The notes under the pieces were generated by a model that worked only from the letters and a program-made list of their open reading frames with translations, did no database searches and had not been told where the DNA came from. A program made the position numbers and the translations under genes. A DNA stretch of 64,000 nt from Antedon mediterranea (lineage: Eukaryota; Echinodermata; Crinoidea; Comatulida; Antedonidae). The DNA lies in the NCBI RefSeq assembly GCF_964355755.1, contig NC_092678.1:24098365-24162364 (forward strand). Direction: 5' to 3'. Below, in pieces: positions 1 to 64,000 of the stretch (the first letter of the stretch is position 1; each line of letters opens with the position of its first letter).

Positions 1-3000
1 TTTCAACAGTACACTCGACACTGTTTCCACTTGGGTCAGTTACAACTAAAGTTTCCACGCTTTTTCCAACTGGATAAAACCCAACCATTGTTGAAAAATT
101 GCCAAAAACTTGTCCGGAATTATCAACTGGGTAAAATGTAGTTAAGAAATCAACTGTAGACCTGTCGCTTCCAGGATCGGTAGTAAAATTACCACTACCA
201 GGTGGACAAGATGGCGGTTCGTTATCTATTAATTGATAAATGATTTGTTTATCAGAGTTTAAATACACATAATATAAGTCAAAGGTCAAATTAAGAAATC
301 GCAAAAAAAATGGCAGTAAAAAACAACAATAAGTAATCAAAGTATATACTCATAAATAATTGGTTAAATTCGGTTGAACAATTATTATTATTGTTTTCTT
401 TTGTTTACGTATTTATTTATGTTCACCTTCAACAGTTATTAACACCGAACAAGTGTCTGAATTTTCACTCGGGTCCTTTGCTCTGAAATTCTTTTGACTG
501 TTTCCAATCGGAAAATCCATAGGGAATACGTCATTTGGACGAGGCCTTACGTCTACTTGTCCCGAGTTATCAGTTGCGTTGATTTCATCTGAATAATCAA
601 TGGTAACCACGGCGCTTCCAGGATCGGTAGTAAAATGACCACCAGGTGGACAGGAAAGTACAGGTAGTGTTAGATCTGTAAATTGATTAATTGATACTTA
701 TTTGCAAAGTAAGCTGTAAGTTTGGTTTCTAAAGCCAATACTACTTTACTAAACAAAAGCTTTGATCGAGTAGGCCTTTCCCTCTGTATGCCAAGTTTGC
801 TCTTTCATAACTTTTGATTTTGACGTCTACTCTGCTACTTACCTATAACTTCAATTGTAAATGTACAGGTAGCTGTATTTCTTGCTGAGTCCATTGATAC
901 AAAAACAACAGTTTGCACGCCAACTCCGAGATCAACAGGAAACACTACTTTAGGATCAGGATAGATGGCTGGAACTTCTCCTGAGTTATCAGTTACACTG
1001 AAACTGTCACCAAGATCAAAGTGTCGTGTTGGTCCGTCTTGTAAAAATTCCAGGATGTCACCAGGGCAATTCAATACAGGAGCCTCATTATCTATTAATG
1101 TAAAAAGTAATGAATAACAATAACCTTTGGATTTACTAGCATATTTCCAAAATCATTATCATTTCTTTTCTTTTATTTAATCATATCATTATCATCATTT
1201 CTTTTTATTTTATTTTTGTATTTTATAATAATGATGGAGTAAGAGCAGTTTTCTGTTTGGGCTCATGCCTATTGCTTGCTCCTGGCAAGATGAAATATAA
1301 AACGTACTTTTAAGAACTTTTGCAGAATAAATATTATTATTATTATTATTGTGTGGTTTTATCAGAAATCCTACATTCTTCCAGACACATTGATTTGGCA
1401 TATAAAATATAAAAGTTTAACTAGTAGAACCAAACGCTTTAACGGTCACAAAATAATTGTATATGATTTTAAATGATAATATTTATAATAATGATACTAA
1501 ATCAACCTCCATGTCGTAGGTGACTCTAAACCTAAAAAACAACAATAAATTCAAGTTATCACAATACCAAAGTGGCAGGCAAGGATCGACTTCGAGCTAA
1601 TTGTGTAAATATATTTTCGGAAACACAATACTTCGTCAATATTAATCTTTTTGTATGAATTTCTTTACACAATATGACCAGGAAATGACTATAAAATTAT
1701 ACAACCCAATATGCTATAACTGGTTAGTGAACTGTGGAATGAATAGGGCTGGTGGCTAAAAAGTACACAATGAACCAAAATGAATAGGGTTGGCTAAAGA
1801 GTACACAATGAACCAAATGAATAGGGTTGGCTAAAAAATACACAATGAACCAAAATGAATAGGGTTGGCTAAAGAGTACACAATGAACCAAATGAATAGG
1901 GTTGGCTAAAGAGTACACAATGAACCAAATGAATAGGGTTGGCTAAAGAATACATAATGAACCAAATGAATAGGGTTGGCTAAAGAGTACACAATGAACC
2001 AAATGAATAGGGTTGGCTAAAGAGTACACAATGAACCAAATGAATAGGGTTGGCTAAAGAGTACACAATGAACCAAATGAATAGGGTTGGCTAAAAAATA
2101 CACAATGAACCAAAATGAATAGGTCGTGCTCTATCATTAGCTTGGTCATGCAATTCCTCTATGCTTTAAAATTTTGATCAACATCAGTCATAAAAGCGAA
2201 ATAAGAATACAATAGAAAGAACAAGGTGAATATCAGCAGTACGAATGGCAAATATGGCGGAAAAACCAACCGGATATTATTGTTATGTTAAAATACTCAA
2301 TACTACTACAAATTAAAAATGGGAAAACAAACCATTATCCCGAGTTTATTCAGAACAACAGAATTACTCTTCTTATAAATAAAAGTAAACAAACATCTCA
2401 AAATCATCTTAAACAAATTTAAAAATGCAGTTTTTCCAAATGTCCACTTCGATTAAATCTATATTTATACATCTAACTGTAATGGGCCTTTTTTATTTTT
2501 ATTATTATTATTTTACTTCCTATGAACATTTATTCATTTTTTCCAATCGGATAATATATTTTGGGTCCTGGAGTAATTGATAGAACATTTGACTGATCGT
2601 CTGTTCCTGATACTAATGACATAAAATTAACCGCTTCCAAGATTTGTATAAATATTAACGACAGGTTGGCATGTCACTACTGGTGGTGTTGTATCTTGAA
2701 TAGGAATTAATAAACACTCAGTTATTTTTAAATAAATTGTAAATGACTAGAATTCAATAAAATGAGCTGTTTTAACTTTATGGGATATATGGGAAATAAA
2801 TATGAGTTTTTAAACACACAAATAAAAAGAATACTTGCCCGCCGCACTGTATGGTAAATTTAGAACGTAAAATAAAACAAAATATTCAAGATTCAAGATT
2901 CAAGATTCAAGAAATGTTATTTGTCCATAAAAATGGAAATTCACTTTGCTTGGTAGATTAAAACAACAGTATTGCAACAATTTAAAAACGTGCAGAATTA

Positions 3001-5369
3001 TAACAGATTAAAAATACAAGATAAAAAGTAAAAAATACTGTTAAAAATGTAAAACTATTAAAAATTGCATTAACGTCTTACATTAGAATTAAAAATATGA
3101 ATGCTATTTACAATGAAGGAGTTTCTAGTTCTACAAAGATTTGCTCTTGGAGGTCGTAGCCTAATGCCTGATCTATTTAAGTTATAACAGTAATGTAACG
3201 GATGAGTGGGGTCTTTCATAATATTGTTTACTTTTTTTTAGAATACTCTTTTCATAGATAAATGAACAAGGCGTTAGATCAGCTTTAATAATACGTTGTG
3301 CAATTTTACGTGGTCTCTCAATATTTTTCTTATCAAATATAATAAAGTGATTGATTGCATCATGTATAGAAGCACATACAGAATGTATACGTTATGCTTG
3401 AGTCGTCGAAGATCATAAACTGTTCAAAAGTGTTTCTTGTCAAATTAGTTGAGAGATAATAACCACACATCTTTCAGGTGACTTAAAAGGGAAGATATTT
3501 TATGTAATGTAATTTATTGTTGTTTGCTATTTGTTTTTTAAATATTTTTATATAGTTTATTTTATATCATTGTTGTTACTTTGGGAGTACGGAACCTGAA
3601 CTCTTGTTATAGTGATTAGGTTCACTTTTAGGTTCCTGCCTACTCCCTTAGTTTCTGTGTTTTGTTTTTTGTAACTGGTTTTTGGCAATAAATAATAATA
3701 ATAATAATAATAATTAAACAAAAGGCAGTTGACGACCATTATCATACAACTCTTATTTCTTTAATCAACTGATACATTTGAATTAAATAATTCGACTAAG
3801 CTAACAACCAATCGTGTATTGATCGTTACGACTATTCTTATTATCTTTATGCACTACAAAAAAAAATGCACAAAATCTAATTTGGAAGTAATCAATTGAT
3901 GTTTTTTTTCTCAAACTAAAACCATCAAATTACATCAAGTTTTTTTCGAATTTCTTGGGGGTTTTTTTCCGTGTAAATACGTTTTTAAAAAATTGATAAA
4001 GATGCGTTATATAATAGTGATGAGCTTGATTGCATATTTTGTTTACATTTCTTGGGCGGAGTAAATATTATTCATTATATTGTATTTTCTGACAACAAGT
4101 TTCGTCCATATTTCTTCGAACTAAATTTAAATGAGATTCCTCTCAATTGTCTGATACTCTACTCTCTCGTCATAATATTTTGATGGTCAAGTTTATCTTT
4201 TAATCTTTTAATTGTTCTATTAAAATACCCGTATGATTGTCGTCCTATAAGTCTTGACCATCCAGTAAGTCTTGACCGTTCAGCTTTTGAGTTTGTACAT
4301 AACCAGGTGTGCATTACATGTGCCACAATGGACACCTCCTGTAGTGGTACATTACTAATGGTAACAGTTTGTTTAGTGAAGTCTGTGGAGTTCCTGAGTT
4401 TGATCTTTCGTAACTTTCGACGTTAAAACAATATTTACCTAGAATTTCCATTGTAAATGTACAGTTATCGGTATTTCCTGCTGTGTCCGTTGCTGTAAAA
4501 ACAACAGTATGGACGCCAACTCCGAGATCAACATTGGGATCAGGAGAGATGGTTACAACCTCCCGTGAGTTGTCAACTGCAGTTACATTGTCACTAAGAT
4601 CAAAGTGTCGTGTGGGCTCATCTTGTAAAAACACCTGGATGTCACCGGGGCAATTCAATACAGGAGCCTCATTATCTATTAATGTAAAATTTAATTAATA
4701 AAAATAACGTTAGGAATTTTATAGCACCTTTCCAAAAATAAAAGAGCTGTAATATCAGAATGTTAAACTCATGTTTATACTATGAATCATTGCTGCTTCG
4801 GTATAGATATCAATCAATCAATCTCACTACGTTGGTCGGTCGGACGGTTGGTCGGTAAACACTAACTTGAGCACGCGACCATGTATATGGCCCTGTTTTT
4901 ATTGAAATTTGTATACAAATTGAACATTTTATTATAGTGTACATTTCAAGGAAAAGGAATGGAATCCGATAAAAGTTTACAGAAAATGACAAAAAGGTAC
5001 TACGAGTAAAGAAAATACACGAAAGAAAAAGAAATAACATTCATTATCCACAATTGTACATTACTAACCTTCCACGTTTATTTCAATTATACATGAGCCG
5101 CTGTTTAGAGACGGGCCAATTACTATGAACATTTCTTCGCTTCGACCAATCGGATAATCTATTATGTGTCCTGGAATGATTGTTATTATATTATTTGCTT
5201 GTATAAATGACCGAATATCAACCGTTCCCTCATCGCTTCCAGGATTTGTATAAACATAAACGACAGGATCACAAACAAGAACTGGCGGTGTTGTATCCAA
5301 GGAGTGTGTTAGCATCACCATGCAAATTTTAAAGAACAAGAAGATTAATGGTTGCAAAAACGCACACAT
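1..5369 (-). CDS. Secreted HYR (hyalin repeat) protein, 5' part, runs off left edge
   Basis: Hand-spliced exons, in transcript order: 5069-5369, 4439-4675, 843-1091, 427-675 and 225 to the window edge. The first exon starts with an ATG and a hydrophobic stretch (LIFLFFKICMVML) typical of a signal peptide. It then reads DTTPPVLVCDP, the usual start of a HYR domain. Each later exon encodes one HYR unit: a PP or AP followed by a Cys-Pro near the start, a DNSG-type motif in the middle, and a V-F-A-x-D-x-A/S-G-N-x-x-x-C-T-F core at the end. Every exon is phase 1 to phase 1, so units can be added or skipped in frame. HYR domains are Ig-like extracellular modules found in hyalin, polydom and complement-like proteins; the role here is probably adhesion or matrix, but the full architecture is unseen. 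About 420 residues lie in the window. The domain call is firm; the start and completeness are less so. Confidence 0.75.
1205..1352 (+). mobile_element. Short retroelement tail ending in (TTA)n
   Basis: An unremarkable AT-rich stretch ends in AATAAA followed by a run of TAT/TTA triplets at about 1,326-1,350. Many invertebrate non-LTR elements and SINEs end this way. The 5' limit is arbitrary and no coding part is visible. It may be only a microsatellite next to a chance AATAAA. Confidence 0.3.
1735..2130. repeat. Minisatellite, 36-37 bp unit, about 10 copies
   Basis: Near-identical units carry the words GAATAGGGTTGGCTAAAGAG and TACACAATGAACCAAA. They sit in the HYR intron between exons 843-1091 and 4439-4675. 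Some units differ by one A or by AAGAG versus AAAAA. The short ORF across them is a by-product of the repeat. Confidence 0.9.
2541..2697 (-). pseudogene. Decayed HYR exon
   Basis: Read on the minus strand, this stretch aligns with the signal-peptide HYR exon at 5069-5369. It keeps a Thr-Thr-Pro-Pro start, a Cys-Gln-Pro core, TNLGSG and, near its end, a sequence like the SDW/IGR region. An in-frame TAA follows LGSG, the end of the domain is missing, and no good donor follows. It is best read as the dead partner of that exon in the segmental duplication, lying in an intron of the live gene. Confidence 0.65.
2884..3395 (-). mobile_element. Non-LTR retroelement fragment with (CTTGAAT)n tail
   Basis: On the minus strand this stretch ends in four to five copies of a CTTGAAT-like heptamer, preceded by a sequence that continues up to about 3,395. 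Short tandem 3' tails of this kind are typical of CR1-like LINEs and their remnants. It is absent from the paralogous segment near 5,880-5,990, so it looks like an insertion made after the segmental duplication. No intact ORF remains. Confidence 0.45.
3512..3715 (+). mobile_element. Retroelement 3' end with (AAT)n tail
   Basis: About 200 bp ending in GGCAATAAATAATAATAA and further AAT repeats. The paralogous segment at about 6,100-6,125 lacks this stretch, which supports a retro-insertion into copy 1 of the duplication. The family is not identified. Confidence 0.5.
4045..4396 (-). pseudogene. REDIC1 terminal-exon fragment inside the HYR gene
   Basis: This stretch matches 6,455-6,850, the end of the last REDIC1 exon. 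Shared words include CATTACATGTGCCACAATGG, GACACCT, AACAGTTTGTTTAGT and TCTGTGGAGTTCCTGA. Indels and stops break the reading frame. It ends about 40 bp before HYR exon 4439-4675 and is a relic of the HYR/REDIC1 segmental duplication. It has no splice sites of its own. Confidence 0.7.
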
Positions 5370-6442
5370 AAATAAAACATTGAGTAAGTTCTAAATACTG
5401 AAATACTAGATATACTGCACGAAGCGCAGTGGCGGATCTAGGATTTTGAAATTTAAAAAATGGTGAAATGAAGGGCTCATCTTAATCTTATTTTTTGCAT
5501 TAAAATTTGCGACAATTAATAATGGGGGGCGTTAAATATTAAGTAAAAGTAGTATAAAACACTATGGTTATATTACAAAGTTCTCAATTCATCTTCAAAA
5601 CCATGAAAATGTAGAAGCGTAGAGCTTAAAAGAAATCTGAAGTAGTTTAATGCGCAGAATTTAAGACAATTAAAAAACAAAATTGTAAACCAGCTGGATG
5701 AACAATATCATTGTCACGTACTTTTTGTTTTAGAATGGCAGTTATTTACCATCTATACCTAGACCCGAATAAAACAAACAAAAAATAATACTTACCCCAA
5801 CTGTAAGCTAAATAATAAGTAAAAAGGTAAAATAAAACACTGTGTAATAAAGTCCTCGATTTCATAACTTAGAGAAGAAGAGTTTAAAGATACTGCACAC
5901 AACACGTAATGCACACACTAATCATATATACACTGGACCCTCTGCGAGAACAGTCTTACACTGAAGAGGCTATCCAGTAAAGATAAATAAAAAAATGCTT
6001 GATCCGAGGATTATCAACTGACCAAACAGGTTTTTTGTCAAATTAGTTAAGAGATAATAATCACACATCTTTCAGATAAATTTAAAAGGGAAGACATTGA
6101 ATGTAATTAATTTAAAGAAGTAAAGTGACGTTGTCATACAATTTTTATTTCTTATTATAATCAACTAAGTAGATTACTTGAATTATACAATATGTTCAAT
6201 CTAAATAATTCGACTAAACTAACAACAACTAATTATGTTATTAAACTCAATAGAGAATATCTCCATCCACTTGGAATTAAATTCAAACCAATTTTAAGTA
6301 AAGTAATCAATTTTTTTCTCAAATTAAACCACCAAATTAAGTTGTTACAAATTTCTGTTTTCGCTGTAAATAGGTTAAAAGTATAAAGTTTGCTAAAGAT
6401 ACATTATAGTGATCAGTTTTATAGTGTGTTATTTACCATATT
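5370..6442. other. Intergenic, HYR gene to REDIC1
   Basis: AT-rich DNA between the HYR start codon and the REDIC1 stop codon. The right part (about 6,005-6,440) is paralogous to 3,440-4,050. It should hold the HYR promoter and the REDIC1 3' UTR. I see no further gene. Confidence 0.6.
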
Positions 6443-9400
6443 TTATTTGTTTAAATTTCTTGGACGAAGAGAATATCTTATTCTTTCATTACATTGTATT
6501 TTCTGACAAATGTTGTCGTCCATATTGCTACCAACTAAAACTAAATTAGATTCTTTTAGATTTTCTAACACTTCACTCTCATTAGTCATAATATTTTGGT
6601 GGTCACGTTTATTGACATCTTTTAATTGACTTAATTTTTCTATCGAAATGTCCGTATGATTGTCATCTTGATTTTCTTGACCGTCAAGTGTTTGCAGCTT
6701 TTGAGTGTGTTCTAAACCAGGTGTACATAGGCATTTACATGTGCCACAATGGACACCTGTAGTCTGAGTGGTACAATCACGTGACGTTCTACTAACTTTA
6801 ACAGTTTGTTTAGTAAAGTCATTTAATGCATTCTGTGGAGTTCCTGATGATTTCAAGATTTTGTTTGTTTCTTGCAAATGTGTAGTCTGAATAAGATTAG
6901 ATTTAACCTGAATAAGGTTAGATTTAACCTGAATAAGATTAGATTTAGTCTGATTAACAATAGGTGTAGTCTGAATAAGATTAGGTGTAGTCTGTGTAAC
7001 ATTAGGTGTAGTCTGTGTAACATTAGGTGTAGTCTGTGTAACATTAGGTGTAGTCTGTGTAACATTAGGTGTAGTCTGAATAAGATTAGGTGTAGTCTGT
7101 GTAACATTAGGTGTAGTCTGTGTAACATTAGGTGTAGTCTGTGTAACATTAGGTGTAGTCTGTGTAACATTAGGTGTAGTCTGTGTAACATTAGGTGTAG
7201 TCTGTGTAACATTAGGTGTAGTCTGAATAAGATTAGGTGTAGTCTGTGTAACATTAGGTGTAGTCTGTGTAACATTAGGTGTAGTCTGTGTAACATTAAG
7301 TGTAGTCTGAATAAGATGAGTTTCGCTAAGCTGAGGTCCTGTATCTTCAGTAGAATTGTGACCCTTAACAATCTTAGGTTCTGCTGTGATCCTGCTGCTG
7401 CTGACGTCAGTTTCATCTTTAGCTAGTTTATTATTTACATATTGTTCCTAAAATATAAACAAATATTAGAAAAAAGTTTTAAGAATTCCAAAGAAATGTT
7501 TTTATTTCAAATCTGCCCCAAAATTATTCCTAAGATTTCCTAATACAAGGGCTGATTGAGTGTTCTTACCGGTGATGGACTGTTGTTGACTGAAAAACAT
7601 TCATGGTAATAACCATGTGATGATTGAGTGTTGGATAGATTTGAGAAAACTTGATCTATTTGATAAAATAAAACAATAATAAGGAACATACCTATAATTA
7701 GATAATATGAGACAATTAATTGGAAAGGAGAAAGTTTAGTAAATTTAAAAGTGTTGACATTATTCATCAGTCATAGTGGGCAATAGATACGCTTTAATGT
7801 TAACTTATCCATAAACAAATCCCAGAATGCATTTAGTACTAACATTTCATGCTAATCATGTGATCTGAACTTCTAGTTACAATTGGGTGATATAATCATG
7901 TGATTTGAGCTTCTAGTTACAATTGGGTGATATAATCATGTGATCTGAACCTATAGTCACAATTGGGTGGTAGAAGTGGTGATCACTGCTGCAGAATCTA
8001 AACCATGGACCTATACAAATTATCTAATGTATAGGTCCATCCTAAACCATGCCATAAACAATCTTCCCAATTCTATTTGAGATTCACCTTTAATCAGTGT
8101 TTTTTAAAACACGCCTTTTTAATTCAATCTAATATATAATACAATCTCCTTTTTTTTTATTTATTAGCGCTTTGGGTTTTAGCGTTTAAAAAGATTTTTA
8201 TAATTATGACAAGCTCTAACATTAACAATTTTGGTATACTGAAAGTTTCATACCTAATGCTGTATCATCTATCTGTTGTGTTGCAATTGTACTCATTATT
8301 TCTTCATCTAGCGATAAAACCTGAAATTAGATAACCATTAGGTATTTTGCATTTGTCATTTAAAAAATAGAGTTAATTAAGCATTACATAAGACTAATCT
8401 GTGTGCAGCATTTTATTATAATTGGTGACTTGTTGTGACTAAATTAGACAAAAAAAAAAGAAACTAATAAGGCATAAAGCAGAGAAGAGTAAAAGTAATT
8501 GTAATTTCATTTTTCCTCGGTATAAGCTATAATTAACTGTCAATCATCTTCCTATTATGCTAGTTGCAAATAAAGCATATGACAAGTAAGTTACCCTGAC
8601 TCAGATAAGCATAATGAACTGCGTTAGTCTGACCCAGATATTCTTATGTCATCTTAACATTTTAATAACAATTGTACCTGCTGCATTAATTCCTCAGACA
8701 TACTGTTCATTTTCAACTTGTTTGTATCCAACTCAACGTCACATATCTGATGCCTGTAGAAAGTAAACAAAATTCATATTTATTATGTGTGCATATTCAG
8801 CAGGTACCTTAGGATTACTTCCATCCTAAAAAAAAACATATTTAACATTGCAAACACCACCTGTGATGTCATCAAGTCTTGGTTATGACTTGATCATCGT
8901 CACAAAATAAAAATTCTCACTTTATATCAAGCTTTCTATATCTTTTTTACATTACTTACCTTTCACAGAATGTATTGTCCTGAGAAGAATCAAATATAAA
9001 ATTTCTCCAATCAGAACTTCTACCAGAAGTTTGGCATTTTGAAGATTCCACACAACTAGACTGCAATTGTACTCTGTGCTTCGGTGGTGATTTTAGTTGC
9101 TTACTTAACCGCATATCAGAGGGATAGAAGCTTTCTGTGTTGTAAGCATCTGTATACTGATTGGTCCGTTCTAAGTCTCCCATACCATATGGGTCTGGTG
9201 AGGTTGGTACATAATGTTGGTACCTACTAGGGTGAGGTGCTTGGCTATGATTCTCATAAATTGAACCAACTTGGTTCTTAGTTTGATTTAGTATCATACT
9301 TAAGTTTGATTCACACTTGTGGTTATGCTCATCATCTACAAAGGATTTTTGCTGTGATGTTAAAATGTTGTTGAATTTCTGTTTCTTCAAAAAGGAATCA

Positions 9401-11607
9401 TAACCTACTGAAGCATCAAACTTAACGTGTGGTGATGTCACATCAAACTTATCCCGCATTGGTGACGTCACATCAAACTTATCCTGCATTGGTGACAAGG
9501 TTGAATATGGTGTTGACGTACAATAGATATCATTTTTTGTAAATGGTTTCAAAACAGACGATTGTTTTTTTGCGCTGTTGGACATTATACTTTCAGAAAT
9601 ATATTGCTCCTGATCAAAGAAGAAGAAAATGATGTGAAAGCATTGCAGTGTGTAGAAGTAATGTACAGAATTGAGTTCTGATTCATTTTTATACCCGCTG
9701 CTATATATACAGTGGCTTAACGGCTATGAGCGCTCATTTGCTAAACCCAGGAGCCCAAGAGCTTACAGGGGTCCAGAGAAAAAAACCGCCATTGATATAC
9801 ACCCGCCTCTAGCGGTAGGGTTCCTAAACCAGGGGCCCTATGAATAATAGTGAAGTAACAGCTTAGATCAATTTTGTATACTGTCTATCATAATGTTTAC
9901 CATGGGTTTATGCATATTTTCCTTATTTCTACCATCTTCAAAAACTGGTTGAATTCTAGGTTTCTGGTCACAGGATTGTATTGAGTGTCTGTGGCCTGAA
10001 ATACTGGTAGCACATGCATGGTATGGATGAGAAAATCTAATGCAAAAGAATATATAGTTCACTATTGTATTACAGTAGGTATCAAACATTAGAAGTCCAA
10101 AATAGGCTGTGTCCAAACTTGAATTGATCACAATATTATACAGTAAATCAGATTTTTAGAAATACCATTTTATATATACTTATGTATATACTTAAGTATA
10201 TACTTATGCATATACTTATGTATATACTTATGTATATACTTATGTATATACTTATGTATATACTTATGTATATACTTATGTATATACTATGTATATACTA
10301 TGTATATACTTATGTATATACTACACTGTATTGTAAACATTATTATAGGCATTGTTACATTTTATTTACTATAACTTTGAGTATTCTAAATTCAAGAATA
10401 TAATGAGAAAAAAAAGAGAGTAGTATGTTAATATGTATTTGTAATAATTATGAAGAATGAGTAAATTATATAGTAAATCAGATTAATAGATACAAAAGAA
10501 AATAAAAACATTTCTTGCAAGCCTACCTTGAAACATCATGTTGGTCGTTGAGGTCTAGCTTAGAGGGCGTTTCAATAGGAGACATTGGTAGTTCCATGTT
10601 TCTTTTTCTTTTACGATAATTTTGAAAAGGATCAAATACTTTTTCTAAATCTACATGGTTAACCTTCTTGATTCCTTGCATTCGTTTTGCTGCAAAAAAA
10701 TAAAAAATTAATAATAAAAGTTATTGGGTGAGGTGGGGTGGGTTGTGATCCAGGGTTTTTTAAATGGGGAAGCAATACTATACAATTATTCTTCAAAGTA
10801 AGTAGTGCATGATTATATTTATCTATCAAAAGGGAGGAGATGCCCCCTGATAAGACACTTATGGTTTTCATTGAAATGTTGCTTTACAGTACATATAAAT
10901 GTAATATAGTATATTTATTTTCATCATTTTTTTAGCTGTAGTATGGTACCTTGTTTTGTCTTATGGATGTGGTTACAAGTATTGATAGACAGTAGATCCT
11001 GACTACCACCAGCTGAATGTGACGACTTGCTTGAGGAAGAAGCATCAAATACTCGGTTTAACTTGTTCATATATCGCTTCTTTTCAAAATATTCCTAAGA
11101 AAAAAAATGAATATGCTGTGAAAATAACAATACATTACAATAGGCCTAATGAGTAATAATAATAGTAATAATGCATAGGCCTAGGCCTAGCCTAGGCCTA
11201 AAAAAATAAAAAGCTGTTTTGTATGTAGAACAAGATTAAGAATGTATTGTATTTCTCCCTTATTTACCTGTTGTATTCTCTTTTCCTCTTTTGTACTTCT
11301 TACACGCTTCCTACAGTATAATAAAATACATTTATCATCAAATCATTAATCTTAGATTAAACATTAAGGCCTACAGGGGCCTAGGCAGGCCCCGGCCTAC
11401 ACTATCCTACTGCTCTACGCTACCGCGGGCCGGGATAGATAGCTAGGCCCTAGGCCTAGCCTATATGCCTAGATTTCCGCCCGGTAGTGTACATCATTAC
11501 ATTACTTTAGTAGGCCCTTTAGTCTAGTCCACCAATACATAGGCCTACATGAAATCACTAAGACGCATGTTATAGTCATCCTACCTTATTCCACCCACCC
11601 AATTCAT
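6443..11607 (-). CDS. REDIC1: Meiotic crossover factor REDIC1 (C12orf40) orthologue
   Basis: Ten exons in consistent phase give 781 residues: 11585-11607, 11268-11310, 10950-11094, 10527-10689, 9901-9988, 8960-9609, 8678-8753, 8254-8320, 7570-7655 and 6443-7447. The N-terminus MNWVGGIR followed by EYFEKKRYMNKL, and MELPMSPIETPSKLDLND about 85 residues on, match the vertebrate C12orf40 N-terminus as I recall it (MNWVGG, EYFEKHRLKSKM, LELTMSP with PSKL). The remainder is low-complexity and Ser/Asn-rich. A C-terminal cluster (TTQTTGVHCGTCKCLC) resembles the conserved C-terminal Cys motif. In vertebrates the protein acts in meiotic prophase at recombination intermediates and supports class I crossovers. 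It is longer than the human protein (about 650 residues), largely because of a heptad expansion in exon 10. Orthology rests on remembered sequence; the exon model is directly checkable. Confidence 0.8.
6880..7325 (-). repeat. Coding minisatellite in REDIC1: about 21 heptads (TQTTPNV)
   Basis: A 21-bp unit is repeated about 21 times within REDIC1 exon 10. In the REDIC1 frame it encodes TQTTPNV, with variants TQTTPNL-I and, near the end, IVNQTKSN and LIQVKSN. The unit length is a multiple of three and at least two other frames are also open. Phase continuity with exons 1-9 and with the conserved C-terminus picks the true frame. Confidence 0.85.
7854..8040. repeat. Three 40-bp direct repeats followed by a hairpin
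   Basis: Units starting AATCATGTGATCTGAAC occur at 7,854, 7,894 and 7,934. About 35 bp on, 13-bp arms (ATGGACCTATACA at 8,005-8,017 and its complement at 8,028-8,040) can form a perfect stem with a 10-nt loop. All of this lies in a REDIC1 intron; the role is unknown. Confidence 0.75.
9710..9843. mobile_element. MITE-like repeat, CAGTGGC terminus (family B)
   Basis: It begins CAGTGGCTTAACGGC and contains the words GAGCGCTCA and AAACCAGGGGCC, shared with copies at 38,854-39,004 and 39,308-39,465. The right terminus is decayed. CAGTGGC-type ends are common in hAT-like or P-like non-autonomous elements. It lies in a REDIC1 intron. Confidence 0.55.
10165..10330. repeat. Microsatellite (TATATACTTATG)n
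   Basis: A 12-bp unit is repeated about a dozen times with a few shortened copies, in REDIC1 intron 4. The ORF across it is spurious. Confidence 0.9.
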
Positions 11608-13780
11608 ATTCTACGGTGCAAAATTGTAATAATAAGCCTAAATTTGTAAATTAAAGAGAGAGACGCGTCGATAAAGGGTCGATCTATCGCAGATCGACTG
11701 CTGACACTACAAACTTTCCTCCAATCCGATACTAGCATCTTGGAAAAAAAGATTGCCAGAATTAGTGTTCGCCAGGAGAGAGCAAAAGTACACACATTAT
11801 TTGCTTAAAAATTAGCATTATCAAAATAAAATATAAATATATATTCATATATACACGAAATTATGTATTTCAGAATTACCTAAGCATTTTGTAGTGTTTT
11901 TATTTTGTGTTACTTTTATTGTCCATACCAAAATGTATTCAATATTTTGTTAGCTTAGGGACTCTGAACCGGACTAAAATATTTATTCTGGATTGTACCA
12001 TTAGAGAGGGCGCTATACCATTTAAAGGCTGCCTCAGCAGTATGATAGCGTACAGTTATTGTACGTACATGTCTACAGGGTTTGTTTTTTTTCACGGTAA
12101 AATTATTTAATGCATATAAATGGCAGTTACCATGATTTATTTGAACATTGTTAGCCTATAATATATAATGTAACTGTAAATAATAATAAAAACAAATCAA
12201 ATCGGTTATATAAGACTTATTATTCGTCCTAACCGATCTTCAAAATGGACTCGGATTCAATGTCTTTAATAAAAGTCGATATTCCTGTTTCTTAAAATTG
12301 AATACAGGTGTTGTACACAGGGATATTAAATTCTTTCTGCTGTAACGCCATTTTATTCTGTGGAATTCTATACCCGAATCAGTAGGTTCTGCAAAGTATA
12401 CAGTCCTAGGGTCAAACAAGAATTGTCAGATAACTATACGGATCACGTCACCCTATGCAAGTTTAATTTAATATGTTTGCCAGACACTGGTGGTAGGAGT
12501 ATAGAAGCGCAATAATTACTTATAAACGGTAGGTACATACCACATGATCATCTCGCACGTGACATCGGTTCAAGATTAGGGTTAAAAAAATGTGGGTTTA
12601 TGTATTATGTATTTCAAATGATATGTGTCAGTATAAATTGTCAATTAAAATAAATCATTATAAAGGCAGAAAGCGTTATAAACATCAATCTGTATCATTA
12701 AATATTTATTTTGTTACAAAAAATAATAACAAAAAATAACCAATAGTTAGAATAGATTATACACACTCTAAATTTAGTAAATAAATACAAAAATATCGTG
12801 AAATTAATTTTCTCTGTGTACACTATCCAATTTGACAAACAAGTGTTATGTGCCCAATTATGGCAGTGATATGCCTAAATATGGTAGTGATAGGATGTCA
12901 TCATGTCCATATATCGCCACATCACATTTTTTGTCACATAGGTTTGATAGTGTAGACAGAGAGCTTTATACATTGTGTGAATGTTTGTCATTTGGAATTG
13001 TGTCTCGTTAGATAGGGAAGGAAATTATGATAAAATGATTGCATTTATAGAATTCAAACGTAAAATTCTACCCTAACGGTCTAATCTCATATTCAAATAA
13101 TAACGTACCATATACAAATATGATCTAATTCAAATTAATTCTCAGAGAAATAGTTAATTCATAATATAATACAAGCATGCCTGTAATATTGTATATTTTA
13201 AAATTAAGAATTCTGTTTTTTGTTAAAATATAATATTCATACAATCTTGTTAGAGTAACCTATTAATGGTAGAAGGTTAATTCCAACCACACTGATAAAG
13301 TTGTGCTTAGTGTCCCATAATTATTATTAAAGCTTGGAGTGTGTTCCTGTTGCTTTGTATTTGTAAAAAGTAGGCCTATTTATTTTGGGCAGTGAAGGCC
13401 TAGTTTTGCAGTTTATCCATTCAGCAAATTAGTATATTAATAAGAATCTTCTTTAAATTTCAGTAAATTAATCTTATGAAATAAAAATTTACTATAAAAC
13501 AATAGGATTGATTACGAATTATTCGTCGGTCTTCTTATTAACTTGGGAATAATTTTACTCAAAATAATACCGCCACCTATCGTATTCAATAGTTTAGACA
13601 CCCTAAGCTAATAGAAGAAGTAATTTTGATAACTTGTTTGTCCAGGCGTTTTGAGGTCCTTACAAATAATAACAACATAATATTCTATTGCATGATCCTG
13701 GCAACCTTACTACATGTGTTGCGCCCTCTACAATATTACAAGTTCTTAAAAACTTCCGGGGCGGAGCTTAGTACCAGACA
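11608..13780. other. Intergenic, REDIC1 to mini-exon locus
   Basis: AT-rich DNA with TAGGCC-type words near the REDIC1 start and one family A MITE at 12,811-12,968. It should contain the REDIC1 promoter and 5' UTR. I found no convincing coding exon. Confidence 0.6.
12811..12968. mobile_element. MITE, family A (CTCTGTCTACACTATCAAA ends)
   Basis: Imperfect terminal inverted repeats: CTCTGTGTACACTATCCAA at the left, and GATAGTGTAGACAGAGCTTT at the right. The interior carries the family motif GCCTAAATATGGTAGTGATA. Related copies lie in CPT2 and CFAP20DC introns and at the right edge of the window. Confidence 0.75.
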
Positions 13781-13795
13781 CGTGTTTCTGAATTA

Positions 13796-13960
13796 CCAAT
13801 CGTTGTTATGAAGAAGTTCAGAATGCGCGGGGGCAACAGTAATAATTGAGTAACCAATCAACGAGTCACAGCAACGAGGATGACGACGAATTAGCCAATC
13901 ACAGTTAGAATAAGTTCATCAACAAATTTGCATATTTAGTTTTCGTCCCGCCACCAACTT
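13796..13960 (+). promoter_or_regulatory. Putative promoter of the mini-exon locus: three CCAAT boxes and an octamer
   Basis: CCAAT boxes at 13,796-13,800, 13,854-13,858 and 13,895-13,899 are followed by a perfect octamer ATTTGCAT at 13,926-13,933. This small island is more GC-rich than its surroundings. About 100 bp on, a strong donor (GAGTAG|gtaagt at 14,056/14,057) could end a first exon. CCAAT plus octamer is a familiar arrangement in cell-cycle and germline promoters. Function is inferred; no transcript data are available. Confidence 0.4.
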
Positions 13961-14056
13961 ACGTTGCCATTTCGTAAGTTGACGGCGGCGAAGAAACATC
14001 TCGAAGAAGAAGAAGAAAAAGAAGATGAAGAGACAGGTAGAGTAGGCCGAGAGTAG
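13960..14056 (+). other. Possible first exon of the mini-exon transcript
   Basis: GC-richer purine tract with GAAGAA repeats, ending in an excellent 5' splice site. The only ATG opens a seven-codon frame before a stop, so the exon looks non-coding or 5' UTR. Further candidate exons near 14,412 and 14,756 follow pyrimidine-rich acceptors, but their ends are unclear. The transcription start is a guess. Confidence 0.35.
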
Positions 14057-15266
14057 GTAAGTATTTTATTGGTTTGAAAATACCTTTATTCAAAATATCT
14101 TCGAGTTCACGATTATCATATCGACTTCTAGTATGCCCTAGCTAATCATTTTGTTATTTAGCTTATTTAATGTCACATTTTTATACCGAAAATATTGATT
14201 TTATGAACTACCTTTTCACCGCCTCACCACACACACACACACCGTCGACTCATCATATAAAGTTTTAATTGAGGCTACTTAATTCTGCCTACTAAATTAC
14301 CAATTTTCAATTTCAACACATTGATTATTAGCAACTACAACACTGATTTCATCAATACAGTTCATTTTATCAATTGTTAGCGAATGAAACTGAGCCTATT
14401 TATTTTCATAGGTTTTCTGAAAAGTAAATCACCGCGAAGAACATTATCGTCTGCCTAGCGCGTTCACTGGTTCCTGGTAACTGTGACGTACTGCCAGGTG
14501 TTAGCGCGTACGTTGTCTGATTTTCTACTCGGCCCAATCTACTCGCGGGAACAGAACTTCTTGGTGGTAGAGACTGTTCTCGAACGAAGAATATTTATAC
14601 GTCGAAACTTATTGTTGAATTTAATAGATTAAAGCACATGTTACAATAATTTAATTATTACGAATATATTATTTAACATTATTTTTTTTTTATATTAGTT
14701 TTTATTTTATTTATTTAATTTCTTTTTTCAACTTTTTTCAACTTTTTTTTTTCAGGTTTTAATTCTAGACCGTTACCTGGTATCATCATTCATGCTGTGC
14801 TTCTCCACACTTATGACAGATAAGTAATATTATTTTATACTCTTAAATTTCACAGTAGAAATCCCTATTGGTGTTCATACTTCTTGGTACTTTCGAGATT
14901 TTTCTGTTTCTGCATGCACTTCTGCAACCTTTTACGTTTACACAAATAGATGTTTTGTTATGTGCTTTTCTTGTTTATGAATGTTTTGTTAACTGTAAAT
15001 TAATTAAGAGTATTTTTTCCCTGCACTTTCTTTTATTTTCCAGGTAATTTAGGTTTCTTGGGACATCAGCAAATGCAGACACAGATATGAATGTTACTTG
15101 TATACTAACACATCACTTGTTTATATTGTGTTAAACGTAAAAGGTGTCAGAAAGCATGGAAAATGAATTTGGGGAACCTTGAAACAAATAATTAAAATAG
15201 AGTAATGCTTAAACTAAGACATATAAATAACAAGTTATTATATAATCATGTTTCATATCTTTTCAG

Positions 15267-15443
15267 ATCTAGTTTTGACATTACAAGGAAAGCAATCAAA
15301 GAGCATCAGATGTACAGATGCAATAAGGCTGTTGGAACCAATAAGGTAATAAACATCTTAGTCAATCTAATAGTATAATTTCAATTTTCTTTTTACTTTC
15401 TTTTTTTCAGATAGCAGCTATGGAGACAAATGCAAAGTCACAG
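15267..15443 (+). other. Two founder-like mini-exons (15,267-15,345 and 15,411-15,443)
   Basis: Both sit between good acceptors (tttcag, tttttttcag) and donors (gtaata, gtaagt). The first, 79 nt, contains GAGCATCAGATGTACAGATG followed by GGCTGTTGGAACCAAT, a diverged form of the 96-nt exon of the main array. The second, 33 nt, looks like an internally deleted 48-nt unit. They are the most diverged members and may be the oldest. Confidence 0.5.
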
Positions 15444-15459
15444 GTAAGTAAAAATACAT

Positions 15460-16125
15460 GTATTGCATTTTAAATCATGTTTTTTGGGTAAATGTATTTG
15501 ATATAATGTGTGAGGTGGCATTATATTTTGGTATAGTACATTTTGCCTGCAGGTATGTGTGTAGCTAAGATATATTAAATGTAGCTAAGGGTCTAGAGGT
15601 TTAAGTTTCAATGCATTTTAAATTATGGTATTTTTTTGTAAATTTATTTGATATAATGTGTAAGGTGGCATTATTGGTATTTTAAACTTTGCCTGCAGGT
15701 GTGTGTAGCTAAGATATATTAACAGTAGCTAAGGGTCTAGAGGTTTAAGTTTCAATGCATTTTAAATCATGGTATTTTTTGTATATGTATTTGATATAAT
15801 GTGTAAGGTGGCATTATATTTTGGTATTGTACATTTGCAGGTATGTGTGTAGCTAAGTTATATTAAGTGTAGCTAAGGGTCTAGAGCTTTAAGTTTCAAT
15901 GCATTTTACATTATGGTATTTTTTGTAAATTTATTTGATATAATGTGTAAGGTGGCATTTTTGGTATTGTAAACTTTGTCTGCAGGCAGCTAAGATTTAT
16001 TAAATGTAGCTAAGGGGGTACAGGTTTAAATTTAAATGCACTTTAAATCATGGTATTTTTTGGTAAACTTATTTGATATAATGTGTAAGGTGGTAGGTAA
16101 TGGTAAAATATAGTTTTTATTTAGG
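15460..16125 (+). repeat. Spacer block 1 (141-150 bp repeats)
   Basis: Several diverged units with the family words GTAGCTAAGGGTCTAGAGG, TTTAAGTTTCAATGCATTTT and GATATAATGTGTAAGGTGGC. It lies between the founder-like exons and mini-exon block 1. Nothing coding is visible. Confidence 0.85.
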
Positions 16126-16137
16126 TAATCTTTTCAG

Positions 16138-18118
16138 GTCATACTATATGGATGGATAGATGCAAGGATGTTTTTGAAACCAATTACAGGTAAGAAACAT
16201 CATATTCTATGTAATGGTATAAGTAATTGTCTATTTAGTTACTATTTTCAGATCACACTAAGGATGTACAGGTTCAAGGCATTTGGAACCAATCACAGGT
16301 AAGAAACATCATATCCTATGTCATATTATTAAGAGTATAATTCATTTTCTTTATACTTTTTCTTTTCAGATGGCACCTATGGACATACCAATGCTAGGCT
16401 GTTGAAGAAAATGAAAGGTAAGACTTATCTTTGTCTATCTAATAGTATAATTCATATTCTTTTTTACTTCTCTTTTCAGGTAGGACCATGGGGAGACCGA
16501 TGAAAGGATGTTGGAACTAATCACATATAGGGAACATCAGATGTACTCAGATGCAAGACTGTTGGAATCATTCAGGTAAATAAAAAAATAAACATCTTAG
16601 CCTATCTAATGGTATAATTAGTTTATTTAAACATTCTCCTTTCATTCATTCTTTTTTATTACTTTTTAGGTCTTTCCGATAAAAGTACATTTTTTCAACC
16701 AGTCACCGGTATGCAAATGTACATAGTAAGTTTTCCTTACTATTTAATTTTTCAGATTGCACCTATGAATATACCGATGCAAGGTTGTTTCAAACAATAA
16801 CAGGTAAGAAACATCATATTCTATGTAATGGTATAATTAATTGTCTATTTAGTTACTCTTTTCAGTTCGCACTAAGGATGTACAGGTTCAAGGCATTTGG
16901 AACCAATCACAGGTAAGAAACATCATATCCTATGTTATATTATTAAGAGTATAATTCATTTTCTTTATACTTTTTCTTTTCAGATGGCACCTATGGAAAT
17001 AGCAATGCAAGGCTGTTGGACAAAATCAGAGGTGAGAAACATCTTAGTCTATCTAATAGTATAATTCATTTTCTTTTTTATTTCTCTTTTCATGTATTAC
17101 CATGGGGAGACCGATGCAAGGATGTTGGAACTAATCACATATAGGGAACATCAGATGTACTCAGATGCAAGACTGTTGGAATCATTCAGGTAAATAAAAA
17201 AATAAACATCTTAGCCTATCTAATGGTATAATTCATTTTCTTTTTAACTTCTATTTTCAGGTAGGGCCATGGGGAGATTGATGCAAGGATGTTGGAACTA
17301 ATCACATATAGGGAACATCAGATGTACTCAGATGCAAGACTGTTGGAATCATTCAGGTAAATAAAAAAATAAACATCTTAGCCTATCTAATGGTATAATT
17401 AGTTTTTTTAACATTCTCCTTTCATTCATTCTTTTTTATTATTTTTCAGGTTTTTCCGATAAAAGTGCATTAATTGTTATTTTTAATTTCAACCAGTCAC
17501 AGGTATTCAAATGTAGATAGTAAGTTTTGCTTACTATTTAATTTTTCAGATTGCACCTATGGATATACCGATGCAAGGTTGCTGCAACCAATCACAAGTA
17601 AGAAACATCATATTCTATGTAATGGTATAATTAATTGTCTACTTAGTTACTCTTTTCAGATAGCACTATGGATGTACAGTTTAAATTGTTTTGGAACCAA
17701 TCACAGGAAAGAAACATTATAGCATATAAAATAATTTTCCTTTTGATTTCAACTTTATCCTTTCAGATAGCATTGGAGGTACAGATGCAACAAACTTGGT
17801 ATTATTATACCAGATCTCACCTATAGACATGTCATTTGAGGGCTGTTGGAAACAAGTGAATCACAGGTAAGAATACAAAATATCACATGCACATAACCAT
17901 TTTCTTTTTTATTAATAATAGTATAATACATTTTCTTTATACGTTGTCTTTTCAGATAGCAAATGTACATACCAATGCAAGGCATTTGGAACCAATCACA
18001 GGTAAGAAATATTTTAGTCTATCTAATAGTATAATTCATTTTCTTTTTACTTTCTATTTGCAGATATCAGCTATAGACATACCATTGCAAGGCTGTTGAA
18101 ACCAGTCACAGGTAAGGA
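16138..18118 (+). other. Mini-exon block 1 (16 cassettes)
   Basis: Cassette starts include about 16,138, 16,252, 16,370, 16,480, 16,671, 16,757, 16,867, 16,984, 17,260, 17,447, 17,551, 17,660, 17,767, 17,956 and 18,063. The cassette near 17,095 has lost its acceptor (ttttcatgt instead of ttttcaggt). The exon at 16,252 contains an in-frame TAA relative to its upstream neighbour. This is the most diverged of the five blocks. Confidence 0.7.
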
Positions 18119-18119
18119 T

Positions 18120-19300
18120 GCCACATCCACAGGTATGTGTGCTAAGATATATTAAGTGTAGCTAAGGGTCTAGAGGTTTAAGTTTCAATGCATTTTAAAT
18201 TTTGGTATTTTTTTGTAAATTTATTTGATATAATGTGTAAGGTGGCATTATTGGTATAGTACATTTTGCCTGCAGGTATGTGTGTAGCTAAGATATATTA
18301 AGTGTAGCTAAGGGTCTAGAGCTTTAAGTTTCAATGCATTTTAAATTTTGGTATTTTTTTGTAAATTTATTTGATATAATGTGTAAGGTGGCATTATTGG
18401 TATTGTAAACTTTGCCTGCATGTGTGTGTAGCTAAGATATATTAAGTGTAGCTAAGGGTCTAGAGGTTTAAGTTTCAATGCATTTTAAATCATGGTATTT
18501 TTTGGGTAAATTTATTTGATATAAATAATGTGTAAGGTGGTATTATTGGTATTTTAAACTTTGCCTGCATGTGTGTATAGCTAAGATATATTAAATGTAG
18601 CTAAGGATCTAGAGCTTTAAGTTTCAATGCATTTTAAATTATGGTATTTTTTGTAAATGTATTTGATATAATGTGTAAGGTGGCATTATATTTTGGTTTA
18701 GTAAATTTTGCCTGCATGTGTGTGTAGCTAAGATATATTAAATGTAGCTAAGGGTCTAGAGGTTTAAGTTTCAATGCATTTTAAATCATGATATTTTTTC
18801 GTAAACTTATTTGATATAATGTGTAAGGTGGCATTATTGGTATTTAAAACTTTGCCTGCAGGTGTGGGTAGCTAAGATATATTAATGGTAGCTAAGGGTC
18901 TAGAGGTTTAAGTTTCAATGCATTTTTAATCATGGTATTTTTTGTATATGTAATTGATATAATGTGTAAGGTGACATTTTATTTTGGTATTGTACATTTT
19001 GCCTGCAGGTATGTTTGTAGCTAAGATATATTAAGTGTAGCTAAGGGTCTAGAAGTTTAAGTTTCAATGCATTTTTAAATCATAGTATCTTTTTTATAAA
19101 TTTATTTGATATAATGTGTAAGGTGGCATTATTGGTATTGTAAACTTTGTCTGCAGGCAGCTAAGATTTATTAAGTGTAGCTAAGGGTCTACAGGTTTAA
19201 GTTTCAATGCATTTTAAATAATGGTATTTTTTGGTAAACTTATTTGATATAATGTGTAATGTGGTAGGTAATGGTAAAATATAGTTTTTATTTAGGTACT
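18120..19300 (+). repeat. Spacer block 2 (8 units of about 145 bp)
   Basis: Landmark GTAGCTAAGGGTCTAG recurs at about 18,157, 18,306, 18,449, 18,597, 18,747, 18,889, 19,037 and 19,178, which gives spacings of 141-150 bp. The order of unit variants is kept in blocks 3-5. Confidence 0.9.
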
Positions 19301-19306
19301 CCTTTC

Positions 19307-22300
19307 AGGTCATACTATATGGATGGATAGATGCAAGGCTGTTTTTGGAACCAATTACAGGTAAGAAACATCATATTCTATGTAATGGTATAATTAATTG
19401 TCTATTTAGTTACTCTTTTCAGATCACACTATGTATGTACAGGTTCAAGGCATTTGGAACAAATAACAGGTAAGAAACATCATATCCTATGTTATATTAT
19501 TAAGAGTATAATTCATTTTCTTTATACTTTTTCTTTTCAGATGGCACCTATGGACATACCAATGCAAGGCTGTTGGACAAAATGAAAGGTAAGAAACATC
19601 TTAGTCTATCTAATAGTATAATTCATTTTCTTTTTAACTTCTCTTTTCATGTATTACCATGGGAGACCGATGCAAGGATGTTGGAACTAATCACATATAG
19701 AGAACATCAGATGTACTCAGATGCAAGACTGTTGGAATCATTCAGGTAAATAAAAAAAATAAACATCTTAGCCTATCTAATGGTATAGTTAGTTTATTTA
19801 AACATTCTCCTTTCATTCATTAATTTTTATTACTTTTCAGGTATTTCTAATAAAAGTACATTTGTTATTTTTAATTTCAACCCGTCACCGGTATGCAAAT
19901 GTACATAGTAAGTTTTCCTTACTATTTAATTTTTCAGATTGCACCTATGGATATACCGATGCAAGGTTGTTTCAACCAATCACAGGTAAGAAACATCATT
20001 TTCTACGTAATGGTATAATTAATTGTCTATTTAGCTACTATTTTCAGATCGCACTATGTATGTACAGGTTCAAGGCATTTGGAACCAATCAAAGGTAAGA
20101 GACATCATATCCTATGTTATATTATTAATAGTATAATTCATTTTCTTGATACTTTTTCTTTTCAGATGGCACCTATGGACATACCAATGCAAGGCTGTTG
20201 AAGAAAATGAAAGGTAAGAAACATCTTAGTCTATCTAATAGTATAATTCATTTTCTTTTTAACTTCTCTTTTCAGGTAGGACCATGGGGAGACCGATGCA
20301 AGGATGTTGGAACTAATCACAAATAGGGAACATCAGATGTACTCAGATGCAAGACTGTTGGAATCATTCAGGTAAATAAAAGAAATAAACATCTTAGCCT
20401 ATCTAATGGTATAATTAGTTTATTTAACATTCTCCTTTCATTCAGTCTTTTTTATTACATTTCAGGTCTTTCTGATAAAAGTGCATTTGTTATTTTTAAT
20501 TTCAACCCGTCACCGGTATGCAAATGAACAAAGTAAGTTTTCCTTACTATTTAATTTTTCAGATTGCACCTATGGATATACCGATGCAAGGTTACTGCAA
20601 CCAATCACAGGTAAGAAACATCATATGCTATGTAATGGTATAATTAATTGTCTACTTAGTTACTCTTTTCAGATCGCACTTTGTATGTACAGGTTCAAGG
20701 CATTTGGAACCAATCACAGGTAAGAAACATCATATCCTATGTTATATTATTAAGAGTATAATTCATTTTCTTTATACTTTATCTTTTCAGATGGCCCCTA
20801 TGGACATACCAATGCAAGGCTGTTGGACAAAATGAAAGGTAAGACTTATCTTTGTCTATCTAATAGTATAATTCATATTCTTTTTTACTTCTCTTTTCAG
20901 GTATTACCATGGGGAGACCGATGCAAGGATGTTGGAACTAATCACATATAGGGAACATCAGATGTACTCAGATGCAAGACTGTTGGAATCATTCAGGTAA
21001 ATAAAAAAATAAACATCTTAGCCTATCTAATGGTATAATTAGTTTATTTAAACATTCTCCTTTCATTCATTCTTTTTTATTCCTTTTTAGGTCTTTCCGA
21101 TAAAAGTACATTTTTTCAACCAGTCACCGGTATGCAAATGTACATAGTAAGTTTTCCTTACTATTTAATTTTTCAGATTGCACCTATGAATATACCGATG
21201 CAAGGTTGTTTCAAACAATAACAGGTAAGAAACATCATATTCTATGTAATGGTATAATTAATTGTCTATTTAGTTACTCTTTTCAGATCGCACTAAGGAT
21301 GTACAGGTTCAAGGCATTTGGAACCAATCACAGGTAAGAGACATCATATCCTATGTTATATTATTAATAGTAGAATTCATTTTCTTGATACTTTTTCTTT
21401 TCAGATGGCACCTATTGACATACCAATGCAAGGCTGTTGAAGAAAATGAAAGGTAAGAATTATCTTAGTCTATCTAATAGTATAATTCATTATCTTTTTA
21501 ACTTCTCTTTTCAGGTAGGACCATGGGGAGACCGATGCAAGGATGTTGGAACTAATCACATATAGGGAACATCAGATGTACTCAGATGCAAGACTGTTGG
21601 AATCATTCAGGTAAATAAAAAAAATAAACATCTTAGCCTATCTAATGGTATAGTTAGTTTTTTTAATATTCTCCTTTCATTCATTCTTTTTTTTTTTTTA
21701 CTTTTCAGGTCTTTCCGATAAAAGTACATTTTTAATTTTTAATTTCAACCCGTCACAGGTATGCAAATGAACATAGTAAGTTTTCCTTACTATTTAATTT
21801 TTCAGATTGCACCTATGGATATACCGATGCAAGGTTGTTTCAACCAATCACAGGTAAGAAACATCATTTTCTACGTAATGGTATAATTAATTGTCTATTT
21901 AGCTACTATTTTCAGATCGCACCTATGGGTGTACAGGTTCAAGGCATTTGGAACCAATCACAGGTAAGAAACATTACATCAAACATTGTATAAAATAATT
22001 TTCCTTTTGATTTCAACTTTATCCTTTCAGATAGCATTGGAGGTACAGATGCAAGAAACTTGGTATTATTATACCAGATCTCACCTATAGACATGTCAAT
22101 TGAGGGCTGTTGGAAACAAGTGAATCACAGGTAAGAATACAACATATCACATGCACATAACCATTTTCTTTTTTATTAATAATAGTATAATACATTTTCT
22201 TTATACGTTCTCTTTTCAGATAGCAAATGTACATACCAATGCAAGGCATTTGGAACCAATCACAGGTAAGAAATATCTTAGTCTATCTAATAGAATAATT

Positions 22301-22376
22301 CATTTTGTTTTCACTTTCTATTTGCAGATATCAGCTATAGACATACCATTGCAAGGCTGTTGAAACCAGTCACAGG
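19307..22376 (+). other. Mini-exon block 2 (25 cassettes, the longest)
   Basis: Same cassette types in the same order as the other blocks, with an extra internal run of about 1 kb (roughly 20,900-21,900) resembling a second partial copy. The exon at about 21,917 is an undamaged 48-nt version of the cassette that is 47 nt in most other places. This shows that the common form arose by a 1-nt deletion. Confidence 0.75.
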
Positions 22377-22384
22377 TAAGGATG

Positions 22385-23565
22385 CCACATCCACAGGTAT
22401 GTGTAGCTAAGATATATTAAGTGTAGCTAAGGGTCTACAGGTTTAAGTTTCAATGCATTTTAAATTTTGGTATTTTTTTGTAAATTTATTTGATATAATG
22501 TTTAAGGTGGCATTATTGGTATAGTACATTTTGCCTGCAGGTATGTGTGTAGCTAAGATATATTAAGTGTAGCTAAGGGTCTAGAGCTTTAAGTTTCAAT
22601 GCATTTTAAATTTTGGTATTTTTTTGTAAATTTATTTGATATAATGTGTAAGGTGGCATTATTGGTATTGTAAAGTTTGCCTGCATGTGTGTGTAGCTAA
22701 GATATATTAAGTGTAGCTAAGGGTCTAGAGGTTTAAGTTTCAATGCATTTTAAATCATGGTATTTTTGGGGTAAATTTATTTGATATAAATAATGTGTAA
22801 GGTGGTATTATTGGTATTTTAAACTTTGCCTGCATGTGTGTATAGCTAAGATATATTAAATGTAGCTAAGGATCTAGAGCTTTAAGTTTTAATGCATTTT
22901 AAATTATGGTATTTTTTGTAAATGTATTTGATATAATGTGTAAGGTGGCATTATATTTTGGTTTAGTAAATTTTGCCTGCATGTGTGTGTAGCTAAGATA
23001 TATTAAATGTAGCTAAGGGTCTAGAGGTTTAAGTTTCAATGCATTTTAAATCATGATATTTTTTCTTAAACTTATTTGATATAATGTGTAAGGTGGCATT
23101 ATTGGTATTTAAAACTTTGCCTGCAGGTGTGGGTAGCTAAGATATATTAATGGTAGCTAAGGGTCTAGAGGTTTAAGTTTCAATGCATTTTTAATCATGG
23201 TATTTTTTGTATATGTAATTGATATAATGTGTAAGGTGACATTTTATTTTGGTATTGTACATTTTACCTGCAGGTATGTTTGTAGCTAAGATATATTAAG
23301 TGTAGCTAAGGGTCTAGAAGTTTAAGTTTCAATGCATTTTTAAATCATAGTATCTTTTTTATAAATTTATTTGATATAATGTGTAAGGTGGCATTATTGG
23401 TATTGTAAACTTTGTCTGCAGGCAGCTAAGATTTATTAAGTGTAGCTAAGGGTCTACAGGTTTAAGTTTCAATGCATTTTAAATAATGGTATTTTTTGGT
23501 AAACTTATTTGATATAATGTGTAATGTGGTAGGTAATGGTAAAATATAGTTTTTATTTAGGTACT
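22385..23565 (+). repeat. Spacer block 3
   Basis: Nearly identical to spacer block 2 unit by unit, including the variant GTAGCTAAGGATCTAGAGC in the fourth unit. This shows that the spacer moved together with the flanking mini-exons as one higher-order unit. Confidence 0.9.
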
Positions 23566-23572
23566 CCTTTCA

Positions 23573-25579
23573 GGTCATACTATATGGATGGATAGATGCA
23601 AGGCTGTTTTTGGAACCAATTACAGGTAAGAAACATCATATTCTATGTAATGGTATAAGTAATTGTCTATTTAGTTACTCTTTTCAGATCACACTATGTA
23701 TGTACAGGTTCAAGGCATTTGGAACAAATAACAGGTAAGAGACATCATATCCTATGTTTTATTATTAATAGTATAATTCATTTTCTTGATACTTTTTCTT
23801 TTCAGATGGCACCTATGGACATACCAATGCAAGGCTGTTGAAGAAAATGAAAGGTAAGAAACATCTTAGTCTATCTAATAGTATAATTCATTTTCTTTTT
23901 AACTTCTCTTTTCAGGTAGGACCATGGGGAGACCGATGCAAGGATGTTGGAACTAATCACATATAGGGAACATCAGATGTACTCAGATGCAAGACTGTTG
24001 GAATCATTCAGGTAAATAAAAGAAATAAACATCTTAGCCTATCTAATGGTATAATTAGTTTATTTAACATTCTCCTTTCATTCAGTCTTTTTTATTACTT
24101 TTCAGGTATTTCTAATAAAAGTGCATTTGTTATTTTTAATTTCAACCCGTCACCGGTATGCAAATGAACAAAGTAAGTTTTCCTTACTATTTAATTTTTC
24201 AGATTGCACCTATGGATATACCGATGCAAGGTTGCTGCAACCAATCACAGGTAAGAAACATCATATTCTATGTAATGGTATAATTACTTGTCTATTTAGT
24301 TACTCTTTTCAGATCACACTATATATGTACATGTTCAAGGCATTTGGAACCAATCACAGGTAAGAAACATTACATCAAACATTGTATAAAATAATTTTCC
24401 TTTTAATTTCAACTTTCTCCTTTCAGAGCATTGGAGGTACAGATGCAACAAACTTGGTATTATTATACCAGATCTCACCTATAGACATGTCAATTGAGGG
24501 CTGTTGGAAACAAGTGAATCACAGGTAAGAATACAACATATCACATGCACATAACCATTTTCTTTTTTATTAATAATAGTATAATTCATTTTCTTTATAC
24601 TTTATCTTTTCAGATGGCACCTATGGACATATCAATGCAAGGCTGTTGAAGAAAATGAAAGGTAAGAATTATCTCAGTCTATCTAATAGTATAATTCATT
24701 TTCTTTTTTACCTTCATTTTCAGGTAGGACCATAGGGAGATTGATGCAAGGATGTTGGAACTAATCACATATAGGGAACATCAGATGTACTCAGATGCAA
24801 GACTGTTGGAATCATTCAGGTAAATAAAAAAATAAACATCTTAGCCTATCTAATTGTATAGTTAGTTTTTTTAACATTCTCTTTTCATTCATTCTTTTTT
24901 TTCACTTTTCAGGTCTTTCCGATAAAAGTACATTTTTTATTTTTTATTTCAACCAGTCACAGGTATGCAAATGTGGATAGTAAGTTTTGCTTACTATTTA
25001 ATTTTTCAGATTGCACCTATGGATATACCGATGCAAGGTTACTGCAACCAATCACAGGTAAGAAACATCATATGCTATGTAATGGTATAATTAATTGTCT
25101 ACTTAGTTACTCTTTTCAGATCGCACTATGGGTGTACAGGTTCAAGGCATTTGGAACCAATCACAGGTAAGAAACATTACATCAAACATTGTATAAAATA
25201 ATTTTCCTTTTGATTTCAACTTTATCCTTTCAGATAGCATTGGAGGTACAGATGCAAGAAACTTGGTATTATTATACCAGATCTCACCTATAGACATGTC
25301 AATTGAGGGCTGTTGGAAACAAGTGAATCACAGGTAAGAATACAACATATCACATGCACATAACCATTTTCTTTTTTATTAATAATAGTATAATACATTT
25401 TCTTTATACGTTCTCTTTTCAGATAGCAAATGTACATACCAATGCAAGGCATTTGGAACCAATCACAGGTAAGAAATATCTTAGTCTATCTAATGGAATA
25501 ATTCATTTTGTTTTCACTTTCTATTTGCAGATATCAGCTATAGACATACCATTGCAAGGCTGTTGAAACCAGTCACAGG
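23573..25579 (+). other. Mini-exon block 3 (16 cassettes)
   Basis: Cassettes start at about 23,573, 23,690, 23,805, 23,915, 24,105, 24,205, 24,312, 24,427, 24,614, 24,722, 24,914, 25,008, 25,119, 25,233, 25,422 and 25,530. Splicing the first three exons keeps one frame open: lengths 52 and 47 compensate each other. The fourth, 96-nt exon then gives TAA in that frame. Confidence 0.75.
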
Positions 25580-25589
25580 TAAGGATGCC

Positions 25590-26910
25590 ACATCCACAGG
25601 TATGTGTAGCTAAGATATATTAAGTGTAGCTAAGGGTCTACAGGTTTAAGTTTCAATGCATTTTAAATTTTGGTATTTTTTTGTAAATTTATTTGATATA
25701 ATGTTTAAGGTGGCATTATTGGTATAGTACATTTTGCCTGCAGGTATGTGTGTAGCTAAGATATATTAAGTGTAGCTAAGGGTCTAGAGCTTTAAGTTTC
25801 AATGCATTTTAAATTTTGGTATTTTTTTGTAAATTTATTTGATATAATGTGTAAGGTGGCATTATTGGTATTGTAAAGTTTGCCTGCATGTGTGTGTAGC
25901 TAAGATATATTAAGTGTAGCTAAGGGTCTAGAGGTTTAAGTTTCAATGCATTTTAAATCATGGTATTTTTTGGGTAAATTTATTTGATATAAATAATGTG
26001 TAAGGTGGTATTATTGGTATTTTAAACTTTGAATGCATGTGTGTATAGCTAAGATATATTAAATGTAGCTAAGGATCTAGAGCTTTAAGTTTCAATGCAT
26101 TTTAAATTATGGTATTTTTTTGTAAATGTATTTGATATAATGTGTAAGGTGGCATTATATTTTGGTTTAGTAAATTTTGCCTGCATGTGTGTGTAGCTAA
26201 GATATATTAAATGTAGCTAAGGGTCTAGAGGTTTAAGTTTCAATGCATTTTAAATCATGATATTTTTTCGTAAACTTATTTGATATAATGTGTAAGGTGG
26301 CATTATTGGTATTTAAAACTTTGCCTGCAGGTGTGGGTAGCTAAGATATATTAATGGTAGCTAAGGGTCTAGAGGTTTAAGTTTCAATGCATTTTTAATC
26401 ATGGTATTTTTTGTATATGTAATTGATATAATGTGTAAGGTGACATTTTATTTTGGTATTGTACATTTTACCTGCAGGTATGTTTGTAGCTAAGATATAT
26501 TAAGTGTAGCTAAGGGTCTAGAAGTTTAAGTTTCAATGCATTTTTAAATCATAGTATCTTTTTTATAAATTTATTTGATATAATGTGTAAGGTGGCATTA
26601 TTGGTATTGTAAACTTTGTCTGCAAGCAGCTAAGATTTATTAAGTGTAGCTAAGGGTCTACAGGTTTAAGTTTCAATGCATTTTTAAATCATAGTATCTT
26701 TTTTGTAAATTTATTTGATATAATGTGTAAGGTGGCATTATTGGTATTGTAAACTTTGTCTGCAGGCAGCTAAGATTTATTAAGTGTAGCTAAGGGTCTA
26801 CAGGTTTAAGTTTCAATGCATTTTAAATAATGGTATTTTTTGGTAAACTTATTTGATATAATGTGTAATGTGGTAGGTAATGGTAAAATATAGTTTTTAT
26901 TTAGGTACTC
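25590..26910 (+). repeat. Spacer block 4 (one extra unit)
   Basis: As blocks 3 and 5, but with one additional unit near 26,620-26,780 that duplicates its neighbour. The unit beginning near 26,628 reads TCTGCAAGCAGC where its neighbours read TCTGCAGGCAGC. Confidence 0.85.
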
Positions 26911-26918
26911 CTTTCAGG

Positions 26919-29541
26919 TCATACTATATGGATGGATAGATGCAAGGCTGTTTTTGGAACCAATTACAGGTAAGAAACATCATATTCTATGTAATGGTAT
27001 AATTAGTTGTCTATTTAGTTACTCTTTTCAGATCACACTATGTATGTACAGGTTCAAGGCATTTGGAACAAATAACAGGTAAGAAACATCATATCCTATG
27101 TTATATTATTAAGAGTATAATTCATTTTCTTTATATTTTTTCTTTTCAGATGGCATCTATGGACATACCAATGCAAGGCTGTTGGACAAAATCAAAGGTA
27201 AGAAACATCTTAGTCTATCTATAGTATAATTCATTTTCTTTTTTACCTTAAATTTCAGGTAGGACCATGGGGAGACCGATGCAAGGATGTTGGAACTAAT
27301 CACATATAGGGAACATCAGTTGTACTCAGATGCAAGACTGTTGGAATCATTCAGGTAAATAAAAAAATAAACATCTTAGCCTATCTAATGGTATAGTTAG
27401 TTTATTTAAACATTCTCTTTTCATTCATTCTTTTTTATTATTTTCAGGTCTTTCCGATGTAAGTACATTTTTTTTTTATTTCAACCAGTCACAGGTATGC
27501 AAATGTACATAGTAAGTTTTCCTTACTAATTAATTTTTCAGATTGCACCTATGGATATACCGATGCAAGGTTGTTTCAACCAATCACAGGTAAGAAACAT
27601 CATTTTCTACGTAATGGTATAATTAATTGTCTATTTAGCTACTATTTTCAGATCGCACTATGTATGTACAGGTTCAAGGCATTTGGAACCAATCAAAGGT
27701 AAGAGACATCATATCCTATGTTATATTATTAATAGTATAATTCATTTTCTTGATACTTTTTCTTTTCAGATGGCACCTATGGACATACCAATGCAAGGCT
27801 GTTGAAGAAAATGAAAGGTAAGAAACATCTTAGTCTATCTAATAGTATAATTCATTTTCTTTTTAACTTCTCTTTTCAGGTAGGACCATGGGGAGACCGA
27901 TGCAAGGATGTTGGAACTAATCACAAATAGGGAACATCAGATGTACTCAGATGCAAGACTGTTGGAATCATTCAGGTAAATAAAAGAAATAAACATCTTA
28001 GCCTATCTAATGGTATAATTAGTTTATTTAACATTCTCCTTTCATTCAGTCTTTTTTATTACATTTCAGGTCTTTCTGATAAAAGTGCATTTGTTATTTT
28101 TAATTTCAACCCGTCACCGGTATGCAAATGAACAAAGTAAGTTTTCCTTACTATTTAATTTTTCAGATTGCACCTATGGATATACCGATGCAAGGTTGCT
28201 GCAACCAATCACAGGTAAGAAACATCATATTCTATGTAATGGTATAATTACTTGTCTATTTAGTTACTCTTTTCAGATCACACTATATATGTACATGTTC
28301 AAGGCATTTGGAACCAATCACAGGTAAGAAACATTACATCAAACATTGTATAAAATAATTTTCCTTTTAATTTCAACTTTCTCCTTTCAGAGCATTGGAG
28401 GTACAGATGCAATAAACTTGGTATTATTATACCAGATCTCACCTATAGACATGTCAATTGAGGGCTGTTGGAAACAAGTGAATCACAGGTAAGAATACAA
28501 AATATCACATGCACATAACCATTTTCTTTTTTATTAATAATAGTATAATTCATTTTCTTTATACTTTATCTTTTCAGATGGCACCTATGGACATATCAAT
28601 GCAAGGCTGTTGAAGAAAATGAAAGGTAAGAATTATCTCAGTCTATCTAATAGTATAATTCATTTTCTTTTTTACCTTCATTTTCAGGTAGGACCATGGG
28701 GAGATTGATGCAAGGATGTTGGAACTAATCACATATAGGGAACATCAGATGTACTCAGATGCAAGACTGTTGGAATCATTCAGGTAAATAAAAAAATAAA
28801 CATCTTAGCCTATCTAATTGTATAGTTAGTTTTTTTAACATTCTCTTTTCATTCATTCTTTTTTTTCACTTTTCAGGTCTTTCCGATAAAAGTACATTTT
28901 TTATTTTTTATTTCAACCAGTCACAGGTATGCAAATGTGGATAGTAAGTTTTGCTTACTATTTAATTTTTCAGATTGCACCTATGGATATACCGATGCAA
29001 GGTTACTGCAACCAATCACAGGTAAGAAACATCATATGCTATGTAATGGTATAATTAATTGTCTACTTAGTTACTCTTTTCAGATCGCACTATGGGTGTA
29101 CAGGTTCAAGGCATTTGGAACCAATCACAGGTAAGAAACATTACATCAAACATTGTATAAAATAATTTTCCTTTTGATTTCAACTTTATCCTTTCAGATA
29201 GCATTGGAGGTACAGATGCAAGAAACTTGGTATTATTATACCAGATCTCACCTATAGACATGTCAATTGAGGGCTGTTGGAAACAAGTGAATCACAGGTA
29301 AGAATACAACATATCACATGCACATAACCATTTTCTTTTTTATTAATAATAGTATAATACATTTTCTTTATACGTTCTCTTTTCAGATAGCAAATGTACA
29401 TACCAATGCAAGCCATTTGGAACCAATCACAGGTAAGAAATATCTTAGTCTATCTAATGGAATAATTCATTTTGTTTTCACTTTCTATTTGCAGATATCA
29501 GCTATAGACATACCATTGCAAGGCTGTTGAAACCAGTCACA
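26919..29541 (+). other. Mini-exon block 4 (21 cassettes)
   Basis: Almost the same cassette order as block 5. Its right half (about 27,990-29,541) is nearly identical to 24,030-25,579 in block 3, so block boundaries are being homogenised by unequal exchange. Confidence 0.75.
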
Positions 29542-29549
29542 GGTAAGGA

Positions 29550-30735
29550 TGCCACATCCACAGGTATGTGTAGCTAAGATATATTAAGTGTAGCTAAGGG
29601 TCTACAGGTTTAAGTTTCAATGCATTTTAAATTTTGGTATTTTTTTGTAAATTTATTTGATATAATGTTTAAGGTGGCATTATTGGTATAGTACATTTTG
29701 CCTGCAGGTATGTGTGTAGCTAAGATATATTAAGTGTAGCTAAGGGTCTAGAGCTTTAAGTTTCAATGCATTTTAAATTTTGGTATTTTTTTGTAAATTT
29801 ATTTGATATAATGTGTAAGGTGGCATTATTGGTATTGTAAAGTTTGCCTGCATGTGTGTGTAGCTAAGATATATTAAGTGTAGCTAAGGGTCTAGAGGTT
29901 TAAGTTTCAATGCATTTTAAATCATGGTATTTTTTGGGTAAATTTATTTGATATAAATAATGTGTAAGGTGGTATTATTGGTATTAGTACATTTTGCCTG
30001 CAGGTATGTGTGTAGCTAAGATATATTAAATGTAGCTAAGGATCTAGAGCTTTAAGTTTCAATGCATTTTAAATTATGGTATTTTTTGTAAATGTATTTG
30101 ATATAATGTGTAAGGTGGCATTATATTTTGGTTTAGTAAATTTTGCCTGCATGTGTGTGTAGCTAAGATATATTAAATGTAGCTAAGGGTCTAGAGGTTT
30201 AAGTTTCAATGCATTTTAAATCATGATATTTTTTCGTAAACTTATTTGATATAATGTGTAAGGTGGCATTATTGGTATTTAAAACTTTGCCTGCAGGTGT
30301 GGGTAGCTAAGATATATTAATGGTAGCTAAGGGTCTAGAGGTTTAAGTTTCAATGCATTTTTAATCATGGTATTTTTTGTATATGTAATTGATATAATGT
30401 GTAAGGTGACATTTTATTTTGGTATTGTACATTTTACCTGCAGGTATGTTTGTAGCTAAGATATATTAAGTGTAGCTAAGGGTCTAGAAGTTTAAGTTTC
30501 AATGCATTTTTAAATCATAGTATCTTTTTTATAAATTTATTTGATATAATGTGTAAGGTGGCATTATTGGTATTGTAAACTTTGTCTGCAGGCAGCTAAG
30601 ATTTATTAAATGTAGCTAAGGGTCTACAGGTTTAAGTTTCAATGCATTTTAAATAATGGTATTTTTTGGTAAACTTATTTGATATAATGTGTAATGTGGT
30701 AGGTAATGGTAAAATATAGTTTTTATTTAGGTACT
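29550..30735 (+). repeat. Spacer block 5
   Basis: Same unit order as spacer blocks 2 and 3. One junction near 29,985-30,010 (ATTAGTACATTTTGCCTGC) has switched to the sequence of another unit, which is a sign of conversion within the block. Confidence 0.9.
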
Positions 30736-30743
30736 CCTTTCAG

Positions 30744-33376
30744 GTCATACTATATGGATGGATAGATGCAAGGCTGTTTTTGGAACCAATTACAGGTAAG
30801 AAACATCATATTCTATGTAATGGTATAATTAGTTGTCTATTTAGTTACTCTTTTCAGATCACACTATGTATGTACAGGTTCAAGGCATTTGGAACAAATA
30901 ACAGGTAAGAAACATCATATCCTATGTTATATTATTAAGAGTATAATTCATTTTCTTTATATTTTTTCTTTTCAGATGGCACCTATGGACATACCAATGC
31001 AAGGCTGTTGGACAAAATGAAAGGTAAGAAACATCTTAGTCTATCTAATAGTATAATTCATTTTCTTTTTAACTTCTCTTTTCATGTATTACCATGGGAG
31101 ACCGATGCAAGGATGTTGGAACTAATCACATATAGAGAACATCAGATGTACTCAGATGCAAGACTGTTGGAATCATTCAGGTAAATAAAAAAAATAAACA
31201 TCTTAGCCTATCTAATGGTATAGTTAGTTTATTTAAACCTTCTCCTTTCATTCATTAATTTTTATTACTTTTCAGGTATTTCTAATAAAAGTACATTTGT
31301 TATTTTTAATTTCAACCCGTCACCGGTATGCAAATGTACATAGTAAGTTTTCCTTACTATTTAATTTTTCAGATTGCACCTATGGATATACCGATGCAAG
31401 GTTGTTTCAACCAATCACAGGTAAGAAACATCATTTTCTACGTAATGGTATAATTAATTGTCTATTTAGCTACTATTTTCAGATCGCACTATGTATGTAC
31501 AGGTTCAGGGCATTTGGAACCAATCAAAGGTAAGAGACATCATATCCTATGTTATATTATTAATAGTATAATTCATTTTCTTGATACTTTTTCTTTTCAG
31601 ATGGCACCTATGGACATACCAATGCAAGGCTGTTGAAGAAAATGAAAGGTAAGAAACATCTTAGTCTATCTAATAGTATAATTCATTTTCTTTTTAACTT
31701 CTCTTTTCAGGTAGGACCATGGGGAGACCGATGCAAGGATGTTGGAACTAATCACATATAGGGAACATCAGATGTAGTCAGATGCAAGACTGTTGGAATC
31801 ATTCAGGTAAATAAAAGAAATAAACATCTTAGCCTATCTAATGGTATGATTAGTTTATTTAACATTCTCCTTTCATTCATTCTTTTTTATTACATTTCAG
31901 GTCTTTCTGATAAAAGTGCATTTGTTATTTTTAATTTCAACCCGTCACCGGTATGCAAATGAACAAAGTAAGTTTTCCTTACTATTTAATTTTTCAGATT
32001 GCACCTATGGATATACCGATGCAAGGTTGCTGCAACCAATCACAGGTAAGAAACATCCTATTCTATGTAATGGTATAATTACTTGTCCATTTAGTTACTC
32101 TTTTCAGATCACACTATATATGTACATGTTCAAGGCATTTGGAACCAATCACAGGTAAGAAACATTACATCAAACATTGTATAAAATAATTTTCCTTTTA
32201 ATTTCAACTTTCTCCTTTCAGAGCATTGGAGGTACAGATGCAACAAACTTGGTATTATTATACCAGATCTCACCTATAGACATGTCAATTGAGGGCTGTT
32301 GGAAACAAGTGAATCACAGGTAAGAATACAACATATCACATGCAAATAACCATTTTCTTTTTTTATTAATAATAGTATAATTCATTTTCTTTATACTTTA
32401 TCTTTTCAGATGGCACCTATGGACATACCAATGCAAGGCTGTTGAAGAAAATGAAAGGTAAGAATTATCTTAGTCTATCTTATAGTATAATTCATTTTCT
32501 TTTTTACCTTCATTTTCAGGTAGGACCATGGGGAGATTGATGCAAGGATGTTGGAACTAATCACATATAGGGAACATCAGATGTACTCAGATGCAAGACT
32601 GTTGGAATCATTCAGGTAAATAAAAAAATAAACATCTTAGCCTATCTAATTGTATAGTTAGTTTTTTTAACATTCTCTTTTCATTCATTCTTTTTTTTTA
32701 CTTTTCAGGTCTTTCCGATAAAAGTACATTTTTTATTTTTTATTTCAACCAGTCACAGGTATGCAAATGTGGATAGTAAGTTTTGCTTACTATTTAATTT
32801 TTCAGATTGCACCTATGGATATACCGATGCAAGGTTACTGCAACCAATCACAGGTAAGAAACATCATATGCTATGTAATGGTATAATTAATTGTCTACTT
32901 AGTTACTCTTTTCAGATCGCACTATGGGTGTACAGGTTCAAGGCATTTGGAACCAATCACAGGTAAGAAACATTACATCAAACATTGTATAAAATAATTT
33001 TCCTTTTGATTTCAACTTTATCCTTTCAGATAGCATTGGAGGTACAGATGCAAGAAACTTGGTATTATTATACCAGATCTCACCTATAGACATGTCAATT
33101 GAGGGCTGTTGGAAACAAGTGAATCACAGGTAAGAATACAAAATATCACATGCACATAACCATTTTCTTTTTTATTAATAATAGTATAATACATTTTCTT
33201 TATACGTTCTCTTTTCAGATAGCAAATGTACATACCAATGCAAGGCATTTGGAACCAATCACAGGTAAGAAATATTTTAGTCTATCTAATAGTATAATTC
33301 ATTTTCTTTTTACTTTCTATTTGCAGATATCAGCTATGGACATACCATTGCAAGGCTGTTGAAACCAGTCACAGGT
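30744..33376 (+). other. Mini-exon block 5 (21 cassettes)
   Basis: The last full block. Cassettes run from about 30,744 to about 33,326, with the same types and order as block 4. Single-base differences (for example CAGGGCATTTGG near 31,506) are few. Confidence 0.75.
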
Positions 33377-33384
33377 AAGGATGC

Positions 33385-34290
33385 CACATCCACAGGTATG
33401 TGTAGCTAAGATATATTAAGTGTAGCTAAGGGTCTAGAGCTTTAAGTTTCAATGCATTTTAAATTTTGGTATTTTTTTGTAAATTTATTTGATATAATGT
33501 GTAAGGTGGCATTATTGGTATAGTACATTTTGCCTGCAGGTATGTGTGTAGCTAAGATATATTAAGTGTAGCTAAGGGTCTAGAGCTTTAAGTTTCAATG
33601 CATTTTAAATTTTGGTATTTTTTTGTAAATTTATTTGATATAATGTGTAAGGTGGCATTATTGGTATTGTAAACTTTGCCTGCATGTGTGTGTAGCTAAG
33701 ATATATTAAGTGTAGCTAAGGGTCTAGAGGTTTAAGTTTCAGTGCATTTTAAATTATGGTATTTTTTTTAATGTATTTTATATAATGTGTAAGGTGGCAT
33801 TATATCTTGGTATTGTACATTTTTCTTAAGGGTATGTGTGTAGCTAAGATATATTAAGTGTAGCTAAGGGTCTAGATGTTTAAGTTTCAATGCATTATTT
33901 CAAAACAGGTTTTTTGTAAATGTATTTGATATAATGTGTAAAGTGGCATTATATCTGGTTTAGTACATTTTGCCTGCAGGTGTGCGTAGCTAAGATATAT
34001 TAAGTGTAGCTAAGGGTCTAGAGGTTTAAGTTTCAATGCATTTATATTTATGGTATTTTTTTGTAAATTTTTTTGATATAAATAATGTGTAAGGTGGCAT
34101 TATTGGTATTGTAAACTTTGCCTGCAGGTGTGTGTAGCTAAGATATATTAAGTGTAGCTAAGGGTCTAGAGGTTTAAGTTTCAGTGCATTTTAAATCATG
34201 GTAGTTTTTGTAAATGTATTTGATATAATGTGTAAGGTGGCATTATATCTTGGTATTGTACATTTATGGTATGTGTGTAGTTAAGTATTG
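33385..34290 (+). repeat. Spacer block 6 (terminal, more diverged)
   Basis: Six to seven units of the spacer family, more diverged than in the internal blocks. This is typical of array edges, which escape homogenisation. It leads into the 36-nt-intron array. Confidence 0.85.
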
Positions 34291-34327
34291 TTTCTCTTAA
34301 GCACTATTTTTTTAGTTTGTGCGTGTA

Positions 34328-35142
34328 CAGGTTTTGTCACTCAAGGTACTTGTAGGGTGAAATATCCAGACCAGATACATGTGCGGTACTTTGATGCTAT
34401 GGTGGAATAGCAAGGAAAACAGAACCAACACATTAGAAGATAGAGGACAATCAAAAGTAAGTTTACTACTAACCTCAATTACACAATTTCAGAGTTGATA
34501 AATTATATTCGGAGCAGCTCGTCTATCAGAGATACATGTGCGGCACTTGGATACTATGGACATACAGGATGGAATAGCAAGAAAAACCGGACCAACACAC
34601 TGGAAGATGGAAAGACAATCAAAAGTAAGTTTACTACTAACCTCAATTCCACAATTTCAGAGTTGATAGGTTATATCCGGAGCAGCTTGTCTATCAGAGA
34701 TAAATGTGCGGATACTATGGACATACAGGATGGAATAGCAAGAAAAACCGGACCAACACACTGGAAGATGGAAAGACAATCAAAAGTAAGTTTACTACTA
34801 ACCTCAATTCCACAATTTCAGAGTTGATAGGTTATATCCGGAGCAGCTTGTCTATCAGAGATAAATGTGCGGATACTATGGACATACAGGATGGAATAGC
34901 TAGAAAAACCGGACCAACACATTGGAAGATGGAAAGACAATCAAAAGTAAGTTTACTACTAACCTCAATTCCACAATTTCAAAGTTGATAGGTTATATCC
35001 GGAGCAGCTTGTCTATCAGAGATACATGTGCGGATACTATGGACATTCAGGATGGAATAGCAAGAAAAACAGGACCAACACATTGGTAGATGGAGGACAA
35101 TCAAAAGTAAGTTTACTACTAACCTCAATTGCACAATTTCAG
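34328..35142 (+). repeat. Terminal tandem array: 124-132 nt exons with 36-nt introns
   Basis: Five near-identical 36-nt stretches occur at 34457-34492, 34625-34660, 34786-34821, 34947-34982 and 35107-35142. Each begins GTAAGTTTACTACTAACC and ends CACAATTTCAG (fourth copy: CAA, acceptor damaged). Each holds a perfect TACTAAC branch-site consensus. The stretches between them are 132, 125, 125 and 124 nt. The 132-nt form reads ELINYIRSSSSIRDTCAALG and then YYGHTGWNSKKNRTNTLEDG. The shorter forms lack 7 nt after GTGCGG. The 36-nt stretch is itself stop-free and a multiple of three in this frame, so the array could equally be a retained 56-codon coding repeat. Being on the same strand and directly downstream, it may be the 3' end of the mini-exon transcript. 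Confidence 0.65.
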
Positions 35143-35888
35143 AATTGACTGCACGAGTTGGTGATTACAAAACTTATTACACAAAGGAATATGACAGCTA
35201 AACTGTAAGTATATCTGTAAGGTAAGTAAGATAAGTATAATATTTAGATTAGTGGATATATTCTCTTCAGGCCCTGTGACACATAATGTTGCAGTGTACT
35301 CCAGATGCCTAGCTGTTTATGGCATGTTTTAGATTTATTCCTATAGTCCCAATTCCATTCTCCATGTAGGCCTACTCCAATTAGAATAGGATATATTATT
35401 GTTTTTCATATGTATATTTCTTGATAAAATGTATTGTATATTTTGCTATGTTTTTTGCACCGTTGAGGAGCATCATTACACGTGCTACCTGCCCTAGGTG
35501 TCCTCGCTGTGATCATCAACCTTGACGTGGTAGCGAGGCTTGTGTGTTTCCAACTTGGAAGCCGGACTAATGATGATCTTAACAAATGTTTAATGTAATA
35601 CATTTATGTGATAAAAAATAATATTATTAATTTTGTTTTATGAACATTCAAACTAAAATGTTGTGTTCAATTGATGCCAATTTGCAATCAGAGAACACAA
35701 AGTTATAAAAATAATAAACTTTCTTCATGCACACTCACACCTATAAATGATATGTGCAAATTATTATAAACATTTAACCAATCACAAACCAGAACTTTAA
35801 AACGCTAGTCTGATTGGTCATAATATTTGACTCCCTAGATTGATAAAAATTTCCAGATTCTTTTTTGGCCCCGAGACGTAGCTGAAAC
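35143..35888. other. Intergenic, array to TOMM6, with CCAAT boxes
   Basis: AT-rich, without a convincing exon. A CCAAT box at about 35,778-35,782 and an inverted one (ATTGG) near 35,813-35,817 lie about 75-110 bp before the TOMM6 ATG and are likely promoter elements. Confidence 0.5.
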
Positions 35889-38418
35889 ATGGCGAACGAT
35901 AAAGTCTGTAAAACGTGGGTGGTTTTTGTTCAAAGTTTATACAAAGATCCATTTAAAAGGTAATGTCGATTTTTATCAGTATTATTATTCTGAATGTTAT
36001 ATTTAATAATAGTTTTTTAAAAAGAAGGAAGTAGATCATATTTGTGATTATGATAAAGCTAGGCCTAGCCTCTACTAGAAATAGAGAGGCTACCTAGCTG
36101 GGACCGCCTCTACTACTACTAGACTAGGACTAGGCCTATAGAGGTAGGGCCTAGGATTATTAAATTCGCCGTGGTTAGGATTCCGGCACCGGAACTCAAC
36201 TGCCCAGCGTTAGGGATTCCGACACGCTATTGCGCATGCCCAGAGCGAGGTAATCGGCGACTCTATACTTATCAACAGCGATGGATTATTTCATAGCTGC
36301 GCCACACGGCGAACTAGCCTAGAGGCCTTCTAATATGGGATCCACTAATCTAGGCTAGGGCTACCAGTTAGACTACGTGACCAGTGGGCCTATAGTATTT
36401 ATTTTGTAATCAAAAAGTGGTTGCTTAATTCATATATAAAATTCATATCATTATGAATTATATAATTACATGACTAGTTTTTTGATTTTTCATAACGCAT
36501 TATACTGTACATATATACAACATGCAATCACAAGTTGATTTGTTGACGGCAGCCACCGCGTGGATGTGAAAAAAACTGTTCGGGAAGTCAGGGTCACAAC
36601 GCTAAAAACGGCATTACGATTCTTAGATAGATACTGATACGTGTTAATATCATTATCAGGGATGTCACCACGCTGGTCGGCGCTGGTCGGCCCCGACCAG
36701 CACTCAACATTTCCGACCAGGATTCACAGGCTGCCGACCACCACTATTATTTATTAATAATTACGATATTTATATTAGGCCTAGGCCTAACTAAAATTCG
36801 TACTAAAACATTTTACCTAGCACATCGTTAATAACAGACAAGCTAGCCTCATATAGATAAGACAAAAGACTACAGCAAATGTTTCCGTGGTTACGTACGT
36901 TACTTTATTTGTAACACAATACCAGGCCTACTCTGCCCTGGTATTCATTGTTACAGCTTGTGAGTCATGGCGAACAACGTGCTACGCAGCACAGTGTACA
37001 AGTTTAAAGTTCACATAGCGACCATTCAAGCGTTTTATTTTGCACAGATTAAAAATACAAACAAGTACGCAGTAATTAAAAATGTACAACTACATAGACC
37101 TAAACAAAATCATTTTTAATTGCTGAATGTTTTTTCACCCTGCTTTAATTATATTATGTTACTAGTTTTACATTTTTGTACTCTACGAACTATTAAAAAA
37201 AAATAAAAAAACATGCGCATGGTTCAGTGGGACCGGGCAAGTTCGTTCGTTTATGATCGCCGAGCATGGTACAATAATTACACGTCCCTGGGATAACTTC
37301 AGGTTGCTGAACTTCAGTTAACCCATAAACACGTGTCTGTTCTTGCCGGCCATGCACTACATGCTTGCCGCACAGTTGTGAAACAAAAAATCCGGAATTC
37401 GCGAATACGCTAAAAAACTCTCGCGCAAAAGAACACGAACATTATATCGAGCAACAAGTAGTAAGGTCTAGGCTAATAATTTATCTACAGTATTTGATTG
37501 GGGATTAGGCCTAAATAAGGAAGCGCCAGTTTTTGTGGAATTCAGATTTTGGGGCATCTATCTAAGCCTTGGTTAGGCCTAGTGGTCGTAGTGTCTACAA
37601 GGCTAGGCCTAAGCCTGACGCGATCTATTGCTATTCATTTCGTAAGCGTTTTTTTGTTTTCGCAAATAATAACGGCGACTCCCCGGTCGTACAAGGTTAG
37701 GCCTAGACCTGACGCAATTTGTTGTTATTTATTTTCATAATTCTTTATGTTTCGCTAAAATAACGACAACCCCCCCCCCCCCCCCCCCGGGGGGGGGGGG
37801 GGGGTGAACACCGGGGTACCCCCCCCCCCCCCCCCTGGGGGGTGTATTTTTGCGACCGGCACTCCAAAAAGCTGGTGACATCCCTGATTATAATTATTTT
37901 AACGCGTGGCGTAGTCATATTTTAATTATTAATTCATGTATGGCATAGGCCAAGTTTCATCCATCGCTCTCTCGCTCAACGACTATCTAGGCTACAGTAA
38001 ATCCCTATAACACTCCGACTCTCCGTGGTGTGGCACTATTATTAGTGCAAGCTATAATTCACTTCCCAGAGCTCTGGACATGCGCAATAGCGTGTCGGAT
38101 TCCCTAACGGTGGGCAGTTGAGTTCCGGTGCCGGAATCCTAACCACGGCGTATTAAATTGACTGCCTGGCCCGGCCCCTCTTAACTAGAATGGTATTCAG
38201 ATAGTAGGCCTAAATAAACATCTGAGCTGACCCTAGGCATGCACCATGTACACAAGGCCATTCTAATTCAAAATTAATAATTAATACTGTAATATTAAAT
38301 AAAATTCAATTCATATTTTTTTAGGTCTTTTGTGAAGAACGCTATTTTCTTTTCTGTTGGTGTTTGGCTGGCAAGAAGTTTTGCAGACGTTGATGTGGCT
38401 GCACCACAAGCTATGTAA
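35889..38418 (+). CDS. TOMM6: TOM complex small subunit Tom6
   Basis: Two exons, 35889-35959 and 38325-38418, joined in phase, encode 54 residues. The C-terminal half SVGVWLARSFADVDVAAPQ matches the conserved end of animal TOMM6, recalled as GVWLARNLSDIDLMAPQP. A hydrophobic segment (about residues 27-43) is the expected outer-membrane anchor. Tom6 is a small tail-anchored subunit that stabilises the mitochondrial protein import pore around Tom40. The protein is shorter than the human one (74 residues) because the disordered N-terminus is shorter. A possible 3' UTR intron starts at gtaaga after 38,426. The intron of about 2.4 kb is mostly a transposon. Orthology is confident for so short a protein because of the block match. 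Confidence 0.88.
36657..37886. mobile_element. Nested TIR element, CAGGGATGTCACCA ends
   Basis: The 14-bp end CAGGGATGTCACCA at 36,657-36,670 is inverted at 37,873-37,886. Just inside the ends are related words (GGTCGG, GACCAG at the left; GCGACCGGCA at the right). ATTAT flanks both ends, but a clean 8-bp duplication is not seen. CAGGG ends suggest an hAT-like non-autonomous element. It lies entirely inside the larger TIR element. Confidence 0.6.
37769..37836. repeat. Poly-C / poly-G runs
   Basis: A run of about 19 C is followed directly by about 16 G, then a short spacer, then about 19 C and six G. The C and G halves are self-complementary, so the stretch could fold. Exact lengths in such runs are often sequencing or assembly noise. 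It lies inside the nested TIR element. Confidence 0.7.
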
Positions 38419-38853
38419 CTAGGAGGTAAGAGGTTAAAGAGGGTAGGCCTATCTCCACGTTTAAAATATCTATATAATTATAATATTGTTTATTTTAAAA
38501 TACAATGATAAACAATATATAACTTTAAATAAAATAATATTAATAATAACCCCACTTACTTTTCATCAGTGGTAAAGCAGAAATAAGCCTTTTTTAAATA
38601 TTATAATACTACAGCAGGATTCTTTTGTAATGTTATTCACGGAGCTACTACACCCTTTAGTAATAAGGTTGGTGATGTAGCCTTATGTCGTATGTTTGTA
38701 ATGAATTTAATTTAGTGATTTTTTTCTTCTACAGAGTCGACGCGATATGTCTTTGAAAAATTGCCAAGAATCAAAAGAATGTTGAAGATGAAAAACACAT
38801 TTTAAGAAAATGTGAATTGAACCTGTCTCAGACAATATTACTAGGAATAAAAT

Positions 38854-39004
38854 GCAGAGTGCTGAGGCTCCTGGTTTAGGAACCCCAAGTGGCCCTCCAA
38901 CGCTGGAGACCTCGAGTGTTTTTAACTTGTATTTTCCTCTGGACACTGCTTAGGGCTCCAATAAGCTCCATGGCCCATGAGCGCTGATAACCATTACGCC
39001 ACTG
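38854..39004. mobile_element. MITE-like repeat, family B
   Basis: The right end ATTACGCCACTG is intact; the left end CAGAGTGCTGAGG is decayed. The interior shares CCTGGTTTAGGA and TGAGCGCTGATA with the copies at 9,710 and 39,308. Confidence 0.6.
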
Positions 39005-39307
39005 TACTACTAATTATTGTCACATGTTAAAGAGTATCAGAGGTTTTGTTACTTTCAGGATTCAGAAGACTATAGCAAGTACTGTATATAATCTTATCAG
39101 AGATGCTGCAGTAACACAAATACAAAGTCAGATCATTACAGCACTGTATATTAATAAAAAACAAAATAAAATAAAACCCATGTGATTTAATACGATGCTG
39201 CGGCAAAATGTTTATAATATTTTTGGATTGAAGTAAGATTAAACTTGACACATTACTACTTTTTTTTTTAATATATGTATTTTGTCTTTATTTTGCTAAC
39301 CTATTCC

Positions 39308-39465
39308 CAGTGGCATAACGCAGAGGTCTGAGGCCCCTGGTTTAGGATCCCTAAGTAGCCTTGGGCATTTTTATCTTTTTTTAACATCCGTTTTTTCTCT
39401 GGGCACTGCTCAGCTCTTGGGCCCCTGGGTTTATCCAGTGAGCGCTCATAGCCTTTATGCCACTG
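39308..39465. mobile_element. MITE, family B, both termini intact
   Basis: Starts CAGTGGCATAACG and ends TTTATGCCACTG, an inverted pair. The interior CCCCTGGTTTAGGATCC and GAGCGCTCATAG is shared with the other copies. It is non-coding. Confidence 0.7.
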
Positions 39466-39592
39466 CCTATTACATGCTTTACCTTGGTACAGTATACTAT
39501 GAGGCTGTGCCTCCATTGATAAATTTATAACCAACACCTTGACATCACGTTACATTTTGATAAACTTTAATTGTAAAAAAAACAATTCAATT

Positions 39593-41941
39593 TCACCGAA
39601 CAACTTGAGCTTTTCTAAAATTATTAAAATGTTCAAAGTACTGCATGATGGTATCTGAAGGCGTGTAGTTTGCGTCTCTTTTTGCAGTTAGAATCGTTGG
39701 CAGCTGAGGAGTCATATTACCCATAAAGCATTGCATGAATTCCGTCATCAGATTCCAACAGTCTGATATAATAACACACGGTGTGTATTCAACCTGAAAA
39801 GGTAAATGAAAGATGGAATTATAATGTACAATATGGCCATATTACAACTACTGTACATTAATCAAATACTATTACAAATTGCATTGTAATAGATAGACTT
39901 GCACCAAGTCTGTATTATCTTTTTTTTTTATTTATTTGTTTTTATTTCGACCGCGATTTTTGTCTGAAAATACAGACTTGTGAAACACGTATAGAAATCG
40001 ATTTGCAGACCGCAAACATACGATAAGAATGACGTAGGTTATCATACCGTATTTGGCTATATGGGGCGGGCGGTATGTAAATATGGATTTCGAATCAACC
40101 AATGATCATTTTGTTTCAAAATGAAAGAGATCGAGTACGTAGGCCTACCAGTGCTTAATGTACGATCGAGACTGTTGAAATATAAAATAGTAATGCCAAG
40201 TTGTTTTGTTTATTAATTGTTTAGTCCTTGGCCTAGGCCTCTTTCGTAGGTCCTACTCAACTCGCACGTATGACCTGCCAAAGGCCTACATACCAGCGGC
40301 ACACAACAGGGCTACACCACCACACAGAACAGGACAGGGTCTGGGTGGGAATTAAATCAAAATTATCTCCACGTAATAAATGATCCATTCAATGTTTGAT
40401 TTGCGGAGAAGCTAGCCTATCATATATCAAGACGAGTTTTCATGTTTCAAAGATCCCATCAAATGTTTACCAGTACCAGACTACTAGGCATATAAAATAA
40501 TTTCTAGCCTTCAGAACTTTCATAAATGTACCCAAGTACACATTGTCTAAACGTAACATAGCGCATGCGCATCATCTTATTTGTTGAGTCTTTGAAATTC
40601 TTAAATATGAATATTTAAATGGTGTACGAGAGAGTAGCCAATCGCATGCAGCTGAAACTAGTCAACCGGATAATCGTATGCACCAAGAATTCTTGGTGTC
40701 AAACCACGTGACTTGTGCGTGTTTCCCCAGACGGAGTATCCAAAATCAAGTAGTATACGTATGAAACGCCATATGTGCCAAAATATTTATCTTTTAACTA
40801 ATATTAAGACAAAACTCCGTCTGGAACCCAGACTATGTAATAGAGATCAATTTCAATGTGATAAATGTATTGTTCTTGGTCCTCGAGCTTAACTGAAAAC
40901 TGAGGAAATTTGAATTAGGCCCTCCACGGATTCGGGGCAGCCAGCAATGCAGCACACCGGGAGACGATCACCTACTCTTTTTGATACCTACAGTACTCTT
41001 ATAATGGATGCAGTTAGTATTCAATTATGTGTACCTCAACTAATAGTCCTTTTGTGTGTGACCCAACAGACACAATCCCAACTTTGATTATAAAATCTCC
41101 TAGTTCAAATCTTTGTCCTTTTGATTCTATCTTTGGAAGTTTTCGTTGACCATAAAATCCTTTTAATTTTTGCATGATTCCATCAAAGTTGGTGTCACAG
41201 ACGAGGCAGGTTCCAGAATCCGTAACGGCAAAAGCTGATAAGGGGAATTCTGTGTTGTGAATTGAATGAATAACTTTTGATTGTCCTAAAAAAGAAATTT
41301 GATCAATTTAAAATTAATATATTATTTCTTTATATGATGACAGATTATATTACAAATTTGCTTTATTACATTTGATCTGTTATGTAGATGTTTTTTAAAT
41401 AATGCATCTAAAAATAAAATGGAAAAACGGTCAACGGGAAGCACCTTGTGTTTGCGCAATGGCTTGGTACGTCTCGCAGTCGACACAGAATATTCCAGTC
41501 TTGTTCGCTCCCAACAGATCCAAGCGTTTGTTAACATTTTCTACGACTTGCTGAATATTACGATTTTCCGCTATCACCCACTGGCTTATGCTAAAATTTT
41601 TAAAAAATGTTACATTTTTACCAACACAACACGGTAGTAATAATGGTTTTATATCTGTTTTAACTCTTTATTTGTTTATTTGTCCAATTAAAATGGTACC
41701 TGATTCTAATATTGCAATACTATAGTATCAGACCTGCAAAATATGCCATGTTGTGGGGCTAGGCTCAACACCATATCACTTGGTGGTCAGCACACAGGGC
41801 GCGGTTGATTGTTTCAGTGTGAATAAGTTTTCATTTTCCTTCTCTTGCTAGCCTAGGTTAGCCTATTCGATCTAGTGTACTCTGCATGTCTAATACAAGA
41901 ATTACCCTATTATTAAACATTTACCATGTTACTCCCATCAT
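39593..41941 (-). CDS. MED20: Mediator complex subunit 20
   Basis: Four exons in consistent phase: 41925-41941, 41445-41590, 41035-41285 and 39593-39793, giving 204 residues (human 212). The N-terminus MMGVTCISQW, the block TGIFCVDCETY near residue 45, the run FPLSAFAVTDSGTCLVCDTN, GDFIIKVGIVSVGSHTKG and the C-terminal VEYTPCVIISDCWNLMTEF all match animal MED20. MED20 (TBP-like fold) pairs with MED18 in the Mediator head module in the nucleus and links activators to RNA polymerase II. The start is either of two adjacent ATGs; the second fits the family MGVT start. Intron 3 (about 1.2 kb) contains the palindrome CACCAAGAATTCTTGGTG near 40,681. MED20 is divergent from CPT2. Confidence 0.93.
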
Positions 41942-42164
41942 AGGATATGTATTAAATAATTGTAATTAACAAATTAACTGTATTTTTGCACAAAATAGGT
42001 CAAAAGTCTAGGGGCAGATATACACTGCTGTTGGATATGATTCATTTGTTTCAATTCTCATCGTTTAAAAAAGTGTTATGCTGTCCTCTATAGTTTCGCC
42101 GGTAAAAATCGCGACAAAAAAGCAACAAAAGTCGTTGCAAAAGTATTGAAAAAAGTACAACAAA
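41942..42164. promoter_or_regulatory. Short bidirectional promoter region, MED20/CPT2
   Basis: Only 223 bp separate the two start codons, so both 5' UTRs and core promoters must share this space unless an upstream non-coding exon exists. AGGTCA at 41,997-42,002, then A and AAGTCT, resembles an imperfect DR1 nuclear-receptor site (HNF4/PPAR type), of interest because vertebrate CPT2 responds to PPARs. No clear TATA box is assigned. Confidence 0.5.
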
Positions 42165-45100
42165 ATGTTAAATATTACTAGAAAATGTCAAGCTGTTCGA
42201 TGTGTAAACAAACTATCTCTCTTACCTAGAGTATCAACCAACTTTAATAATGTGAGTAAGCATAATACTGCAAAAAATACCGTACCCGTTAGTTAGGCCT
42301 GCAACTTCTGATATTAGGCTATCTATATGATTATAAGCCAGCCAGGATAACTCAACTTATGTCGCTGACACTGACAGGCTTTAATTTAAAACCAACAGAG
42401 GCTGGGCCTAGACCTAGACATTCAGGCTTATATTTATTATTCTGGTGTAAATATACTGCAAGTATAAATCTTGGACAGTATAAGAAAGAACTGGAAGAGT
42501 TGAGTTTAGGCCTTGTTTGAAATAATTATATTATTTAATAATTAATATTTATTTTAAAAAGTACATACTTTTATTATTAGTAATAAGTTTTCATTCTCAA
42601 TGCATGGTGATAATGTGACTTTTTTATGTTTATTTTATTTCTAGGTTGTACTTGATTGTCAATTCAACAGGAAGTACAGGTTATGATCAGTTATTTGCAT
42701 TTAAATGATTTATAATAGGCCTGTTATGTTGTTTTTGTACAAAATGCTGTGACATGTTATATTATTTTCCTCAATGTTAATATTTTTAAAAATGTTTCTT
42801 TTTGAATGAACAATTATATTCTACCCTTAAAATAGATTACTAAAAATTCTATTAATTTATTTATTTGCATACCACTATAGATAGGGCATAATGCAACCAT
42901 TTTAAACTTCTATACATATTGCATCGGTTTGTTATGTTTTGAAATACTGCATTTATAATTTAATTAATCTTTAATTTCTTTCTTTAGTTCAAGGGAATTA
43001 AGTGATGCTGATTTCCTACATGAGAGTATCCTGCACACGATGCACTTCCAACGCAGTTTGCCTCGGCTACCAATTCCTAAACTAAACAACACGTGCTCTA
43101 GATACTTAGAATCGCAAAGAGTTATTCTTAACGACGAAGAGTTTAACAAAACGAAAGCCATAGTGGAACAATTTGAAGGCAATGAGGGACAAGGTTGTTA
43201 TGTTTTTCGTCTGTTTATTGCTCCATCTTATAATTACTTTTTGACAATTTGAAGGCAATGAGGGACAAGGTTGTTATGTTTTTCGTCTGTTTATTGCTCC
43301 ATCTTATAATTACTTTTTGACAATTTGAAGCCAATGAGGGACAAGGCTGTTATGTTTTTCGTCTGTTTATTGCTCCATCTTATAACTACTGTTTGAATAC
43401 TACAGTTGTAAGGCATATTGTAGGTCATTTGTAACCTTTTCACTAACTTTTTTTAGTGTTGTGTGACAAAAGGTTGAGTGTTTAATGAAGAATTCGTTTT
43501 ATTGTTTTTATAGCTTTACATAAAGAACTAGTAGCACTTAATAAACAGAACAAACATACAAGTTATATAAGTGGTAAGTATAAGGCTTTTATTTAACATA
43601 TTATTTATCAGTTCATATTCATTTATTTTCCAGAAAACATAATTAACACATAAAAAACAAGTACCATATACAAGTATACACTAACCATGACATAACCAAC
43701 TTTTTTTCTATCATCTTAGGTCCTTGGTTTGATATGTATCTTGAGTCAAGGCTCCCTATCTTGCTGAATTTTAATCCGTATGTTTGTTATAACAATGATA
43801 CTAGACCAGAATATATGGATCAGGTATGGAGCTATGCCAAATGGTTTTCTTATGACCTAAATAAACAATACAGACATATATATATGTCGCACATACTATA
43901 CATACGGTTCTCTAGACTATGTGGATAAAGTGCGATTTATCCATAAATTTGCTAGATTTAATTACCATATTATTTGTTAAATAAACAGGTTATACGATCA
44001 ACAAACTTTATTGTGTCTGCAATGAAATTCATGAAAACTTTACGTGCCAATAAGTTGGACCCAGACATGTATCACTTAAATGCCAAGAAGACCGACAATA
44101 ACAACTTTAGGAGGAAAGCCAAGTAAGATGTACCTTATATATAGTGTAATAGGGAGTTTTCAAATTGTGATGACCTGGAAACAAGCTAGGTCATGTCAAA
44201 CGATGTGTAGTCAGTCGTCTGCACCTAGAAACCAACAAAAATGCATTGAGGGTGGGGAAATTACACTGGGCCACTTGAGACACACCCAGCCCATGACAGG
44301 AATAAATGGCACAAAGTATTAGAATGTGTTTTTTAACGATGATGAAGCGTATTGATATAATGTATGTATATATTTATTGACATCATTTTTTTTCCAGTTG
44401 GATTCCCGGATCTTTGGCAGCTTATTATGCAATAATCAGCAAAGTATTCCCTCTGGATATGAGTCAGTATGGCAAACTGTTTAACTCTACTAGAGTGCCA
44501 AGACAAGGAAGAGATGAACTTGTAACTCATGAGGACGCTAGACACATTCTAGTGGTCCATAACGGCAACTTCTACACGTTTGATGTCATCAATAATGATG
44601 GTAACACATTTTGAGTAGTTTAAAAAAACACTTTTATAAAAATTTCACAATACTCTGTTAAACAAATATAAATCTGTAATTAATAATAATTCAAAGCAAA
44701 GTGAGCAATCTAAAGCTCTGTCTACACTATCAAACTTTATGTAAAAAAAGTGTGATTTGCCCATATATGGACATGATGATGTCATATCCCTACAATATTT
44801 GGGCATATCATATCATTACCATATTTGGTAATTTAGTATCGCATTTTTGTAGACAGAGCTTAAGTCACAAAATACTGTAGAGGATGTAGAAATTGCGAAT
44901 AGAAGCGTAATTATGAAAATGTTTTACTTGCACAGGTGCGGTAGTGTCTGAGCAAGAAATAGCAAGCCATCTGAGACACATTCTCACTGATAGCGCGCCA
45001 CGTCCCGAATATTCCGTAAGTTATCTTACAACTGAGAACCGCGATACATGGGCATCCTTAAGACAACACATGCTGGACGGCAACAGCAAGAATCAGGAGA

Positions 45101-47264
45101 CAATGAAGCTGATAGATGGCGCTGTTTTTTGCTTATGTCTCGATGACTGTGAGCCGACAGAACCTGTAGAATTAACTCGCAGTATGTTGTATGGAGATGG
45201 CGCTAATAGGTAATTTAAATTAATTTTTATTTATTTGGTTTTTCTCTCCTTGGTCATTGTCTAAAGCTCTGTCTACACTAGCAAACTAGTTTGACAAAAA
45301 TGTGCCCAAATATGGTAGTGATATGACATCAAATTTTTTTTGTCACATAAAGTTTGATGGTGTAGACAAGGCATAGTTCACTATTTCTTGTTTGGTATAT
45401 TCATGGAGCTATAAAATTAGATCTAATTTTATAGCTCCATGGTCTATTGTAGTTGTCTCACACAATAGAATTAACCATTGCTTGCCCTATACTTCATGCT
45501 TATAGTTTCCTTAATATTGAGTAGTTGAACTACACACAGTTTAACCATTCCTTGCTGTCTATCTATAACATACACTATCTAATCATTTTTTGTCTCATCT
45601 ATCATAGTTGCATCATAGTACTAGTTCTATTTTTATTATGATTAGTATTAGTACCTTTTAAAATGTCCTATTTTTTTATATACAGGTGGTTTGATAAATC
45701 TTTTCAATTGATCATTGCTAAAAATGGAGTGGCATCCATCAATTTTGAGCATGCATGGGGTGATGGTGTTGCCGTGCTTCGTTTTATCAATGAATCTTTC
45801 AAAGAATCTACTGAGAATGCTGCCCTCAATCCTGGAACTGAGCCAGCAAATATAGACTCTTCACAGACAGTTAGAAAAGTAAGTAAGTTTTGCATATTTT
45901 TTTCATTTTTATCTGTGGAATGATTTATATATATTTAGTAGTATCTTTTACAATTTTGTTTGTGTTTTTTTTTCAGTTGGAATTTGATCTAGATTCAACA
46001 ATGAAGACGGCAATCAAAGATGCAATTGATAAATATAACACATCTACCTCAAAGCTAAATATAGGTGTCAGACAATTTAACAAATTTGGAAAGAACTTTA
46101 TGAAAGCTAACAAATTGAGTCCAGACGCTTTCATGCAATTGTCATTTCAGGTATGAATGTTATGGAACGCCAAACCTGCCAAAAATACATAATACATACT
46201 TTCCATAGAATGTCATTTTCATGATTTATGAAAATTATTATTATTATTTTTATTATTTATTTTAAATTTATTCAATTTCAGATGGGTTACTACAAATTAA
46301 CAGGTGGTAAGGTTGCGAGTACGTACGAGTCTTGTAGCACGGCGGCGTTTAAACATGGCCGAACTGAAACTCTTCGTTCAGCCACCATGGAGACTAAGAA
46401 GTGCTCAGAAGCTTTTCAAGAAGGCTCAGGCGCCAGTGATGCAGATAAGATAAAGTTACTAAAAGCTTGTTCAGATAAACACAATGAAATGACTAAAAAT
46501 GCTGCCATGGGTAAATGTCTCTCTCTTTTTTTCCACGGTCTTCATGTTTTTATACACTTGTAAATGTATAGCCTGTATTGTTCCTTTTCTGAAGCTCTAT
46601 ACTATCAAACTATGTGACAAAAAAATGTGATGTGCCCATATATGGACACAATGATGTCTTATCACTACCATATTTGGGCATATCACTACCATGTTTAGGC
46701 ACCTCACACATTTTTGTCAAACTAGTTTGATAATGTAGACAGAGCTTTAGCGTTGATAACAAATATCATTAAATACCTAACCACATGTGATATTTGACTG
46801 ATATTAACAAGCACACGATCCTTGTTGGTAATTTAAACTTGACATCACACTTTTTTTGTCAAACTAGTTTGATAGTGTAAACATAGCTTAATATTTAAAA
46901 TTCTCAGTTTGTAAACATAAAACAATATCTTTTTTTAGGCCAAGGATTTGATCGTCATCTGTTTGCAATGAAATCCCTTGCTAATAAGAACAAACAATCT
47001 GTAGCCCTATTTGAAGATCCAGCCTACACCAAGATCAATCACATCGTACTGTCCACAAGCACTCTAAGCAGCCCAGCAGTCCTTGCAGGTGGCTTTGCTC
47101 CTGTCGTGCCCAACGGCCTAGGAGTAGGCTACGGAATTAAAGACGATGAGTTGGGATGTAACATCACGTCCTATCCAGATTCTCCAAATGTTGAGGATTT
47201 TCTGGATTGTGTAGAATCTAGTTGGATGGACATGCATCAGGTCTTAGATTCCAAGTCAAGCTGA
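42165..47264 (+). CDS. CPT2: Carnitine O-palmitoyltransferase 2, mitochondrial
   Basis: Twelve exons in consistent phase: 42165-42251, 42645-42679, 42988-43193, 43514-43573, 43720-43823, 43989-44122, 44398-44600, 44936-45209, 45686-45878, 45977-46150, 46282-46510 and 46939-47264. The product has 674 residues (human 658). The N-terminus [20 protein letters not shown] is basic and lacks acidic residues, as in a matrix-targeting peptide. Family blocks: [59 protein letters not shown]. Catalytic His is about residue 390 in [11 protein letters not shown], and the STS motif is about 605-607 in [11 protein letters not shown]. The enzyme sits on the inner mitochondrial membrane, matrix side, and converts acylcarnitine plus CoA to acyl-CoA and carnitine for beta-oxidation. 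Odd points: the exon 3 donor (AAG|gttgtt) is weak and lies in a three-copy repeat, and the stop-codon region is also triplicated. Confidence 0.96.
43168..43395 (+). repeat. Three 76-bp copies of the CPT2 exon 3/intron 3 junction
   Basis: The unit runs from CAATTTGAAGGCAATGAGGG through the donor into intron 3. Copies start at about 43,168, 43,246 and 43,321. The first two keep ACAAG|gttgtt; the third reads ACAAGGCTG, which removes the GT. Using the second donor would bring in an in-frame TGA, so only the first can yield full-length CPT2. Confidence 0.85.
44711..44862. mobile_element. MITE, family A, in CPT2 intron 7
   Basis: Starts TAAAGCTCTGTCTACACTAT and ends GTAGACAGAGCTTA, an inverted pair. 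The interior carries CCCATATATGGACATGATGA and ATTTGGGCATATCA, as in the other family members. Confidence 0.8.
45261..45372. mobile_element. MITE, family A, in CPT2 intron 8
   Basis: Starts TAAAGCTCTGTCTACACTAG; the interior is GCCCAAATATGGTAGTGATA; it ends GATGGTGTAGACAAGGC, with a damaged right end. It is shorter than the other copies because the middle is deleted. Confidence 0.7.
45402..45441. repeat. Perfect 40-bp palindrome
   Basis: Arms CATGGAGCTATAAAATTAG (45,402-45,420) and its exact complement (45,423-45,441) surround the dinucleotide AT, in CPT2 intron 8 just after a family A MITE. The arms are free of mismatches, so it is either recent or maintained. No function can be assigned. 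Confidence 0.9.
46591..46890. mobile_element. MITE, family A, plus a partial second copy, in CPT2 intron 11
   Basis: A full element at 46,591-46,750 (GAAGCTCTATACTATCAAAC ... GATAATGTAGACAGAGCTTT) is followed at 46,843-46,890 by a half element ending GATAGTGTAAACATAGCTTA. Confidence 0.75.
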
Positions 47265-47346
47265 ACTTAGTACAGTGAGTCTTAGATTCCAAGTCAAGCT
47301 GATCTTAGTACAATCTTAGATTCCAAGTCAAGCTGAACTTAGTACA
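47242..47346 (+). repeat. Three copies of the CPT2 stop-codon region
   Basis: TCTTAGATTCCAAGTCAAGC followed by TGA(A/T)CTTAGTACA occurs three times. The first copy encodes the C-terminal LDSKSS and the stop; the other two lie in the 3' UTR. Confidence 0.9.
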
Positions 47347-48338
47347 GTCACCAGGTCTTTCACAAATTATACACTTCTGGTACCGAAAATAGTTGATACT
47401 TGTGTATTTACTATATAAATGTACATCCAAATTTGGAATAATTTGTATTTAAAATTATTCACATTCAATCTGTACTGTGTATAATTACACAATATTCCTT
47501 GTGTATAACAATAAAATACTAAGTTTTTCAAGTTAATGCACAAGAATTTTACTTTATAAAATGATTTTTCCAATTTCATATAATGATCCATCATTGAATG
47601 TTGAGACATATTAATAAAATTAATTTCAACAATTGTAAAGAATAATGATTTAAACAGCCATGTCAATCTTTCTCAAGCTGTTGAGAATAAAATTATTTGC
47701 AATATAATTATTAGATTATAGTGTGTATATTAGTCTATAATAAATGTAAGAAATACGTGAACACAATTTGTTAGCTATTTATGAAATATGTTGTTATGGA
47801 ATATGTTGTTTCCAACTTCTCAAGTAAATGCAATAAACCATCCTCATCTACTAAGTATTAGACAATTAAAGTGACAATTAAAGTGACAATTAAAGTGACA
47901 ATTAATAATACATGAAACCATTCCACAAACACAACATTTATTTTAGCACAGTTTATACAGAAGCACCATTTGGCATTGGTTCAATTATGTACAATATTTT
48001 TATAAAATAATTCTTTAATGTGCACGGCATAAAACAGATTAGAAGTTTACGTATCGGTGTAAAATTGTCTTCAAGCAGAGGAGCGCAAGCACGATTTTTT
48101 TTATAAAGGTCTGAAATAATTTTTAAAATAGAAATTTTCCTAGCCGACAGCTTGAAGAAACTACTTTTGTTTTGTACATGGCGTCCAGGTATGAAGACCC
48201 TCTTTTGCCACTGCAAGCAAGTAATGTTTTTGCATTGGTATAATTCAATATAAAATAACAAATGTATCTTATGTTCATTTTAAATAGATATATATACAAT
48301 CTTTTGGAATGTTTCACTTCAGTAATAGGTAAGTCACT
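47265..48338. other. CPT2-CFAP20DC convergent 3' region
   Basis: AT-rich. Several AATAAA signals lie on the plus strand (about 47,510, 47,687, 47,832), suitable for CPT2. A TTTATT at about 47,938 can serve CFAP20DC on the minus strand. Three to four copies of a GACAATTAAAGT decamer-type repeat lie near 47,860-47,905. I see no gene. Confidence 0.6.
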
Positions 48339-51300
48339 TTATGCTAATTCATAGTACTTGTGCGTTTTTGGATCAAAGTAACAGTTTAAACAGGGATCGT
48401 ACAATAAATCCAGCTCATCATCACTGTCATCTTTTCCTTTTTCACCTGAAATTAATAGAAACTTGACAAAATTACATTGAGAATGTACAGTAAGTTGTAA
48501 GCTATGTTTAACATGGTACTTATGTCTACAAATGTCAGCCAATACAAATAGTACAATGTTTAAGGCAATATTTACCTGTTGGTATATCCTTGTTAGGTGA
48601 TAGGTGTACAGCTGCTAGCTCCTCTCGACCCCTCTCACTAACTGGTATAATAGGAGGGCTAAACATCTTTGACCATTCCCTTAAAATAGATACACCATTC
48701 AATAACTAAGTACATTAGTACGATAATTATGGCTCTCATTTAACAGTAGAAAGAGTAATATTGTTTTCGTTCGTTTTACAATAAAAAGTATACATATTAT
48801 TAAGGCCCTTGTTTGTACTGTACCTTGGGTTGGACTGCATCAGTGGATTGTTATCCAATCCTCTATGTGCATCTTCCATGTAATCATACGGCTGCATAGG
48901 TGGGGCCTGCAAAATATAAGCAACTTGTTTTATCTCAACCCGACTTTAATAAAATGGGTACAGTAGTTAGTATCCTAGCTGTCGTAAGAAAGTATAAATA
49001 TCTTTTTGCAGATTTAATATTGCATTCTGTTTATCGATACAACTGTGTCTGTCTGTCTGGATTGGGGTGAAAAGAAACTAACCGGTCGCTGCCAAGTGCT
49101 GTTAGTAGTGGCAGAGTCATCGCTAGAATCACTGACATCGGCGTCAATGCCTTGGAAGGAATCCATATGAGATTCTGAAGACTCTTCAAGAGCTTCTTCT
49201 AGCTGTTGCCGCTGGAGACTTTGTAACATTCTGGCTTCTAAAGAGGATGCAGAACTGTATGACTCGTTCCGCCAATCATAATCCTGAAAGAAAGTGTATT
49301 TATTTCATTTTTGTCACTATTACCAAATATGGAAATATAATACTATCCCTGGCCTTTTTTATTTAAAACTAAATCTTGCATCATATTTCTATTTCATTTT
49401 AATTTAAAGCACCCACTTACATCAGACAGCCTATTCTCTGCACCTTCCATGGAACTACTTCCTGTGACCTTTTGACCTGATGAACCAGATGCACCTTGCC
49501 TGTTCTCGGAAGACCCAGCAGCACTTGATTCTGATGATAATCTAGGATCATCCTTAGATATCTCCTTTAATCTCTTTAAGCTCATTCTAGATCTGCTTTG
49601 ACTAGAGTCTTTACTCAGCTTTGGTAAGTAACCTTTTTTACCTTTTCCGTGTTGTGGCGTTCTTCCTCTCATGCGTGGCCCAGAATCACTTAATTGAGGT
49701 TGTTGGCTTTTGTTTACATTGTCAACCGTGAGCGCTAAATGTGCAGAACGTGGTGATTTGTTTTCCGTAGTTTCTTTATCTTTATTTACTACCACACGAT
49801 AATCGGTGCCTTCATCGCCGCTTTGATAACCAAAGAAATCGTTTGATTGCGGATTGGAAAATTTTATCTTCAAACTTGATTGTTGACCCTAGAATACAAA
49901 ATGTACCGTGATTATCATTATACTGTATTAAATTGGCCACAACATTTGATTGTAGAGGTTGTGGGACTATACTTGGATATTGACCTAGAGGACTATACTT
50001 GGATTTCGGGATGTGATCGGTGGCCCACAAGAGTAAACCAAATCCAGATTATTAGCAAACTTTCATTCTACACATTCTTTATTAATTTCCACAAATGTGT
50101 AGCCGGCCATGTTGTGCAACTTGAAAAAGAAAAGTTATTATCTCAACAGGATGCTAGTAAAATAAACTTACATTTGAAGTCTTGTTCTTTTCTTTACTGT
50201 CTTTACTAGCTGGTACAGTTCTTGGCTTTGAATTGAATGTATACAGTTTTCTGTCAGATGTACTGTTAATCTGGTTCCCATTACAAGAATCATTTTCATT
50301 ATTATTTACGCTTTTCTCTGATAATTTACTTTTAGTTTTATAATGTTTAACAACGCTATCAACTTTAGTTCTTTCTGACGTCTTATTTTTATCAGAATTA
50401 CTTGATTGTTGTTCCTTTTCATCAGTTTCTGAAAAGCTTTCCAATCTTCGTCGACTATTTCGAACCCCTGGCTGTTTCTTATTCCGGTCTTGTAAACTCA
50501 CTGATCCACCACTTAGGGCTAGCATATCGTCCGATTCCGACATACTGTCTGTCCGCTGATAACGTGAAATGTTTTGAGTAGAATTATCTTTCCAATCTTT
50601 CTTACTTAAGCGTTCCCTTGCTCCATTTAGCAATTTCCTAACATCATCTTCAGTATCCACTGAACTTTCAGATTCATTTCTATTGCGTCTTTTACTACCA
50701 TTACTATCCGAATATTTATTTTTATCGTAAACTCCACGAGACGTTGCGTCACCACTACCACGAGACGTTTTATCACCGCTACCACTGCGAGACGTTGCAT
50801 CACCGCTACCACCGCGAGACGTTGCGTCACCACTACCACCACGGGAAGAAGCGGTACTGCTACTGTTAGACGGACGAACTTTAACAATGCGTCTGGATGT
50901 GCCCGCTGACTCTTTGGATCGGTCTCTTGGTGGATGTGGTTTGTGTGCGATTTCTGACTGGAGCTGCCCTCCACCTGCCCATGTCCTGCTTCCAGATAAA
51001 CTATCTAGGGAACAATAGAAGGAACACTTTATTTGCTATGGTAATATGGTAGTGATACGCCCAAATATAGTAGTGATATGACATCATCATGCCCATATAT
51101 GGGCACATAAATTTGTTTTTGTCTTGTAAAGTGTAGACAGAGCTTAAGAACATAACTTTTATACTTGTGTGATTTTTGATTTATTCTCAACATACCTTTG
51201 TCAACATTTAGCTCACTGTCCTTTAATGGGGTGCCTGGATCGGACTTCTGCCGATTGTGCTTGCCACTATGAACAACAAGAGTATCAACTTGGTCCTTTG

Positions 51301-53979
51301 AAGCACGCCCTCGTGGAGATTCTGTAAAAGTGACGTATAAGTATTATTATTGATTACGAATTTTAATTTCAGAAAAATTGAGATTTGTTTTTTTAATTTG
51401 TTTTCTTTCATGGTATTGTAATAGTGTTATCTTGAAATTTGTGTCCCTGATGGATCCAAAATACTGCTCAATGTTACTGTGATCTAATTTAAGCATGTAC
51501 TAACCTTCAAAACGTTGCGTGTGTGGTGTCCGATTGCTTCGATGACCTGCACTATTCGAAGCCTAACAAATTAAATGAGTTTTTACATTAAAAAAATTGT
51601 TTTATTCAGAACTAATTAATATCAAAATATAAGGACGTCTAGATGTTTCTCTATGTAACTGTTCTTATTTGAATAAGTATTATGAAATGGAATATATACC
51701 TCAGATCGGCCAGCTGAATTTGGCTTTTTGGACGAAGGTGAGGATGGCACTCGCACTCTGGACCCAAATGCTATGTGCGTTGGCCCCTTATCTTTGCCTC
51801 TACTAGCATTCAAATCTGTAACAAAAGGACAAATAGCATGTACAACATCTACTACAGTATTACCTCAAAGCTGATATTTTAAAAATGGGCTTAAAACTGA
51901 ATTTGTACTGTAAACAAACCTGGATCTGAAGATGACGAGGGCCTGCTTACGGCTGATTCACCTCTAGTCTTGTAGTCAGCGTGTCGTAACTTGTTCATAT
52001 TGATAACCTTTAATAACAAATGAAAACATGTCTAGTTATAATGAAGCAATTCCAACCACTACTACTTATTTTCATACCTAAAGCAGTTCTTGTTTAATTA
52101 ATGTTTCCACGTTCTCTTTATCATATTTCTTTTCATCATCCAATAATATTGTACGATTGTTAATTACTGTACCTGTGTTTGAAACCGAACATCTTTGTGG
52201 AATTGGCATTGCGTTGGAATGTGATCGACCTCAGTGTCATTAGTATTAGGACAACAATGGTACACATCTATAAAACAAAAACATCAATCAATTGAACTTT
52301 ATTAGTCAAAAGTGTACACATCAAACTCGTGTTTAATTTGGCATATTAACTGTTATATCAACTGACATTCTTTGGCACGCAAAAAAACAAGAAATAGCTA
52401 CGTACCATCGTCATCAGTGTTGTCCAGCGGTTGCGTCTTTAGAGTGAATATCTTGCGTAACTTACAAGAGGCGCTTATAGTGATAGAATCTAGAGATTTG
52501 AATGTTTGACCTTTGAACGCTTCACCAACAAATGATACCATATCAAAACACAGGTTTAACCACTGAAAAAAAAATCAAATGTTTAGTGAACAAATCTGAG
52601 AGTTTCAAATAAGACCTTACAAACAACAACACAGGTTTCAGGATTTTTAAATAATGAGACCAGGAATTGTATATTACCATTTCTAAATTGAATTAGGGTC
52701 TACTATGGGTTTAACCGATAAACCACTCATTTTTTACCAAACTTAAATATATCTACATACCACAGATTTCTTAAGAATAGCAAGAGGTATCTTAGCATGT
52801 AGCGGTGTAACCGACACTTCTTTATGAGATGTTGATAACACTATACGTCTCTTGTTGTTACTCATATCACAAATTCTATCAAGAAAAATATAAATGCAAA
52901 TATCAATATCAAAATTATTAAATATACGGTATGTATTAACTGGAGGAAAAACGATAATTTTTTTGCACAGAGCTGATCCTCCTAATCTCATCCCCCTAAT
53001 CTCATCATTCACTCAACTCCATTCAACTTTCTCCCAGAAGAATTAAATTTAATAATACTCACCCTAACTCAACAGAGAAATCCTGTCCCAGAGACACGTA
53101 CAGTTGGATTACAAAGAACCTCTGGATTAAAACCACTTGAAAAACAAAAAAATAAAGCGTACAAACTTACAAGAAAAGTAATATTTTTTATTTTGTTTTT
53201 TATTTTTAAGAAAGTACTTTGACAAAGAAGTTGTGTTTCTAGCAGTCTATTTCTTATACAGTATTTAAGCTTAAATTGAGATCAAGTTACTATTCATGAT
53301 CATCCCTACCATTTTAGATTACTTACATAACTGTTTGGCATCTTTTGGAAGAAGCATCTTTGTTGATGCTGTGGCGCCCTCTACCACATGACAGTAACTT
53401 TTAATTTCTTTATCATACACCTGTATGTAACAAAAACATACACAACCTTTGTAACATTTTGTATTTATTTGAATTAGTAATTATCTTTCTTAATTTATTT
53501 TCAAATGTTTGCATCGAATAAAATAAATGTTAAAAGAGCAACCTTTGAGAACGAGGAAGTGCCACCAGACAGCTTCCATTTCATCAGAGGATCCTTGCCT
53601 TGTGAACTGAACACTTCAACGTACGGGCCACCCTAAAATGACATCAAATAGTGCAACATATTAAGATAAAACAACTATCAAAATATTATCAAACGTTGGT
53701 TTTTATTTGAAAAAAGGGGCAACAGGTGTTTAGTAGTATAGGCTAATCCAAACTGAAAATAATTTTAAAAATTAGGTAATTTACTTTATGTTGAACCAAG
53801 AAAGCATTGACAAAGTTTTTATATTTAATGAATATTTACAATTCAACAATTTTTATTGTTTTAACATTAAAAAAAAGTAAAAATTAATCAAAAAAGTAAA
53901 AAATAATGAAACTATTATTAATATTATCTCAATCAGAACCAGATAAATGTTGGCCTACCTGGAATTCGTTTTTAAACAT
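48339..53979 (-). CDS. CFAP20DC: CFAP20 domain-containing protein (C3orf67 orthologue)
   Basis: Seventeen exons in consistent phase give 942 residues: 53959-53979, 53543-53632, 53327-53420, 53063-53135, 52761-52875, 52406-52562, 52173-52267, 51920-52007, 51700-51815, 51505-51562, 51196-51321, 50172-51004, 49421-49888, 49083-49283, 48824-48906, 48576-48679 and 48339-48445. The first about 183 residues form the CFAP20 (DUF667) domain: [65 protein letters not shown]. The middle is disordered and Ser-rich, with SGDATSRG-type repeats in exon 12. The C-terminus [20 protein letters not shown] matches the vertebrate end as recalled. CFAP20 itself is an axonemal doublet inner-junction protein; this relative is poorly characterised, probably cilium-linked. 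It is longer than the human protein because of the disordered middle. It is divergent from ASZ1. Confidence 0.9.
51037..51146. mobile_element. MITE, family A, in a CFAP20DC intron
   Basis: The left part is truncated. The interior has GCCCAAATATAGTAGTGATA and CCCATATATGGGCACATAA; the right end is GTGTAGACAGAGCTTA. It lies between exons 12 and 11. Confidence 0.75.
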
Positions 53980-54539
53980 TATTGTTCTTGGTTAAAACCT
54001 AGCTGTAACATAACGGCAACTTGATCTGCAAAGAAATTATTAACAAGTTTAAATATCAATTCACAGACAAAAAATGACAAAATCTTTTATAAATTCAATC
54101 ATAATCATAAAGTTCATAGTGCATAAAGAGTATTGATAAATTATTAATCATTCAATTCAAATCTTTTACCAACAAAGAAACATTTAATAGTCCTCAATTA
54201 ATCTAGTAGTACCCTACCTATTTATTCTAATAGAGGATGGTTCACCTGCCTCTCTATAGAAAAGTGGTGACCCTCATCATCTCTCTATCTAGCCTAGCTT
54301 GGGGGCCTAGTAATTCAATCATATTTCTTCGCTTCTTAAACTTTATATTACGCTTTATTATGTTTTTATGAATTATTAATATGTATATTTCATCGTGGTA
54401 AGCTTAAAAATACTTATAAAATAGAAGGTAGCTTACAATCATCAATAATAGTTGGTTGATCTCGGTATCTACGTATCGAAGGAAGCCATTATTTACAAAA
54501 AAATGCAATTACTATTGAGGGCGCTATTTCAAAACAAAA
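53980..54539. promoter_or_regulatory. Bidirectional promoter region, CFAP20DC/ASZ1
   Basis: 560 bp separate the two start codons. The region is AT-rich without an obvious TATA box or CpG island. The ASZ1 ATG lies in AAAATGGCTGCG, a YY1-like context often seen at housekeeping and germline starts. A non-coding first exon on either side cannot be excluded. Confidence 0.45.
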
Positions 54540-57500
54540 ATGGCTGCGTACATGAATGCAATCCCTGCCGGTGACGAAGATTTTGATTTTGATGATGATG
54601 GCTTTAATTTTGATGATGCTTATGCAAGTGCAACCCCTTTTGATGTAAGATAAACGTAGAATAAACCTAGTAAATTTAAGTTTGCAAAATTCATCAAAAA
54701 ATAGACTAAATGGCGTCCAGACTTTTAGGACTAAAAGCTAGCCTTTCGCTCGACCTTACTTCTTTGATATTTCTGTCACTGTGGTTGGTTGGTTGGTTTG
54801 TCTGGTGAGGAAGCTGTGCTAATTCCTAACCATGACGTGTTGTGGGCCAGGCTAGGTCTAGTTAATGAGCCTGGTACCTAGTATGATGGAATGAACTAGC
54901 TAGGCCTAAGTTTTTAATTAACTCTTCATATTTCCATAATTAATGATAATATTTAATATGTTTATTTTTTTTTTAGGTTTTTTATAACTTATGCCAAAAG
55001 TTAAAACCAGAAAATATTAATATTATATATAGCCTATATAAGCATTTCTTTTTCTTAATTAAGGACACATCTTTTACAACAAAGTCCAAGTTTACAGTCG
55101 GTTCACCAGATGCTAAGGAAGAAATAATCGATGGCATGACGACGCAGAAGAAACAAAAGAGGTTGCCGGTACGAGACAAACAAGGGGCGTTACTCATTGC
55201 AGATGACCTGAGGACGGTCATTTTAAAAGGACACTTACAGGAAATGAAACACTTTTTACAACAAGGTTTGTTCGTTATGATGCATATCTAAAAAATTCAC
55301 GATAAATTTATATCTTTATTACCTAGCAAATGTGTGGCCAAGTGGTTAAGACGGTGAACCATAATACCTAGCCATAACATCGACAAGTGTCATGTTCAAG
55401 GCTCACTCGCTCCATAGTTATGGTGCTAGAACGAGTCTTCTCGGATAAGGTCTATAAACTGTAGGTCCAGTGTACACCTGGCTCATGTACACTTTAAAGA
55501 ATCTAAGTACATCTTTTGAGACGAGTACCCTTATGTACTAGTACACACACAGACATTGATTGTCAGCATATGCTTCTATAGATATAGTTGAAAAAAATAA
55601 AAATCTTTACATTTTTAGGAGTACCTGTTGACTTCAAGCTTCGAGATGGATGGACTCTTCTCATGTATTCTGCATCTTCTGGCAAAGCAGAAATCGTTAA
55701 ATATTTATTAGAAAATAAAGCTGATCCAAATCTTGCTAGTGGTAAGTACTGTACTTACGCACCATAATTTCCCAACCAGACCATTATATTAAAGCAACAC
55801 ACACCTGCTGTATCCCAATACCTTTCTTCCATTTGCTAATATATATTTCACACTGATTTATAGTAGTATTGTATTGCTGCTTGTAAATAGTTTTTAGTTA
55901 TAAATATAGTTTAGTTATTCATGTCTTTTTTGTTTAGTTAAATATGTTCTGTGTTGCTTCTTGGACCGCACTGCATATTGTGAGTGCCACCAATTCAAAG
56001 GTGTATGGTCAACAAATAAATAAATACCCAGGTATGCCTAGCACCCATATATATGGCCAGCAGACTACCTGGTGCATAGATCTGTTTTGAAGCTCACAAT
56101 GAAGCTGCCATAACTGTACTACAACTACAGCCGTACATTGCTAAATATGACCTTGGAATTGTTTTGTCACATGACCGATTGTGTTTTTCAGATTTGTTTA
56201 CTCCACTGATGGCAGCATGTTCTTGTAGTACAGCCTCAGAAGATCAAATCTTGCATTGTGTTAAGAAACTCCTAGAGCATGGTGCCAGGATTAACAGCCA
56301 TGACAGGTAAACAGTATTTGTCTAGTAATGATTGCTACAATGATTGGTTGAAGTAGTCAACAATGTTCAACCAATTACAAGCTCTTGAAGTTACTGGGTT
56401 ACTACATTATTGTTAGGGGGATTAATAAAAATACTCTTATGAATAAGATGAGTTTAACCAAGTTGAAAGATTAATGTCCAGTTGCTGTAGTGTTGTTGTT
56501 GCATTGTTTATGTTTATTTCTTACAGACATTTTATGACCAGTCTTATGTTTGCAGCCAAGTCTGGTTATGTATCTGTTGTTTCTCATTTAATTCACTGTA
56601 AATGTGACATTAATAAACAAGACGATCGACGGTGGACGGTAAGTTGCTAACAAAACCAAGGTTCAGGCTGAAACCACTTGCTGTGGTTGTGGTGTGCGTT
56701 GGCTTCTACCATTAGGACGTGCTGTAGATATCTAGAAATAGTCTATTACAAAGTAACTTGACGAATAAAAGACTAGTAAAGTTTGGTTTGCGGTACACCA
56801 GTGTTTCTAAAACAAAAGTAAATATGGTTGAGAATGGTGTACCGGAAACCTAACTTTACCAGCTTTGCTAAGTTACAGTCAAATATTTACCTTACTCTCA
56901 AAGACCAGAGATTTACTTACATTTGTTTTCTCAATTCTTAATAATAATACATAAAATACCTTGTATAGGCATTATGCTATGCGGCAGGTTGTGGCTCTGT
57001 TGCTGTTGTCAAGTTATTGCTTGATAATAAAGCAAAAACAAATCTAAGATGTTCAGAAGGTACACCAGCAGACGTAGCCTACAACAATGGACATGAAAAG
57101 GTTGGTACATCAATATTTAAATATCTTTTTATTTAAACCATTGCAACCATTGCAACCAGTAGATGGATTAAACCAGTCAGTCTGCGTGTTTGTCCACCCA
57201 CTACAAAATTCCCCTTGTCAACACATTCAGTTTTGTTGCAGGAATGTTGTATGTTAATGATTTTTTTTTCTTTAGTTGTCAGAGGTAATAGAAGAACATG
57301 AACATCCAGAAAAACACAAGATGAGAAACAGTATAGACGCAGCTGATGGAACAGATAAAATGTAAGAAAATAGTAGATAAAGATGAGAAAAAGTATAGAC
57401 GCAGCTGATGGAACAGATAAAATATAAGAAAATAGTAGATAAAGATGAGAAACAGTATAGACGCAGCTGATGGAACAGATAAAATGTAAGAAAATAGTAG

Positions 57501-60500
57501 ATAAAGATGAGAAAAAGTATAGACGCAGCTGATGGAACAGATAAAATATAAGAAAATAGTAGATAAAGATGAGAAAAAGTATAGACGCAGCTGATGGAAC
57601 AGATAAAATGTAAGAAAATAGTAGATAAAGATGAGAAAAAGTATAGACGCAGCTGATGGAACAGATAAAATATAAGAAAATAGTAGATAAAGATGAGAAA
57701 CAGTATAGACGCAGCTGATGGAACAGATAAAATGTAAGAAAATAGTAGATAAAGATGAGAAACAGTATAGACGCAGCTGATGGAACAGATAAAATGTAAG
57801 AAAATAGTAGATAAAGATGAGAAACAGTATAGACGCAGCTGATGGAACAGATAAAATGTAAGAAAATAGTAGATAAAGATGAGAAAAAGTATAGACGCAG
57901 CTGATGGAACAGATAAAATATAAGAAAATAGTAGATAAAGATGAGAAACAGTATAGACGCAGCTGATGGAACAGATAAAATGTAAGAAAATAGTAGATAA
58001 AGATGAGAAAAAGTATAGACGCAGCTGATGGAACAGATAAAATATAAGAAAATAGTAGATAAAGATGAGAAACAGTATAGACGCAGCTGATGGAACAGAT
58101 AAAATGTAAGAAAATAGTAGATAAAGATGAGAAAAAGTATAGACGCAGCTGATGGAACAGATAAAATATAAGAAAATAGTAGATAAAGATGAGAAACAGT
58201 ATAGACGCAGCTGATGGAACAGATAAAATGTAAGAAAATAGTAGATAAAGATGAGAAACAGTATAGACGCAGCTGATGGAACAGATAAAATGTAAGAAAA
58301 TAGTAGATAAAGATGAGAAACAGTATAGACGCAGCTGATGGAACAGATAAAATGTAAGAAAATAGTAGATAAAGATGAGAAAAAGTATAGACGCAGCTGA
58401 TGGAACAGATAAAATATAAGAAAATAGTAGATAAAGATGAGAAACAGTATAGACGCAGCTGATGGAACAGATAAAATGTAAGAAAATAGTAGATAAAGAT
58501 GAGAAACAGTATAGACGCAGCTGATGGAACAGATAAAATGTAAGAAAATAGTAGATAAAGATGAGAAACAGTATAGACGCAGCTGATGGAACAGATAAAA
58601 TGTAAGAAAATAGTAGATAAAGATGAGAAAAAGTATAGACGCAGCTGATGGAACAGATAAAATATAAGAAAATAGTAGATAAAGATGAGAAACAGTATAG
58701 ACGCAGCTGATGGAACAGATAAAATGTAAGAAAATAGTAGATAAAGATGAGAAAAAGTATAGACGCAGCTGATGGAACAGATAAAATATAAGAAAATAGT
58801 AGATAAAGATGAGAAACAGTATAGACGCAGCTGATGGAACAGATAAAATGTAAGAAAATAGTAGATAAAGATGAGAAACAGTATAGACGCAGCTGATGGA
58901 ACAGATAAAATGTAAGAAAATAGTAGATAAAGATGAGAAAAAGTATAGACGCAGCTGATGGAACAGATAAAATGTAAGAAAATAGTAGATAAAGATGAGA
59001 AACAGTATAGACGCAGCTGATGGAACAGATAAAATGTAAGAAAATAGTAGATAAAGATGAGAAACAGTATAGACGCAGCTGATGGAACAGATAAAATGTA
59101 AGAAAATAGTAGATAAAGATGAGAAACAGTATAGACGCAGCTGATGGAACAGATAAAATGTAAGAAAATAGTAGATAAAGATGAGAAACAGTATAGACGC
59201 AGCTGATGGAACAGATAAAATGTAAGAAAATAGTAGATAAAGATGAGAAACAGTATAGACGCAGCTGATGGAACAGATAAAATGTAAGAAAATAGTAGAT
59301 AAAGATGAGAAACAGTATAGACGCAGCTGATGGAACAGATAAAATATAAGAAAACAGTAGATAAAGATGAGAAACAGTATAGACGCAGCTGATGGAACAG
59401 ATAAAATGTAAGAAAATAGTAGATAAAGATGAGAAACAGTATAGACGCAGCTGATGGAACAGATAAAATGTAAGAAAATAGTAGATAAAAATGAGAAACA
59501 GTAAAGACGCAGCTGATGGAACAGATAAAATGTAAGAAAACAGATAAAGATGAGAAACAGTATAGACGCAGCTGATGGAACAGATAAAATGTAAGAAAAT
59601 AGTAGATAAAGATGAGAAACAGTATAGACGCAGCTGATGGAACAGATAAAATGTAAGAAAATAGTAGATAATGATGAGAAACAGTATAGACGCAGCTGAT
59701 GGAACAGATAAAATGTAAGAAAATAGTAGATAAAGATGAGAAACAGTATAGACGCAGCTGATGGAACAGATAAAATGTAAGAAAATAGTAGATAAAGATG
59801 AGAAACAGTATAGACGCAGCTGATGGAACAGATAAAATGTAAGAAAATAGTAGATAAAGATGAGAAACAGTATAGATGCAGCTGATGGAACAGATAAAAT
59901 ATAAGAAAATAGTAGATAAAGATTGAATCAATGACCTTATAGTTGGAGGCAAAAGACACTGTTCTGTAGGTTTAACGCCACACCCAAGTTGGAGGAATGT
60001 CCATGTAAAATCAATCATATTTGTTGTCAAACTCACTAAATGTGGATCAATTCTGTTTAAGATTAAATATCTTCTCTAGTATGACATAAATGTAATAAAC
60101 TTTTTTTTTTTAAAGAACACCCTCTCTAATTGTTGTCTTTATTGATAATCAATAGGGGTCGGATTAAAAAATAATGGATCGTTCCAGAAGTGGTATCGTA
60201 CAGCACTCCCTTTTAAATGTTTAATTTGTTTGATTTTTTTAGAGATGTATCCAAAGCGGCTGATAAGTACAAGCGTTATGGTGATCTAGAGCTATTCTTA
60301 TTTGGTATGAACCTTGGACACCTTATACCAGTGTTCCAACATCAAGAGTTAGATTTTACCACTGTCTTACAAATGACAGAAGGAGATTTAGAAAAGGTAG
60401 ACTTTGATTCGATTAAACTAGATAACTTTAGAGAACATAATAGTATAAATCTGAGTTCATTTTCCTTTTGTTGCATGTTACCCACGGTAACATGCTTGCC

Positions 60501-63500
60501 TTCAAATCCCAGGGTTGTAACTCGCGACTCTTTAACTCCACTCCCCAAGCCTCAAATTAATAATAATAATAAATGAAAACTTATATAGCGCCGGTATCCT
60601 CCACCCATGTGGCGCTCATGGCGCTTTGTGCATTAACAACGTGCAAGAACATCAGCGAATAGCGACGTCTTTAGGTTGGTCTTGAAACTGTTTAGACTAG
60701 TTGAGCATTTAACTGTTGCTGGTAAGCTGTTCCATACACTTGCGGCCGCAACGTAAAAAGATCTCTGACCCCACTGATTTTTCGCTCTACGCTCTTGAAG
60801 AAGGTTTTGTGACAATGATCGTAGGCCTCTGCGGGATGATTCGTAACGATCCACAAGGTCAGATAAATAAGCAGGAGCACTGTCATTTAGGATCTTGAAT
60901 ACAAACAACGCAAGTTTGTACTTAATACGTTGTTGAACAGGCAACCAATGCAAATCCATCAGGACAGGAGTTATGTGAGCGTTTGATTTTGTATAAGTTA
61001 CAATTCTAGCTGCCATATTTTGCAAGCGCTGCAAACGTTGTATTTGAGATTTTGGTATGCCAAACAACAAGGCATTACCAATGTCAATTTTAGAAGTGAC
61101 AAATGAGTGTACAATCAATTCAGCTGTTTTCTTGTTAAGATTACCGCGAATACGACCAAGGTTCCTAATCGATATGCATGCTGCTTTGGATACAGATGTT
61201 ATTTGTGCTTCCATAGTGAGATTACTATCCAGCATGATTCCCAGATTCCGGACCACCGATGAGGGAGCGATGTTAGAGTTTCCGATTCTGATATGTGTGA
61301 TGTTGATTTTGGAGATGTTACATTTAGACCCGACGATAATAAACTCTGTCTTTCCATCATTCAACTTTAGGTAATTTGTTGTCATCCAATTGCGAACATC
61401 TTCTATACAGGCTTCCATCTTACTGATTGCTGCAGCAACATCCCTTTGCACTGGATTTACTGACACATAAATCTGTGTATCATCTGCATAGAAATGGAAA
61501 TGTAGACTGTGTTTGCGAATAATGTCACCAAGGGGAAGCGTATAAATTGAAAACTGGCCAGGCCCAATTACTGACCCCTGTGGTACACCATATTCCAGGC
61601 AAGCTTCATCTGAGAATGCATCATTGATACAGACTAGCTGACGTCTTCCTGTAAGATATGACTGGAACCAGTTAAGAGCAACACCATTTATGCCAATGCG
61701 ATTTCTCAGACGGGTTATCAGTCTTTGGTGATCAACTGTATCAAACGCTGCTGACAAATCCAACAACACCAATAGCGTTATTTTCCCATCATTCATTCCT
61801 TGTAACAAATCATTCTGTACCTTTAAAAGGGAACTCTCCGTGCTATGACATGCACGATATGCCAACTGGTAATTCTCATTTAAATTATGCTTTTGAAGAT
61901 ATGGAGTAATGCGTGATGTCACTACACGCTCCAGAGTCTTTCCAAGAAAAGAAAGATTCGACACCGGGCGGTAATTTTTCAGCGTGTTATGATCCAAGTT
62001 TTGCTTTTTTATTAAAGGACGAACGTGAGCAATTTTCAGTTCATCTGGCACTATGCCGGTATTAAGAGAATGGTTAATGATTTCCGTTATTATTGGAACG
62101 ACTGCGTCTATACACTTCTTCAGTATAGAAGTAGGAACTGGATCTAACCTGCATGATTTTGTTGGTGATTTCATCAGAATGTTGCGGATCTCATCTTGAG
62201 ATGCTGGTGTAAATGTTGTGAGATGCTGATGAACAGCTGTCACAGGCTCATTAAATGACATGTCATCAATCTTGAAGTCGTCTCTGATGATCTTGATCTT
62301 GTCTGTGAAAAACTGACAGAACCTGTTCGCAAGATCTAAGTCAGAAAGACTATCTGGGAGAGGTGATACCTGGCGATGATGAAGGAGTTGGTTAACAATT
62401 TTCAAAAAGTCCTTTCTGATCTGCTGCATGTTCTTCACACAAGCCAATGTAGTAGTTGGCCTTTGCCTTTCTTACCATGGAATTTACATTCCTCTTCTGT
62501 GCAATGTAAGCTTGACGATCTATTTCCAGATGAGAGATTCTCCATTTCTTTTCAAGCTTACGCTTTGTTCTTTTCTCAGCATAGATGTCACTGTTATACC
62601 AACTAGTGTTTGGTCGGACCTTAACTGTTCTCTTTTTCGGTGGTGCGTGTTTGTCAAGAAGTTCACTCAAAGTGGTGACATATAGTCGTACTTTACTTGA
62701 TAAATCAAGATTTGAGAGCGAAGTTCCGAGATCAGACTGTGTGATATCTTTACATAATGTCTCAAAATTTATAGCATTCCAATGACGAGTTTCGATGGAT
62801 TTAGTGATTACGGGTGGCTTCTTGATAAGGAGATTACATGTGATTGCATAGTGATCTGATATACCATCAATGACATTAAGGTTTGAGAAAACAGGAGGAT
62901 CAGATGAACGAGTGATCAGCAAGTCTAATGTATGACCATGTCGGTGTGTAGGTGTAGACACATGCTGTTGAAGACTGCTTGCTACTACAAGTAGATTCCG
63001 AAAATGAATTGCATCTGCATCATTTGGCATATCCACATGGATGTTAAAGTCTCCAACGAATAGTATGGGAGCCGGCTTCAATACATAGTGATCAACCAAA
63101 GTTGAGAATTCTTCAGTGAAAACATTTAGACTGCAACCCGTTGATTTGCTTTGAGGACGATATACTGCTACGAGGAAAACTGAGGATGCATTGCTGACTA
63201 TTTCCACATTTAGCAGTTCAAATGATTTTGGTAATAATCCTGTGTCATAACATTTAACCGCTATGCTTTCCTTGTAAAGAAGTGCAACTCCACCACCTCT
63301 TTTAGTACCAGCACGGGGAGCATGTTTGAGAGAGTATCCGTTGGGTGTAATATTTCCTATAACTGATGTGTCTTCTGGTTTAAGCCACGTTTCCGAAAGG
63401 GCAACAACATCCAGATTATGTTCGATAACGAAATCCACAAATTCTGTTGTTTTGTTCCGAACGGATCTTGTATTAATACTGCAAAATTTAATATTGTTTT

Positions 63501-63916
63501 TAGATAAGAGAGAGTTTGATGATAAGTCCGGAAATGATAGATTGTTTTTAGTGTGTTTGTCACGCCCAGCTCTTGTACCACGCCTGGTTTTTCTTTTTGG
63601 CCTCCTTGGTAATAGGTGGATACTACAGCTACTGGAGTTCAAATTAGACTTAGTTTATAAGCATAATAAATTATAAAATAGTTTATCCATCCTGTAATTG
63701 GCGAGGTACTTGCTGTTGGATGCGTTGAAAAAAAACAAAGACCATAATTACATTGATTGGATCATTTCATTAATCTGTGTCATCTTTAACTATCTGTTAT
63801 TAGGTTGGTATTAAAGAACTTGGTGTACGCAAAAAGATATTAAAATCTTTACATGAAATTCACAAGAAGAAATGGGAGCCTGGTAGCGTTAGGACACCAA
63901 ACAGTAAGATACTCAG
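54540..63916 (+). CDS. ASZ1: ASZ1/GASZ, ankyrin-SAM piRNA-pathway protein, 5' part (runs off right edge)
   Basis: Nine exons in consistent phase: 54540-54644, 55064-55265, 55619-55741, 56192-56306, 56527-56638, 56969-57100, 57276-57361, 60243-60396 and 63804-63916. They encode about 380 residues and end in phase 2 at a gtgagt donor. The N-terminus is acidic (DEDFDFDDDGFNFDD). Four or more ankyrin repeats cover about residues 95-265 (GWTLLMYSASSGKAEIVKYL, TPLMAACSCSTASEDQIL, TSLMFAAKSGYVSVVSHLI, ALCYAAGCGSVAVVKLLL). A SAM domain follows at about 300-365 (GDLELFLFGMNLGHLIPVF, then MTEGDLEKVGIKELGVRKKI). Order and sequence match animal ASZ1, which sits on the mitochondrial outer membrane in germ cells and scaffolds piRNA biogenesis. 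The C-terminal leucine zipper and membrane anchor should lie beyond the window. Odd: exon 7's 3' edge with its donor is amplified about 42 times, and intron 8 holds an antisense LINE. Confidence 0.9.
55330..55560 (+). mobile_element. tRNA-derived SINE in ASZ1 intron 2
   Basis: An A-box-like TGGCCAAGTGGTTAAG at about 55,335 and a B-box-like ATGTTCAAGGCTC at about 55,391 are spaced as in a tRNA-type RNA polymerase III promoter. They are followed by a tRNA-unrelated body. No cloverleaf closes, so it is not a tRNA gene. The family is not identified. Confidence 0.6.
57320..59925 (+). repeat. 62-bp minisatellite made of ASZ1 exon 7 end plus 5' splice site, about 42 copies
   Basis: Unit 1 is real coding sequence: GATGAGAAACAGTATAGACG onward to GATAAAAT|gtaagaaaa, continuing through intron bases to GTAGATAAA. 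Unit spacing is exactly 62 bp nearly throughout (57,320, 57,382, 57,444 and so on). Two main linked types alternate irregularly: GAGAAACAG with intact AATgtaag, and GAGAAAAAG with AATataag, which removes the GT. About three quarters keep the donor. Reading past the first donor gives ATG TAA at once, so only the first copy can make full-length ASZ1. Array ends share an AAGAT-type microhomology (CACAAGATGAG in the exon, GATAAAGATTGA in the intron), which could have seeded the amplification. Confidence 0.95.
60633..62447 (-). CDS. LINE ORF, reverse transcriptase part (604 residues)
   Basis: Reverse transcriptase of the CR1/L2 group. Visible blocks: KSCRLDPVPTSILKKC, LKNYRPVSNLSFLGKTLERV, LVLLDLSAAFDTVDHQRL, EYGVPQGSVIGPGQFSIYTL and the catalytic FHFYADDTQIYV. 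A C-terminal region (LHWLPVQQRIKYKLALFVFK) is typical of this group. It is in a different frame from the endonuclease; a single frameshift separates what is normally one protein. The absence of other stops suggests a fairly young insertion. Confidence 0.9.
   Translation of the reverse strand: MACVKNMQQIRKDFLKIVNQLLHHRQVSPLPDSLSDLDLANRFCQFFTDKIKIIRDDFKIDDMSFNEPVTAVHQHLTTFTPASQDEIRNILMKSPTKSCRLDPVPTSILKKCIDAVVPIITEIINHSLNTGIVPDELKIAHVRPLIKKQNLDHNTLKNYRPVSNLSFLGKTLERVVTSRITPYLQKHNLNENYQLAYRACHSTESSLLKVQNDLLQGMNDGKITLLVLLDLSAAFDTVDHQRLITRLRNRIGINGVALNWFQSYLTGRRQLVCINDAFSDEACLEYGVPQGSVIGPGQFSIYTLPLGDIIRKHSLHFHFYADDTQIYVSVNPVQRDVAAAISKMEACIEDVRNWMTTNYLKLNDGKTEFIIVGSKCNISKINITHIRIGNSNIAPSSVVRNLGIMLDSNLTMEAQITSVSKAACISIRNLGRIRGNLNKKTAELIVHSFVTSKIDIGNALLFGIPKSQIQRLQRLQNMAARIVTYTKSNAHITPVLMDLHWLPVQQRIKYKLALFVFKILNDSAPAYLSDLVDRYESSRRGLRSLSQNLLQERRAKNQWGQRSFYVAAASVWNSLPATVKCSTSLNSFKTNLKTSLFADVLARC
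62392..63642 (-). CDS. LINE ORF, endonuclease part (416 residues)
   Basis: An APE-type endonuclease/exonuclease/phosphatase domain. Motifs in order: SINTRSVRNK, ALSETWL, RGGGVALLYK, FLVAVYRP, FVGDFNIHVD, HGHTLDLLIT and ISDHYAITC. These carry the usual metal-binding and catalytic Asn, Glu, Asp and His positions of the family. The frame ends at 62,392, just after overlapping the start of the reverse transcriptase frame. The break falls in or near a short T run (about 62,400-62,450), consistent with a single indel. The domain nicks genomic DNA for target-primed reverse transcription. Confidence 0.88.
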   Translation of the reverse strand: MNSSSCSIHLLPRRPKRKTRRGTRAGRDKHTKNNLSFPDLSSNSLLSKNNIKFCSINTRSVRNKTTEFVDFVIEHNLDVVALSETWLKPEDTSVIGNITPNGYSLKHAPRAGTKRGGGVALLYKESIAVKCYDTGLLPKSFELLNVEIVSNASSVFLVAVYRPQSKSTGCSLNVFTEEFSTLVDHYVLKPAPILFVGDFNIHVDMPNDADAIHFRNLLVVASSLQQHVSTPTHRHGHTLDLLITRSSDPPVFSNLNVIDGISDHYAITCNLLIKKPPVITKSIETRHWNAINFETLCKDITQSDLGTSLSNLDLSSKVRLYVTTLSELLDKHAPPKKRTVKVRPNTSWYNSDIYAEKRTKRKLEKKWRISHLEIDRQAYIAQKRNVNSMVRKAKANYYIGLCEEHAADQKGLFENC

Positions 63917-63931
63917 GTGAGTAAACCAATG

Positions 63932-64000
63932 AATATGGTAGTGATGTATCCAAATATGGTAGTGATATGCCCAAATATGGTAGTGATATGACATCATTAT
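63932..64000. mobile_element. MITE, family A, cut by the window edge
   Basis: Three tandem ATATGGTAGTGAT words and GATATGACATCATTAT match the family A interior. It lies after the ASZ1 exon 9 donor. The termini are not in view. Confidence 0.55.

What the first reader, a model, noticed from the sequence alone, without database searches (positions are those of the whole stretch)
15267..34290. About 100 tandem splice-competent mini-exons in one locus
Directly seen: cassettes of pyrimidine tract, cag, 46-52 or 96 nt exon, gtaag, and introns mostly about 60-90 nt, repeated through about 18 kb on one strand. A CCAAT/octamer region and a strong first donor lie upstream. I know of no described gene family with this layout. 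It could be a hyper-repetitive, combinatorially spliced transcript, a decayed repeat-protein gene, or a satellite that captured an exon with its splice sites.
Basis: partly seen in the sequence, partly recalled or inferred. Interest (0 to 1): 0.9.

Follow-up and report, generated by a model that had tools for sequence, protein, structure and literature searches.

The report
Non-coding gene of 100 tiny exons
In a feather star genome, a gene with a promoter-like start carries about a hundred closely similar tiny exons that look spliceable but not translatable, and four sister loci carry the same design with 9 to 172 such exons, so it appears to be an unusual family of long non-coding RNA genes.

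Summary
In detail: 100 cassettes (exons 39-100 nt, introns mostly 47-98 nt) on one strand at 15267-33374; 3 acceptors and 1 donor are lost. A splice-cassette scan finds 89 on this strand, 0 on the other, 1.8 in shuffles. The last kilobase of the stated range is satellite. The host is a crinoid (MED20 98% identical to Antedon mediterranea).
It is not one freak locus. Four paralogous arrays on another contig (110, 172, 65 and 9 exon hits) share its promoter and 5' exons. In the three large ones most exons are 41 nt, not a multiple of three. Their splice-core sites change 2-4 times less than introns, and stop codons are not depleted. All five array bodies are CpG-depleted and their promoters are not, as expected of germline-transcribed genes, though some other stretches are as low.
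Best reading: a family of transcribed, spliced, untranslated genes whose repetitive RNA is assembled by splicing, grown by unequal crossing-over of an exon-intron unit. Transcription and splicing are inferred; no RNA data were available. What the RNA does is unknown; a multivalent scaffold is my guess. A dead coding origin is possible.

The parts
13564..14056 (+). promoter and first exon: three CCAAT boxes (13796, 13854, 13895), octamer ATTTGCAT (13926), strong donor AG|GTAAGTATTTTATT (GT at 14057); start of transcription not known
   Evidence: 75-78% identical to four C11 loci over 461-476 bp; the three CCAAT boxes and the donor are kept in 5 of 5, the octamer in 3 of 5; CpG o/e 1.06-1.17 at 13-15 kb
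14756..14823 (+). second exon (inferred; donor GATAA|GTA)
   Evidence: acceptor and donor present in 5 of 5 loci; donor choice inferred
15044..15136 (+). third exon (inferred; 3' limit uncertain)
   Evidence: region 84% identical to R1 over 143 bp, 85% to R4 over 113, 76% to R3 over 230, 74% to R2 over 233
15267..15345 (+). first array exon (79 nt; about 35 nt in R1-R3)
   Evidence: acceptor TCTTTTCAG in 5 of 5 loci
15411..15443 (+). short diverged array exon, 33 nt (not among the 100)
15464..16093 (+). 144-bp satellite, first array
   Evidence: 0 CpG
16138..18111 (+). mini-exon block 1 (I C A D E B C A D D E B C F G H)
18136..19264 (+). 144-bp satellite array
19309..22375 (+). mini-exon block 2
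22400..23529 (+). 144-bp satellite array
23574..25578 (+). mini-exon block 3
25597..26873 (+). 144-bp satellite array
26918..29542 (+). mini-exon block 4
29561..30699 (+). 144-bp satellite array
30744..33374 (+). mini-exon block 5
33393..34265 (+). 144-bp satellite, last array
34403..35148 (+). second tandem array, 161-bp unit x4.6, with five 36-nt intron-like stretches GTAAGT..TACTAAC..TTTCAG (4 of 5 keep the final AG); whether these are spliced is unknown
   Evidence: similar stretches in R4, R1, R2 and a short one in R3
35500..35586 (+). structured 3' element near the presumed gene end; a dispersed motif, not unique to the family
   Evidence: 95% identical to R1 over 83 bp, 91% to R2 and R3, not found in the fetched part of R4; 38 places in the genome

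Best explanation
The locus is one member of a family of at least five long non-coding RNA genes in a feather star. SHOWN BY SEQUENCE: each gene has the same promoter block and 5' exons, then a tandem array of an exon-intron unit (41-48-nt exon plus about 62-nt intron), with a related satellite; splice-core sites are constrained in the large arrays, reading frame is not, and array bodies but not promoters are CpG-depleted. INFERRED: RNA polymerase II transcribes the loci in the germ line; the short introns are recognised by intron definition, so that up to about 170 mini-exons are joined into an RNA of up to about 6.7 kb made of one repeated 41-48-nt motif; the array grows and is homogenised by unequal crossing-over, and splice-defective units are selected against. 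MOST LIKELY FUNCTION (weakly supported): the repeated exon is a binding module and copy number sets the RNA's valency, so splicing turns a satellite-like DNA array into a compact multivalent RNA scaffold.
For: Cassettes and chance controls. Four paralogous arrays, exon hits R1 110, R2 172, R3 65, R4 9; promoter, exons 1-3 conserved, satellite in R1-R3 and by eye in R4. Exon length 41 nt in 93/97, 140/164 and 56/64 exons with both sites found in R1-R3. Non-consensus bases in unique units of R1-R3: splice core 44/2681 cells (1.6%), AG+GT 21/976 (2.2%), exon interior 668/9244 (7.2%), introns 1597/16068 (9.9%); AG/GT pairs away from splice sites 250/2881 (8.7%). Tree-based changes per site: introns 3.38, exon interior 2.51, AG 1.50, GT 0.83, other core 0.81; full core vs intron p 1.5e-8. 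In the window, minimum events per site 4/72 in AG, GT and +3..+6 vs 123/684 in introns, p 0.005. Stops in unique 41-mers not depleted (25, 28, 35 vs null 28.1, 23.4, 24.9). CpG o/e 0.05-0.43 per kb over 15-34 kb vs 1.06-1.17 at 13-15 kb, and the same step in R1-R4.
Against: No RNA data: transcription and splicing are not shown. R1 has a relaxed acceptor AG (5.8% non-consensus; 5 and 2 changes at its two sites). AG+GT against exon interior in the tree test is p 0.053, polypyrimidine tracts change as fast as introns (3.64), and inside the window the AG/GT control is not decisive (2 events in 36 splice positions vs 28 in 244 others). Low CpG is not peculiar to the arrays: 7-8 kb of the window has 0.15 and two kilobases downstream of R1 have 0.04-0.06; a CpG-poor founder could also explain it. 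Three spliced six-exon stretches show no excess structure (z -0.07, 1.02, 0.79). Function of the RNA is a guess.
Confidence: 0.72

Rival explanations
1. Decayed repeat-protein gene: the unit was once a phase-0 48-nt coding exon (16-residue repeat); coding was lost and what remains is a multi-copy pseudogene that may still be transcribed.
For: Between exon classes, changes fall preferentially on third positions of one frame (p 0.0015, 0.0175, 0.018, 0.017 in four choices of 4-8 unit rows, units E, F1 and D2 left out; not corrected for 3 frames; a hand alignment gave 0.0024). The 41-nt consensus exon has no stop in any frame. Exon paths keep more exons open than base-shuffled exons do (66 of 97 vs 33.6, max 47).
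Against: Exon lengths differ between classes by amounts not divisible by 3; 41-nt exons dominate three loci; recent changes 19/17/19 by codon position, 42 non-synonymous, 6 synonymous, 4 stop gains, 2 stop losses (8 of 9 classes, E left out); no protein matched the joined exon peptides although the database holds Antedon mediterranea proteins. Decay would not spare splice cores.
Confidence: 0.13
2. Neutral satellite that captured an exon with its splice sites; splice motifs persist because amplification is recent.
For: Nested higher-order repeats, 91-98% identical; real 144-bp satellite interleaved; three promoter copies without any array hit in the 20-40 kb fetched round them.
Against: Five loci keep promoter and 5' exons; splice cores change 2-4 times less than introns in R1-R3.
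Confidence: 0.12
3. Protein-coding gene with combinatorial mini-exon splicing.
For: Longest open stretch in fully spliced R1 is 420 codons; fewer stops than in base-shuffled exons in the window (167 vs 397) and longer in-frame paths than base-shuffled exons, partly because units are copies of one stop-poor sequence.
Against: Best in-frame path keeps 66 of 97 exons, random exon order 64 (max 73); longest consecutive run 9 vs 9.8; longest open stretch in the spliced window array 118 codons, shuffled mean 95, max 162; stops not depleted in 41-mers.
Confidence: 0.05
4. piRNA-precursor locus: spliced single-strand germline transcript processed into piRNAs. Compatible with the best explanation rather than exclusive of it.
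For: Germline-type CpG depletion; repeat-rich; CCAAT-rich promoter.
Against: No small-RNA data; transposon content of the arrays was not examined; such precursors are not known (recalled) to need about 100 conserved junctions.
Confidence: 0.1

Closest known systems
FIRRE long non-coding RNA with RRD local repeats (PMC4820808; abstract and passages seen)
   Same: A repeat local to the gene overlaps many of its exons (7 of 13 in human, 11 of 23 in mouse); non-coding; the repeat acts as an RNA module
   Different: Here the repeated exons are 41-48 nt with introns of about 62 nt, up to 172 per locus, in five dispersed paralogues; nuclear retention untested
Fibrillar collagen genes (recalled)
   Same: Dozens of small exons of one unit length and fused doubles of twice that length
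   Different: Collagen exons are multiples of 9 nt and coding; these change length without regard to frame
snoRNA host genes such as GAS5 or SNHG14 (recalled; a GAS5 paper was seen only in a search listing)
   Same: Many short untranslated exons, tandem exon-intron units in SNHG14
   Different: Rfam finds no snoRNA in the window or in the parts of R1-R4 given to it, and 0 of 99 gaps between exons hold C/D boxes; H/ACA boxes not scored
Higher-order satellite DNA (recalled)
   Same: Nested repeat hierarchy
   Different: Unit is an exon plus intron with constrained splice sites, downstream of a conserved promoter

Membership tests
long non-coding RNA gene | own promoter | tested here: inconclusive
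   450-bp block 75-78% conserved at the 5 array loci with CpG o/e up to 1.17-1.30; promoter activity not testable here
long non-coding RNA gene | transcribed and spliced | not testable with these tools
   no RNA data; only sequence constraint on splice sites
long non-coding RNA gene | no conserved reading frame | tested here: met
   a trace of older third-position bias
FIRRE-like local-repeat lncRNA | local repeat overlaps many exons | tested here: met
   (predicted exons)
FIRRE-like local-repeat lncRNA | homology or synteny with FIRRE, nuclear retention | not tested
   no FIRRE sequence compared
snoRNA host gene | snoRNAs in introns | tested here: not met
collagen-type coding mini-exon gene | exon lengths multiple of 3 and open frame | tested here: not met
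plain satellite DNA | no sub-motif under constraint | tested here: not met
   splice core vs intron p 1.5e-8 in R1-R3
piRNA cluster | piRNAs map to it | not testable with these tools
   no small-RNA data

The most novel reading that the evidence does not exclude
A gene class in which splicing is the product-making step of a satellite-like array: selection acts on the splice sites of tens to hundreds of near-identical untranslated mini-exons so that a short RNA motif is concatenated into a multivalent RNA, with valency set by unequal crossing-over, in several paralogous loci of one genome.
Probability: 0.35. Interest if true: 0.88.

Novelty: new variant of a known kind. Interest (0 to 1): 0.76.

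Why it matters
If expressed, one locus would give RNAs with about 65-170 junctions built from 41-48-nt exons beside introns near the lower size limit for animal splicing (general knowledge). That makes it a natural test of intron definition, of exon-junction-complex loading and of how repeat RNAs arise. The 9-exon paralogue beside 65-172-exon ones gives a dose series of valency in one genome. It also shows constraint on splice sites uncoupled from coding.

Tried and rejected
Coding by exon skipping: rejected. Structured spliced RNA: no excess folding in three six-exon stretches. snoRNA host: rejected. Recursive zero-length splice sites in the satellite (TGCAG|GTATGT): noticed, but the motif is changed in several of the 30 copies aligned and was not pursued. 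Homologous proteins of joined exon peptides: 49 candidates, none at E<=10. Exact-pattern scans of viral and prokaryote contigs: 0 matches each. The 3' element first looked like the family's conserved RNA; the genome search found it in 38 places, so I dropped that claim. The within-window AG/GT control was not decisive. The pooled cell-count p-values ignore shared ancestry; the tree-based test is the one to trust. Papers: 10 searches over an open-access library listed no paper whose title or opening lines describe such a gene; most subscription papers are not held.

Limits: the genome searches with exons 2-3, with the satellite and with an R2 unit did not complete, so five array loci and three array-less promoter copies are a lower bound; one search listed only part of its 392 matches. 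The probe contained donor letters. One search repeats the count with an exon-interior probe: 344 hits in R1-R3, 294 with AG and GT exactly in place; of the 50 others 37 are printed, about 24 of which keep both sites at a shifted place or in a longer exon and about 13 (8 of them in R1) have lost one.
Full report
OBSERVATION. Acceptor-exon-donor cassettes fill 15267-33374 on the + strand. Probes made of exon interiors only find 100 cassettes on + and none on -. 96 have YAG in place and 99 have GT; three D-class exons share one CAG>CAT change, one C-class exon has lost its donor, and one apparent acceptor miss is a hit inside the longer first exon. A plain cassette scan gives 89 in the locus against 1.8 in shuffles and 0 on the other strand.

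ANATOMY. The exons fall into nine classes that derive from one unit of about 48 nt plus about 62 nt of intron (class E is the most diverged). Order is nested: a five-cassette module C-A-D-E-B, blocks running I...F-G-H, and a higher-order repeat of block plus 144-bp satellite array, with copies 91-98% identical. The 96- and 100-nt exons look like fused pairs with remnants of a lost intron (my reading). Introns are 47-98 nt in 94 of 99 gaps; five gaps of 0.8-1.3 kb hold the satellite. Downstream lies a second tandem array of 161-bp units with 36-nt intron-like stretches carrying TACTAAC. The commonest donor is CAG|GTAAGA (46 of 100) and the commonest acceptor CTTTTCAG (47 of 100).

HOST. Neighbours include MED20, a carnitine acyltransferase and a HYR-domain protein by Pfam; Aurora-borealis-like and TOMM6-like genes are my reading of ORFs. 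Joined MED20 exons are 98% identical to Antedon mediterranea, so this is a crinoid, Antedon or very close. The assembly has 354 Mb in 18 contigs.

A FAMILY. The genome holds further arrays on contig C11, on its minus strand: R1 (110 exon hits near 1.14-1.15 Mb), R2 (172, 1.74-1.76 Mb), R3 (65, 3.09-3.10 Mb), R4 (9, 18.39 Mb). They share with the window the promoter and first exon (75-78% over 461-476 bp), the following 1 kb (68-71%) and the exon-3 region (74-85%); R1-R3 share the satellite (76-79%) and all four share pieces of the 3' region. Three CCAAT boxes and the exon-1 donor are kept in 5 of 5 loci, the octamer in 3 of 5. The promoter probe also finds a copy with exon 1 and part of intron 1 but no array (R5), and two partial relics (R6, R7). 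R4, with nine mini-exons and a few satellite-like units, looks like an unamplified member.

SPLICING WITHOUT CODING. In R1-R3 most exons are exactly 41 nt (93/97, 140/164, 56/64 with both sites found), which cannot keep one frame from exon to exon; class lengths in the window also differ by non-multiples of three. Stop codons among unique 41-mers are as frequent as random mutation predicts, in R3 more frequent. In the window, recent changes in 8 of 9 classes are even over codon positions (19, 17, 19), with 42 non-synonymous, 6 synonymous, 4 stop gains and 2 stop losses. Exon skipping keeps 66 of 97 exons in frame, no more than random exon order (64, max 73), though more than base-shuffled exons (33.6, max 47), as expected of copies of a stop-poor unit. 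Splice cores, in contrast, are slow: on trees of unique units of R1-R3, changes per site are 3.38 in introns, 3.64 in pyrimidine tracts, 2.51 in exon interiors, 1.50 at AG, 0.83 at GT and 0.81 at other core sites (full core vs intron p 1.5e-8; AG+GT vs intron p 0.0009; AG+GT vs exon interior p 0.053; exon interior vs intron p 0.0007). AG/GT pairs elsewhere in the unit vary four times more than those at splice sites (8.7% vs 2.2%). In the window alone the signal is weaker: 4/72 vs 123/684 events (p 0.005), but not decisive against other AG/GT pairs. R1 is the most relaxed (acceptor AG 5.8% non-consensus). Comparison of exon classes in the window shows an excess of third-position changes in one frame (p 0.0015-0.018), so an ancient coding origin stays possible.

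TRANSCRIPTION MARK. CpG o/e is 1.06-1.17 at 13-15 kb, 0.05-0.43 per kb from 15 to 34 kb, 0.39 and 0.53 in the next two kilobases and 0.98 at 36-37 kb. The depletion starts near the array, not at exon 1. A like step from the promoter kilobase (1.17-1.30) to the array body (0-0.42) appears in R1-R4. In invertebrates promoters are usually unmethylated and methylated CpGs concentrate in transcribed gene bodies (PMC8857917, passages seen); methylated CpG decays (general knowledge), so this fits germline transcription. It is not specific: 7-8 kb of the window and two kilobases downstream of R1 are as low, and a CpG-poor founder could give part of the pattern.

MECHANISM AND RANKING. I take these as non-coding genes whose short introns are spliced by intron definition, joining mini-exons into a repeat RNA; summed exons are 5.9 kb in the window, 4.0 in R1, 6.7 in R2 and 2.6 in R3. 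Unequal crossing-over changes copy number. Transcription and splicing are inferred from sequence alone. A multivalent binding scaffold is the function I would bet on, at perhaps one in three; a by-product or piRNA-precursor role is not excluded. The nearest known relative in kind is FIRRE, whose local repeat overlaps 7 of 13 human and 11 of 23 mouse exons (PMC4820808, passages seen). I therefore call it a new variant of a known kind, with the bolder reading kept as the novel case.

CHECK. On re-reading the calls I mended exon 2's ends, the start of the CpG depletion, the count of like-scoring dispersed copies (22), the account and the list of unanswered searches, and added controls that tell against me.

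Noticed in passing
window 35500-35586: A ~85-nt motif near the 3' end (GTCCTCGCTGTGATCATCAACC..TGATGATC, two hairpins predicted) matches 38 genome places (itself and R1-R3 included), 22 of them with the same score at 87%; the two of these aligned (L047, L048) share flanks and an (AATA)n tail. The core stays nearly invariant amid diverged flanks in other copies; Rfam gave nothing at gathering level. Possibly a structured tail of a mobile element also present at gene 3' ends.
   Followed up: partly
window 35756-35851: A CCAAT plus inverted CCAAT block just upstream of a TOMM6-like start is 87.5% identical to a stretch downstream of R2 and also aligns at R1.
   Followed up: partly
window 18136-19264 and the other satellite arrays: Many 144-bp satellite units carry TGCAG|GTATGT, an acceptor joined to a donor (like a recursive splice site), plus a well-kept GTAAGG.
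   Followed up: partly
window 57318-59923: A 62-bp tandem repeat, 42 copies, 97% matches, leaves long open frames on the minus strand; not examined.
   Followed up: no
window 60633-63654: A non-LTR retrotransposon with reverse transcriptase and endonuclease domains on the minus strand, in two overlapping frames.
   Followed up: partly
L047:2-877: Near a dispersed copy of the 3' motif lies an open frame that reads like an OTU-type protease (my reading, no domain search).
   Followed up: no
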